From assembly GCF_019649055.1 (NCBI RefSeq), contig NW_026570480.1, forward strand, positions 1 to 64,000: DNA of 64,000 bases, written 5' to 3'. Below the pieces are notes generated by a model that was not told where the DNA came from, did no database searches, and was given only the letters and a program-made list of their open reading frames with translations. Positions 1 through 64,000 of the stretch are shown one piece after another (within the stretch, counting starts at the first letter, position 1; every line of letters begins with the position of its first letter). Origin of the DNA: Paramacrobiotus metropolitanus (taxonomy: Eukaryota; Tardigrada; Eutardigrada; Parachela; Macrobiotidae). Both the position numbers and the translations under genes were made by a program.

Positions 1-1
1 A

Positions 2-970
2 CCGAGTGTAATTACGACCACAGATTTCACGGAGGAACAGTGGAAGAATGTGTACTGGCCTATCGGCGCGATCCGTCCAGACGAGAAGATCAAGAGCCTA
101 AACGAGCTAATGGGCAACGGAAATAAGTGGATGAAAGCCTTTTTCCAGATCGGCAGTAATTTCACTGCGATAGATGGCATCAGACCGCTGCAAGGCGAAC
201 AACCAATGATGGACTGGAGTGCCGTGCGCAATCAGCTGAAGGAAGCTGGCGGCAGCGTGCACTGGAACGGCGATAAGTTTGTCATTAAACCGATGACACT
301 GCACTGTATCAACATGAGCGCCATCCGCGGGAACGAGAACCTCGGTTCGATCACGGTGTGGAGCAGTCCAAACCATGCTGACCTTTCGTCGGCTATAAAC
401 AAAGATATTGACAACGTTAACCGAGACCAGCTGGGTGACGACCTCCACCGGATGAAGCGCAGCTTGAACCAGACGTCTGAACATTTATCTCAGATAGCTC
501 ACACCGTTTCGACGTTAGTACCTGTGGGCACAATAGTAGCGTATCATCGCGATTACAACGTCCCTGACTGCTGGTTGGAGTGTAACGGCGCGGAGTTCAG
601 TAACGGGGAATACCCGCTTCTGGCGGCTGTATTGCAGCGAACCATCACACCGGATTTGCAAGGGAAATTTCCCATCGGTATCAATTCGAGTGATCCATTA
701 GTACAGCTGACTGGAGTGGCCGGCGGTGAGAAGAGTCATGTCTTGACAGCGGACGAAATGCCGGTGCACAGTCACACCATTCCGGCGTGGTCTCAAGAAG
801 CGCAATATTATGAGGACGGGTCAGCCAATAAACTGGCCCCCTCGTCAGTCGGCGATGACAGCCAATACAGTGGCCAGAAAGATGTCACCAGTCTGTCGGT
901 GGGAGGAGGTCAGGCTCACAATAACTTGCCCCCGTTTTTGACCGTTCGCTATCTGATTCGCGCGTGCTAA
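2..970 (+). CDS. Secreted tail-collar-domain family protein, copy 1 (5' end outside window)
   Basis: The frame is open from the first bases of the window to TAA at 968-970, so this is the 3' part (322 residues) of a longer gene. It aligns along its length with the copies at 2671-5251 and 8748-10608, so about 270 N-terminal residues lie outside. Visible parts are a family core with WPIGAIRPDEKIKSLNE, a short heptad-like stretch, and a C-terminal module resembling the phage tail collar domain: VPVGTIVAYHRD, CWLECNGAEFS, PLLAAVL, TPDLQGKFPIGI, GGEKSHVLTADEMPVHSHT and GGGQAHNNLPPFL. That domain is known from phage short tail fibres and bacterial Mdp-type proteins. The protein ends in RAC, like its paralogues. 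Function is unknown; secretion is inferred from the paralogues' signal peptides. Confidence 0.8.
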   Translation, partial: PSVITTTDFTEEQWKNVYWPIGAIRPDEKIKSLNELMGNGNKWMKAFFQIGSNFTAIDGIRPLQGEQPMMDWSAVRNQLKEAGGSVHWNGDKFVIKPMTLHCINMSAIRGNENLGSITVWSSPNHADLSSAINKDIDNVNRDQLGDDLHRMKRSLNQTSEHLSQIAHTVSTLVPVGTIVAYHRDYNVPDCWLECNGAEFSNGEYPLLAAVLQRTITPDLQGKFPIGINSSDPLVQLTGVAGGEKSHVLTADEMPVHSHTIPAWSQEAQYYEDGSANKLAPSSVGDDSQYSGQKDVTSLSVGGGQAHNNLPPFLTVRYLIRAC

Positions 971-2670
971 ATGAAGGGAATTATTTGTGTACAGATAGAG
1001 CTTGTATTTTTCGTTTAAATTTAATGATTTAGCATATGTGAGATATATGTACTTACTATTACCGGCTCATATAATATTATCATTTTACTGGAAAAATTTA
1101 CGGTACAAGCCAAATTCCCTTAACATTAGTGTGCTACAATTTTAATGTGTAATGTGAATACAATATCGATTCATAATTTTAACGGTTACAACCAGGGATT
1201 ATTGCTTCCAAATTAGGATATAAAGTCGAAAGAGCGTTTCTATGATCTCATGTACATATATCATATATAGATATCTGCATTATAAAATTAATATTCGTAG
1301 ATATGACTATATCAGTATTTTTGATAAGGAATAGCTTTGGTAGTACAAATAGTGCATGCACATGCAAACACGGATACATTTCATGATAGGTACAATTTAA
1401 TCATCATAAAAGGTGCGTAGTAAATCCACAATAGTCCAAAAAACCCGAGGTACAAGCGAAAACACGAAGGATACTCGCGGCCTGGGCAGGAATGTATAAC
1501 ATAACCGGCATCTTCCGAATCTGCACTGCGCACGGCACGCCAGTCCATCATTGGTTGTTCGCCTTGCAGCGGTCTGATGCCATCTGCACTTTTCAATGCA
1601 ATTATCTTTTAATTAGCGTGTCCCACGATATTCAGGGCCGCAGTATCTTTTGCGCAAACTGCATTTATCCTGCTATTTCCAACTGCATATCAAGCGCGAA
1701 TATCTATATTTGAAAGCTACGTTTTAACTAGGGTAGTACAGACTACACAGTACACGCCAGCCGGTCCAGCTAAGAAGTTCCATGCCATACTTTTATATGA
1801 TGTACAGCATTGCTGATTAGGTATAATTTGTACTGAACGCGAAAGTTTGCAACAAAAGTGCTCTCGACGTTTAAAGAGCATGTGTTTACCAAAATCGTTC
1901 AAAATTACAGTGAAAAGAGTAAATTATTTCGGTTTGTACAGATATAAAGAGAGCAAGAGGAAACTAAAACACATTATAACTGTAGTCGGTGACTCGGTAC
2001 TATACTAAAGACAAGAAACACAATCTTGCGCTGTCTGACAATTAAATTTGACGCGCCGCACTAAATCGGTCGCTCTGGATCATGTCGGGGAGATGTCGCG
2101 CGCTCCTGATTAATCTCTCTTATCTACTGTTATAACACTGTAATAGTTAACGGCTTTCTTCTTCGATAGTCTTCCTAGATAGCACCACCTTAGTGTTTGC
2201 GTCGTAAATATGTACACACTACACATCAGCATAGAAACGGCTGATGAACAACAAGAATCACTATCTTTACAGTCAGTCGTCAAGCGAGACGAGGATGCGC
2301 ACGAAATAACTGGATGCTTAGTTATGAGAAGGCAAGATAAATTCGTGACCGACCCTGTAAATCAGAAATCATGATGCTGACGAGAGATTATTAGTGAGCT
2401 CAATCCAATCACCGCGTAGCGGCTAGAAATTCAACATGGCTCCCTAGTCTCTTTTATCAAGAGTCGGTAGCTGCCGGTTTCTAAGCAACTTCGTAGGAGT
2501 ACGTTACAACCAGCAACACAGCAGCAATTTGAAAGGAGCGTTTCGTTTTGCGGTGTGATTTGGATTAGTTTGCACGGTGGTAAATTATTGCAAGTTTGGT
2601 CTACGCTGCGACGGGACAGAATTATCACGGTCAACGTTTCAGTTTTGATCACCGATTTCCGTTAAGTAAA
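971..2670. other. Intergenic, AT-rich
   Basis: Between two collar-family genes in the same orientation. Apart from the inverted gene fragment at 1509-1590 I see no convincing coding exon; the short ORFs are AT-rich and lack splice support. It should contain the promoter of the gene starting at 2671. Confidence 0.6.
1509..1590 (-). pseudogene. Inverted fragment of the collar-family gene
   Basis: Read on the minus strand, about 80 bp encode DGIRPLQGEQPMMDWRAVR, nearly identical at DNA level to positions 173-232 of copy 1. The copy at 2671-5251 differs here at several synonymous sites, so copy 1 is the likely source. Nothing on either side continues the homology. Confidence 0.75.
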
Positions 2671-5251
2671 ATGCTGAGATTCGTATTAGGAGGGTTGCTA
2701 TGCTGGATGATGATGCCCCCACAAGGGGTTGTATGCTTTGACGGTATGCCAATGCTGCAAATGCCATCCATACAGTTCGGTAGGTCTTGAAGACTTGAAT
2801 TAAAACACTGCAGCTGTTGTTGGTAAAAAGGTCAGCTGATATAATCATATACGCGGTTTTGTCAACTTCGGATTAAGTTTGTTATTTTCTGCATTACATA
2901 TGTGCTTCGCATGCAACCTCTTCATTCTGGAATTTGTTTTTCTTTTTATTTGGAATATGAACAGTTTTAAAAATTTTAGAACCTTTCAAAGTATTTCCAA
3001 AGCTAGTATCTCCCAGCGGGGCGAATACTACTTTATTCCAGAATTTCCCCGTTTAGGTGTGTTTAAAATATTCCACACTCGTAACTTCTTAATCATAATC
3101 CCATGCTGCACCCGAAACGCTAATGGTCGCTTGACAGATAACTTTATTATTTCTGCAAAACAGCTGCAAACCGGGTTAGCAATAAGATGTCCGAAACCCG
3201 TCCTGCCGGGTTAGAATGTAATTAACTCATATTTACGATTTTGGATGTTTTTCAATGTTTAATTTTATTCATTTTCATTGGAATTAACCTGAGCAAGCGC
3301 ACGGATGTGTGCGCTGGCTGTTGCGGAGTACAACAAAAAATACGATAATTATAATTCAAATCAGAAATGCGGTATAATCTAGTTACAATTTTCCAGTATT
3401 TTTTTTTCAAATAAATTAAATTAAATGTAGCAGAGTGATTGTTTAGATATGTCTCTGTATGCGAAAGCTTCTGAACTGAATGATTACTTCATCCTGCCCA
3501 ACTCAAAACTGCCTTAATTTTTCGAAATAGTGCCAACTGTGGAAGAAGTCGATTCACTTTCTGCCATTTTGGAACGTCGTTCCGCCTTCCTGAGCATCCC
3601 ATATAAAAACTTCCAAGCCAGAATTTACAGGGAATCTAATGGTTCGCCCAACGTGACCTACTATTACGCCCCAGCCTGCACGTTTATCCCCAACTCCACG
3701 TATATCGTGTACAATAACCATCAGAACTACCTGGTCTTCTCGTTGCAACTCTGGGATGCTGATTATCAAGACTACATTGAGACAGAATTATGGAAGCTAG
3801 GTCTGTTGTCCAGTTCTCTGAATCCTCGCATCATTCCCTTCCACAGTATGCGCTTGGAACTAATCGACAGTACACTGCCGGTAAAGGTCATGAACCAATG
3901 GATTCCCATTTCGCACCAACCGTCGACTGTTCTTGGACGGATTATCTGCTCAACGGAAAATGAGTGTAATATGATTAAGAACGCAGTGGAAAATCCCCGG
4001 GATCAGCTGCTCTTTGGTCTGGAAGCGTCGTTTGCGTTAAAGAAGCCCAATCGCACCAAACGCGAGATCACTCTCACCGCGACAATGTTCGAGGCCTCGG
4101 AGATTTTCCGTTCCATCGAGCACCGGTTTTCTGAGGCGCAAACCATCTGTATGCAGTTACCGGATCTACGTCGGCTTCTGCGGGAAGCCCTGGATCATCT
4201 CCTGGAAAAATCCGTTCCCGATGATGAATTCGTCGGCGAAAGCCAGCTATTCACAGCTGTCAAGAATTTTCTACGAATTATCAAGCCTAATGTGACGTTG
4301 ACGACGGATTTCACGGAGGAGCAGTGGAAGAATGTGTACTGGCCTATTGGCGCGATCCGTCCGGACGAAAAGATCAAGAGCCTGAACGAGCTGCTGGGCA
4401 ACGGGAATAAATGGATGAAAGCCTTTTTCCAGATCGGTAGTAACTTCACCGCGTTAGAAGGCATTAAGCCGCTCCAGGGCGAACAGCCTATGATGGACTG
4501 GAGTGCCGTGCGCAATCAGCTGAAGGAAGCTGGCGGCAGCGTGCACTGGAACGGCGATAAATTCGTCATTAAACCGATGACGTTACATTGTATTAACATA
4601 AGCGCCATCCGCGGAAACAAGAACCTCGGCTCGATCACGGTGTGGAGCAGTCAAAAACGTGCTGACCTTTCGTCGGCTATTAACAAAGATAGCGACAACC
4701 GCGATCAGCTGAGTGTCGAGCTCCACCGGATGAAGCGCAGCCTGAATCAGACATCTGAACAACTGCTTAACATATCTCAAACTTTATCGTCGCTAGTGCC
4801 GGTTGGTACAGTTGTAGCGTATCATCGTGACACCATCGTGCCGGAGTGTTGGCTGGAGTGTAACGGCGCGGAGTTCAGCAACGTAACGTACCCGCTTTTG
4901 GCGACAGTGCTAGGACGAACAACTACACCGAGTTTGCGGGGAAAATTCCTAATGGGCGTTAATCATTACAACGGTCCCGTTGAACGGGTAGTGGGAGTGG
5001 CCGGCGGCGAGAGAAGCCATGTCTTGACGGTGGACGAAATGCCGGTACACAATCACACCATCCCAGCGTGGTCCGTATCCAGTTATAATAATGTAAACGA
5101 GCTAATAAATAAATTGACCCCATCGTCCATCGACAACGGCAATCGCTACTATGGCGAGAAAGAAGTGACCAGCCTTTCCTCGGGAAAAGGTCAATCGCAT
5201 AACAACCTGCCGCCGTATGTGACTGTTCGCTATATGATTCGCGCATGCTAA
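2671..5251 (+). CDS. Secreted tail-collar-domain family protein, copy 2
   Basis: Proposed join of 2671-2743 and 3531-5251 (597 residues), with a phase-1 GT-AG intron of 787 bp. Exon 1 encodes a signal peptide (MLRFVLGGLLCWMM...). The same exon layout and phase occur in copy 3, which supports the join. Exon 2 has, in order: a conserved N-terminal region (PYKNFQARIY, YYYAP, IIPFHSMR, VKVMNQW); a basic RTKR that could be a furin-type site; an acidic helical region (PDDEFVGE); the WPIGAIRPDE core; a short coiled-coil-like segment; and a C-terminal tail-collar-like module with CWLECNGAEFS, GGERSHVLTVDEMPVHNHT and HNNLPPYVTVRY. Many NxS/T sequons fit an extracellular protein. An AATAAA lies near 5516. 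Role unknown. The 3530 acceptor (TTCGAAATAG) has only a weak pyrimidine tract, so the first intron is less certain. Confidence 0.8.
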
Positions 5252-6225
5252 AGGAAGGAAGGAAGTGTTTAATATTATGTTTAATTGTACCTCTGTATGG
5301 GATCGGTTATTAACCGATAATATGATAATAATCCAAACGTCTGCTATCAGTTTCGGATAATGTGCTACGTTATTACCATTTCATGGTAATTTTAATATTA
5401 ATAATGAATTAAATTAATGACGTGCGTTTCTGTAAACCTAATGCAAAATACGTTTTTGATTTGCGGTGTCTTTTGTACTTCGAGCGTGTCTTATGAGCCT
5501 AATGTTAAAAGTTATAATAAATTAATGGGCAATCGTAATAAATCAATACGCATGTGCCAGTTTATTACTTACCACTAACAGAAAACAGATGCGCATAATA
5601 CTCGTATAATTCTTTCTTTACAATACAGTAAGTACTCCTTGTTGACAATATGTACACGACTTTATGCAATATGCACCAAAGTTTTCCGGATACATCCTGT
5701 GTGCGTGACTGCAGTTGTTACGATACAATTTGTGTACAAACACTCGAAATTTTTACGCTAAACTGTTGATATTACACTCATACAGACTACTGAGAAACGT
5801 CCGGTCATTATCATGTGGTGTGCAGCTAGGAGGGAGTGCTTAGGTAAGTATTTTTGGCAAACTTTATTTTTCACCGGAAATGTAAAGAAGAATCCTACAT
5901 GCTAAACTTGGTGCTCATGGAATCTTGGCCAAAACTTCAAGTACTATAAATTTTTTCCGTGAAAAATGTAGCAAACAAGTAGGATTTACCGCTAAATCTG
6001 AAGTGTCTGGGCAGGGCGCGTGTTTCCCCAAGATTATGCATGATAGATGATAGTGCGAAAACATCAATTGCGTGTTTCCAATACAAGTATAAATAACTAG
6101 GATAACCCGCATTTCCAGCATATCGCGGTGTGGTAAAATAAAATTCCAATAACTCTGTTAAAGATTAACTGCGTGAAACCGTTAACTGCTTGTTTTTTTT
6201 TGTAATTTCGATTAGCAGATCCATA
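5252..6225. other. Intergenic, AT-rich
   Basis: 3' flank of collar copy 2 (AATAAA near 5516) and 5' flank of the small gene at 6226. A short ATG ORF at about 5811 runs into GTAAGT but has no partner exon that I can identify. Confidence 0.5.
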
Positions 6226-6593
6226 ATGAAGTTCACCAGTGTGTTTTTTGGATTGTTGGTGATTTTGGCGGCTGGTAAGTCAGGTGGTGGTTATTAGATT
6301 ATGCGGCGTAGTGGCGTGAAATGTTACGAAAATTTATTGACAGCTTTATGGAAAAATAGATTGAATATGAGCTTGAGATTTGTGACCTTTGAAGCCTTAT
6401 ATGTTTTTCTTGCTTAGCGGTCTGGGTTGATTTGACGGCTGCGGATCCTGGGCATCATAGTGGTGGATATAGCGATTATGGAAAGTACCGACGCCGTTAT
6501 GGCCCAAGTGGTTATGGCTATGGTTATGGTAACAACTGGCGCTACAAGCGAGGAGCCGAAGTTTTGGAAGGAATACCCAATAATCTCATTTAA
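6226..6593 (+). CDS. Small secreted Gly/Tyr-rich peptide precursor
   Basis: Proposed join of 6226-6274 and 6418-6593 (74 residues), with a clean GTAAGT...TTGCTTAG intron of 143 bp in phase 1. Residues 1-25 are a signal peptide (MKFTSVFFGLLVILAA...). The mature part is rich in Gly, Tyr and His. RRR at 41-43 and KR at 60-61 bracket a 16-residue segment, YGPSGYGYGYGNNWRY, followed by an acidic tail. That layout fits a processed peptide. Nematode YGGYG-type antimicrobial or neuropeptide-like proteins have a similar composition, but a small cuticle protein is also possible. Poly(A) signals lie near 6775 and 6868. I do not recognise an orthologue. Confidence 0.65.
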
Positions 6594-7305
6594 TACCTTC
6601 ATGGGAAATAGCCTCTGTTCCAAATAAGCCGGAATACTTTTGCGAAATTCATATTTCTTTAAAGTTTTAGAAGTGCTGTACAGTATACTAATACTGTTCT
6701 AGGTATGCATTGTGTATGCATTATTACATAATCGTGAACGCTGTACAGGAGATGTAAATACAGCAGTAAAATGTAATAAAATTTAATGTGATGTTCATTG
6801 ATAGAGGTACCCATGCGCTGGAATCTTTCAGATATTGTCAGAATCTATCATGTACTCGTATACAAGAAATAAATGCCGTTTTTACCCAATACGAGGCACC
6901 TGAAAAGAGCTAAAAATTCAACACGCATTAATGAGTTAGAAAATAATAATATTTTTATGTACACTACAAGATATAGGTTTCTGAATATTGTACTCTTCTT
7001 TTTTTTTATCAAACTCTGTTTATTGATTGATTGGCAGTCTACTGCGGCTCAAGCATCTCATAAAGTTATCTGTACAGTACTGCTTTTAAGGTGTGTTTCT
7101 ACGTTTTTCCCTTATTTTTGTCAAAAGGGAATTCAAAATAAATTTTTGAAAAATATTTTAACGAGTAGCGTAAGACGTTACACTTATTTGAGAACCAACC
7201 ATACTCGTGTTAACATTTTAGAGTCAGAATCAAAACCTGAAAAAGCAATCAAAATCTCTAACATCTCGACGAGATGATCTCGTGAAGTATTTTGACTGCT
7301 AAGTA
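6594..7305. other. Intergenic, AT-rich
   Basis: 3' flank of the small peptide gene, then AT-rich sequence up to the LINE fragment. A 134-codon ORF (6873-7277) has low-complexity AT-driven composition and no recognisable motif. Confidence 0.5.
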
Positions 7306-8135
7306 GTGTACCCGCGATTGCGTCTTACGCTATGCAATAGCTATCGCCTATTAAAGACAACGCTGAACACTTATGCAAGGCTAACCGAATTGCGGGCCAC
7401 AAAGGAGGAAATCGCTCACCTAAAGGCGGTATCTGTCCCCGAATCTGGTGTATGGATTCATGCGTTACCCGCAGCATGTCTCGGAAATTTGCTGGAAAAC
7501 AACACTTTTCGCATAAGCATAGCGCTACGCTTGGGAGCTCCAATCGTCACTCCTCACGTGTGCGTTTGCGGTGGACTAGTGGATGATCTGGGGCGGCACG
7601 GGCTCCGTTGTAAACGGTCAGCCGGCAGATTGCCAAGACATGATGGCCTCAGCGGAGAGTTCACCCGCGGCCTGAAAACCGCAGGTTTCCCAGCCAGAAT
7701 GGAACCAAAAGGTCTCTCTGTGAAAGATCGCAAAAGGCCGGACGTGATCACGCTCGTACCCTGGGAGCGCGGAAAGCCACTGGCTATCGACGTGACTTGC
7801 GTAGACACACTAGCGGCTTCGTATATTGATCGGACCCTGGTGAACGTCGGGGCTGCGGCCGAGCACGCGGAGCGAGGAAAGCTGACAAAACACGGCTGGC
7901 TGCAACCAAGGTACAATTTCATGGCAGCAGCATTTGAAATCTACGGACCCTGGGAAATGGAACTAAAACGCTCGTCCAGAAGATAGGAAACGGAATTGCA
8001 ACTGCTACCGGCCAAAAACGCGCAAAAGAGTGTTTTAGGCAGCGGCTATTTATTCAAATGCAACGGGGAAACGCGATATGCGTGATGGGTACAATCCCCG
8101 AACAGGATAGCATCGAAGAAGTGTTTTTATTATAA
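7306..8135 (+). mobile_element. 5'-truncated non-LTR retrotransposon (LINE) 3' end, degenerate
   Basis: A 226-codon open frame (7306-7986) resembles the region after reverse transcriptase in some invertebrate LINEs. It has CVCGGLVDDLGRHGLRCKR (Cys/His knuckle), RLPRHDGL, EPKGLSVKDRKRPDVITL, PWERGKPLAIDVTCVDTLA and a PRYNFMAAAFEIYGPW block. The expected continuation (QRLFIQMQRGNAICVMGT) is in another frame from about 7970 on, so there is a one-base shift near 7965. No reverse transcriptase or endonuclease lies upstream. This is a dead, 5'-truncated insertion, as is usual for LINEs. Family assignment is from memory of related proteins. Confidence 0.75.
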
Positions 8136-8747
8136 ATTATATTCTGCTTTGGTACTCAGTTTTGTACTAGCACTGTGATACTTATTAAAGGTCTTAACAT
8201 TAAAGACAAACTTTTTAGACAGAAAATAATCGTGGCGCGGGTTAATAATAATAATATGTTTCTGAAACCGCTGCACGAAAAATCAGTCGGTGATAACAGT
8301 TGGCCCCTTTGCGATGCAATATTACGGTATACCTTACTGCCGTCAAAATAAAGAATAATTATTACGCTCACAGTAAGCACCGGTTTTCCACTCATCATAG
8401 TCACGTTTCCTATTGGCTGAAAAACAAAAAATGATGATTTGTAGATTTAGTTTCCCCCGGAGACACTGCAGAAACGCAATAATTTTTCTTCCAAAAATTC
8501 ATTACACCTTGGTGAACAACCTGAAGCGGAAGTGTCAGCCTCCAGCAATTAAACACAAACTGCAGCATTTTATATTAAGGAAGTTTAGTTACAGGAAAGA
8601 AAGGGTTTCAAAAAAATCTGGCCGGTATACGCGAGTACGGACATCTACATCTTGAATTCCATTAATGCAGCGAGAAGCCACCAACCGAAACCTTGGCGGT
8701 GCAGCTAAGACACAAAGAGGAATTCCATCCAGCAAACACCGGACAGC
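8136..8747. other. Intergenic / 5' flank of collar copy 3
   Basis: No convincing coding exon. It follows the LINE 3' end and should include its tail and the promoter of the next gene. Confidence 0.5.
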
Positions 8748-10608
8748 ATGTTTAGAGCTGTGTTAGGATTGCTGTGGTGTCTTCAGATTGCACCGCAGCA
8801 CTGTGGTACGTAAAAGGCAATATGAGGCACTACCGTCCATAAGTTGAAAGTTTCAGTACCTTTGTCATATATAATGCTGCGCCGTTTGGCTATATAGTGG
8901 CCGTAAAATATAAGAGCCATACTTTTTTTTTGCAGCTGCCTCTGTCGACCTGTCTTCCGCCTTCATCAACGTCCCATACAAAAATTTCCAGGTACGAATA
9001 TATAAAGACACCGGTGACTTGGCGGCTAATGGGTCTTACTACTACGCACCCGCTGGCTTGTTTGTACCCAACTCAACATATATCGTCCATAACGAGCTGC
9101 AAAGCTATGTAGCCTTTTCAGTTAAATTATGGGATATTTACTACGGAGAACACATCCAATCACAACTTTCCCAGCAGGGCCGTCAGTTGAGTCCGTCAAA
9201 CGTTCGCATTATCCCATTTCACAGTATGCGCGTGGACGTAATAGAGAACACCCTACCGATAAAAGTCATGAATCAATGGACGCCCATTCCGCATCAACCG
9301 GCTTTCGTACTGGTGCGCATTCTCTGCGCAACCGATCCTGAATGCACCAGCGTTCAAAATGCCGTGGAGAATTCTCAAGATCAGCTTCTGTTCGGCTTAG
9401 AACTGACCTTCGCGCTGAAGAAACCGGTGGATACTAAGCGGAATATTTCGATCAAGGCTGCAGCTCTTCAGTCATCGGATACATTCCGGGCAATCCAGCA
9501 GAAATTCTACCGAATGCCGGTTGTATGTCTGCAGTATACCGATCTGCGGCGGCTGGCGCGGGAAGCCCTCGATACTCTTTTGGAGGAAGCCATACCCGAT
9601 GAAGACTTTGTCAGCGAGAACGAATTGTACAAAGCTACGAACAGCGTAGTCCGGCTTTTAAAGCCCAACGTCAGGTCGACTACCGAATTCACGGAACAGA
9701 GCTGGAAAGGCGTCTTCTGGCCGGTCGGCAGCATCCGTCCTGACGAAATGATAAAAAATCTTAACGAATCTTTAGGTAACGGTAATAACTGGATCAAAGC
9801 GTACTTTCAATCGGGCAATAATTCCACTGCCCTGGAGAGCACTTCGTCGATGGACTGGAGCGGTATTCGTTCGCAGCTAAAAGATTCGAAAGCTTTTATC
9901 CTTTGGAACGGTGATAGATTCATTATCCGCCCGATGACGCTGCATTGTATTAACCTTACCGCGCTAAATTCGGACGGCGCCATAGGGCAAATAAAAGTGT
10001 GGAGTAGTTCAAAAGCCGGGGATCTCTCATCGGCCGTCAATGTGCCATTTTCCGGAAACCGTGAATCAACTGTAATGGATATTGAGCGTTTAAAATCGAC
10101 CGTTGATGACGTAGCGCGGCAGCTATATAATTTATCCACAGCTTTGGAAAATACCACACCTATCGGCAGCATTATAGCGTACCATTGCGACGCTTCCCTA
10201 CCGCCGTGCTGGTTGCTTTGCGATGGGGCGCCTTTCGATAACGGAACGTATCCACTTTTGGCGACTGCGTTGTTTCCGCGTGTTAATACACCGGATCTGC
10301 TAGAACGCTTTCCAATGGGAATCAGTCAGAAGGGTAATTACAGCTATGTGGGGCAAAGGGGCGGTGAGGCAGAGCATGTCCTTACCATTAACGAGATACC
10401 GTCGCACAGCCACGAAATTCGATCATGGCCGGACTCGGGGTACAATTACGTGTATGGGGATAACAAACTGAAGTCTGGCATCATTACGGACAGAGATGTT
10501 GACGGCAGTGGAGGAAAACGAATGAACACCACGACGACGGGAGGCGGTCAGGCACATAACAATTTGCCGCCATTTTTGACGACAAGGTTTATAATACGAG
10601 CTTGCTAG
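8748..10608 (+). CDS. Secreted tail-collar-domain family protein, copy 3
   Basis: Join of 8748-8805 and 8936-10608 (576 residues). The intron is GTACGT...TTTTTTTTGCAG, 130 bp, phase 1. Exon 1 is a signal peptide (MFRAVLGLLWCLQIAPQHC). Exon 2 follows the family order: PYKNFQVRIY, YYYAP, IIPFHSMR, VKVMNQW, an acidic helical region (PDEDFVSE), WPVGSIRPDE, a coiled-coil-like stretch (IERLKSTVDDVARQLYNL), then the tail-collar-like module (PIGSIIAYH, CWLLCDGAPFD, TPDLLERFPMGI, GGEAEHVLTINEIPSHSH, GGGQAHNNLPPFL, ending RAC). It is clearly more diverged than copies 1 and 2 are from each other. Paired cysteines and sequons fit secretion. A trimeric, fibre-like fold is known for phage collar domains, but whether it applies here is inference. 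Confidence 0.88.
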
Positions 10609-11481
10609 TTAAAGATACGGATACTTACCCTAGTGACAATTGCTTAAGGTACCAAATTCTGTTTTTTTTTATATTACAGTGATCGTTTTTCGTGTTTGTA
10701 TGACAGTTACTTGTTGTTTTAGTCAGCGTATTTAATACAGACACAGTCGCCGACGACTTTTAACTAACTTGCTAATTGCTTTTTCTGCTGGTTGTTCGAC
10801 GTTTTATCTGTTCCTTTCCAGCTGCTCTATCAATCGTGCTTTCATAGTTAAAGCGAGTGTCCATAGCCTTTATTTTAAAAAGCAGTTAGTGTCAAATTAT
10901 TTTATCAACGTTTTAATGGCTGCGCATTAATTAATTACAGCTTTGTGCCAGTACCTGTACATGTATTGCATTACAATCTTGCGATCGGCTTCTCGCGAGA
11001 TAAAAGAAACGGAAATGCCGCAAGCTATGAAATTTCTCGCATCTACAGATTCTATACATACGGCTGCTACACATACATACATACAGACTGACTGCATATA
11101 CATACATACAGATAGTACAGACTGCATAGTCGAGTACATACACGTGAAGTGCAGATAGGATGTTTTGAATAGTCCGAAGTCTACGAACCATGATTAAAAG
11201 ACCTGGAAACAGTGCAAGTGTTGTCTTATAAAATTCTCAAGCGCACACCGGTATACGTTCGTACCGCACATGTATACAGGCGCAGTTATCGCTAACGATA
11301 TCGCAGACAAGCGGAATCTTTAACTTGATGCCCGCAGCGGCGGCAAAGTAGCAGCATGTAAACAAACTGCTGCCAACGTGCCTGTCTTATGTCGGTGTAG
11401 CACAAAAAATCTCTTCTGGCAATTCCGGAAGAACGATGCGTTTGTAATTTCACAAATACTGCGTTAGAGCAGGTGTTTACC
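10609..11481. other. Intergenic with ACAT/CATA microsatellite
   Basis: 3' flank of collar copy 3 and 5' flank of calcineurin A. Positions about 11069-11122 hold a short imperfect (CATA)n/(ACAT)n run interrupted by CAGACTG. No coding exon seen. Confidence 0.6.
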
Positions 11482-13107
11482 ATGGGCGACAATCCCAGCA
11501 CTACGAACAGACCAGTCATCAAAATTACGCATTTTAGCACTTCTCCACTGCTAGCGAACGGTAAGCGTTATGCGCTAGACTGAAGTCTTTGAGTAAGAAA
11601 TGTTTTAATCTACCAGAAAGCTCTAACGAAATGCATGCATTTACATGTACTTCGAAGTATAGAAAGTGGTCGTCCAACGGGAAAAAGACTAACAATTCCG
11701 GAAGTATACGGCGTCTCGGATATCCCGAACCCCGAATTAATTAAAGCCCACTTTTTTACGGAAGACCGATTAGACGAAACTTTGGCTCTTCGGATACTCC
11801 ATGACGCGTCTGAGATCTTCCGTACCGAACCCAACGTTCTCGTCCTCCCTTCCAACATTACCGTCGCCGGCGACATCCATGGCCAATTTTACGACCTCCT
11901 CACGATTCTCCGCACTGGTGGACCCCACTTCTTATTCCTCGGCGACTACGTCGATCGTGGCAGCTTCGGGATCGAGTGCATCCTGTACCTCTTCGCACTA
12001 AAGATCTCCTTTCCCACCAAATACTTTCTCTTACGCGGCAACCATGAAAGTCGGCATCTCACCGAGTATTTCACATTCAGGCATGAATGTCTGGTTAAAT
12101 ACTCCAAAACCGTGTATGACGCTTGTATGGATGCCTTCGACACACTACCACTGGCAGCGATCATCAATCAGCAGTTTCTGTGCATTCATGCCGGTCTTTC
12201 ACCGGAGCTCCACACCATCGCGGATCTGAATAAACTCCCACGGTTTAAGGAGACCAGCAGTGCCGGTCTCATGTGCGATATCCTCTGGTCAGACCCAGTT
12301 CAAGAATTCGGGAATGAGCTAACTCCGTACTTTTACCTACATAATACAGCGCGTGGATGTTCATATTATTACAGTTATTACGCCGTGGAGGAGTTTTTGC
12401 GGAGGAATAAATTACTGGGAATTATCCGTGGTCACGAAGCACAGAGTGCCGGGTTTAAAATCTATAAGAGCAAACAAGCCGATAGTTATCCAGTTCTCAT
12501 TTCCATCTTTTCCGCGCCGAATTACATGGATGCGTTCAAGAACAAAGCCGCGGTGCTGAACTACGCCGACGGGAAAATCCACATTCGACAATTTAACAGT
12601 GTAGAGCATCCATTCTGGCTGCCCAACTTTGCGGACGCGTTTACGTGGTCATATCCGTACATTGTCAGAAAAGTGCGGGAGATCATCTTGGTTGTATTGA
12701 GTATTTGCACGGAGGAAGAACTGGCCGAGAGCGAGAAAGACAGTCGCCGGCGCCGAGCGGTAGAGCGGAGTAAGCGCGTGTTTACGTTGAAAGTGCGCGC
12801 GGTGGAGAAGTTCGTGGAGCACTGTAAAGGGATCGAACAGTGTCAACCGTATAAGGACTTCTTGACTCTCGATTATTTCCCTTCCCCGGAGAATGATGCT
12901 CTCTTTGACAAAATTGATGTTATAGACGATACGACCGTTTCCACAGAAACAAAAAGTCTGCTTGTTAAAGCAACGTCATTGCCGACTGATTTACGGCACC
13001 TTGGCAAGACAACCAGCGGTGATGCACGCGGAGACGCACCAGTAATTCGGTCCAGTCAAAGTGTAGCACACTTTTCGATTGGTGACGATAGCGATGAGGA
13101 AGATTGA
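11482..13107 (+). CDS. Calcineurin A-like Ser/Thr phosphatase (PP2B catalytic subunit), divergent
   Basis: Proposed join of 11482-11560 and 11663-13107 (507 residues). Exon 1 (Kozak ACCATGG) encodes STTNRPVIKITHF, matching the usual calcineurin A start (STTDRVVKAVPF), so the exon is real. The acceptor is either after 11662 or after 11620 (longer). All PPP catalytic motifs are present: GDIHG, GDYVDRG, RGNHE, CIHAG, RGHEAQ and SAPNY. The segment after SAPNY through WLPNFADAFTWS, followed by IVRKVREIILVVLSICTEEEL, matches the calcineurin-B-binding helix and is specific to PP2B rather than PP1/PP2A. The tail has a basic stretch (RRRRAVERSKRV) where the calmodulin site should be, but no recognisable autoinhibitory segment; it ends acidic (DDSDEED). 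Ca2+/calmodulin-dependent dephosphorylation is known for the family. One intron only is unusual and could reflect a retrocopy. Confidence 0.9.
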
Positions 13108-14768
13108 ACTGTTGAGTTTTGAACTGTTCTTGAACGTCTTCCCCCGAGAAACACATTTTTTAATAACATTGTTTGTTGTCTGCTTTATTTGTCAGTGATG
13201 TCACCATTCTAAATTTTAATCGATTTGTTGCTGAAAGGAATTACAGTATGCTTGAACAGGTGCCCTTTCCACTGTTAGTTGGAAAAACAAGCCCAAACTG
13301 GTTCACCGTCTAAATGAATACGAACCATGACATTTTTATTGTTTTTTTTACGGAGTCCTCGGTTGATGATATACGAGTAGCTTCAACTGGAGTGTGGCGA
13401 TAGGGCAGTACATACGGTTAAATCAACCGCGGTACATAAGCACCATGTTTAGCCAAAACGTAAAACTCCAGCCGGGTGACGGCAGCAGTAAGAAATACGG
13501 CTCGGGTAGACTGGCCGATGTCAGTCCCGTTCGCACATGGAACTACGAACTGCCTACCTTGGTATATGAAAACCGCTTCACCAAACCGGTGCGAACAAAT
13601 TAAAGGTTACTCGGAAAACTTCCGATTCGTCAAAAGTGACACTGTCTCCACTATGACTCATTGAGCACTGCGTCTAGCAATACAAACAAGCCAATCGCAG
13701 AATCACCCCCCCCTTCCTTATAATCTCATTGATTTTCCCTCTGCCCGATAGCCAACTGGTTTTGCAGCTTCCATTTTGTCGTGATTTTGTCAATAATTTT
13801 GTGCATTCCCAAGCACTTACTTTGGTGTGGGGCCTGGTGTGAAACGGGCTGTTACCGTACCTACTGGGTGCCGGGCCACTGCCGGCTACCGTTTGACGTC
13901 AACATCCTTGCTTACATCGGAGCGGTTGCCATGGTGAAAGATTTGCGATTTTGTTTGTTTTTTCAGCCAATTCTCTTCTACTTCTAGCGGTCTAGCTCGA
14001 ATGTTTATCTGGGTTTCTACAACTCTGGTACGGTTTCGGCAGTCCTCAGTTTTCTCTCTTCTTCACAGACTTTTCCAAAGAACTAGTGCGTTTTACATTC
14101 GGAGTTTAGACAAAGAAAGTTGCTGTTTTGTTGTTGTTGTTGTTGCTTTCCAATTTGCAATCCAACAACGAGCAGTGAAAATACTGCACGTCGCGGTGGA
14201 GCACGTTATATTGCTGCACTTCAGGAGAGTACCTGAATTTTTATTTGGGCTGGCGTCACGAAGTTTCTCTGGAATACCACTACGTGCTGAGTGCTCTCTT
14301 CCTGGACTGCTGGTGGAAGTCAGTTTTTCACCCGAAGAATCAGATTGACTATTTGATTGATGATGATTTTATTTGATTGATTATTTACAGCTGCTCATTG
14401 TTCATATTTCGATCTCACCTTGTAGCAAAAGGCCGAAAGCGTTGCATCCCAGAGTAATTAAGGGACCAAGTTACGATACCGCATCTGGCGCACCATAATA
14501 TAGGTAAGCCTAAGCGAGTTTCATCGTGAATCGCCGTACATTTTCTGGAAACTAAGTCAACTGAGACAATAGCTCCGTTTCAAGGACAATAAACTTCACT
14601 TCGCATCGGATAAGTGAGAAAGTGAGGTATGTAATTTGCTGAACTTTTTCTGAACACCCTTTGGAGATATCGTGTTTATCTTGAAAACTTATGCAACTTT
14701 TTTGATACTTTTTTTTAAAAGGGGAATTCAAAAAAGAAAAGGGGGTATTGCGTTAAACACTAACCAAG
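13108..14768. other. Intergenic
   Basis: 3' flank of the phosphatase and otherwise unassigned. One ORF with a good start context (CACCATG at 13445-13603, 52 codons) has coding-like composition but no motif I recognise and could be a short exon. It is listed here rather than called as a gene. Confidence 0.4.
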
Positions 14769-14921
14769 CTTGCAAGTTGCAAGAACCTGCGAGAATTGAA
14801 ATTTTTAGTTACAGACTTACAGTTGCGGGTTGCCATTATATTTCAACCAGTTTTGCAATATTAGAAAGCGTTTGCAGTTGCAAACGCTTTCTAACATTGC
14901 AGTTGCAAACGCTTGAAAATA
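14769..14921. repeat. Cluster of hairpins built on TTGCAAACGCTT-type units
   Basis: Positions 14861-14876 and 14879-14894 are perfect 16-bp inverted arms separated by only GT. A third, partial unit (TGCAGTTGCAAACGCTT) follows at about 14898. A smaller palindrome (CTTGCAA-G-TTGCAAG) lies near 14770. They sit just upstream of the transposase-like fragment and could be its sub-terminal repeats. Confidence 0.7.
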
Positions 14922-14982
14922 CCGTCTCAAATAGTACGAGTATAAATAGAAAACAGCGTAACCTAAGAAACCTAAGATAACT

Positions 14983-15781
14983 TTGCCTGAAAGTGAGAAC
15001 ACCGACACTGCATCTGAGGAAGATGCTGTCGTCAGCAACACCACCGAATCTGCCAGTGTTATAGAAGAAGCCGTTGAAAGCGAAGCTTTGCTGTCACCAT
15101 GCTACAAAGACACAGGCAGTTTTAAATCTCATCCGCATCGATCACGGGGGTACTTGTTCATCATACGCGCCTGTGGCCATATCGATGCCTTTTCTCCACT
15201 GTATAAGTAAGAGATATTGCCTGAGTTACTACAGAACATATTAAACGTAACGGTGACACAAACATCAATGGTTTACACGATCATCACAGAACAAAAATTC
15301 ACTTTGCAGGTCAGAATCGGTCTCACAGGTGTTCCTAATTGTCGCGGCATGGCTATACCACACTCTGAAAACTTATCCACAAGAGAAATGGGGATCAATG
15401 TTTATTGCATACGACAATATGTGCAAACTGGATTCTCTGAAAGCAACTAAGCGGCCGCTTCCGTTAGCCAAACCTTACGATACAATGTGGAGCGCCGTAG
15501 GAAAAGTTATTGACAAGTTCCACCTAGACAACCACGTTGGTCATGAGTGTCATACCTTATATAATCCGGTTCGCATTAAGGAAACCCACCCAACTCTCAA
15601 ATCAGCCAACACTCAAGCTTGCGAGCAAACAAACGCTTGGATTGGGCGCTATAAATTCGCGCTGTTAAAGATGTCCAAGTATCGTCAACTCTTTTTCCTG
15701 CACAGGCTCATCAAACGGCGGAACAAATACTTGGCAAAACTATTTTCTGCCGATCTTGACAACGAGATGCCACTGGATTGA
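14983..15781 (+). mobile_element. KDZ-transposase-like fragment (C-terminal part)
   Basis: Two exons, about 14983-15206 and 15310-15781, join across GTAAGA...TTTGCAG (103 bp) to give the continuous phrase HIDAFSPLYKSESVSQVFL. Exon 2 continues with LYHTLKTYPQEKWGSMFIAYDN, IDKFHLDNHVGHECHTLYNP and NTQACEQTNAWIGRYKF. The motif N-T-x-x-CEQ-x-x-x-W plus FFLHR and KRRNKY resembles the C-terminal catalytic part of Kyakuja-Dileera-Zisupton transposases. The frame is blocked upstream by a TAA with no ATG, so the N-terminal part and zinc fingers are missing. It is probably a truncated or partly domesticated copy. Family assignment is from memory. Confidence 0.6.
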
Positions 15782-16320
15782 AGCTTCACCGAATTCAGTC
15801 CCACTATGCGGTAGTTGTTTTGTGTCAAACGATAGTGGACAGTCTTTGTGCTTCATAATTGTGCTCACATTTTTCCCCAAGGATTTAATATTATTTTTAA
15901 GCGTCGTGTCTAAGCCAGCAAACCGATTTTGCAATCGCGTCCGATCATTTCGGCCGAGTTAAATTTGAATCATATGCGATCAGCACCGACGCTGTTCATT
16001 TCGCTTAATAGTCACTGTGGCTAGCACTCAATACGGCCACCACTTGTTTGGCCTTCAACATTTGTGGGTCTAGTCTTCGTTACTTTCTGTTTATGATTTT
16101 CCAATGTTTTTTTTATGCTCCTTATGACTTTATATGCCTTTTTGTCTTTTGTCTTTATTTTGTCTTTTTATGTCATCGCTTTGTTATTTCATTGATAAAA
16201 ACCTAAATACTGCAAAAAAATAACGTTAGGAAAATTTTCCTGATCATAGACGGTGATCGTCTTGTACAGCTTCTCACATTCTATGGCTTCTCAGTATGTG
16301 AGCTGCCCGTGGCACACATG
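15782..16320. other. Intergenic, T-rich
   Basis: 3' flank of the transposase-like fragment. A run of TTTTATGT/TGTCTTT-type low complexity lies around 16090-16190. No coding exon seen. Confidence 0.5.
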
Positions 16321-16575
16321 CGGTTTCACGGTGGTTCCATTTGCTATAGGTTCATCTGGTTCAAAGAGTAGAGCGGTAGTGTGACATCGTGTGAGCAAGT
16401 TTGAGCGTACTTGGTTCACTTGTGGTTCCACGGAGGTTCCATGTGGTTCCATAGGTTCACCTGGTTCAAGGGGTAAAGCGGTAGTGTGACAGCGTGTCGG
16501 CATGTAGGAGTATACTTGGTTCACTTGTAGTTTCACGGTGGTTCCATGTGGTGCCATAGGTTTATCTGGTTCCAT
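16321..16575 (+). repeat. 105-bp tandem repeat, about 2.4 copies
   Basis: The phrase GGTTCAtCTGGTTCaa recurs at 16349, 16454 and, degenerate, at 16559: exactly 105 bp apart each time. Units share GCGGTAGTGTGACA and ACTTGGTTCACTTGTgGTT. The array runs into the start of the next gene, whose first codons echo the unit (GGAACCACTtatGTCCTA). Confidence 0.85.
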
Positions 16576-16626
16576 TGGTTCAGAACCTGGTGAACCACTC
16601 GTGTCCTAGCCTATGGGTTCATTCCT

Positions 16627-17554
16627 ATGGAACCACTTAATGTCCTAACTTGGACATTCTATGATTATCCTCAGTGCAATTGGAATGCCAAGAAACAGTG
16701 TTACTTTCTCTCGTCGACGGCTGTGTACAAGTGCCTCCGCACCAGCACCCGCCATGTCATTCTGACGGATCCCGAGCGGCAGATGAAAACGGAGGATGTG
16801 CTGAAAGTGCTGGACATGATCCATTACCTAGCGCAGCAGCGAGCAGGGGTACACCTGACGACACTGCATCTAGTCGGCTTGCAGCTGAACTTCCTGATTA
16901 CCAGCTCAACCGACGATTTTAACCCAGTAGCCTGCGTCCTGCATAACAGTGACGCTGGGCGTCAGCACACCTATTGTCCGATCCGTGGATACTGTCGTCT
17001 GGAGGACTTCATATGGATAGGCCGCGGTCTGCCTTGTAAAACACTCCACTTGGTAGATTGTAGAATCAAATGGCTCTGTCCCTTCGACACGCCCGACAGA
17101 CGGAGACGGGGCCCCGTTCTGACAATGGAGTTACCGGTGGTACGCTTGATGATAAATGAGGATTTCGGATGCTCAGTGTGGACGGCATGTGAGACGGCGT
17201 TGGCGGTGCCGTCTGATGCAGAGCTACACGAGCTGGGCCGGTGGGTCACTGCTGTGTTCGGTTTGCGTGACGATGACCTGCGCCCAGTTGCCGTCTGCAA
17301 GGTAAGATTGTCTGCCAGAGTTTTTATCTTCCTTTCTAACGTCTACGAGGATCAATACATGTGTGATAATTTTACGTTGGCAGACGTTGTGTGCCACACA
17401 CTCCAGTGATCCGCGTCCCTCTGCATATTACCGGGGGAGAAAGTGGTGCGTCGACGGCCTGGGAGATGTACAATTGGCGAAACTGTCGCGTATTACCATG
17501 TATTTCCTCAAGCAGCTAGCACTGCCTACCGGGAAAGGCTGGAAATTTGCGTGA
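16627..17554 (+). CDS. F-box-family protein C-terminal part, 5' exons missing
   Basis: Join of 16627-17301 and 17384-17554 (281 residues if ATG 16627 is used), with an 82-bp phase-0 intron (GTAAGA...TTGGCAG). After about 16675 it aligns with the C-terminal half of the gene at 34976-37853: YFLSSTAVYKCLR...HVILTDP against YLLSCTVRSTTKSLTILEP, then the LELPVVRLMI-type strand and the WTACETALAVPSDAEL region. No F-box or N-terminal Tudor-like exon lies upstream; instead the 105-bp repeat abuts the start. It is therefore either a 5'-truncated copy or a gene whose first exons were replaced. An acceptor-like TTATCCTCAG at 16665-16674 lies exactly in frame. The reading frame itself is intact. Confidence 0.6.
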
Positions 17555-18554
17555 CAGTCGGTATCCTGAGCAATGCATTAAGTGGCAGTCTTTTGAAATG
17601 ATTTTATATCATTTGGTATCATTTATGAGTGTGTTTTCCGGTTGGATCAGTGTATTTCGCTGTATTCACTTCTTCCTTTGTAGTGTTGGGTCATTTTTAT
17701 ATAGCTATCCAATTTTTTTTATTGATGTTTGTACCTTTGTAACGACGTAGCCAATAGATATAGTTTTCCAATCAGCGAGTGTGAAGTCTAGAGTCTGGAT
17801 ACTGGGCCCGCTTTATAATCTGCACGCATGCTTTAATTTATAAAGTACTAGTACATTTCTTACGCAGCCTTAAGAAAACATCACTAATTAGTAATTACTC
17901 AGTGTCCCTTGACCCACACGGTTAATCACAGAGAACATTTTACCTAAATTTGCCCCTATCGGCGCCGTTCCCAGGTTAGATGCCGCATTGCTTCGTCGGA
18001 TTTAGTCATTTAGATGCTGATCCGCTAGCGCAGAAATTATGTGGCCCGCTTTTCGCCCGTTTCCGGATGGATCTTCTCTCCCACCAATGTTATCATGCCG
18101 GTTGCTCCCGGTTCTGGTGGTCCGACTGTCTCGAAGTCCAGAGCGCTGAATAGGTAGTCTTGGGAGATATCTCGGTATTTTTCCCCCTTGCTTTGCGGGG
18201 CCCTCCCGCGCGTGTTGCGTTGCTACGATGTGCGATATGGCCATTCTGTTGTCGCAGGCCAACATTTCGCCCTTTCTCACAGGAGTCACAGCTACTAGAA
18301 TAGTCTATTCTAGTGGCTTTGCCGCTCTTCCATCGTGTCAAGGTGACAACATCTTGGCGGTTGCTGTCTGTTAGACAGCAAGCTACCTTGTGTACAGAAA
18401 CCTACCTTGTGTACAGATTGTACAGATAGCTTGTGTACAGATTGTACAGATACCTTGTGTTAGACAGTTTCTTTCAAAGCCGCCAAAAGACAGTTGCGCT
18501 TTCAAATAGCGCTTAGACATTTATACGTAGGGATACTTCAACGGCTTTTCTTGC
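17555..18554. other. Intergenic with short tandem repeat
   Basis: Unassigned apart from the 24-bp tandem repeat at about 18383-18460. Overlapping minus-strand ORFs at 18002-18341 are Cys/His-containing but have no clear family match. Confidence 0.5.
18383..18460. repeat. CTTGTGTACAGATTGTACAGATA tandem repeat
   Basis: Three to four imperfect copies of a unit containing CTTGTGTACAGATTGTACAG, bracketed by GTTAGACAG copies (about 18370 and 18458). Confidence 0.7.
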
Positions 18555-18870
18555 AGCTGACCATGAGGGCATGGTAGTCCCGGGCGTCTGTATATTTTTT
18601 TTGTCTTTTGCTTCGGCCATTAAGCAGCCGGTGTTGTCTCGGTAAACAGGTACACATGCACGTCCTGACCAGCGGAAATCATCTGTCGGCTATCTTCCTA
18701 CTACATTATTTTCTATCATACCAAATCTGTGGAATTCTTCATTTCAAAGATTCCTAACTGCGGTTTCGTTTTTTCAGTACCGGGTACACGTATGTACGCT
18801 GTCGGGGTTCATGACGGATATTTTGCAATATTTCGACATGAGCGCTCTTTGAGCTGCGTCGAGCTGTGTC
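18555..18870 (+). pseudogene. Dead fragment of the neighbouring GPCR gene
   Basis: DNA-level match to the middle of the GPCR at 19530-20530. The match covers GGGCGTCTGTATATTTTTTT and CATGCACGTCCTGACCAGCG, then TATCATACCAAATCTGTGG. The last two stand for CATGCACGTCCTGATTAGCG and TATCATACCAAGTCTGTGG in the live copy. A further stretch (about 18780-18850) matches the TM4 to extracellular-loop-2 region. Frames are broken and the DRY-equivalent is lost. It lies about 1 kb upstream in the same orientation, so it is an old tandem duplicate. Confidence 0.7.
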
Positions 18871-19529
18871 GGGTAATACAAAACGCCACTGACAGCACAC
18901 GAGACCCAGCGAAAAAGGAAACAGTCATCACTGAAATGATGCAGGAGAATCCTGAAAAATGATGATTAAATTTATTTGGAAGCTCTGACGTGCGGGTGGG
19001 CAGAGCACTGGGAACGGAGAATACAACTCATTAATTTGAGAGATGCAGTCAGATGGAAAAGCAATACAGTCGCTTGATCAAAATTATTCTTCCAATTGCA
19101 TACACAGACCATGTCAAATTGTGACCTTGAGAAATTCCCATATGCTTGCTGGCTGATGAAATTTTGAATAGGTTTCCTTTCAGTTTTATTTTCGTTTCGA
19201 CCCATAGTAAACGTAAGAGTATAACAGCGGCTCACTCAATTCATCCACAAATTAATAGTGCAGTCTACGCGTTACGCAAACGGTGATACTTGTTGTTGCT
19301 GATGTCCGTACGTGCAATATTTACGTCTAATTTCGTGCGTAGGTAGCTCTGACTCAACATCGGACGACTCCCTTAGAAATGGGGACAAAGGGTTAATTTC
19401 CAAATTACCTCTGGGAGGCATACATATTTCCATGGAAAATACGATGCGCGAAATTAAACGACAAACTGCACTACTTCACGCGAAGAGCCATCCGCCAAGC
19501 TGCGCGTTGCTTTGTTTCCCAGCAAAAAT
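18871..19529. other. 5' flank of the GPCR gene
   Basis: No coding exon recognised. Expected to include the promoter of the gene at 19530. Confidence 0.4.
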
Positions 19530-20530
19530 ATGGGTGAGAACACCAGCATTAATAACGCATCAGCCCCGTTATACTGGCATGCAAATAATAACTTTAAGCA
19601 TGGCGTGATATCTTCGCACTGGTCTGTTCACAACTTCATCGAACTGTTAATGGTAATTGCAGCCGTTGGGTTGAATTTTGGTGTCCTCCTATACAATTTC
19701 ATCAAGCCGCGACAAATCACCTCCTTTAGCATTTACCTCATAGCGTTATATTTGGCCAATCTGGTCTTCTTTCTCGCTGCGCGTCCTTTCCTGATGATCA
19801 GCGAGGTGTACGCCACCTGGACGCTGGGTCGTAGTATGTGTATTTTTTACTTATACGTGGCCAAAGTGGTCAGCATTATCCCAGTGTACATGCACGTCCT
19901 GATTAGCGTTAACCGTCTGTGGGCCTATATCTTTCCGCTGCATTATCGCTCCTATCATACCAAGTCTGTGGCATTGCTAATCTCCTTAGCGGCGGTTGCG
20001 TGGGTACATGTGTTTGCTTTATCAGGATTCCTTGTGGATATCTTGCGGAATTACCGGCGCGAGCACATCCCTAACTGCACAAGCTATGCAGGATTCATAA
20101 TGGCGTGGAAACATACCGAATATGTTGTTGATCGCATCTTGCCTTTATGTTTCATCGTTTCTGCTTACACGTACTTGGTAATCAAGCGCCGGCAAAACGA
20201 AGAAGGCACAATTCAGCTGTTGCACCACAACGGGCGTTAACCGATATGACGCAATCGCCGGCCTACGCAGCGGGTAATACGACCCAGATAGAAAGCCAAA
20301 GGTCACTACGCAAGGTTAAACCCTTTTTGGTCCTCACGTTGACATCTGTCAGCGTTCTTGTTTGCTGGATGCCTATAGATGTATATTTTATTTGTTGGTT
20401 TCTGGATTGTCCCTTATTACGGAATGTATTTTACGTTTGCTCTCTTTTATATGGCGCTGAGGGTGTGTTCGATCCTTTCATGTTCATTTTCAGTCTACGC
20501 AGACCGAAATCGCGTTACTATAGCGGATAA
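19530..20530 (+). CDS. Rhodopsin-family GPCR, one frameshift in intracellular loop 3
   Basis: Starts at ATG 19530 (MGENTSINNASAPLYW, two N-glycosylation sequons). TM1-TM5 run in one frame to TAA at 20240. TM6 and TM7 continue in the next frame to 20530, so one base is gained or lost between about 20150 and 20240, in the loop after VIKRRQ. TM3 ends with ISVNRLWAYIFPLHY, where the DRY motif has become NRL. TM6 keeps CWMPIDVY (the CWxP switch). TM7 has DPFMF in place of NPxxY. The family resembles the aminergic-like receptors at 43811, 49910 and 56885 (ISVDRLWAVTFP). The loop is where a shift could be tolerated least visibly. A recent pseudogene or a sequence error are both possible. Ligand unknown. 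Confidence 0.75.
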
Positions 20531-20891
20531 TGTACGAGCGGTGCGTAAAACAGCGGTGCGTGAACTGTGATGAAAAATGCCTAATACAGTAAAATAATTT
20601 TTGTACCAGTAGCAACTCTGTTTTATCGTTGGAATTGGCCATGACCTCTATAGTACCTACAGTAGAACTGCCTCGTACGTGCTTTCAGTTTTCATATTCC
20701 CTATACGTTTTTTATCTGAAACCATTTGTCCGTTTGTTATAACCAAGCTAGTCCATTAATTTTAATAGTTTAACAAGGTCATGATCGCAGGTGCTGTTGA
20801 TGTAGCATCCGTTGCATGGCTGATCGATACAACTTTAACTGATATGCGCTTTTTCCGGGTACCCATGAAAAACCTACTAGTGTAACAATAT
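20531..20891. other. Convergent intergenic region
   Basis: Between the 3' ends of the GPCR and the small secreted gene. The string GCGCTTTTTCCGG occurs at about 20847 and again inside exon 3 of the secreted gene (about 20921), a small local duplication. Confidence 0.5.
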
Positions 20892-21346
20892 CTAGTAGAT
20901 TTCCTGTGCTGTGGCAATTGCGCTTTTTCCGGACATCAGATCATCAAAAACGGCGCCGTTTTCCAGCATCAGGAATGTGTCCAGATTTAATGATGCTTGT
21001 GGCTGTTGGACTGTCGAACAAGAAAAATTACAAAATAAGATGAAACAGATAATAGTTTACTGAATTTCAAATAACTGAATGATATTGTTGGCAATAAATA
21101 TAAGCACCGGGACATTTTAAGGTACGAACAGCATGATAATTGTACCTGGCGCAGCGTTGCCCGCCGCCGTGTCACTGCCGATGTTCGCGTCGCCAGAATC
21201 AACTGCAAAGAATGCAAAAATTGGCTTTCAAAGCTAATCAGGCAATCGAAAAATACTGTACCACAATTTTTGAGGCTCGCTTTTGTTTTACCTGGAGCAC
21301 CACGAGTGAAGACTACTACAGTCAAAAGAACAAGGCATGCAAGCAT
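20892..21346 (-). CDS. Small secreted protein, three exons
   Basis: Proposed minus-strand join: 21292-21346, 21146-21202 and 20892-21010 (76 residues). All three junctions are phase 1, with GTAAAA...TTTGCAG and GTACAA...TTGTTCGACAG introns (89 and 135 bp). Residues 1-17 are a signal peptide (MLACLVLLTVVVFTRGA). The mature part is short, Ser/Asp/Ala-rich at first (SGDANIGSDTAAGNAAP), then NLDTFLMLENGAVFDDLM and a C-terminal EIY. No cysteines and no dibasic sites. I do not recognise the family. The reading frame through all three exons and the higher GC of exons 2 and 3 than of the introns support it. A single long ORF that reads through the introns covers exons 1-2 but ignores these splice sites. 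Confidence 0.6.
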
Positions 21347-22454
21347 GATATTATCTGAGTTAGTTAGGAGTGATTTAGTGTCAGAATAAATTTTGGTGTA
21401 AGAATATTTTCGGTAAGCACATGATAACCATATGAGAATGTCAAAATCCACGTACAGATAGAAAACGAGAAAGCTTGAGAAATGATACCGTGGCGTGTTC
21501 GCCACCGATTTTATACCATTTTCCGGTAATGAAGCACACAATATCGAGTAGAAAGTACTTACAATGTATACCCAGCACTAAAAGCAGCAATAAATTCAGA
21601 CATTCATAGCTGATGAAATTATTACTTTTGTCTCTTTTGCGGCAGGCCCTTATATTATGGCTTGCGCCGTGATCGTGTGCCATTAGCCGGCATGTGTTTG
21701 GCGTGATGGATCTCGGGTTTATGACCTACGTCGTCAAAATGTTTTGAATAACAACCTTTGCAGGAGTGCGTTTGCTGAGGGCTATTAAGTTTGATAATTT
21801 GCAGTTGGTTTCATTTAGTACGCCAAGTAGCATACTTTAACTGACCTAAATATTGTCTTGTTGTTTCGAACTGTGGTACGTCCACGATGTAATTTATTAC
21901 ACATAAAGAAAAGCGCATTCCTTTCCACAGTTACACTAGGAAAGAAGCATGTGAGTATCCAATAGAAGATACCATAATAAGTGCCAGTAAAAAGCAGCAA
22001 AAAACAAAATTAAATTAATATTTTCAGTCTTTAACTTTCAGGTGCCATTGAGGAAGAACTTTGAGATAGTGTGCGCCATATAAACACCGGCATTTTTTTA
22101 TCCCGATGATCACCGTTAATTAATCTGGATGACCATTAACATTATTTTAATCCCAGACTAAAGCTTATGCTGTTCATTCAAATAATCCAAAACGTTGTTA
22201 CGATCCCCTTCCCCTAAAACGTTATACAAATGCGGTTAAAGTTAAAACTTCAAATATGTATAACGATTACAGATAAAGTAAACCATAGCGCTTCTATGTG
22301 GTCTTTCGAGATAACAGCTCGTAAGGCATTACTTTTACTGGCACATCACCACGCAAAAGGCAAAATAGCTTGGACGAATCCTTCAGCAGATTTCGTGAAG
22401 ATTCGCTCGCTTGGATATGTTGTGCTGCAAAAAGGAATGCTGCGTCAGGATAAA
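21347..22454. other. Intergenic, AT-rich
   Basis: 5' flank of the small secreted gene and 3' flank of the receptor cyclase (both minus strand). No coding exon recognised. Confidence 0.5.
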
Positions 22455-25400
22455 TCAGGAGTGTAATAATTTAGTTAGCATCATACGAGAAGACGTTTCG
22501 GCCATCCGAGATGCCATGTTAACCGTATCGCCAAACCTGGAGGAACACCTAAGATTAACTGCTGACTCACGCACCGTAAAAAACTAGAACAGCGTTTCTC
22601 TTACAGACAATATCGTTTCATTCGCAAACCAACCAATCCAGCAGCCAACGACCCTTAAAAACGAAATGTCGTAAATTTTCTTCAGTTTTCGCGCAAACAG
22701 TTTCCAACAAACGCTTTTCTCTCTGCAAAACTCATAAAATTTCTCACCGGAATGCAAGCCAATCTGCAACTTCAGCTGGTGGGACGCGAAGATGCGCTTT
22801 TCACTGCACAACATGGCCCGCGAACACAGCAGTCCAATGTATTCCGCATGCAAGGTGCCGTTGCGCACAGGTACGCCGGAGACCAACTATCGTTTAACAC
22901 GCAATACTTTCGATGATTACGGCGAAGTGATTAGATTTGCGCAAGCCTCTTATTACACCATTTACACGTACCATGTATGTGCCGCTAATAGTTTCCACTT
23001 TGTATGCATCGTATTCACCAATCAAATCGTCGAAGAACGTAAACACCTCATTGAGAAAGGTCACATACTCCCACGGTGATGACTGCAAGATGATTTCCGC
23101 GAAATCGCAGATGAGGACAAATGCTACCGTAGCACTGTCGAAAATCTCTGCCTCCACACTGAACCCGCGGATTAGGGCATCGGCAATCGTTCTGCAGCAG
23201 GGTCATAAAAGTTAAGTTAGCGCAAAATAAAAATTCGCAAGGGTGTTTTTCGCTATCAACATTTAATTTACAAAAATTGTACTTCGCTAGTTTATTTCGC
23301 AACAACAAGAGCGGCGAACGAGACACTAGTTCATGAAATGTCAAAAAGCGAAATCAAAGCAATGTGACAGTAGCCTGTGCGTTGTTCATATTATATGTAA
23401 TACGGGCTTACGCAGGCAGTATGGTTTTTAACAGCTGCTCATTCCGACATTTTTCCACTCTTAGTTCCTGTGTCCGCTCCATAGCCTGCCTTTCCAAATC
23501 CTCCGCATAATGCTTCAACTTCCTCATAACTCGATCCATGTAGTTATCCTTGAAGCGTAGCACACGCATTAAACGCAGCTTAACCTTAGCTATCTTTGGT
23601 CGTTCCAGTGGGTCCTCCGCCCAACAGTGCTGCATGGCGAAAATGAGATCAATCGGAATAACCGGATCGGATGTTTTAACGAACGGCCGGTACGGTGATG
23701 CCGACTGGTTGTGCACCATCTGAATGACCTCAGTATCCATGCCGTCGGTGAAGATGCCGAACGGACGCACCGTAAACACAACTTCGTGCATAATGATTCC
23801 TAGTGCGTAGATGTCGGCTTCTCTCGTCGGATAGGCGCCAGAATTTCGGAGGATTTCCGGTGCTGTCCAGAGAAGTCGCGAATAGTTTTGTTTATTAAGA
23901 ACAGTCTGTACGAAACAAAATTCACATCAAATACGGGACCAACAAAGCAAAAGTATTTATGTTCTTCAATATTTGTTAAGGTAAGCAATGCGATTTTGCT
24001 TTCTCTTACCTGGCCGATAATAGTCATCTCTTTAGGCCAGCCGAAATCCGTTAGCTTAACCACCAGCTGATTGGTTACCATACAGTTTGGGCTTTTTAAA
24101 GCGCCATGAAATTTTAAATCGGAGGAATGGATAAACGCAAGCCCCTAAGAAATCCGTAACGCTGTTAGAAACTATGTAAAAGTGCATACATATGTAGTAG
24201 TAATATGTGCGTACATTGATGATGTCAGCCAGCATGGCGGTCTTAAGATCCCAAGACAACCACGATGGTTTCTCCTCGATGATCTCGTACAATGATCCCT
24301 TTGGGCAGTACTGGGAGAAGATCATAATCTTGTCTTTTTCCAAGGCTACTCCCACCAGGTCAACAATGTTGTTGTGCTTTAGAGCGCTCCTCTGCAGTCA
24401 GCTGCCAGTTAATCGCAGATACTATTCACGAACAGACTTTTTTACCATGTTAATTCGCTTGATCAGTTTGCCGCTCAAATGCGTCGTGCCGTGGTTGAGC
24501 TGACCGGAGCGGCACCATACCAGCTGCGATCCGTAGACATACACGTTCCGGTATGCCAGGGTGCCGGTTTTTGTGTGCCGAGAATGCAGCTGTTTATGAA
24601 AGACGGTAAACAAATATCATTACGATCTATAACTAAGCAACTTTAAAAATCTCTAAAATGCAAAAGTTAACGAAAACAATGGAAAAATAAGAATAGTTAA
24701 AGACGGCAGATTTAAGTTAATGCATGTGAATATTTCGTACGTACAGAATGCGAAGATCCGGTGGTCTCGTACGTTCCGAACGACGGAAAATACCTTTGCA
24801 CTTGATTGGCTGGTATCAGCCAGTTGACACTGCGACTTTGTTGATGTCTGCGGTTGCATGAATGAGCAAACACAGCTATTATTATCGATAATGCAGTGAT
24901 GTTGCAAAATGGATTAACGGGATAGGTTTAATTCCTGTGGCCTGTACAGCTACCTACCTTCGGATGAAGCACATTCCAATAAAAATTACAGCAGCTATAA
25001 GCGCCACAGCCGTGGTTGAGGCAGCAATTGTCGTAATGGATGACTCTGGAGCTACAAAGTGTGAATACCAGAAATAAGGCAATTAATTCACTACATATGC
25101 GAATATATTTGTAACAAAAATTTTGCGTTGCAAATAATTACTCAAACCACGTTGGTGGCACTTGGGATTTTCCCCTCGAAATCCGCATGCTGGGCGGTTC
25201 AGCGGCGCACTGCCATTCAGTGGCCATCTGGTTCCGTTAATGGCAACGAGGTGACCAGACTTTTTGTCGTACTGGTAAATTATCTGCTCGTACAGTACAT
25301 TCGCTCAGTTTCGCAGAATTAAACCTTGTTGTAATACTATGTATAAAATATAGAAGGTATTCATACTTCCATGTTGTCGCCACCCTCAACCAAGCCTCTC

Positions 25401-27770
25401 ACGCCCATTGCGCTATCAAAATCTCCATTGGAGTTGATGTTGTAGTAACCAAAATCGGTATCGAAACTGTGATTCCATATTAGTTTCGATAGCTCGACGC
25501 CAGAAACGGTAGCTGCCTGTAATCCTGCTAAAACCTAATGCAATGGAAAAACCACAAAGGTTTTTCTCTATTTAATGCAGCAATGCAACGTTGCACTGCA
25601 GAAATTGCCCCGGAACGTCAATACCTGCGCCAAAATTTGGATGCCCACGTAGTACCCGCGGCCGTAAACATTGATCTAAAAAAATACAGAAACGGAGCAT
25701 ACAGATTATGGATACAGGCGTGCGACCCCCGACTAATGCCAGCAAAAGGGACATGTAATGTTGGAGTTGGTATTAGACAGTACCTCTTCATCACCATTAT
25801 ACTGCACACCGTAAATAGAAGACGATCTGTTTTTGATCCGGATTGAAAGGTCATCGGTTTGGCCGATTCGAGCCGGCATACAGGAGACGAGCAACAAGTA
25901 GCGATAAGCCGCTTTGGCTAGCTGAAACAGTGACTTCTTTATTACTGCAGCATTAAGAAGGGTAAGGAGGATGTTGCTGGGAGAACTTGCCGCATCATCG
26001 TCCTCGTTAATTTTCCAGGTTAGCTTTCCAATAAACGGGGATGCGAAGGGAAGGATACCAATAAACGCCTGCAATTGATTCCGTAAGAAAAGTCATCTTG
26101 GGAAGCTGATCTTGAAGGTGGCAAAATCTGCAATGTTCTTACATACTCTCCGTTAGCCATTCCCATTTTTGAGGCCACTACCTAAATTACAGGAAATATC
26201 TTATACAGTAACTGTATTAATACGGGCAGTCGTTGAGCGAATCATGGTACATACCAGGATATTGCGTAGACGGGAGCCATGTGTGCTGATTAAAAGCACT
26301 AGAAAAGTAATATGAAAAGGTCAAGTGTCAAGCGAGACAGACGATACAGTAGATGTACTCGTATTCGAAAGCCCCTTTAATATTAATTTTCTTCAGGAAC
26401 TGTCATGATTGGTTTAGCGCGTGCACCTCGGCTGTATGTTGCCGCTTCCGTCAGATATCTCTCGTAATCCGGATTGGCTTTAAAATCGTAGTGCAAATGT
26501 GTAAGGACAACGGAATGCCGCTTCTTGATAACATCTGGCAGTGCCCGACAGATTAAGAAGAAGGTATTGAACTCGGTAGCACTATCATCGCAGATCAGCG
26601 CCAGATTGGTCCAATTGTACTGCTGCAGCAAGCTCATAACAACGTCCGTCAGGTCTTGCTGCTGGAACGGAGCTAGACGCAAGAGGGTCGGGAAGCGACG
26701 TTTGTTCTCGAGTGCGGCGTCGGTACCACCCCTGAAAACGAAGCAAAAAAATTAATAAAGTACAAGAAAAATGCTAGTATATGCATAAATGGTGCGCAAA
26801 TCTTTGTACGTACAGATACCAGTAAGTAAGGATACATACAGCAATGAGCAGATAAGTAAGCCATACACGATTTGCACTCACGCTGTCATAACCAAGATAT
26901 TCCACTCTGAAAATCAATTCATTTTAAAATTCATGACATTATTTATCTGCTCTGCGCAAAGAAAAAAATTAAGCATTTATAGAAATGATCAATAAGTAAA
27001 GATCGTTTACCAACCTCTAGCAAGGTCTGCAAGATACCCAACCGCTTCGCTGCATGCTGTAATCGGATAAAACTCTTTTATTATTTAAGATCGTCAAATA
27101 CATAAGAAACCTAACTGAATCTCCATCAAATATTTATTACGGTTGCTCGATACACATATATGTACTTGATTACTTCATATAGCTTCACTCTTCTTTGGTT
27201 GAGGTTAGTACTTCATATAACATCTTCGCACACTAACATCTTGTAATTTTTCAAAGTTTCGCCTATTAACAATAAGTAACCTATAACAAAGGAATTTCGC
27301 CGTTAAGGTAAAAAATGCCATAACCAGTTTATATCCACAGAATACAGATACTTCGTAGTCCGTACTTGAAGACAAAACTATAAAGTTTAATAATCTTATT
27401 TAGCCGTTCTTGGTGGTAGTCACTCACCGGTAGCAAGCAGAACAAAAACATCGTCAGCCGACTGCTTCCAGCGTTGTGCGGTGTAGTATTCCGTCACAAA
27501 GGGTAACACATCATTTTGTACATCACCACATGTGCGCGATTGGTTGCGCTGCCAGTCAACGACAGAAAATACCATATTATCATCCATATACCTCTCGTTG
27601 ACGGTCATCACTGCCAGGTCGATCGGTGCTCCGACATAGTTCAGACTGGACGGCAGTGATGTCCACGACTGTACGGACAACAGAATGACTCTCCGGCTAT
27701 TGACGCACGAAGCTAGTATCATAAAAATCAAAAAAATTCTGCTGCAGTAGCAGTATTTTCGCTTCTCCAT
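22455..27770 (-). CDS. Receptor guanylyl cyclase-like protein with degenerate cyclase domain
   Basis: About 17 exons with consistent phases: 27428-27770, 27011-27056, from 26731, 26143-26181, 25784-26068, 25625-25675, 25367-25516, 25148-25283, 24958-25051, 24745-24847, 24446-24589, 24215-24391, 24010-24144, 23412-23905, 22972-23191, 22748-22886 and 22455-22561; about 1000 residues. Order: signal peptide; ANF-receptor ligand domain (GGTDAALENKRRFPT, RLAPFQQQDL); juxtamembrane RPACGFRGE; one TM helix (AVALIAAVIFIGMCFIRR); kinase homology domain (ALKHNNIVDLVGV, FHGALKSPNCMV, KLTDFGW, LLWTAPEIL); dimerisation helix; cyclase domain. In the cyclase domain FSDIVGF reads FVLICDF and ETIGDAY reads ETISGTY, so both metal-binding Asp are gone. 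FGDTVNMASRM is kept, but a stop follows about 16 codons later. The end of exon 3 is unclear: an in-frame TAA (26383-26385) follows a weak GTTCCT donor. Probably a non-cyclising receptor, or a recent pseudogene. Confidence 0.8.
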
Positions 27771-30700
27771 CGCATTACGCGGCTGTGCCGATCATGCAGT
27801 TTAAATACTGTGAAATGCACTAGATTCAGGATAAATATTTTATAAACTGTTGCTGCCAGATTGAGCACCGTCACAATATGAAAAAGAATCGCGGTACGCC
27901 ATGGATATTTGGACTGAATATTCAGGAAGCAAGTCCGAGCAAAGAGCGGTTTGTGGGGAATTCGCCGAGGCATGCATGGGTCATTTCTGTGTTAGAGCAG
28001 AAGGACTGCGTAATGGTGAAATCCCATGTGCCACGAGCAACAGCGCTCCGACCGAATCAAAACAAAATATTTACACAGTAAAATTAACTCGTCCGTGACA
28101 GTGTCATGCAGCGTCTCAACACGGCGTTTACTGGAAGCTGCGGCGTTATTGCGGCACACCTCACGCAACGGACCACCTAATTACGCTCTCGTTATCCACT
28201 TCAAGGCACCTTCGAAAAACTGCTGCGTTGGCAAATTTAATACTTATTGGCACTGCTAGTAAAGTAGACTGTAGATATGTATTGCTCTGGATGCCGTGCT
28301 TTCGACAGAAGGGTTTCCTGTAATCCGAATGTAGTTGTACACGAATGTTGTTGCGGAGATTTACGTTGTGGACGTATCACATACGGTATTAACTGCAAGT
28401 AATTTTTAATTAACCCGCTCGGTTACACCCACGTAAGCTCTCCATCCGGCGCAGCCCTGCCAAAGCCAGACTGAATATTAAGTCCTCGTCATAATTTATT
28501 AACTGTTGGCAGTTGGAGAGTACAACTGGAGAGGTCATTTGAAGGATAACTGAAACGGAAGTATCTGTGAACGCTAACCAGCGTCAAGGTGGGATAACTA
28601 CCTGTTTATTATCCCATTACAAGGCACAATACCATATAAGCAATATCACATAAGGGAAAGCAACATCCAGTCCAATCTTCACAGAAACATTTCACTGAAC
28701 CAGCTCAGAGGCCAAGATTCCGCTTAGGCCGGTTTCAGCAACATATGTTGTTTTTCTGTTGTACATGGTTGTGCTGCGACATATCTGATTTTATAAGCTA
28801 AAACTTTAAATGATTTGTTGAATGAAACCGGCTTAATTGCTACTCTGATAGATCGTGGGGTGTGTTTGCTTTGGCTAAGTAGTATGTCATAGATACAGAG
28901 CGCTGAAAATCGCCTGAAATATAAATTGTTGGAAAACTTTATGGATTTAGATTCAGGCAAACGTTATTCTGGTTTTTTTTTATTTCGCCATCGCCAGTAG
29001 GAATTATTTGCAATAAATAGACAAGCCCGTGCGCCAATAAAACATCCATAATGCTTCGCTCCTGCTTTTGATGACCTTTAGTAACATAAAGTTGATGCAT
29101 CATCTATTACGTTTGTTGACGCTTTGGCAGTCTGCACTGTAATACTTCATCTATCTACACGGCATATTAGCGTAATAAGCGCAAGGATCTTGAGCAAACT
29201 GCGCAGTAGCAGCGCAAATTATACGCCAAGATCCGTGACCTGCGGGACCGAGACGTAGAGATTTGTTCGGCCATTTCCTCTTAATTTACGTTGCTAACCA
29301 CCTTTCGTCAAAAGCAGGAAAGCAACACCTTGTGAAACTTAATTTCTAACGGGAAATGTCTAATAATATCGTCCACCACCCTATAGCAGTAAAGCCACAC
29401 CACGAAATCGATAATTGTTTTCCGTATACGCGAGTCTAATTAGCTTGTCACATAATTACGAGCGCTTACTACGTCACCAGTAGATGGGAGTGTAGTGTCT
29501 AATCATGTATCAAAACGTTAGAGTCGATACAGGACTAATACCATGAAGCAGCGACATTACGTCAGCAAGGCAATGAGGAGATCAATTTGCATAAAACACA
29601 ACACGGGATATTGTGGTCAAATAAAAGAACATCATAATCTTACCTTGGAGCTTGACACGTTCAGTTGTGCCATAGAAGACACGTTCAGTTGTGCCATAGA
29701 ACCACCGATCCATGTAGTTTCAGATACAACACGCACAGTAAAGGTTTTTTTCCTATTATGATCATAACCTGGATTTGTCAGTGAGCACCGGAGCAGACTC
29801 TAAGTTTTACCGCACCGCCGTTGCATAACCCTACCTTGTGCCTTCCGGTAGGCAGTTATGCGAACCGTCGACAATTATTGACAGTTGAGAAAAAACGGAA
29901 AAGCCTAATGGGTCACAAGCCTTTTTCCTGTGATCTCCTTTCGCCCCAGAGCGCCGGTGTATGAGCACCTCGCTGGATTCGCCGGATGATATAAGAAACG
30001 GCCATATAACCGGCATTCTCAGTGCATCCACGGCAGTGTGAGAATGGGATGCCAGAGTATGCTGTGTCGAGATTTTGTGGTCTTTTGAAAATCATGTCTG
30101 TTCTTTTATAATTTGGTATCGCTGCCGCGTATTTGTTTCCTGCTTGTTCTAAACGCTCGACGCCGGTAGTCGAATCATCTTCTTCCATTTCAACATACCT
30201 TGTGAAGGTAAGAAATTGAATTTTAATTATTTACCATAGGTGTTTACGCTTGTGTGTTACTTTGTATCATATGATTATGTATTTCATTGGGAGAGTTTTA
30301 AATCCGACTATCCGACGTGTTGCCCTTTGTTCAACGACTCGAGCAAAATCTCCATGAATGATACAAATACGTGCATGAATGATACAAGTACCTCCACTCC
30401 TGTTATACTTCCTCCTATTATACTTCCTCGCAGCACGCTAGCTCGCTCCTAAATTAAGCCGTTTGTTTGTAAACCTGTCCTGTACAATACTGTTTAATTA
30501 ATACAGATTGAACATTAACTTAATAATTAATTATTGGGTAATATGAGTTTACTGTATTAAAAATAACTGCTAATATGCTAAGAAACCGCATAGAAAAGTC
30601 GGCAAAACGCAGGTAAGCGGTATGAGACACTACTCGTAATAATCCCTCCAGCAAGAAATCAGTGCGTTCGTCGACCTCACGCACGGCACTAACTTTTACT

Positions 30701-31178
30701 ACATCTCAAGCGCTACATTGAGTTTTTTTCTTGGAAAACCACATACAAAGAAGGTGTCACAAATCATGATGGCACTGATCGATTTTTCTGTAAGACCGAC
30801 AACATCAAACCAAAAGCGTGGTTAATAAATTGCGGGCTATTTTTAAGCCACATATCGAAGCAGCTAAGCATCACTACAAATCAAAATAATTCGATTTAAA
30901 TTCTATACTTGTTTGTTGGATAAAAATAAGTACACATTTTCAACAGTCATTACCGCTGCGTCAAATTGACGCCACCTATTCCAGTAAGCAGCCTTATAAA
31001 CATTTCCCTCAACGGGCGTTACTCGACCGCTTCATGATCTCTTTTGCGACGTAAAACTGCCATAATGTTCTGCAAAATTTACCGCTACCTACGTTACACT
31101 TCTCCAACCTTTTTCGTACTTATACGGTTGTATTTATTGGTTAACCATTTTAACCAATTATCCTTGTCCGTTGACCAG
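27771..31178. other. Long intergenic region without convincing genes
   Basis: Contains the promoter of the receptor cyclase (minus) and the 5' flank of the peptide gene at 31179. Besides the 24-bp duplication at 29654-29701 there are two short direct repeats around 30350-30430 (ATGAATGATACAA and TATACTTCCTC). ORFs on both strands (e.g. 29913-30188 minus) lack motifs and splice support. Confidence 0.5.
29654..29701 (+). repeat. Perfect 24-bp tandem duplication
   Basis: The unit GACACGTTCAGTTGTGCCAT plus AGAA occurs twice in a row without a mismatch, so it is recent. Confidence 0.9.
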
Positions 31179-31535
31179 ATGCTGCGCCCAAGCTTGGTAG
31201 TTATCCTGGTCATCGCTTACGTCTACGGACAGGATGACCTTTACAATGACAGCGACACCGGGCTGCGCGATTTCCTGGACGTAGATCCGGCAGTGATGGC
31301 GCTGCCGGATATCATCAGTGGACCGGTTGATAAGCGTCACATCTTCTACACCGGAGGATGGGGCGCCGGTGGCAGTACCATGGGATATCCGCGCGGCAAG
31401 GACATCAAAGTACAGGCGGCCCGCAAGAGCTCCGACCAACCGGTTCCCGGGGTGTCCGGTGCTGGACAGCCCAGTGCCAGCAAATCCGGCCGAGTTCGCC
31501 AGCTGTTCCTCTCCCGCAACTGGGGACCGGGATGA
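31179..31535 (+). CDS. Neuropeptide-like precursor with C-terminal AKH/ACP-like decapeptide
   Basis: ATG 31179 is chosen because it starts directly with a signal peptide (MLRPSLVVILVIAYVYG); the frame is open further upstream but AT-rich there. 118 residues, no intron. After an acidic spacer comes DKR at 51-53, followed by HIFYTGGWGAGGSTMGYPR. RK lies at 82-83. The last 11 residues, QLFLSRNWGPG, directly follow GRVR. Cleaved and processed these would give a pyroGlu peptide amidated from the last Gly. The pattern pQ-L-x-x-S-R-N-W-G-P matches adipokinetic hormone and AKH/corazonin-related peptides (pQ-x-x-F-S-x-x-W) at positions 1, 2, 5 and 8. Two things argue against it: position 4 is Leu, and family precursors carry the hormone right after the signal peptide. 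Secreted precursor likely; hormone identity is inference. Confidence 0.65.
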   Translation: MLRPSLVVILVIAYVYGQDDLYNDSDTGLRDFLDVDPAVMALPDIISGPVDKRHIFYTGGWGAGGSTMGYPRGKDIKVQAARKSSDQPVPGVSGAGQPSASKSGRVRQLFLSRNWGPG

Positions 31536-33100
31536 ATCGGTTGGTATGAGGGACCAGTGAATAGCAGAGCTGTTGCGTATAATGATGTAGCAGTAATGCG
31601 GCTGTTAGTGTACTGTTGTTTCGTAGCGTTATTCAGTGCAACTTTGACCTTTCCCTAGCTTTGCTTCTGTGCACAAAGGTATACAATTGGGCGATTTCAA
31701 CTTGAAATAAATTACTCGGGCACAAATTCAAAGCACAACAATTAAGTTGAAACTAGGTGTAGCAGCAAAATGACCGACAGAAGCAGTTCACTGTTTTTCG
31801 TTGTCACGGCGTCATGACTGATTTTAAGTCCCACTGCACTTCATTGTTACCAACAATCTGTGAATACTTTATTTTAACAGCTCGAAAAACAATAGTGTCA
31901 ATATTCAAAATGTCGCGCTTACGTCTACTAAGTTTGCTTGTTCGATTCAGAGTACGAGTTACTGCAAAATTAGGTTTACACTCATAGTTACAAATACAGG
32001 TCATTCACCGACGGTTACATCTAATCCAGACATTATTATTATTGTATATTGCCGCTACGTTAACGTGCTTGCATGACTTGGAGCACGATACGGAAAAGCA
32101 AAACAATAACAGCACGACGATCTTTCTCATGCGCCTGCTAATATTAATAATTCTAAATGTGCAGTCCGCACATTATCCATATGACGTCAGACGTATGTAT
32201 ATTTAACTTCGCACGTAAATCATTTTAACAGTAATCACAAGCGCTGGCACACTAATTCATGGTTAAAATTTAAACATGAAAAAAACAACCAAACTCTCTG
32301 TCATCCCTAGAGTTAAAGGGTAATGTACTCAAAACGGCGGTAGTGTTTCCACTGAATTTTATGAAAATTCTTTTTGTGTTCCAGTACACAAAAAGAGTTT
32401 CTGTATACATAAAGAAATAGATAATATTTTTATTATATATTTCTGTACATATACAGAAAAATGTTTTTGTCCTTACTCAAACACTGCATTGGTTAGGGCC
32501 GTTAGGCGTCGAACACTGCATTGTTAGAGCACACGGCTTCGCATGGCGATTCCGCAACCCACATCACAACTTCTATTCAACAAATTCAAAAATTAACTCC
32601 TCTTCGTACACGCACTGCCGCATCGCCTACTTACCAGGGCCCCGTCACCGGCTATAAATTCAGAAAAATTTGATTTTTGCAGGAAGATAGAAACATTGAC
32701 ATAAGCAAAAAAAATTATTTGCAGCTGCTGTGATCAATGGATCAATGTTGGTGTGTGATTGCTAATTCTAACAAAATACGGTATTTAATACAGCACGTTG
32801 CATTTAAATAATCACATAATAAAATTTCATTATCTCGTACTGATTTACCGTTTACTCTCATAACGCGCCAATATGAATTTAAGTATTGAGAGCCAATAAA
32901 ATTAGGTTTGCCAACAAAATGCGGTCATATTGTTGCTGACGTGACAACCGAAAACCTACTACAGCGTAACGCTGATCGTTTGTGATGAACTATGCAGGTT
33001 TATTCCCACAGATAATGCACGTGGAACATACTATATGAATTTCAACCTAAGTTACGGTAAATCACATTTCGGTGCCACGCAAACCAAACTAATCATTACC
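31536..33100. other. Intergenic, AT-rich
   Basis: Includes a perfect 10-bp hairpin (CTTTTTGTGT at 32370-32379, ACACAAAAAG at 32386-32395) with a 6-base loop. No coding exon recognised before the signal-peptide exon at 33101. Confidence 0.5.
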
Positions 33101-34246
33101 ATGCGCTGGAACTATATGCTTATTTTATTTATCGCTATTCTGAGCATCCTTGCGGTTACCTTTACACTACGGCATCCAGGTAAAATAAGCGTTTTTAAAT
33201 AAAATATATGTATGTATGTAGTATGTACATAAAATATGTTCACATGTACATGTACATTTTATGACATCTGCTTTAGAGCGTTACTGCAGTTAGTCTTTAA
33301 TTACGTAAAAATAGCTTCTTTTCAGCGGTGATTTACCACTGAATCCATGTTAGACGTAAATCTATTTTACAACAAAGAAAATTTACCTAACCACCGATTA
33401 CGAAGCGTACATCCAGCGCTTTGTTATAAACTAGCAGTATTTATTCGCAGCATGCATAACATACCGGCATAGGATGATCAGTGGATATATCATACGTCAG
33501 TGCATTATTGAACTAATGCAGGATGATAAAGTACTTCGCATCGGAAAACAACCGGAGCGATGCCGAATTCCCGGATCTACAGTTTTCCCGCTGTTCAACG
33601 CTTTTGATCAACGATTCTCCCAACAAAGCATGGCATGTTTACGGGAATGTGATTTACACAGGATTATTCGGGAGACGTTTGACCACGCCCTGGAAAGTAA
33701 CCTTTCCGATGAGGAGTTCGTCAGTGAAGATCAGATGTACGGTGTCATTAGTCGGCGGTGCGGTTATTCCTTCCTAAAATAGTCTCCACCACGAATTTTA
33801 CCGATTTAATGTGGCAGAATACATTTTGGCTAGAACACTCGGAGCGTCCTGATCAAAAGATCAAGTTCCTCAACGACAAAGTGGCCAACGGGAATAAGTG
33901 GATGAAAGCGCTGTTCAAGAGCGGGCCAGTGTTTCGCGCCCTGGATTCACCGCGTACCGCCCTGGACCCACAGTCACAAGAGGATCTTACTAGTATCGTG
34001 ACGAAGGTCAATACCTCCGAGGGAATGGTGCAATGGGATGGAGACATGTTTGTCATTCGGCCAATGACGCTGTACTGCCTCAATCTGGATACAGTACGAT
34101 CGACGGAGAAGTTTGGGAATTTCACGGTATGGGCCAGTGGTAAGGCGGGTGATTTGTCGGCAACCGTGAATATTCCGCTGACTAATCTGACAGCGACGAC
34201 GGTGGAGAAACAGTGGACGTTGTGCCACTGCAAGTGCACTTGTTAA
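33101..34246 (+). pseudogene. Dead collar-family gene, copy 4
   Basis: 33101-33179 is an intact signal-peptide exon (MRWNYMLILFIAILSILAV...) ending in phase 1 at GTAAAA, as in the live copies. The next recognisable homology starts near 33390 (TTACGAAGCGTACATCCAGC) and is badly shortened. From 33474 one frame gives the acidic helical region (SDEEFVSEDQMY). It shifts at about 33770 to a second frame with the core (FTDLMWQNTFWLEHSERPDQKIK, GNKWMKALF). That frame stops at 34246 with the whole tail-collar module missing. Shifts and lost N- and C-terminal parts mark it as a pseudogene, shared in origin with 39400-40450. Confidence 0.8.
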
Positions 34247-34975
34247 GTACGAGTTATCTACAAGAACCGAAATAGTGGTGTTCTTTCCTTTTGCTTGTCA
34301 TGCTTGTCACTGGCTTTACAGCGAGCTTATGGCGCCATGCTTCCTTGACAATTATTCTTACACCAGCGCGGAAGAAATTTATGTACATTGGTGTTCTGCA
34401 GACTGTAGGCGTCTTATTTCATTGTTGTCAGATGCTGGTTTTTATTGAAGGCAGTAATAATGAGATTTCTTGTCGTTCAAGTTGGTCTTTTGATAACAAT
34501 ACAGTTCCCGTTGCATTAAGTATTAACAATACGCACCCTGTCTGCTGGTGAAAGTAAGAGTGTCTGTTCTATTGAGAGACAGCATACGAAACCTATATTT
34601 TTGACATCCGAGCAAGTCCATTTCTTTGAATGGAAAACTAATGAGATTTTTGTCCCTTAAAAAGGATCAAGGGGCAGACAGAACGGCTTACAGGAGTGCG
34701 CGGTCCCGTAGCCGGTAGTTACATACTGTGGCATTTATGCAGTTGTCAATTGTGATAGACGAAAACCATCGGTCGAAATTAGTGTGAATTAGGAAGTCCA
34801 CTGCACCGTGGAGGAAGAAAAACCTTTAACTGTCAGTTCGAACAGGTGGACTGCAGAGCTAGCTGCATTAAGCTGCACTACCCCATATAATTATGTACTC
34901 GTACTTGTTATCTTATTGATGCATTCAGTTATAACTGCTATTATTGTTACTAATACGTCCTAGTTCGGAAAAAAA
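34247..34975. other. Intergenic; 5' flank of the F-box gene
   Basis: I searched here for the missing tail-collar module of the upstream pseudogene and did not find it. No other coding exon seen. Confidence 0.5.
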
Positions 34976-37853
34976 ATGATTTCAACTTCATCACCTCCGT
35001 ATGAGCGTCTCTTGTTTGATGCGCAGCAAATGAGCTATCAGAACACTGTTATCGTTCGCACAGACGTCGACGTTTATCTGCTGGGAAATATTCAGAATAT
35101 CTCCGGAGACTACGCGTTCATCCACTTTGGATCCAAAAAGGTCAAACCCAGCTGGATCCATACACACAGCGTGTGGCCGTTACATTTCCCTGTGGACGCT
35201 TACAAGGATGGGTTACTTATCTACCTGAAGGTATTTGCCGCTCTCCGCGACGAAGATGACGGGCCATATCGGTTTCGCCCTGCAGTTGTGGTCAACGGCG
35301 TTGCTACGTGCCGTAACTGCCAAATCTTGTGTATTGAAGCACCGAGTTGCCCAACTGAAAGCGCTTCTTGCACGCCTCGCATGGAGTTGGTGGATAAATG
35401 CCAAGTTGCCGTCCAACTTCCGGTCACAGAGCCGCCGCTGCTAAGTCGAGTCGACGGGTTAATGTACAGAAAATTCTTCGTTCCCTTTGACAGAGCGCAA
35501 CAAGTTTTCAGGGACACCTCCGACAGATCGCGAATCATTAAGCATGTTCGCGACACGATGAAGCGCGATGCGCGGTTGGCCGACTTGTCAGACTGCTGTC
35601 GATTTCATCTGCGAATCCAACGAGACGGATGTATGTTCATTGTTATCAGTTTGACAGCAGACCCGGAAGCAGCGCGATGGATGGCTGCAGCACTATCCAA
35701 AACGTTGCTAACCCATCTAGCCAGCCGGACCGACTTGACGCACTTCTGCCATACAGACCTTGGCGACAATAAAGAGCTTCCTTACGATGCAGGTGAGACC
35801 GTTAGAGATGTGATCACGCTTCCCCGTTCCCAGACTTGCACCCGGTTTTATTCGAGAAAAAAGCGCCCATGTCTTCTTCATCCAAAAGATGTCCTTTGGA
35901 TGGTTGTTTTTTGAGTTCCAAAAAGCCATAATATAGTTTCGTAGACCATGTATTTTAGACGTGAAAATGTACATAAAAAGGGGCTCCATAAGTATACTGA
36001 AACATGCCGTTCTAAAGACGGCGTGTTGTGCTCCGACGATGTCTAAAGCACGTCAAAAAATTGCTTGCCGTAGAACCGGGGCACCCTCTTATCGACGAAC
36101 TATTGTACAAAATTATCCGGGAGTGGATGAAAATTTTAGATTTATTTAGACATTTACTTAATAGGAAATATTTTGAAATATTAAACAACATTTACAAAAT
36201 ACTGGGGAAAGAGGACATGATTCCACAAGTGTATGTAATACTGCACAGTGTATATCGCATGATATTGTTAGGAGCGTGGCTCTGCTCGATCGTTAGGTTG
36301 CTGGCTATAACGGACAGTATCTTGTCCGTTGTACTGTATATTGAATATTCTGCTGTATTCCGTTATATATTCCATTATCTTGTCCGTTGTATATTCCGTT
36401 TAAATATATTCCGTTATATACATATTATACATACGTATTATCCGTTAGATATTCTGCTGTTATGCCGATAGCCTAGTGGTGCCATAGAGCGACCGAACAA
36501 TACTGCTAGTAGCTCGCGAAGCGGTATTGGTTCTTTTGTCCCTCTATGTCTCTCTGTGACAGCAATTACCAGTAACTAAAATCTCTCGTGTAAGGCGCTT
36601 TCTGCTTACAGCGGTCAAACGCTTCTGGGCTTTTATTACTGCCGGTCAATGTACGTAATTACGCGGACCACGAACTGAAGGTTCCCAAGCGTAGCGTACT
36701 TAATGTTGTGTACTGTTCGTGCTGTCTCCGATATTAAATACCATGTTTCCCTTGTCCTAGATGCACGGACGGATCAGTCGAACGCAGATGTCTTTATTGG
36801 TAGTCTGCCGCCACTGCTCTGGAGCGAAATATTTTCTTCCCTGGACCTGCATTCATGTGTAAATTGCAAAGGGTAAAGGTATTGCTGCACAAACTTTTTA
36901 AATGAACCATTTCGTGAAGGTGGTTTGTTTGCAAAATATTCCCTTTGTTCAGCTAATCTGGAAAGTTTGCAGCACGCGTTTTAACTGCAGGCTGACAATG
37001 GTTTCGAAACCAGAACCGATTATTATCATAAGTACAAAACAAAGAACACAGAAAAAACTCGTACATCGTCCAGATATTTGATTTCGCTGTTTCCAGAGTG
37101 TGTGTGTTATGGCATCAACTGCTGAACAGTAGCCGCGCTACCGAGCACATCAGAATCTATTTGGACACGTGCACCAAAGAAACGCAATCCGGCAACTTAA
37201 ACTGTAACAAAACAGCATATCTCCTGAGTTGCACCGTCCGCTCAACGACAAAAAGCCTTACTATACTGGAACCATTCTTCAACTTCAGCTTGTTAGCTGA
37301 TTTGTTGGAAATCATGGAAATCAAGTTGCCTGCAATAATCTTCAAAGATTTCACCCTTACCGATGACGGCCACCCATACTACTTCGCTGCAGCAGACCCA
37401 TTTGACAACAGAAATCTCTACGCGTGGCATGGTGCAACATATTTTTTATGCCTTTACCAAAACAGCTGCCAACGCATCGTGGTCCACAACTGGAAAATAA
37501 CCAACATTTTTGGCGCCGTTCTGTATCATATATTTTTCCATCGTGCGTTCGGACTTAAGTCTCTACCAGCCCCTGAGGTTCAATGGATGCAGCCTTTCAT
37601 ATCCAAACCCTTGCCCTTCTGGGACGGTGCGCTCGAAATTGATAAACTGCAGATCACGATCCCGACGCTGGTTTTGGATTGCAGCCAAGATCCAGAGAGC
37701 ATGTGCAGCAAATTCATGTGGGTTTTGGATAGTTATTTCCCACCTGTCTCGGACGATGTTTACGCAAAGGTCAAGAACGTACATACTCGCTGGGTGCAGA
37801 CGCTGGCTTATCCGCAAGAATGGGAGACTATCCGAGCATTTTTATCAGTGTAG
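34976..37853 (+). CDS. F-box protein with N-terminal Tudor-like region
   Basis: Proposed join of 34976-35792, 36761-36872 and 37097-37853 (561 residues). Junctions are phase 1 then phase 2, with donors GTGAGA and GTAAAG and acceptors TTGTCCTAG and GTTTCCAG; introns 968 and 224 bp. The first exon has a Tudor/agenet-like strand pattern (VDVYLLGNIQNISGDYAFIHF, then SWIHTHSVWPLHF). The second exon and the start of the third complete an F-box: GSLPPLLWSEIFSSLDL, then HSCVNCK, then VLWHQLL. The rest is an LRR-like alternation of short strands and helices, ending TLAYPQEWETIRAFLSV. F-box proteins are substrate adaptors of SCF ubiquitin ligases; the substrate is unknown. The truncated gene at 16627 is a relative. 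The large first intron holds (TATTCCGTTATA)-type short repeats at about 36360-36440. Confidence 0.75.
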
Positions 37854-39399
37854 GTTTACCTGGTTGTATAGCACTTGCAACGGCAGAACGAAAATGTCCA
37901 ATTACCATTGGCAGCACAAACCAAGCTATACGGGCAGTAAGCGCAATTAGCGCATTATCTGATTATGTTTAGGGGAAGTGTGCCGGTACTGGTACATGTA
38001 CCAAATTCGTGTACAAAACAAATGTACAAAACTCCTTCGGAACGTTTTCTGCGGAAACCCTACGTAGGCGCGGGGATTGATTAGGAATATATGCGGAAAA
38101 ATTAGAAATGCTTTGATTGCGTCTCTTTACAATTCCAAATGGAATCTGAGAGACAATCGGCAACTGAACAGGCGGAGTCAGGCTAACCTTTACCTTTCCA
38201 TCATTTCACCTTTAAAGGATAGACAGGCGCAAAAGCTGAGTGCAGACAGAATCATTCTGACGTTCCAGTCAGTGAGAATCTTTCTGATCTTTCAGTTACA
38301 CGGCGAACTCTATACTGATTTAATATATAGACAGACTATGTCTGTCATATGTTATATTAGGCTTGCCCGTTTCCACCGTGCAGCGCCTACGTTAAAACTT
38401 TCTCTTAATCAGCTGACTCTAGTTAAGAAAGGGTTATCGGTTGCTCTTGCAGCGCATTAGCGCACAATACAGGAAATAAAAAGCAATGAACTATTCGAAT
38501 CTGTTTATTTTCTACCGTGTCATCCAACCCAACTCAATTGAGTCAATTCGCAACCGTAATCTGTACTGCCGTCAGCGCCATGGATTTAAAATCGTGGCCA
38601 AGGTTTGATTTGGTAACTTTTTTTTATTTTGATTTGGTCTTTGGGGAGATTACTGCAGGCAGACAATAAGGTGAATTGGCCTTTTACTGATATAATTACT
38701 TAAAGGTTACAATTTTTATGATACTGCGCAACAAAGTGTTATGCGAGGAGCGAACTTGAAAAGAAATTAAATAATGAAATATTTTTCAATTAATTTTACA
38801 ACTTCAACCTTGCACGGCCTGTCACAATTTTTTTAGATAGTCAACCTCAGGTGCGCTTAGAATATGAGACCACCCTAACAGCAAAAGCCATCCGCTAATA
38901 CATTTGCGCCTCGAGCATAAGAAGAAACAAATTTATCAGCACTAAATATGTAGAATAACGTGTATTTTGTTAACAGGTTTAGCTCATTTCGCGCAGACGG
39001 AAACCTGAAATTCTGGAACGATATTGATCTGAGGCTCATGGATGTGTGCAAGCTAAGCAGAATGGCACTGCTTGGCATCGCTGAGATATTCCGGATTTGA
39101 AGAAAGGGTATTATTAGGATATTTTTGCTCACTTTCCTCTGATTGCTTTCGATTTATTCTTGCTGGCTCCGATGCTGGTTGCTCGGGAAACACGAGCGTT
39201 GGTTGCGTGCACGGGTGATTGCATGGGTTTGGCTGTGTGCACGGCTAAATAATTATAAAAAAATTCTTTCTAAGTCGATTTTTGGATACTAAATTATTGT
39301 AAGAACCTGGAGTTACTTAAAAGAATTGTTTTACGTACACCATCGAGAGCTGCTAATCTGTCGACGTCTGCTCGAATTCTCCACTTCCAGCTTCAGTTA
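37854..39399. other. Intergenic
   Basis: 3' flank of the F-box gene. ORFs here (e.g. 38077-38460) lack motifs and splice support. Confidence 0.5.
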
Positions 39400-40450
39400 T
39401 TTTTCAACACGGTTTGCTCCTTCCTCCCACTTCCGCGAGGAGTAGTGTGTCGACAGCTTGGAAGATGCGTAACTGCCGAATCTGTCGCCTATTATGCTGC
39501 ACTTCTTCCTGCAAATAGTAGTCAATCAACATGTTGTCTACTTCTCCCTGGACCTGCATGGTCGACCACCGATTACGAAGCGTACATCCAGCGTTTGTTA
39601 CGGATAAATTGCAGCAATGCACACACCAGACCTCCGCATTATTCCCTTCCGCAGCATGAGTGTTGATACCTCCGATAACACTTACCGGCATCAAAGGATG
39701 GACCATTGGATTTGTACAGCGGATCGCCCGACACGGACTTTTGGACGGTTGATACAGTATGTACAGCGGGGCGGCAGTACCACGAACTTGCTGAATTAAT
39801 GCAGCATGATAAAGAGTACTTTGCAACGGGACTGAATGTCTCCTTTACGTGGAAACAACCAGAGCGCTTTAAACGCTGTGTTCCATTGGTAAAAGAAGAT
39901 CTCCAATTTTCTCGCTGTTTACCGCTTTTGACAAACTATTCTCCCACCAAAATATGGCTTATTTACTTGAATGCGATTTACACCAGATTCTTCGGGAGAC
40001 GTTAGAACACGGGCTAGAAAGAAGATGTAGACTTCGATGAAGATGATGATTTCTCCGAGAGATGAAGAGTTTGTTAGTGACGACCAGGTGCACGGTGTCA
40101 TCAATCAAGCTTATTGTATGTAAAGGTTACTACTACCTTACTAGTACTCTATGTATCTGAAAGAAGTGAGAATCTTTACTGAAAATTGGACATATCGCAG
40201 CCGAACACAAACAACAGCAACTGTAAGAAGCACATCAGGGCGTAGCTAGGAAGACATACAGGCATACAGAGTAGAATCTCGAGATATCGTGTACACTCTG
40301 TACGTACGTACACTCATACATCACACAAGCAGTGTGGCTATTCATTCATAAAATCGATTCCACGGAGAACTCTACCGATTTAATATGGCAGAACACATTT
40401 TGGTTAGAGTACTTAGAGCGCCCGAGCAAAAGGTCACTCGCCATTAAAGA
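39400..40450 (+). pseudogene. Dead collar-family gene, copy 5
   Basis: Homologous pieces appear in the right order in several frames. They are YYAALLPANS (for YYYAPACTFIPNS), then a TTACGAAGCGTACATCCAGCG stretch shared with copy 4, HRPPHYSLPQHEC/RIIPFRSMSVD, FATGLNVSFTWKQPERFKR, and SPTKIWL. The acidic region EEFVSDDQVHGVI lies near 40070. After about 230 bp of unrelated sequence the core (FTDLIWQNTFWLEYLERP) appears at 40370-40440. No tail-collar module follows. It shares several changes with copy 4, so the two derive from one duplicated ancestor. Confidence 0.75.
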
Positions 40451-40630
40451 CCTTTAATCGCCATTTAAATAAAGACGCTGGAAAATCGTTTCATTCAAAC
40501 AACGGAAAAAAGTTTCCCCGGTCAAAGTCAATTCAGAAATGCAGTACCCCATTATCACCTACGAAATGCTGCTTCGCGAATACAGATATTAAACGAAACT
40601 GATCAGAGAAACACGAGCAAAATGGCATGT

Positions 40631-41473
40631 TCATGCTTTAGGCTTATTATGGACGTTTCGGGCAGGAGTAGAGGCGGTTGGTGCGTGGGATTTTTTGTCC
40701 ACTTTAAGATGTTCCCGTCCTCGCTGTGGTTCATTCCTTTTTCTCGCTTGAGGCGCTGCGTTTCGTTCTCGCTGATCATGATGCACTACTTTCGACGGCT
40801 CCGTTTCGGAAAATTGTATGACTCCTGCAGGTGCACACTGGCAACACCCTGGCGACCCACAAAAAACACTCCCACAGACATAAACACCGCCGCCGCTGCA
40901 TGGATTTTGATTTGTAACATATGGTGCCCCGGTCGTATAGTGACTCGCCAAAATAACACCGTTAGCATAATGAACTAAGGATAGTCCCGTGCCATTGCCG
41001 GTAATATGCGTCTGGCTGGCTACCGAATGATGCTGGCCGTCGTTCGTGCTGTTGGAATAACTCTGGTCGCTGTTTTGCATTATACCGGTGGTGCCACTCC
41101 CGTACGAATTTGCTGTATTGCTGCCAGTGATGTAAGGATTGGCAGGTAGCGTTGGATCAAACTGCAGATCGCTACTACCGCTGCCACTGAAAGATACCGA
41201 TGTGCCTGCGACATTATTTTGCGAGATGACCACGGAGTGTTGGTTGCCGTTGGTCAGCGAAGATGACTGCTCAATGGCCAGGTCGACCTGTCCATTAGTT
41301 GCTGATCCTTGGCCAAATCCTGCGCCGCTGCCTCCAGTGTCACCTACGTATAAATTGCCGTAATAATTTTGTCAGTTTGTCGCAGTACAAATGTATTAAC
41401 AAGCGGCTCACTTACTGAATACCCCTGGACAAGGCAAAAGAAAGCAAAAAAGAAACCAAATAACGTTCTTCAT
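40631..41473 (-). CDS. Secreted Gly/Ser/Asn/Gln-rich protein with Cys-rich tail (GS family), copy 1
   Basis: Minus-strand join of 41416-41473 and 40631-41343 (256 residues); phase-1 intron of 72 bp (GTAAGT...TACGTAG). Exon 1 is a signal peptide (MKNVIWFLFCFLLPCPGVF). The mature protein starts SDTGGSGAG and has NGQVDL, SGSGSSDLQFDP, NSTNDGQHHSVASQTHITGN and GTGLSL: the family's repeating N-G/Q-S/V pattern. A Cys-rich module follows (CSGGGVYVCGSVFCGSPGCCQC), then a basic tail (RKRNEPQRGRE). It is the most diverged live copy. Head-to-head with copy 2 at 42523 across about 1 kb. Secreted; role unknown, with an adhesive or matrix role guessed from composition only. Confidence 0.8.
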
Positions 41474-41640
41474 TCTTTCTTTAATCAATATGGATCATAT
41501 AAAGCAATTTAAACTTTACGATGCAGTACATAAGTGGGTACCTTTGACTTCTGCTTATGCCTAAATACAGTAGTAACGATCGATCGGTTGCAAATATTGC
41601 GATTTGCCGTATATCGGATTAAAATTTGCGCTGTTGTTTT

Positions 41641-41656
41641 GTTCTTTGATCTGTTC
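41641..41656 (-). promoter_or_regulatory. Shared GS-family upstream motif
   Basis: GTTCTTTGATCTGTTC lies about 170 bp upstream of the ATG of GS copy 1 (minus). It matches the motif upstream of copies 2 and 4. Confidence 0.5.
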
Positions 41657-42247
41657 ATAATTATTTAATCTTCAATCCAGTGACCGAGCTCACTATTTGC
41701 GGCATACCGGAAATGTATGGAACCCGAACAAAGCACAGCGGCAGTACATTAGCGCATTGTGCATGGTACATTCGGATCGCTTGTTTGCTTACTTGTTATT
41801 ACTGTTTAAATTAATTTTCTTGATGACAGACAGACAATTTCCGGCCAGGATGACTTACTGTTTTAAACATATGGCCAAAAGGAACACGCAATCGAATTAA
41901 ATGCACTAGGATGGTTTTACTTGATTACTACAACTGAACTCTAATAATAAGACCATATTTTTACATTATGATGCATTGTTATGGTACATATTATATATTG
42001 ATATAATCAGCCTGGAAATATCGATAACAGTATAATGCGTTTCGTGCTAAGCAAGTACTTCGTCTGTAATACAGACACTTACTTGGAAGTATCTGATATC
42101 AGCACGAATCAGCCGTACCGAGTGGCCGCTTTTTTTGTTTTTGACGTTTTTGTCAATTTGTAGCAAATTTACAAAACAGTGTTTGACAGCTAGAGCTACC
42201 TATAGCGGAAAATTAATAGGTTATCGTCATTATGATTAGCGCGGTTA

Positions 42248-42350
42248 CCAATAGCCGCGTTTGCGACTTTGCGGTTGAATTCCACTTCCGGTACAACGAA
42301 TATGCCGTCAGCAATGGCAAACAGATCAAAGAACGTCAGAAACTGCCAAC
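42248..42350 (+). promoter_or_regulatory. Conserved upstream block of GS copy 2
   Basis: About 100 bp ending 170 bp before the ATG at 42523 match the reverse complement of 53296-53398. The shared parts include CCACTTCCGGTACAACGAAT and ACAGATCAAAGAACGTCAGA. The same block in front of two genes on opposite strands suggests a promoter or enhancer carried along in duplication. Confidence 0.6.
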
Positions 42351-42522
42351 TGTTTGATTGCAGCCGTCTTCACCAGTTGGCAGTACAGTGACTGAACATA
42401 TATGACTTCCAAACTATTAGTATGTATAAAAAGCACCAAACGTTTACTAAGAAGCGGTTTATCAAGAAAAACGACAGCATTGAGAAATTTTCCGCGGTTT
42501 ATTTACTATCACGGTAGCAACC

Positions 42523-43429
42523 ATGCAGTTTTTTCCATTAATTTTAGGTTTTGCGTCGCTGGTCTTGGGTATGTAGGCGTTTGCTAGTTTGTCTTAGATA
42601 TAAAAAGCATTTTTATAAAGAGCTTTCGAAGATTTCTAAATGGGTTCACGCTATTTTTCCAGGTGACACCGGTGGTTCAAGTGGATCATCCGGGAGTGGA
42701 GGAGCGGCCAACGGCCAGGTCCAGTTAAACAGTCAACAAGCAACCGTTCTGGATAACGGTAGCCACAACTCGGTGGGCCAATCGCAAAGCCTCGTCTCTG
42801 GCACAACGCTGAACATCGGTGGCAGCAGCAGCTCCAGCCTGCAGTATGACCCTTCGGTCACCGCCAATCCAGCGTCCGCCTTCGGTAGTAACTACGTTAA
42901 TGCCAATGGTAACGCGATGACCGGCGTCCTACAGAACAACCAGAACAGCCAATCCAACAGTACCAGTGATGGCCAGCATCACAGCGTGATCAGTCAGTCT
43001 CAGGTCAACGGTAACGGCACGGGAATATCCGTGAGTAATTCGGCCTCGGGAAGTGTGTATTTGCGCCTTCCCACCACAACCCCGCGCTATATAACGACAA
43101 CAGGGTGCAGCTATTCTGGTCTTACCTGTTACGGCGCCGGTTGCGTGCCGATTAACAGTGGCCCCGATTCCTGCTGGTGTTCATGTTGGTCAGTATCAAC
43201 TCCTCATTACATCACTGACACAACATACCCAGCGACAGCAACGCCATCGCCTCTTGCTGTAGCCAACGGTTCACGCGTGGATCAGCGGCAGAGGAGACCC
43301 AGCGGCGGATCAATAATTAGAAATGGTCACAATATTCTGAAGAGTCGGGAAAAACTGCCATCACGCGGGAAAGAACAAGCGCAAGTTGGTCATACGACGC
43401 TGCCCCGTAATTTTCGAAAGAAAGCATAA
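42523..43429 (+). CDS. GS-family secreted protein, copy 2
   Basis: Join of 42523-42568 and 42663-43429 (270 residues); phase-1 intron of 94 bp (GTATGT...TTTTTCCAG). The signal peptide MQFFPLILGFASLVLG is almost that of copy 4. The mature N-terminus GDTGGSSGSSGSGG is followed by NGQVQLNSQQATVLDNGSHN, SVGQSQSLVSGTTLNIGGS, LQYDPSVTANP, SNSTSDGQHHSVISQSQVNG and NGTGISVSN. The spacing of N, Q, S and V is periodic, suggesting short beta strands. The Cys module is CSYSGLTCYGAGCVPINSGP then DSCWCSC (C-x5-C-x4-C-x9-C-x-C-x-C). A basic Arg/Lys/Gln tail closes it (DQRQRRPSGG). No similarity I can name. Confidence 0.85.
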
Positions 43430-43810
43430 AGTTGCATACCCTAGCATCCGGTGCAGAGTAATGTTAATTTTTTACTGCTGGAACCTAATAGCCAATATGA
43501 TCTAAACACATTGTGCAAGGCAACAGATGCGATTCATAATAAAAAATCATTATGGTGTCGTGTGTTGGTACATAATAATCTATAATTTCTAAAGCCGTAA
43601 AAACGGTTCGAGATTAGCCAAGTCTCATTTCTATCCGAATAATGTTGTCCTCTAATGTGAACTTATAAGCCCATAATCGGTTTTTTACATAAGTATACAT
43701 TGGTGAAACAGAAAATCACGCAGTAAATCATTTCAGTACGTAATACACTTCGTCCAACCTCTTACCGATGTGAACTTGTCCATAATTATAACGCTAATGC
43801 GATAAAGCCG
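43430..43810. other. Convergent intergenic region
   Basis: Between the 3' ends of GS copy 2 (+) and the GPCR (-). The sequence is partly retained in the duplicate block around 49780-49909 (GTAAAAATGATTTAATG for GTAAAAACGGTTCGAGAT). Confidence 0.5.
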
Positions 43811-44845
43811 TCACCGTCTTGGATTAACACCAGTAGACGCCGAATTTCCTGCTCTTTCGTCCACCGGTACCGATGGTTGGACGCCACGCGATTCGCGCCT
43901 GCGGCGACATCCCATTAACTTGCTGACCGCATTGTGCATTTCCGGGCTGCCCCAATTGAATAGAAACGGGTTAACCGCCGAGAGAGAATATCCCATCCAG
44001 TACGTCACCGTAAAAAAATCATAATTGTAGTATCCCGTTCTCATCGACAGTGCTTCGTAAGCAAAATACGGCCCAAACATGACGATCAGCGCGGCCATCA
44101 GCAGTGACAGCAGGACATACCCCTGATGCTCTTTCTTGGCTTGCTGCACTTCTCTCCACGTGGGCAGCGTACCGGTCGCGCTGATGCGGCGTGCACCCCG
44201 TCGTCTCCATATCTGCCACGTTGTCCCGCAATACGCTACAATGGTCATCAAAGCGGGCGTCCAGTATAAAAAGATTAATTGGTAAAAGCAGCTGGCGTAC
44301 GACGGCTGCAGCCACGCATCCCAATAGTATTCGCGGGGATCCTCGTTAATACCAAAATACACTCTGTAATACGTCAACGAAGGTACGATCAAACCATTAC
44401 TGAACACCCAAATGCCCAACACAGCTAACTGCGATTTCATACACGTATGGTGCCGTTTGTAAGAAACCGGAAAGGTCACGGCCCATAAGCGGTCCACGGA
44501 GATGGTCTGCAGCGTGAGCATCATGACGGAGGTGCTCAGGAAGTCGAAGTACATCCAGACGGTGCAGAGCGCGTAACTCCAGGGCCAGCAGTTGTAGTAG
44601 GTGAACACGGCGTAGCTGGTCATGCCCATGGTCCCGGTTAAGAAATCTGCAACAGCCAGGTTGAAGAGGTAGTAGTTGAAGGCGGTTCGGGCCTGTCGGT
44701 CAGCAAAGAAGGCGCAGATGACGAGAAAGTTGGCCGCTATCGTCATGGTTATAACGATGGAGATTAGCGTGATTTCCCACCAGGTACCGGATGGGACGGT
44801 TTGGTCCGTTGTGGTATTGGACGTCGTGTTATTAACAAGTGACAT
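43811..44845 (-). CDS. Aminergic-like rhodopsin-family GPCR, copy A
   Basis: 344 residues from ATG 44845 (MSLVNNTTSNTTTDQT, sequons), with no intron. The frame is open 37 codons further, but homology with copy B only begins at this Met. Seven TM segments are visible. TM2 has NLAVADFLTGTMG. TM3 has the aminergic-type Asp (YFDFLSTSVMML) and ISVDRLWAVTFPVSYKRHHT, where DRY reads DRL. Extracellular loop 2 keeps a Cys. Loop 3 is short and basic (WRRRGARRIS). TM6 reads VMFGPYFAYE, so the W of CWxP is Phe. TM7 is NPFLFNWGSPEMHNA in place of NPxxY. Best general fit is the muscarinic/biogenic-amine group, but ligand and G protein are unknown. Confidence 0.88.
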   Translation of the reverse strand: MSLVNNTTSNTTTDQTVPSGTWWEITLISIVITMTIAANFLVICAFFADRQARTAFNYYLFNLAVADFLTGTMGMTSYAVFTYYNCWPWSYALCTVWMYFDFLSTSVMMLTLQTISVDRLWAVTFPVSYKRHHTCMKSQLAVLGIWVFSNGLIVPSLTYYRVYFGINEDPREYYWDAWLQPSYASCFYQLIFLYWTPALMTIVAYCGTTWQIWRRRGARRISATGTLPTWREVQQAKKEHQGYVLLSLLMAALIVMFGPYFAYEALSMRTGYYNYDFFTVTYWMGYSLSAVNPFLFNWGSPEMHNAVSKLMGCRRRRESRGVQPSVPVDERAGNSASTGVNPRR

Positions 44846-46176
44846 TTTATAGCCGGTTGATCCCGAGAGCGTCTTTACTAGCTGGCATGGGTGGAGTTTC
44901 TTATATGCGCTATAACAACCAGGTATGTCATGTAATCGCCTCCAATAGCTCGTCACTTTATCGGAACACTTTGACCAAAATCATACTGCAAGCTTGAGAA
45001 GACAAGACGTTCTTCTCAGAACGACACAAAGGGTAAGATGGTATTTATACGTGATAATTTGTCCTGACGTAACTTGCAACATTAAAATATTACTGTCATC
45101 CACAGAGCAGACGTTCCATAGTTTACTTGAAGCTATGTTTGTCCTGGCCAAATTTGGATACTAACTGACTCATAAATGTATGTATCTGCTCTACCGGAAC
45201 AACAGCTACAGGGCGTAATACAACACTTCAGGATTTCCTTTGAAAATTACCGTGACGTAAGCTTAGTGTAGTGTTTACCGAATTGTTACTTCGACCATTT
45301 ACAGATAGTGCTCTCAACCTTTAGTACTTACGCTCTGACCCGAAGATAATAATTTTATTATTGATCATAAGACCTCAATAGTTATAAGCACATCGAAATA
45401 CATAGATAGCTACTCTGGGTAGAGTAATCTGAATTATCTGATGCACTGTCATTTTCATGGATTGCGAACTGGAACAGTATGGTGGCGATTTGCATACATA
45501 AACGAACCATTACAAATCAGCAACGAGTTGTAATTAAGCAAGCGGAAATTAAAAATGCCTGAAGCATTAGCATTAGCATTTAGAAGAAATGCCCCAGTAT
45601 AGTTTTCTGCAAGTACAGTTTCTGTATATCAAAGTTTATGGTTTTGGCAAGAAAAATGTCTGCCGCCTTAACGTAAAGACAGAAGTTAGTCCAAGTGTAT
45701 TAAATTAAACAGAGATAATTTTACTAATAAATATATGTATTAGAGTGCTCTTGAGACAGACCGCAACACTTTTCACGACCGTCAGCCGGTCTAACACTGA
45801 CCGACGTCAAATTTACAGGTCGGTCGCATGACGGCGATGATGTCATTGGCCAGTAATAAGGGGCTTTTCGGATGTTTCAAATTAAAAAGCGTTTACGCAG
45901 CACTATTTTCTTGTACGTGCAAGTTTTTAACAATACATGGTTACTACGGTAGTGATACAAATTTGGGTAACAGTAGAAACTAAACAATTTAACTTCCTTA
46001 ATGTTGTGGGAAACACTTGCAGGGGATTTGGGAAAGGACGCCGCATCGGCACAGAGCCGAGAGGGGATGCATGGGCGCACCCACAGTTGAGTCACGCAAA
46101 AACACCAGTTTAATGAGTGAGCATATTGGTACGCACTAACTGAAGTCATGAACATCAATTTAATAACTAACGCTCA
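44846..46176. other. Upstream region of GPCR copy A, part of the 6.1-kb duplication
   Basis: No coding exon. Stretches match 50945-52256 at about +6.1 kb, e.g. GGAAATTAAAAATGCctGAAG near 45545 against AGAAATTAAAAATGCatGAAG near 51660. Confidence 0.6.
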
Positions 46177-46889
46177 TCATGCTCCGGAACGGGAATTAAG
46201 GAACATAAGCGTACGACCCGCGTTCACTTGTGCCTTTCCACGGCTTTTTTGTAAATCATGTCCGTTTTTCTTCGTTGACGGCGCAGATTTCCTCTGCCGC
46301 TGATCGGCCGCATGAAGCGACCGTGGAGGCGGTGCCGGTGCGTCTGTTGCATCTTCGGAGTCGTAAGGAGCTGTAGGACACGCACAGTTGCAACTAGGAT
46401 ATCCGTTCTCAACCACCGTGCAGCCGTAACCGTGGCACGTGACGCCCTGGCATGGAGAGCGCGACGGATAGGTTGTGGTGGGATTGCGCAGATACAGACT
46501 AGCCTGCACCGAATTGCCGAGCGATAATCCCATGCCGTTGCCGGTGACCTGCGACTGGCCGACCACACTGTGATGCTGACCGTCGCTGGAGCTGTTGGAT
46601 CGGCTGTTCTGGTTGCTCTGTAGGACACCGGTCATCGCGTTACCCGATGCACTAACGTAATTATTGCCGGAGGCGGACGCTGGTTTGGCGGTTACCAAAG
46701 GGTCATACTGCAGACCGGAGTTGGCGCTGCCAAAAATATTCAGCGTTGTGCCGGAGGCCAGAGTCTGTGATTGGCCCACAGAGTTGTGGTTCCCATCGTC
46801 TAGGGCGGTGGCTTGCTGAATATCTAGCTGGACCTGTCCATCGGTTGCGCCGCCCCTTGCGGTGGATCCACTTGAGCCGCCGGTGTCAC
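46177..46889 (-). CDS. GS-family protein, copy 3 (second exon; signal-peptide exon not found)
   Basis: The large exon is intact: it begins after TTTACAG with GDTGGSSGSTARGG and ends at 46177. Family blocks are NGQ-like DGQVQLDIQQATALDDGNHN, SVGQSQTLASGTTLNI, LQYDPLVTAKP, SSDGQHHSVVGQSQVTGNG and GLSLGNS. The Cys module is CQGVTCHGYGC then SCNCAC, and the tail is basic (DQRQRKSAPSTKK). In the other copies a 46-bp signal-peptide exon lies about 95 bp upstream. At the matching place here (46980-47040) the sequence is unrelated, and the frame simply runs upstream without an ATG. The duplication breakpoint may have removed exon 1, so the copy may be silent or use an unseen first exon. Confidence 0.65.
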
Positions 46890-47692
46890 CTGTAAATGCA
46901 TCGTCGTTAGATCGAAAAACACACTTCTCTTTTAAAATACTATACAATCTTGTCTCGTAATTTCCAGAGAAAATAAAAATTCCCGGGTTGACGCCAGACT
47001 TCACACTACGGCACGTCACACCACACTAGTTGCGCTCCACAGGCATCTGTCATGGCTAATGCATGTCAGATATCGATCGAAATGATAAACTATCCATATA
47101 AATTATAAAGTGGTAAATACCTCCTATATATACTTAAATAGCCTCCTATATATTGTTGAGAAATTTGCCATTGTGGTAGACGCAGTATAGTGTCAATCGT
47201 TCATAGCGCAACTCGACTTCGAGTTTACATACTTCGATTTATCTAGAACTTTACGAGAGACATTACGAGACAAGCTTGTACATACCGAAAGCAAGGTGCA
47301 GACAGGTGACAGCAGTGAAGCTAGCGACAGATGTGGCTTCGTTATTCGTTCTTATTTCTGTGTTAAAGAAAGACCAGAGAACGCTTACATCGAATTGGTA
47401 AATGTCGTTTTTTAAAGAAACGTTTGGTGGCTTATATTTCAGTTGTCCACTATCGGAAGCTTAGTTGTGTAATGCTAATTTGTGGATACAAAAGCAGTCA
47501 AATAAGTCACAGCGTTGTCTTTCTTTGTTCTGTTAGCCGCTTCCAGCGGTACATGGATACATTCATCGTGACGAAAGTTTAAGCAAGTCGTTATGTCAAC
47601 AGCTAACATGCAATAAAAAATACGCCATTCATCATACGTAATCGGGCTGATGGATGATGTACACGCACAAAATAATGTTTGGTGTATCAATC

Positions 47693-47718
47693 TAGCGCGG
47701 CACGCGCGTGCCGCGCTA
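47693..47718. repeat. Perfect 26-bp GC-rich palindrome
   Basis: TAGCGCGGCACGC followed directly by its reverse complement, with no spacer. Very GC-rich in an AT-rich surround. Confidence 0.95.
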
Positions 47719-47767
47719 TGCTACAAAACCAGTTACAATTAAAAGCAAAAATATAAGCGACAGCGTT

Positions 47768-47785
47768 GACGTTCTTTGATCTGTC
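47768..47785 (-). promoter_or_regulatory. GS-family upstream motif, isolated copy
   Basis: GACGTTCTTTGATCTGTC, identical in its core to the motif at 53313-53332, but about 880 bp from the nearest GS exon. It may belong to the lost first exon of copy 3. Confidence 0.4.
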
Positions 47786-48360
47786 AACCGCTAACAGCGG
47801 CAAACTCTTTGTACCGGTAATCACGTCAAAAACAGAATGGCCGCATTCTGTTGCAAACAAACTAGTACGAGTATTTTGGCTCTCAGTGCTCATGTAGGTA
47901 ACGGTAGGTCGCGCTGGAGCGGTAAACGAGTGCGTTATGTAACGTACTGTATGTGTCAATTTACCCTGGTTCTGCAGTAGAAACTTTGCAGAAGACTGAC
48001 AGAAGACTAGAACTTCTATGGCGCGACATACATAGGTATTATGTTTTACGAGTTATACGAGTATCTGTGCGCTTGTACGTTTGTTCCTTGTTGTATTAGC
48101 GATGACGTTTTCCACCTGTGTTCTTACAGGATTGCTTCTGATCAGAAGCTGCGCTTCGTCAAAACAATTCTGGAGCCTCGTACGGATATAAATGAATTTT
48201 GTTATGTAAAAAATAAAATTTTTATGCATTACGTGCCCATCACAGGCATCAAATGCAAAACAAATCATTGCGGCGGTGTCAGGTCTGTGACATCTTGCTG
48301 ATCTTAGTGCCTATACATTGGTACAACCAAAAAACGTTTACGCCTTGTTGAGAGAATTAC

Positions 48361-48620
48361 GGAGCTTTAGCGTGTAACCGATTGTCGCTTGTGCCATTCC
48401 TCGAATCTTTTGTGCACGATGGTCGTTTTTGATAGTAGATTCCCCGGGTCTTCTCGTCGCTGATCAAGGCGCGAGCCTTCCGCTGCGGGAGGCGAATTCG
48501 AAGGTGCGAGTGCCGATGCATATGTTGTGTAATAGCAAGGTTCAAAGGCGTAGTTGAAGTTGAAAATGAAATAGTTCGTTCTGCGATACACTGACAGTAA
48601 CAGGAATCTGCATCTTCAGT
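48361..48620 (-). pseudogene. GS-family C-terminal fragment
   Basis: Minus-strand pieces CYCQC, then YYTTYASALAPS, then RLDQRREDPGN match the end of copy 4 (CYCQCF, YYFSTYASALAPS, QIDQRQRKPGG). The N-terminal two thirds are absent. It abuts a plus-strand GS pseudogene only a few bases away. Confidence 0.65.
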
Positions 48621-48623
48621 CAG

Positions 48624-49475
48624 CTTGACACGGGTGGATCAAGCGGATCATCCGGAAGTGGTGGAGCGTACATTGGAAAGGTGCAGTTAAACATTCAGCA
48701 AGCAACCGCACTGGACAACGGCAACCACAACTCGGTGGGCCAATCACACAACCTCGTCTCCGGCACAACGCTGCGGCAGCAGCAGCTCCAGCTTACAATA
48801 TGACCTTGCGGTGACCGCCACCTTAGCGTTCACCTCGCGCAGTAACTATGTTAATACCAATGGTAACTCGATTACCGCCATCCTGCAGAACAACCAGAAC
48901 AGCCAATCCAACAGTACCAGTAATGGCCAGCATCACGGTGTGGTCAGTCAGTCGCAGGTCAACGGCAACGGCACGGGAATATCCCTGAGTAATTCAGCCT
49001 CGGGAAGTCTGTATCTGCGCAATCCCACCTCATCCGACACGATCTCCCGGTCCCTGTGGCAATATACATAATGTGCTACGGCTACGCATCCATATACGAT
49101 TGTACGGGGGGTGCCAATGGATATCCATGCTACTGTTCTTGTGAATGTCGATGAGTAATTCGGCCAGTGGTAGTCTGTATCTGTTCAATCCCACTATAAC
49201 CCAACGCTATATAACGGCACCTTTTGGCTGCAGATTTGCTGCTACCTGCTACGGCGCCCGTTGCGTGCCGGTTAACAATGGCCCCGATGGCTGCTGGTGT
49301 TCCTGTTAGTCAGTATCAACTCCTCCCATCACGGACACAACATATCCAACGGCAGCCATCAGCGGCGGATCGATAATTAGAAATGGTCAGAATGTTCTAA
49401 AGAGTGGGAATAAAATGCCATCGAATGCGCAAAATGGCCATACGGCGCTGCCCCGTAATTTCCGTAAGAAAGGAA
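48624..49475 (+). pseudogene. GS-family pseudogene, duplicate of copy 2
   Basis: Starts at DTGGSSGSSGSGGA and follows copy 2 (VQLNIQQATALDNGNHNSVG, then SHNLVSGTTL). A deletion of about 11 bp breaks the frame where copy 2 has LNIGG. The frame resumes (NQNSQSNSTSNGQHHGVV...) and stops at 49071. The end is chimeric: after one Cys module (CYCSCEC) and a stop, the phrase MSNSASGSLYL and a second Cys module (CRFAATCYGARCVPVNNGP, CWCSC) follow. No signal-peptide exon upstream. It ends with the family 3' end GCCCCGTAATTTCCGTAAGA. Confidence 0.8.
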
Positions 49476-49599
49476 AATTTCCATCCCCTGGTACATGGTG
49501 TAGTTCGTGCTTACTTTTATCTGCTGGAACATGCTATGTTCTACCCACGTTTCACAATGCAATAATGAATGTTCAACGAGTTGTGGTGACTTGACTAGC

Positions 49600-49695
49600 C
49601 TAGCATATTTGATGTTCTTCAACCGATAAGGATATGTGAGAGTGCCCGTTTACGGGCTTGGCTACTCGAAAATAAATCAATCAATCAATCAATGC
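49600..49695 (+). repeat. Retroposon-like 3' end: stem-loop plus (CAAT)n tail
   Basis: GCCCGTTTACGGGC (6-bp stem, TT loop) is followed by TTGGCTACTCGAAAATAAAT and (CAAT)4. A stem-loop plus a short tandem tail is typical of LINE/SINE 3' ends. No coding part is visible. Confidence 0.45.
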
Positions 49696-49909
49696 GCGGT
49701 TAATAAAATTTAGGTCATTGTTATGCGCTACGACAACCGAGGCGCACAGCTATTTCGTAAAAATTATTAATATTAATGGTGCTGTGTGGTGAAATAATCT
49801 TTAAGGCTGTAAAAATGATTTAATGTTGGCCAAGTCTAATTTCAATCTGCATGTCGCCCTTTCGTCTGAACTCGTCCATATTTATAATACCGTACTATTA
49901 ATAAAACCG

Positions 49910-50944
49910 TCATCGTCTTGGATTAACACCAGTAGACGCCGAATTTCCTGCTCTTTCGTCAACCGGTACCGATGGTTGGACGCTATTCGGTTCGCGTCTG
50001 CGGTAACATCCCATTAACTTGCTGACCGCATTGTGCATTTCCGGGCTGCCCCAGTTGAATAGAAAGGGGTTAACCGCCGAGAGACAATATCCCATCCAGT
50101 ACGTCACCGTGAAAAAATCATAATTGTAGTATCCCGTACTCATCGACAGTGCTTCGTAAGCAAAATACGGCCCAAACATGACGATCAGCGCGGCCATCAG
50201 CAGTGACAGCAGGACATACACCTGATGCTCTTTCTTGGCCCTCTGCACTTCTCTCCACGTGGGCACTGTGCTGGTAGCGCTGATGCGGCGCGCACCCCGC
50301 CGTCTCCATATCTGCCATGTGGTCCCGCAATACGCCACAACGGTCGTCAAAGCGGGTGTCCAGTATAAAAAGATTAATTGGTAAAAGCAGCTGGCGTACG
50401 ACGGGTGCAGCCACGGATCCCAGTAGCATTCGTGGCGATCTTCGTTAATACCAAAGTACAGTCTGTAAAACGTCAACGAGGGTACAATCAAACCATTACT
50501 AAACACCCAGATGCCCAACACAGCTAACTGCGATTTCATACGCGTATGGTGCCGGTTGTAAGAAACCGGAAAGGCCACGGCCCATAAACGGTCCACAGAG
50601 ATGGTTTGCAGCGTCAGCATCATAATGGAGGTGCTCAGGAAGTCGAAGTACATCCAGACGGTACAGAGCGCGTAACTCCAGGGCCAGTAGTTGTAGTAGG
50701 TGAACACGGCGTAGCTGGTCATTCCCATGGTCCCGGTTAAGAAATCTGCAACAGCCAGGTTGAAGAGGTAGTAGTTGAAGGCGGTGCGGGCCTGTCGGTC
50801 AGCAAAGAATTCGCAGATGACGAGAAAGTTGGCCGATATCGTGATGGTTATAACGATGGAGATTAGCGTGATTTCCCACCAGGAGCCGGTTGGGACGGTT
50901 TGATCCGTTGTGATATTGGACGTCGTGTTATTGACAAGTGACAT
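49910..50944 (-). CDS. Aminergic-like rhodopsin-family GPCR, copy B
   Basis: 344 residues from ATG 50944 (MSLVNNTTSNITTDQT), same length as copy A at 43811 and about 6.1 kb from it. Differences are scattered, mostly conservative substitutions; all motifs agree: YFDFLSTSIMML (TM3 Asp), ISVDRLWAVAFPVSY, a short basic loop 3, MFGPYFAYE in TM6 and NPFLFNWGSPEMHNA in TM7. Frame fully open, so the two copies have stayed coding since the duplication. Ligand unknown. Confidence 0.88.
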   Translation of the reverse strand: MSLVNNTTSNITTDQTVPTGSWWEITLISIVITITISANFLVICEFFADRQARTAFNYYLFNLAVADFLTGTMGMTSYAVFTYYNYWPWSYALCTVWMYFDFLSTSIMMLTLQTISVDRLWAVAFPVSYNRHHTRMKSQLAVLGIWVFSNGLIVPSLTFYRLYFGINEDRHECYWDPWLHPSYASCFYQLIFLYWTPALTTVVAYCGTTWQIWRRRGARRISATSTVPTWREVQRAKKEHQVYVLLSLLMAALIVMFGPYFAYEALSMSTGYYNYDFFTVTYWMGYCLSAVNPFLFNWGSPEMHNAVSKLMGCYRRREPNSVQPSVPVDERAGNSASTGVNPRR

Positions 50945-52256
50945 TTTTGTAGCCGATTGATTCCGAGAGCGTCTTTCATTAGACTGGGTGCAATTCCTTA
51001 TGTCCGCTATTACCACGAGATATTTTATGTAACGTAATCGGTTCTAATAGCTCGGTCGCTTGATCGGAAAAGTCTGACCAAAATCTTGAGACGACAAAAT
51101 CTTTTTCTTAGAATGACAACGGGTAAGGTGTATTTATACGCTAATACGTGTATTTATATATACACCTTACTCGTTGTATTTATACGCTGATAAATACAAC
51201 GGGTAAGGTGTATTTATCTCGTCTGACGTAGTTTGCATTATTAAAATATCACTCACATTTACACAGCGGACGTTGCATCGTTTACTTGGAGCCAGGTCCT
51301 TGCCCAGTTTTCAATCGAACTCAGCAGTGCTTATGCTTTACCAAAACAACAGCCACGAGGCATAATGCAACACTCCAGGATTTCCTTCGAAAATTGCCAT
51401 GACGTACGTTAGTGTTGTGTCAATCGAATTGTCACGTCAACATTCGCGCTATGTAGAGTCCTCAAACTTTAATACAATACTTACGTATGTTTGGCTCGGC
51501 AAATTTATTACTTATCATAAGAGGTTAATAGTTATAAGTAAATCTAAAGACTCGTAGTTATAATCTGACGCACAGACATTTTCTTCATTTGCGAACTGGA
51601 GCATATATGCATGAACGAACCATTACAGATCAGCACCGAGTTTTAGGTAATTAAGCAAGTAGAAATTAAAAATGCATGAAGGATTGTCATTAGCCGAAAT
51701 GTGCAAGTATTCGACCGGTGGAGGGGAAATGTGTGTCGGTCAATGTCAGACCGGCTTACGGTCTTGGAAAGTGTTGCGAACCGTCAAGAAAACTATACGA
51801 CGTACTAGTGAAATTATCTTTGTTTAATTTATATTGTCTTTGCGTTTTGGCGGCAGTAATTGTCCTTGCCAAAACAATGAACTGGATAGAGAAACTGTAC
51901 TCGCAGACAACTGTGACACCTCAGTTATGGCTTTTCGACGTTTTCAAAAACGGTTTTCTCAGCACCATTTTCTCTGGATGTGCAAATGATTCTTTGATAC
52001 CTTGTACCGGGTCTTTTCCCTTAACGGCTATCTCGCATTTTTATTCGTAAATACGCCAAGCAGACATTTTCAGAGCAAAAGGGATCGGCAAGCAAAATGA
52101 AACAGCACACACATCTATAGCAAAACTGAGAGATTAAATCGATAATTTTTATTTTGAAGCGCTTTTGTATTACTAATAAGTTAATTACGTTTAGGTTGCT
52201 TAACATGCATTGTATATTGTAGAGCGATGAGGATTCCTATCCTGAAAAACTTTATA
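50945..52256. other. Upstream region of GPCR copy B, part of the duplication
   Basis: Counterpart of 44846-46176. Includes the inverted/direct repeat at 51117-51216. An ORF at 51718-52050 is not matched by an open frame in the sister block, so I do not call it. Confidence 0.5.
51117..51216. repeat. Inverted and direct repeat of ACGGGTAAGGTGTATTTATA
   Basis: The unit occurs at about 51119, inverted at about 51158 (TATATACACCTTACTCGT) and again direct at about 51188. It is absent from the sister block, so it is newer than the duplication. Confidence 0.75.
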
Positions 52257-53153
52257 TTATATACATATACATATTATTCCTGAACTATTCGGATTCCTTA
52301 GCCTTGCAAGGAAATAAATACTGTACAGGTTCTTTTGTAGCCCGTGATCCTTTCTGCTGGCCTGTCCGCCGGGTTTTCTCTGTCGCTGATCAATTTGTGA
52401 GTCTTTTGCTGCGTTAGGCGATGGTGCGAGTGCCGATGCATACGTTGAGAAATAGTAAAAAGTAGTAGTGGAAGGAGTTGTTTCTGTAAAACACTGACAG
52501 TAGCAGGAATTCTCACTCTCGACCAACTGACAACCGCCCCATCCGGTATTGTAATAGCAGGAAAGACCGTTACAAGGAAATCGTGACGTCGGGGTAGTAG
52601 TGGGATTGCGCAGGTACAGGCTACCTGAGGCTGAATTGCTCATCGACATTCCCGTGCCGTTGCCGGTGGCCTGCGATTGGCTAACCACACTGTGATGCTG
52701 GCCGTCGCTGGTGCTGTTGGATTGGCTGTTCTCGTTGTTCTGCAGGGCACCGGTCACTGCGCTACCATTGGCATTAACGTAATTACTGCCGAAGGCGGAC
52801 GCGGGGTGGGCGGTGACCGTAGGGTCATACTGCAGACTGGAGCTGCTGCTGCCACCGAAGTTTAGGGTTGTGCCGGAGACGAGGTTCTGTGATTGGCCTA
52901 CCGAGTTCTGGTTACCGTTGTCCAGGGCGGTTGCTTGTTGACTGTTTAACTGGACTTGGCCGTTCGTCGCTCCTCCGCTCGCGGATGATCCACTTGAACC
53001 GCCGGTATCACCTATCAAAAACAGCGAGAAAAAAATTAAGAAGATTTAATTGTGGAGCAATAAACGTTCATTACTTCTAGAACAAGCGAGCAAACTTCTA
53101 TACTTACCCAAAACCAGTGGCAAAAAGCCGAGAATTAGCGGAAAAAACTGCAT
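52257..53153 (-). CDS. GS-family secreted protein, copy 4
   Basis: Minus-strand join of 53108-53153 and 52257-53011 (266 residues); phase-1 intron of 96 bp (GTAAGT...GATAG). The signal peptide is MQFFPLILGFLPLVLG. The mature part starts GDTGGSSGSSASGG. Blocks are NGQVQLNSQQATALDNGNQN, SVGQSQNLVSGTTLNFGGS, LQYDPTVTAHP, SNSTSDGQHHSVVSQSQATG and NGTGMSMSN. The Cys module is CNGLSCYYNTGWGGCQL then SCYCQC (C-x4-C-x8-C-x7-C-x-C-x-C). A basic DQRQRKPGG tail is followed by a diverged hydrophobic C-terminus (SIYFLARLRN...) where the frame probably reads past the ancestral end. It is the counterpart of copy 3 in the tandem block and keeps the first exon. Confidence 0.85.
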
Positions 53154-53295
53154 CGTTGCTATCGTAAACAAAGAAAACGGAAAAGTTTTAATGCAATCGA
53201 TGTTTTTGATCGACCGTTTCCGAGTAAATGTGCACTGCCTTTTATACAAGAAGTGGAGAAATCACTACACTTCCTACTGGCAAGTACGATGGCAG

Positions 53296-53398
53296 TTAAC
53301 AAGTGAGAGTTTTCTGACGTTCTTTGATCTGTTCGTCGCTGCTAATGGCGTATTCGTTGTGCCGGAAGTGAACTTCCATCGTGAGACTTGCAAATAGC
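53296..53398 (-). promoter_or_regulatory. Conserved upstream block of GS copy 4
   Basis: Reverse complement of the block at 42248-42350. It contains TCTGACGTTCTTTGATCTGT (53313-53332), 160 bp upstream of the ATG at 53153, about the same distance as for copy 2. Confidence 0.6.
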
Positions 53399-54086
53399 GC
53401 GTACCACATAACCGCGACATTCTGTAACCGCTAATCGAGGCGGTGTACTTAAATTTATTGTTTTCCCGCTACAGTTGTAATTTAATCCTCAAACACTGCT
53501 TTCTCAGTTTTCCCATTCGCCGCCATAGGTCAAGGAAGTCAGAAATGATACAAGCGGTAACTCGGTACGGATGCGCCAAATTCGCATCATTTTAAAAGTT
53601 CAGGGTCGGTTCGCTCGCTAATAAAGTGAAAGCTATGAAGTTTTCACGCAAGAAAGTGTTGAAACATTCATAAAAAATGTTGAAAATACAGTAAACCTGA
53701 CTTTTCAACGTTTTGTTGCCCCTTTGAGATTACGAAACCGTGCTTCCGGTACGGTTCGAAAAGAAAACAGTCAATTAATCTTAAAAGTTATAATACCGGT
53801 CACAGATCAAAGAACAGAGCAATACAGTAAATTGTGCCGATTCATTTCCCATTATACTGGCTGTCGGCTGCAATTGCGCACTTTTCTGATAGTCTTTTAG
53901 GTGTAAATCAGCTACAAATATAAAATATGAGCCCGTCCCAGAAACGAGTAAACACTGTATTCGAGCAGTACCTAGACTGCGCTTAATAACGCATGAAGTG
54001 GATTCTTTTTCTTTTGTTCACAGCACTATGTCCTAGTGGATGCAACAAGCGAGAATACACTTTGCCCCAGAAAAATGCCTATGAGC
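53399..54086. other. Intergenic
   Basis: No coding exon. Another, inverted copy of the motif (ACAGATCAAAGAACAGAG) lies at about 53802. Confidence 0.5.
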
Positions 54087-54829
54087 TAGACAAGACAAGA
54101 CAAGACAACTTTATTCCCCCAGATTTCCTCTGGCAGGGGCACACCATGCGTTGTGCCGTATGATTAGGTTTAAAATCATAGCTTTTGCAGAACAAACATC
54201 GATGATGTCAAGAAAATAATATCAAACATAACAAGTTAACAATGTAAAACGTAAAACAAAAGGCGATGTAAAACATGATGTACGTAAAACAAAAGGAAGG
54301 TGAGTTTATGGATTCAACTGCATTTTAGTTGCAGAAAGCTTTACATAGGCAGCAGTAACAATTCGCCGCAAAATACTTTGCGGCTATCTTTCAAGATCTG
54401 GTTAAAAAAATTGCTTAAACAAAAGAACAGCGTTTTATCGTGCTCCGTCGGCGTGTCCTTTCTTCGTAGTAAGTTCTGCATTGTTTCCACTAGCTCGCCA
54501 TCCGGTATTGAAAGTTCATGGACAGCTAGTCGCTCTTTTAGTTTTTCCCTGTGTGGAAAGTATCCCGGACATTCATTCAGTGCATGATACTCGTCTTCCA
54601 CAACCTCACAGAAGTTACATATCCGCTCCTCTCGTGACAAACCGTTCCATCTTCCTGTCTCCACAGCAAGATAGTGACCGGAAGTCAACATTTTTACCCA
54701 GTTTCCGCTTATTATCACAGGCATCGTTTTCAACAAGTCCACTTCTCCGCTTACCGGTAGACGCTGAAATAAAAAATGCAACCTGCTGCTCCTGGCAGCG
54801 TTATCCTGTACCGACTTAAATAGATTCAC
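54087..54829 (-). mobile_element. 5'-truncated LINE 3' end with (GTCTT)n tail
   Basis: A 162-codon minus-strand ORF (54341-54829) resembles the C-terminus of non-LTR reverse transcriptases. It has KMLTSGHYLAVETGRWN, then EERICNFCEVVEDEYHALNE, then CPGYFPHREKLKER: the C-x2-C...H-x4-C zinc knuckle after the RT domain. The 3' flank ends in AATAAAGTTGTCTTGTCTTG, a pentanucleotide tail like those of LINE insertions. No RT domain upstream. The ORF is intact over its length, so the insertion is not very old. Confidence 0.75.
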
Positions 54830-55439
54830 CCGGAATGTTTTCTCGAGTCTCTATGATACTCAGAATTTCGCTCGCCGCACCACAGTAACTGCAAAGACAA
54901 ACTATAAACTTAATCCGTTTCTCTTTTCTGTTGAAATTTTCAATAACTTCAGGTGCTTAAACGTCGATACAACTATGTATGTACATATATGTGAACACAA
55001 TAATTACTAATTTTCCGATTTTTCCTGCATAAGTTTGATACACCTGCCAATTACACCTGATTAAACGTTATATCTGGGTGATATACGTTTGATGTAAGTC
55101 CACTGGAACATCGGTTCAAGGATCAGCAACCAGCGGGCAAGTTGATCTCAATAATTAGCCATCATCGTCGCTGGACAGTGGAAGCTACCACTCGGTGGGC
55201 AATTCTGATTTCTATTCGGCCAAGCTAGCAAGCAGTTGTAAATTTACTGTTACCGCCCGGCGGGCGCCCGCCATGCCCGACTTATTTTCTCCGCTCTGTT
55301 GTTTTTCTGAAGCCAGATAAAAAGAGGTTTCTGTGCAAGGAAAGGGAACCGGCAAGCGCGCACGTTCCGTCGGTCCTCAGCCGAGAACTTCCACTTGTCG
55401 TTTTCTGCTTGACGATCAAAGACAATATATGAGTAGCAA
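54830..55439. other. Intergenic
   Basis: No coding exon recognised; separates the LINE end from a decayed GS copy. Confidence 0.45.
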
Positions 55440-56010
55440 CACGTAATCCCCATGCATCCATAACCGTAACCAGTGACGCCCTAGCAAGGAAACTGTCACG
55501 ACTTGAGGTAGCGGCATAATACATTAACGATGAACCGCCACTGAGGGCGTAAACAACCAACTGATTGTTGTCAACAGGACAACAAGGGCATACTCCTATC
55601 GCAGTTCCCATGCTAGACGGAAAACACACAGAGGTTACTAAAGGTCACTATAGCACAACACAGTCTCGTGACATCAGTGCCAGTGCACTACGCCACAGAA
55701 ATCGTGTTGGATCGATAGTGTTCTTGGTCGCATTGACCAGATATAAACTACCACTGGCCGAACTACTCTAATTGTAAAACGTTCCTGTGCCGTTGCCGAT
55801 GAACAGTGACTGGGCGGCCACATTGTGATTTTGATCATAGCGCCACCAGTGGCGTAAAGGAAGTAACTTCCGGAGATGGACGCTGATTTGGTGATTACTA
55901 ATGGGTCATACCGAAGACTGGAGGTGCTGTGCCATAATGTTGAACGCTGGGGCGGTGTCCTGACGTGTGGTTAACGAAACTGTGGCTACCAAACAGAGTG
56001 GACGTGTACT
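55440..56010 (-). pseudogene. Decayed GS-family copy
   Basis: On the minus strand, scattered matches lie in the correct order: AACTGTGGCTACC region, GGGTCATACCGAAGACTGGA (for GGGTCATACTGCAGACTGGA), GTTCCTGTGCCGTTGCCGAT and CCGTAACCAGTGACGCC of the Cys region. Frames are broken throughout, and no signal-peptide exon is seen. Confidence 0.65.
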
Positions 56011-56884
56011 GTACCGCTTATCTGGAGCTATAACTGATGCGAATATTTTGAATATTACATAAAAGTCTTGCGAAAAATACTGACCGTGGGAAAATTACAG
56101 ATAAAATTTTAAAATTACGGTATGGTTTCCATCAAGACCAAAACTGCAAACGGAATCTCTGGTTAGTATGTACTTTATAAGGCTCTCACAGTTTTTGTTT
56201 TGCTTCTATACTGGCATGACGCATGTTGGATATGGTATTCAGCATCCATTATGGAATGGATATTCCATTGTAAGGAGCCGTTTACGCACTGCGCTTACTG
56301 GAGCAAATGGCCCGGGTGGCATAAGTTAATGAGTAGGGTCCGCATTGACTGAAAGGATCACCCAAGCCTCAAGCGGCACATGATGGGCACACTCCAGCAG
56401 GTCTCTTTCAGAATCAAGATTTTAGCAAAATCATTATTCTCCAAACAACCATACAGGTAATGGCTCAGGTGCTTGTTCTGAACATTCTCGAATAAGGTAA
56501 TCAAATTTCATCCTGGGTAGTATATTTATGTAAGTCAATCCCAGTAATGCACAATCCATAGTGCAGATTGCATAAATATAATAAGGTATTTTCCGGGCCG
56601 GCACTCGACTTTATAAGGACCGTTCCGCGTTTCCTGAGCATTCATCTTAATTCCGTTTCGTTGAGATAACGCTGGTTAAGCTTGCGGATTCTCTAATATA
56701 TCAAAATTATATACATTGCAGCGGTATTTGTTATCGCTTGCAGTTTTTTAATTTTATAGCGGAGTGGCCATTGCTGTCCGACAATGTTATGAACAGTAAC
56801 CCTATACCAGCTCAATATTTATTTGCTTTTCCCGTCTTTCTGACGGTATTCTTTGTACCAGCGCAGTACATTTTTTTCAAAATA
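56011..56884. other. Intergenic
   Basis: 5' flank of the GPCR pseudogene. The open frame extends upstream of 56885 to 56738 but that part has no homology to the sister receptors. Confidence 0.5.
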
Positions 56885-57950
56885 ATGTTAGAGAGTAACC
56901 TAACAAATTTCACGGCTATTCAAGACCCTGCACATTTAGCACCTTGGTGGGAGATCTCCTTGATATCGATTTTGATCATCGTGACGGTCTTCACAAACTT
57001 TGTCTTAATCTGCGCTTTTTTTGTGGATCGTCATGCTCGTACGCCCTTCAACTATTACCTTCTAAACTTGGCCGTAGCCGACTTCCTGAACGGCGTTCTG
57101 GGCATGACTTACTACGCCATTTATACATATTTCACATATTGGCCTGCAAGCTATGCTCTATGTACCGTCTGGATGTATTTCGACTTTCTAACCACAGCGC
57201 TCATGCTGCAAACACTGCAGATAATCTCCCTAGATAGATTATGGGCGGTGACCTTTCCAGTCTCGTATAAACGGTATCATACCCGTTTTAAATCGCAGCT
57301 TGCAATCCTTTAGATTTGGATTCTTAGCAATGCGATGATCGTTCCGTCGCTGGCGTACTACAGACTGTACATCGGAATCAAGGAAAACCCAAAAGACTGT
57401 TATTGGGATCCCTTCTTGCAACCGTCGTACGCTAGCCCTTTTATGTCCTTATTGTTTTATTCTGGACGCCGGCATTAATGACTGTCGTCGCGTACGGTGC
57501 GACAACCTGGCAGATTTGGTTGCGTCGCAGTGGCCGCGTTCGCAACATCAACACAACACCCGGTGTTTTAACAGCGGGAGAAATCCGGCGTAATAAGAAA
57601 GAACGCCAGATTTACATTCTCCTGTCGCTCTGTTAGCGGCGCTGATTATTACATGGTCGCCATATTTCGTTTACGAAGGTATATCGATGGGCACTGGATA
57701 TTATGATTATGAGTTCTTTACTATAACTTATTGGATGGCCTATTTGCTGTTGGCAGTCAATCCGTTCTTGTTCAATATGGGCAGCCCCGAGATGCATAAC
57801 GCACTGAAGAAGCTGCTGAAGCGACGTGCACATATACGTCATAGGGACAATGCGGTTCAGTCTGCACAACAAACGGGTGAAAAGGGCACAAATTCCGCAA
57901 CTACCGGAACCAATAACGAAAACCTTGTAACTGTTGGCTCACTTGGCTGA
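56885..57950 (+). pseudogene. Aminergic-like GPCR, copy C, inactivated
   Basis: ATG 56885 (MLESNLTNFTAIQD) matches the start of copies A and B. TM1-TM4 are open: NLAVADFLNGVLGM, YFDFLTTALMLQ and ISLDRLWAVTFPVSYKRYHT. A TAG then replaces the conserved Gly in QLAVLGIWV (57311-57313). Homology goes on, with a frameshift near 57440 in TM5 and another near 57630 at the start of TM6. TM6 reads IITWSPYFVYE, keeping the Trp that copies A and B have lost. TM7 is NPFLFNMGSPEMHNA, and the last frame ends at 57950. One stop and two shifts make this a pseudogene. It is more diverged than A and B are from each other. Confidence 0.9.
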
Positions 57951-59126
57951 AGAGCCTTTAGTCTGTTGTGTGCTGACGACTACTTGTATGGATGGAAATG
58001 GTGTGGGGGCACTTTAACTCGGTTCGACAACATTTTAACTTATTTTTTGTGACATACCCTTAATCAGTACATAAGCTGAAACCTTTACACAAAAATGCAT
58101 TATATCGTAGCGATACAGGTTGACTGTACCGCCAGTGTAAAAGTATTATTGGCTTTCTGTACCACTGGATATTGTAGTTATGAGCTTTGAATGTCGCTTT
58201 ATATGCGTACATTTGTACCGACTTATCCAAAATTAGCCGCGTGCAAACAGGTTATGTCTGAAATATTGTTGAAGTTAACAGTGTAAACGCGGTTGTATTC
58301 AATAGTTACCGATGCTGTTTGATAATTACTTCAAGAATCATTTCGTAATCATGAAATTGAGCTCGCCGTCTTCTGCTCGTTGTCAGTGCCGGTACGCAGC
58401 TACTGTGCTTGGACTTAATCAGTTCAATTATTAAATTGCTTAATTGTACTTACTTAATTTTGCCTTTAAATTAGCTGAACGGCAATATTGATGTCAAGGA
58501 TTGTTGTTCTTGTTACTTGTGTAATACGCGATGTAATTCAATAAAAAAGGAATAGTTTTTAATTGTACTTCACTGAATCATTCGCTTTACTGTAGTTGAT
58601 ATGAGCTGGAAGTCGTAAGTCGGTCATACAAAATAAGTTATATAGACTATGTAGCATATTTGTAACATATAAAATACATTATACGCTACAAATTTTTGCC
58701 TGTACAGTGTATTGTAATCCCAGCTGCGAGTTTTCTGCAGCTCCCCTTATAACATTCACACAGATTACTAAATGATTAGGCACTTCAACAGTCTAGCGCA
58801 TCGTTTTTCATGTGACAGGAATTAGTGCTGGAACACGCAGTATGAACCGGTCAAAGATAGTGCTTGCAGGTGCTGTAACCACCAGCAATCACGGTTGTTT
58901 TCTGAAGCAGAAATGACTGCACCGGTATATCTGTACTTGACTGCAAATGAGTACTTGCTCAACAAAGAAAGCGAAATTTAACGTAATTATAGCAAATAAT
59001 ATTAATTATAATTAACCAATTTTTGGCATTTCTCACGCATACTCCCTAAACCAGGCATGCGTTGCGCGTTACAAGAGGACACAGGTCGGCAGCTTACGAC
59101 AGTGCCCCGGTGTTGTTGTTTTACAG
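57951..59126. other. Intergenic
   Basis: Must contain the promoter and first exon of the gene whose second exon begins at 59127; I could not pick that exon with confidence. The ATG at 59057 can be read into the gene, but it lacks a signal-peptide pattern. Confidence 0.45.
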
Positions 59127-59758
59127 GAATACCTGCTGGTAGGCGAGAAAGGCAACGAGATAGATCCGGTCCACCTGGCAAAGATCCACGGTCACAACAG
59201 TACCCTAACCGCTGTCGCTTTCGCGACAGGTGTCAACGAAAGCCGAATAACCGGCCCAACATTCCGGCCAGTAATAACCCGCCATTACGACAGCGACCAC
59301 TGGACGCTGGTAACAGTATATTGGATGTTTCTGTACTTTCCAGTCTTTATTGGTCTATCCTATTCGAAAGTTTGTCACCGGTTACAGGGCAAGAAAATAA
59401 CAAAACCCAGTACAGCTATGGATACGGCCGAGGACCGTTATCAACCGGCACGGGAAACGGCCGCGCGGATCAATTCGCCCTGGCCAACCCTTACGCCGGG
59501 GCTCCGCAGTTCTTTTTCCGGAGATTTCGTCCCGTCGTGGAGCCAAAGTACACGCCATATCCAGTGGGCGGAACTGCCTTGCTTTCTGACCAGTCCACGG
59601 TTTCTATCGTTCAATCTGTCACAGAGGATTCTCAAGCAACCGAGTTGCCGGGAAGCCAGTCGACGACAGACGATGGAGACACGTATGAGAACGTCCCACA
59701 CGAAGAAACGACTACCGTTGATACGGAGACACTTCGTAAGCAGCTGTTTGGATGGTAA
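59127..59758 (+). CDS. Arg/Asn-rich, probably secreted protein, copy 1 (first exon unresolved)
   Basis: Two exons, 59127-59309 and 59388-59758, with a clean phase-1 intron (GTAACA...GGTTACAG, 78 bp). Exon 1 here starts after TGTTTTACAG in phase 1, so an upstream exon is required. It is basic (RRERQRDRSGPPGKDPR) with a Cys pair (NRCRFRDRCQRKPNNRP). The second exon has YSYGYGRGPLSTGTGNG, DQFALANPYAGAPQFFFRRF and a long acidic Ser/Thr tail ending LRKQLFGW. The gene at 63335-63959 has the same order: Arg/Asn/Cys exon, then QxFxLxN...APxQFxFRR, then an acidic tail. I do not know the family. Confidence 0.6.
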
Positions 59759-60840
59759 AATTTACCTGGAAAGTTTCTCTTTGAAATTAGGAAAGACTAT
59801 TTATTACTGGTGTAATAAAGCCAGAAAATGGTTGACGCATGTCACTTAATCATGAAGCTTTGAAAAATTTGGTCTACGATTTTTTTCTCTGTACGCAGGT
59901 TATACAGTATTTTGTCAGTACTCTTAACCACTGAGACGATGCTGTGCTGTATAATTTTATCCATTGTGCTTATCACTTGTCAGCATCGAATGCTCTGTAC
60001 AGTTTTCATTTTCAGAAGAGAAAGCTTATTAAAATCCAAAAAGCTCCTTCCGACGGGTCTCAAAATCTTCCGTAGTTGCAACTGTTTTCGTTGGCGCTGT
60101 CCCAGCGCAAAATTTGACATCCAAACGGCTGGAAAGCGGCCTGTACACTTAACCCCCACAGGGCCTACTTATGACCATTTGCCCCAGTGCGGAGGCCTCC
60201 GAATGGAGGCCTCCTTTTATTCGGTAAAAGGTTACAGAAAATGCCCCTCGGAAGGCCTCCACGGGCCATTTGGAGGTGTGCGGTTGGGCCTCCCGGGTGC
60301 ATATAGGGGCCTCTAGACGAGGGTGGTGACAGCCTACTACTGCCCAGCTTTTGCGTACGGGATAGCTCGCTCGTACTGTTTTTATTGAGATTCACCAAAT
60401 ACCGTAATAAGGACAATACCATTGCAGGATTTCCATTCAGTTTGAAATTAAATAAAATTTATCAAGCCAACAAACACCACCACACTCCATGACTAACCAA
60501 GAGGATAATTACCTTATTTAAATCTTAAAAGCTAAACCAGATATGTCTTTAATAAACAAGACTTCATTAATTAAAAATCGAGGCTAGCGTGTCCAATATC
60601 CACTCGGAAGATATATGTTTAATAAGCGGATTCCGGCTCTGGATGGAGACAGACTTTATCAAACGGTCAAATGGGAATACAACAAATGCACTTGACACTC
60701 ACTCCGTGCGCACCTGCAACCAAAAATTTTCGAATAATTCCTGAGTGTTTAAAATTTTAAGAAATAAAAACGCGTGTACGTACAAGCGCTCGTCTGAGTA
60801 TTGGTACTTCTACGCTGACAAAATGACAAAAATAGCTTAC
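59759..60840. other. Intergenic with AGGCCT-rich element
   Basis: 3' flank of the Arg-rich gene. Contains the GC-rich element at 60160-60330 and is otherwise AT-rich. Confidence 0.5.
60160..60330. repeat. GGAGGCCTCC-rich element, copy 1
   Basis: Repeated GGAGGCCTCC and GGAAGGCCTCCACGGGCCAT palindromic motifs in an otherwise AT-rich region. A similar stretch lies at 63115-63334; both contain TATGACC and AGGCCTC motifs. Confidence 0.5.
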
Positions 60841-61648
60841 CACGGAAGGCCGCGATGGTTTTGGGGATCTCGAAGGCGTAGCCGACGCTGGTCACGCTGT
60901 GTAGGCTAGGGCCGCCATATGAAAGTCACTGCCTGTCGAGAAAAAATAACCGCTGCAATTTCAAATTTATTAAAATTTTAATACGTACTTAACCAACGTG
61001 ATGACATAAAAATCTATATTTACCAAAAATTATAGTAAATTAAATATGAAAACAACCAAATACAACCATACGACCAAACTGATAAATTACAGTAATTTCA
61101 AATATGATAATAAGCAGGCAGAGAATATCCTTCAAAGAACTGAAAATAATTAAAATGAATTAATTTTGTACCGGTGTATCTGCTGCTGAGCGAAACAATC
61201 TGGCCGCCGGGAAACCGGATCAGTATGCCCTGGCATATGTTCTGGCTCGGCGCCGACGGCGTTGTCCGATGCGCTCTAAATGTCCATCTGGTCCAGCGTC
61301 AACGAGGCCGTTACGTCGCGGGCGCGGTAGTCGTTGCTCAATAAAGACCCACCAGCGTCTCTCCGTCGCAGTGTCGCACTGCCAAATTAATGACAATTAG
61401 GAGAAATTTAACTAAATCGGGTTATTGGAAAAACTATTAGTCAACAACGTCTTTGAACACTGTACAATACACAACGTTCACTGCATTTGAATTTTGACAA
61501 AAATCTATATTTTTATTAATTACAGTACGATGTACCTGAGCGTCAGCGATGAGCCTTGAACGCATACGTCTCATTAGTGGTGAATGGTATGACTTTGAGC
61601 GTTGAAGTTCCCGTTGGCCTTGATTTCCCCTAGGATCACAGGGTACGC
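60841..61648 (-). pseudogene. Tom40-like (mitochondrial import pore) pseudogene
   Basis: Three minus-strand exons with splice-like borders: 61536-61648, 61172-61378 and 60841-60932. Translated pieces match Tom40 in order: AYPVILGEIKANGNFNAQ (for AFPVLVGDMDNSGSLNAQ), then in another frame PLMRRMRSRLIADAQ; DYRARDVTASLTLDQMDI (for EYRGSDFTAAVTLGNPDV), then a stop; VSLSSRYTG in a third frame; TSVGYAFEIPKTIAAFRG (for VSFGYQLDLPKANLLFKG). Frameshifts inside exons and a TAG after MDI show it is dead. Because the splice sites remain, it is a decayed gene duplicate and not a processed copy. Confidence 0.65.
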
Positions 61649-61844
61649 CTGCAAAATTAATCAGCAACAAAAAATAAAAATCTAAGGAAAAATCAAAAAC
61701 ATAGGAATTAAGTAAAATCAACGATGACAAACAAAACCAAACAATCCAACCGAATAATTTATAAACTGCACATGTGCTCATCAACGAAATTATTAGTGAA
61801 AAGATTATTCTTTATTCAGAGAAATTGTGAGAATAAAGTCGTAC

Positions 61845-62069
61845 CGTAAGCACCGTTGCTGCAGAACTTGGGGACCCATGAAGATCTGCGACTGACAACG
61901 AGGAGTTTTCAGGGTAATCTTGAAATGAGCGCTGGCTAAGCCTGGCCTCCAGAGTATCCAGAGTACAAGATTTAGGAATATAGGTTTCCAAGATTATAGG
62001 TTTCGAAGGAGTAAAAACACCAGACGCGAAAGTAGTGAGTAGTCCATCGTCAGTTGCAGTAACCCACAT
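61845..62069 (-). other. Possible upstream exon
   Basis: A minus-strand open stretch ends at a GTACGA donor in phase 0, which would join in frame with AYPVILGE of the Tom40-like pseudogene. Its own sequence (e.g. TLDTLEARLSQRSFQDYPEN) is not recognisably Tom40. It may be a diverged exon or chance. Confidence 0.25.
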
Positions 62070-63114
62070 GTGTTATTATTACTGTTATAACAAGGATAAG
62101 TATCGCTGTATCATGCATGAGCGCAAACATATCAAACAAAGCGATTCAAGCAACCCTCTGCCAACAAGCACAATTGATAGTTAACTATTTGTGGTGTCTT
62201 ATAATTGTAATAACTATTAAATTAGAATAACAATCGTTTATATATATGATTAATTTTTATCCATATGGACAAGGTTCTTGACAAAGTGAAAAAGACAGAC
62301 TGCAGCAGTGCAGTTCAGCTGCCGTTGCTGCCTAGCTCCGCCTCCAAACGCGGGAATGGGTTACACTGCCGCGGCTGGCAGTGTGGATTTACTCCAATTC
62401 TCCAAAATTTATTCATGAAATTGATTTACTTAATTGTACTGTACTCTACTTTCTTTTACGTAAAATTTAATATTCTTTCGTTCGCACAACGTACTCTTTC
62501 TCAGAGCGTTTTTTTGTTACAGTAATTACAAAAAATTCTTTTTGCATTATAAAATACTGTTAGAAAAATGAGGAATAATAATAGTAAGTATCAAATTAGC
62601 GCTTGCATCCATGAACAATTGCTAATATCTTTAATAATTACTAATATTAATTGTTGCTAATTATATTTGCCACTTATTTAATCGTATTTATTATTATTGA
62701 TATTGTTTTCGCATTCTTTATCAATATTTGTTTATTGTTATTTATTTTCTCATTTTTCAATAATGCAAGCGCTAATAAAATTTAAATAATTATTAAATTG
62801 GTGGAAAACTGAAGAAAATATCATACAATATGCGCCATTGTCCAGTTAGTTTTATTAGGAAACTTAGGGCAATATTGGCGATGATTGCGCTAGTTGGTAA
62901 AATACAAAAATGTATTTATCTAACTAAAACATGGCAATTATCACGAGTGTGCAATTCTGCACTAAATTACTAGCTAGCATGATAGCATCCGGGGGATAAA
63001 ATGGCCCAGTAACGTACAGATCATGGTTAAAAAATCCCACTTGATTACAATATACATGGATAATCCAGCCTTGTATAGTAGGCAGTGCCGCAATAGGCAC
63101 TATGTGGTTTAATA
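62070..63114. other. Intergenic, very AT-rich
   Basis: AT-rich from about 62400 with TTATTA-type low complexity. One GC-richer patch at 62280-62400 has an ORF without recognised motifs. Confidence 0.5.
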
Positions 63115-63334
63115 ACAGGCCCTAATAGTCAATCCGGGATTGCCATCTGGAAGGCACCGGGAACGCTGCCATGGCACCTTTGGGAGGCCCATAACCAACA
63201 GCCATTTTGCTGGCATCCGGCGGCGCCTTCCAGAGGCCTCAAAGTTGGGGGGGCTCCCGGATGCCATCTATTTGCCTACTTTATGACCTCCTGAAGGCCA
63301 TTTTGCACCTTGCCCTTTAGAGGTCAGAGGGTGG
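63115..63334. repeat. AGGCCT-rich element, copy 2
   Basis: GC-rich stretch with CCAGAGGCCTC, GGCATCCGG and TTATGACCTCC motifs. It resembles 60160-60330 and abuts the stop codon of the gene at 63335. Confidence 0.5.
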
Positions 63335-63959
63335 TCATAAATTTTGCACTGGGGTCGTGTCTTCTTCATCATCAGCGGCAGTTTCCGTATCTTCCGGTTG
63401 TTCTTGTGCCGCCACGACCGTGCCTTGTGTCGTGGTTCGCGGGATCTGCCGTCGAAAGGAGAATTGCGCTGGAGCTGATAAAACATTAGACAACTGGAAC
63501 GCCTGTTGGCGGGGGTCTACGCCGGGAAGAAAGGCACCCCGCTGCGGTCCTTCCGGTGGTCCCGTGTCTCCGTCTCCCTGTTCTAGTAGAAAATGCAATT
63601 TTGTAAAACATTCATAAAATTAACCCGTAAGGCGACCAGTCTCTTTTATTTAAGCAACAACTGTTAACTTTACGTTTTTGGTGATGACGGTTTTGATGAC
63701 AACCATTCCGCCGGCGCTGACAGTTGCGATTGTTGTGGTTGCGACCTCGTGAACGTTGATGACCGCGAGACTGCTGATTCCCGTTTCGCTGCAAATAAAG
63801 TGACTGATTGAGTATTAGGTGCTCCCGTCTTTCACTGGTTTTGTGCTATAAATTCTCCCTGATGAACTCTCCGTACCCCTCGTTCCTCTCGATTCCATGA
63901 GTCACCGCCACCCCCGCCGCCACCACCCCCACCACCGCCTCCACCATGTTCCCCAGCAT
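63335..63959 (-). CDS. Arg/Asn-rich, probably secreted protein, copy 2 (5' end outside window)
   Basis: Minus-strand exons 63877-63959, 63674-63788 and 63335-63582, with phases that fit: 63877-63959 enters in phase 1, the first intron in the window is phase 0 (GTACGG...TTTGCAG) and the second is phase 1 (GTAAAG...CTACTAG). The first visible exon is a poly-Gly run (DAGEHGGGGGGG...) ending DSWNREERG. The second is Arg/Asn/His-rich with two Cys (NCQRRRNGC). The third has GPQRGAFLPGVDPRQQAFQ, then SAPAQFSFRRQIPR, and an acidic tail ending TTPVQNL. The last exon parallels the last exon of the gene at 59127. The first exon, probably a signal peptide, lies beyond 64000. Confidence 0.6.
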
Positions 63960-64000
63960 CTAGATAACACAAACGTTGCACGAATCAAATCGCCAAATCC

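Follow-up and report, generated by a model that had tools for sequence, protein, structure and literature searches.

The window (the whole 64,000-nucleotide stretch analysed, from the start of Paramacrobiotus metropolitanus contig NW_026570480.1) carries three forward-strand genes, A, B and C, near its left end. Gene A is represented by its 3′ part only (2–970), truncated by the contig start, with the end of an N-terminal head domain (2–421), a heptad stretch and a C-terminal collar module at about 518–967. Gene B has a first exon coding for a predicted signal peptide (2671–2779; GT donor at 2780) and a second (3531–5251) that encodes the head (3569–4705), a heptad stretch extending to 4795 and the collar (4796–5248), followed by the stop codon. 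Gene C is organized in the same way, with exon 1 at 8748–8805 (GT donor at 8806) and exon 2 at 8936–10608, the latter containing the head (8944–10062), a heptad stretch to 10155, the collar (10156–10605) and the stop. The gene models give proteins of 609 aa (B) and 576 aa (C), and in both a GT-AG intron in phase 1 lies at the same place, immediately after the signal-peptide exon. Modelling of the signal exon covered these two genes, the call being a hydrophobic exon 1, and for them the common signal-peptide exon described in an earlier note on this DNA is borne out. Peak downstream 19-residue hydropathy is 1.3 in B and 1.0 in C, and these two proteins thus have the predicted signal peptide without a membrane anchor that would be looked for in a secreted recognition family.

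The earlier note also counted three live-looking genes and two dead copies within 2–10608. Genes B and C are full two-exon models, but the contig begins inside A. Window positions 1–1262 match the reversed contig C230:1000–2252 at 97.9% (6 mismatches and 8 gap openings; the comparison covers C230 from position 1000 on), which suggests that the ends of the two contigs overlap in the gene A region. As the copy on C230 contains frame breaks, A is a candidate intact gene only. In place of two dead copies there is one tiny inverted piece (1498–1596, reverse strand), 59 bp of which (1527–1585) are 98% identical to gene A 172–230. Degenerate head fragments lie outside 2–10608, at 33591–34204 (forward strand, in two frames with an internal TAG, and with no PF07484 place listed) and at 39629–39826 (forward strand, short), the latter matching only weakly (E 7e-6 and 0.001).

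The C-terminal module of A, B and C is a tail-collar domain, homologous in sequence to the tips of phage and bacterial fibres. The landmarks claimed for it are present in the sequence and translations, with PIGSIIAYH, CDGAPF, PDLLERFPMG, HVLTINEIPSHSH and HNNLPPF in gene C and HVLTADEMPVHSH in gene A. The profile search that the earlier note proposed places the module above the curated PF07484 cut-off of 24 bits in all three genes (A, 30.7 bits, E 3e-7; B, 28.9 bits, E 1.1e-6; C, 25.5 bits, E 1.3e-5), and the absence of a significant tail-collar match, which would have undone the identification, is not what PF07484, PHROG or tblastn return. Gp10_C (PF21939; cut-off 27) is exceeded in A (31.2 bits) and B (33.9 bits), and in C gives 25.8 bits in one scan, under the cut-off, and 28.4 bits in another, over it. 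Against PHROG tail families the lowest E-values are 1.1e-18 for A, 1.8e-18 for B and 2.1e-14 for C, and tblastn against phage tail genes reaches E 1e-15 at about 31–34% identity among the matches listed. Among PDB sequences, phmmer gives gene C weak best matches only, to gp37 (2xgf) at E 0.08 and to a short tail fibre (9cuy) at E 0.17, and an NCBIfam scan of five proteins assigned no family.

Genome-wide there are 35 PF07484 places on 24 contigs, 33 of them over the cut-off, and PF21939 exceeds its cut-off at 13 of 23 places. Of the 35 PF07484 places, 32 have the same head in the flanking sequence retrieved, the exceptions being C15, C40 and C93. The family is thus spread through the genome and is not the local tandem expansion first supposed. 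That it is a host family nonetheless holds up: B and C have introns and signal peptides, the places are many, and selection is purifying, with A-versus-B dN/dS of 0.21 in the collar and 0.12 in the head part. Given that the collar relatives found outside this genome are bacterial or viral, and that virophages carry PF07484 tail proteins (PMC12724248, PMC3671162), it might be asked whether the locus is a prophage, an endogenous virus or a bacterial contaminant misassembled into the animal genome. We consider this extremely improbable, and reject it. First, there is a GT-AG intron and a signal exon in both B and C. Second, the genes do not lie among phage structural genes; their neighbours in the window include animal genes, among them rhodopsin-type GPCRs, a kinase domain and a phosphatase; none of the 13 further frames scanned in the window matches a phage family above the cut-off, and several are animal genes. 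Third, the collar places are distributed over 24 contigs. Finally, scans of phages and of IMG/VR did not find the head. Sequence evidence therefore supports the view that about thirty collar genes are the animal's own. As a side observation, the genome has three PF00061 places; the one inspected is an ordinary fatty-acid-binding protein and does not serve to identify the species.

The head is about 375 residues long in B and C, where it follows the signal-peptide exon and precedes the heptad stretch and collar. It was described as a novel N-terminal region of about 400 residues, and this stands, in that 24 heads scanned against Pfam, PHROGs and PDB sequences gave no convincing match. A viral origin for the head was considered and rejected: tblastn to E 10 finds no match in phages, and the six pattern matches of the gene C head in IMG/VR were none of them confirmed. 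An internal-repeat structure was likewise rejected, as hhalign of four blocks matched only a few overlap columns of neighbouring blocks, or nothing, in a test whose positive control scored 99.8%. The head is present in about 84 gene-like groups of this one genome, and is followed by a collar in 30 of them and by a Link domain in 12; for the other 42 the search gave no collar and no Link. Among the paralogous heads, L017 and L023 are joined to a CarboxypepD_reg-like module and L024 to a glue/mucin-like tail, all below cut-off. The head thus appears to be an undescribed domain of some abundance.

Between head and collar lies a stalk that varies from 18 to 248 residues across the family. The short coiled coil proposed for A–C agrees with their heptad stretches, the heptad power of which is reached by only 7 (A), 14 (B) and 6 (C) of 1000 shuffles; for the 232-residue stalk of L020 it is reached by none of 1000. 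The heptad signal is not general, however, since the class I members L025, L117, L118 and L119 lie near their shuffles (108, 78, 432 and 212 of 1000) and the class II linkers (L003, L004, L006, L007 and L008) have no heptad signal or are too short.

Within the collar, two sets of residues are of note. The first is the HxH motif (HSH in gene C, 10405–10413, forward strand), a landmark of the tip, which in phage fibre tips is a metal site; of its two histidines the first is present in 29 and the second in all of 30 host collars, and each is present in all 148 bacterial collars and in 40 of 45 viral-contig collars. The second is a set of four cysteines. The class I Cys18 (PxC-W; gene C 10207–10209, forward strand) occurs in 21 of 30 host collars and its candidate partner, the C-terminal Cys150 (gene C 10603–10605, forward strand), in 19, both being present in 18, and the class II pair Cys29 and Cys36 occurs jointly in seven and never separately. 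None of the four positions is a cysteine in any of the 148 bacterial or 45 viral-contig domains, and Cys18 is accordingly absent from all 193, although bacterial collars have other cysteines near the C-terminus (at position 142 in 23, at 146 in 43 and at 148 in 20 of the 148 rows).

The collar halves are separated by a hypervariable loop, a candidate binding tip, at 10420–10536 (forward strand) in gene C. In 25 host rows the loop is 30–47 residues long and has a mean pairwise identity of 0.07 (gaps scored as differences), compared with 0.40 and 0.55 in the flanking parts; for the pair L118–L119 the values are 0.17 against 0.69 and 0.91. In all ten pairs compared, some of which share rows, the dN of the loop exceeds that of the N-terminal frame, while loop dN/dS exceeds 1 in only one of the ten, dS being often near saturation and the loop alignment uncertain. 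The sequences thus show a collar frame that is conserved, and under purifying selection across the family, around a loop that changes fast. By position and variability this insert resembles that of fibre proteins: in T4 gp37 the collar is formed by residues 811–860 and 1016–1026, and the receptor-binding part, 907–996, lies between them (PMC12724248). The variability is in part a property of the fold, because bacterial collar loops vary too (0.13 versus 0.49, 60 rows).

These features bear on whether the proteins could be structural extracellular components, in which the collar is only a trimer clamp for fibres of matrix, cuticle, mucus or egg-shell and an unimportant loop drifts. The other extracellular modules joined to paralogous heads, the wide range of stalk lengths and the variable loops of bacteria would all fit. 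But the loop keeps a steady length and raised dN while the flanking frame is retained, and it is hard to see why a plain clamp should call for some 30 diverse copies; we regard this explanation as possible but doubtful.

As to origin, an old transfer from phage or bacteria was suggested earlier. Its direction is supported, in that the relatives found beyond this genome come from bacteria and viruses, in a comparison covering prokaryotic, phage and viral-contig sequences. Class I and class II collars might have come from different donors, each being joined to the head in several independent transfers: the two classes have different cysteine pairs, and the more careful tree requires two changes for the host collars, which come together as a single group in 34% of its 200 bootstrap replicates. 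Against this, a branch of the quick tree with SH-aLRT 83 has all 30 host rows on the same side, the AU test does not reject a single host clade (p 0.43), and both classes carry the head. Multiple transfers are the less probable course, though not a negligible one, and a single collar origin is consistent with the trees.

We think it rather probable that the A–C family comprises animal genes for secreted, fibre-like recognition proteins built of head, heptad stretch and collar. After removal of the hydrophobic signal peptide encoded by exon 1, the mature protein would consist of these three parts. Stalk and collar would trimerize as in phage T4 gp12 and gp37, HxH may bind a metal, and the new cysteine pair could lock the collar under the oxidising conditions of the secretory pathway. 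The tip loops would then bind ligands, most likely microbial or own-matrix glycans, and the head would anchor the fibre or couple it to another host partner. The collar may have been acquired long ago from a bacterial or viral gene and fused to the head, with the family expanding afterwards and some members coming to carry a Link or other module in place of the collar. A trimeric secreted fibre or lectin is still what we infer, with better support from the heptad stretch, HxH, cysteine pairs and loop, and the family is probably a repertoire of secreted, presumably trimeric, glycan-binding fibre tips. More tentatively, dozens of secreted trimeric fibres, locked by disulfides and combining an unchanging frame with a fast-evolving loop at the tip, might form a diversified innate recognition repertoire for bacterial surface glycans, ligands of the kind that such tips bind in phages. 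The signal peptides of B and C and a candidate binding tip would also suit effectors or toxins directed at other organisms, and a list of candidate secreted effectors of a protist includes one 'Phage Tail Collar Domain' protein (PMC9530463), but Pfam and PHROG scans of the window genes and the 24 heads reveal no catalytic or pore-forming domain, and we rate such a role as very unlikely. If the recognition proposal is correct, an animal has taken over the tip with which a virus tail binds its receptor, or a bacterial relative of that tip, made of it a secreted module for recognition or adhesion, and diversified it in about 30 copies. This would be a directly testable case of part of a phage weapon becoming an animal's extracellular tool.

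Several known systems offer comparisons. The T4 gp37 tip and gp12-type short tail fibres resemble the tardigrade proteins in having collar halves that flank a variable insert at the C-terminus, but the tardigrade genes differ in having no virion, a signal peptide, an intron, a new head, extra cysteine pairs and a large family. Invertebrate families such as the snail FREPs also combine a signal peptide, a variable part and a binding tip in an expanded family, with fibrinogen and Ig modules instead of a phage collar, and no kinship is claimed. The virophage tripartite tail proteins (PF07484), compared by description only, have a collar and a receptor-binding region in small viruses, but are short viral proteins and not host genes (PMC12724248). 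The Plasmodiophora brassicae candidate effector, also compared by description, is eukaryotic, predicted to be secreted and annotated with a collar, but is a single 191-aa protein of a plant parasite in a list (PMC9530463). None of the literature matches listed, mostly outside subscription journals, deals with collar domains in animals, tardigrades included. The best prokaryotic match to the gene A collar (42% identity) is in a bacterial C-terminal-collar protein, Flavobacteriales L029, a 1142-aa frame with the ending GGGQAHNNMPPF; collars of this type lack cysteines at the four host positions, and the N-terminal part differs. As a separate observation on collar composition, N-glycosylation sequons are mildly denser in host collars (12.1 versus 8.9 and 9.7 per 1000 residues).

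Three kindred genes, all on the + strand, occupy the window's first 10.6 kb. Gene A is truncated by the contig start, and window 1-1262 matches contig C230 at 1000-2252 (reversed) with 97.9% identity, 6 mismatches and 8 gap openings, in what looks like a contig-end overlap; gene A's counterpart there shows frame breaks. The Paramacrobiotus metropolitanus assembly has an N50 of about 1.0 Mb according to a passage in PMC11191345, and a term search of that paper's main text found neither 'phage' nor 'collar'. Gene B (2671-2779 + 3531-5251, + strand; 609 aa) and gene C (8748-8805 + 8936-10608, + strand; 576 aa) are complete, each with two exons joined across a phase 1 GT-AG intron. In both, exon 1 supplies a hydrophobic signal peptide, downstream of which neither has a typical membrane span (top 19-residue means 1.3 and 1.0). 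The domain order is head, stalk and C-terminal collar.

The earlier note had recognized a phage tail-collar module in these genes, and a profile search bears this out: PF07484 scores 30.7, 28.9 and 25.5 bits in A, B and C (cut-off 24). Gp10_C scores 31.2, 33.9 and 25.8 bits (cut-off 27; gene C reaches 28.4 bits when searched genome-wide), and matches to PHROG tail and tail-fibre families go down to 1e-18 in genes A and B and to 2e-14 in gene C. At E 1e-5 the collars of genes C and A match 276 and 297 phage records respectively, with 31–34% identity among the matches listed, and the closest protein in the prokaryote scan is from Flavobacteriales (42% identity across the domain). The top matches among PDB sequences, gp37 (E 0.08) and a short tail fibre (E 0.17), are both weak, so that the case is carried by the profiles, from which we regard the collar as real.

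The collar consists of a kept frame around a variable loop. One histidine of the HxH motif is present in 29 of the 30 host collars and the other in every one of them; the bacterial collars (n=148) all have both, as do 40 of 45 from viral contigs. The loop, 30–47 residues long, separates HxH from GGxQAHNN. With five broken or truncated host rows left out and gaps scored as differences, mean pairwise identity over the remaining 25 is 0.40 upstream of it, 0.07 within it and 0.55 downstream; for the pair L118 and L119 the values are 0.69, 0.17 and 0.91. Loop dN exceeds that of the preceding frame in ten of ten chosen pairs, some of which share a row. Across these pairs dN/dS is 0.04–1.47 in the loop and 0.02–0.23 in the N-terminal frame, exceeding 1 in the loop of one pair only, with dS often near saturation. 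Bacterial loops are also variable (0.13 vs 0.49, 60 rows). In T4 gp37, as described in part of PMC12724248, the receptor-binding part (907-996) is placed between the collar halves (811-860 and 1016-1026), a place matching that of the host loop.

Host collars also carry paired cysteines. The set of 30 leaves out eight rows under 100 aa and counts L009, which is gene A's overlap copy. Of the class I pair, Cys18 is present in 21, the C-terminal Cys150 in 19 and both in 18; the four mismatches (L009, L116, L125 and L012) have changed ends or starts, are truncated or are out of frame. Seven others have Cys29 and Cys36 (class II), never one alone and never beside Cys18, and L014 has neither pair. 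Cysteine at positions 18, 29, 36 or 150 is absent from all 148 bacterial and 45 viral-contig domains, which came from searches seeded by the gene A collar (best 80 of 155 plus best 80 of 271 loci). Given this sampling and the non-independence of paralogues, the Fisher p of 2e-4 is only indicative. Gain of the pairs suggests disulfides, in keeping with secretion; against a host-specific reading, bacterial rows also have cysteines near the C-terminus, at positions 142 (23/148), 146 (43/148) and 148 (20/148).

In A, B and C, head and collar are joined by 32–36 heptad-periodic residues, a signal matched by 7, 14 and 6 per 1000 shuffles. Relatives have longer stalks, of up to 248 residues, and that of L020 (232 residues) is matched by none of 1000. 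Since the 18–30-residue linkers of class I members L025, L117, L118 and L119 are matched by 108, 78, 432 and 212 per 1000 shuffles, and those of class II members L003, L004, L006, L007 and L008 lack heptads or are too short for testing, a coiled-coil fibre would fit the window genes and their long-stalked relatives, not the whole family.

The genome searched (169.8 Mb, 533 contigs) has PF07484 in 35 places on 24 contigs, 33 of them over the cut-off, and by our own tally the examined flank includes a head domain in 32 of the 35, the exceptions being on contigs C15, C40 and C93. On C15, a 256-aa frame (L109:2989-3756, - strand) with a hydrophobic stretch by eye and no head domain found has only the collar's first half (PF07484 positions 1-37, 43 bits), just upstream of the stop; it is a different collar gene, which may have been acquired separately. 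With the gene C head as query, 103 places are found at E 0.01, forming 84 gene-like sets: 30 continue into a collar, 12 into Link and 42 into neither (rough counts from a simple grouping rule, the weakest matches being remote and some sets containing stops). Link (PF00193) occurs in 17 places overall. A gene cluster at L022 and on contig C106 has the family head with Link in place of the collar, and four of its places are repeated about 46 kb apart with order kept, as in segmental duplication. In an alignment of 24 heads P91 and W254 are invariant and a C-x5-C pair is at least 90% conserved. Sought in Pfam, PHROGs and PDB sequences, the head finds no convincing match. A head tree (n=35) needs nine tip-type changes under our tip labels, which indicates that tips were exchanged, and collar genes lie either side of its midpoint root; a fair reading, not proof, is that the collar was already present near the family root.

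For A vs B, dN/dS is 0.18 over the whole comparison, with the collar at 0.21 and the head part at 0.12; the remaining pairs with measurable dS give 0.11–0.35, the top values (0.28–0.35) involving broken copies. A copy of gene C on contig C54 (92–94% identity) contains stops. As dS is at least 0.8 for most paralogue pairs, and saturated in some, the data argue for an old family with a few recent copies. A tree of 30 host rows plus the 32 top-scoring rows each from bacteria and viruses sets every host row to the same side of a branch (SH-aLRT 83). A more careful tree (25, 20 and 20 rows) has the host in two groups, with a single group in 34% of bootstrap trees (bootstrap not fully settled); a single host clade is not rejected by the AU test (p 0.43). 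Passages in PMC12724248 and PMC3671162 report PF07484 proteins in virophages too; a virus infecting eukaryotes is therefore among the possible carriers.

Most likely the proteins are secreted, the head links the fibre to some host partner, stalk and collar form a trimer, and the loop displays a variable binding tip. Of this, the signal peptide (in B and C), the order of domains, the kept frame and the variable loop are shown by the sequences, and the trimer, a metal, disulfides and a ligand are inferred. The role may be either microbe recognition or building of the animal's own matrix; sister heads with Link and mucin-like tails are compatible with both.

An animal source is indicated by Link domains in the genome and by rhodopsin-type GPCRs and other neighbouring genes. 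At window 6226-6590 (+) is a small gene-like exon pair that starts like a signal peptide (MKFTSVFFGLLVILAA) and continues into a Gly/Tyr-rich second part, whose frame has no Pfam match. A frame at 7303-8095 (+), also without a Pfam match, resembles a non-LTR retrotransposon end, and 7408-8095 has a 69.5% identical copy in L007, adjoining another collar gene. Four similar-looking Gly/Ser/Asn/Gln-rich frames are seen in translation at 40634-41371 (-), 42548-43426 (+), 46180-47025 (-) and 52260-53045 (-), with no Pfam match in the three scanned. Rhodopsin-type GPCR frames lie at 19458-20237 (+), 43814-44980 (-), 49913-51043 (-) and 56651-57310 (+); the second and third of these have alike starts and are interspersed with the Gly/Ser-rich frames.
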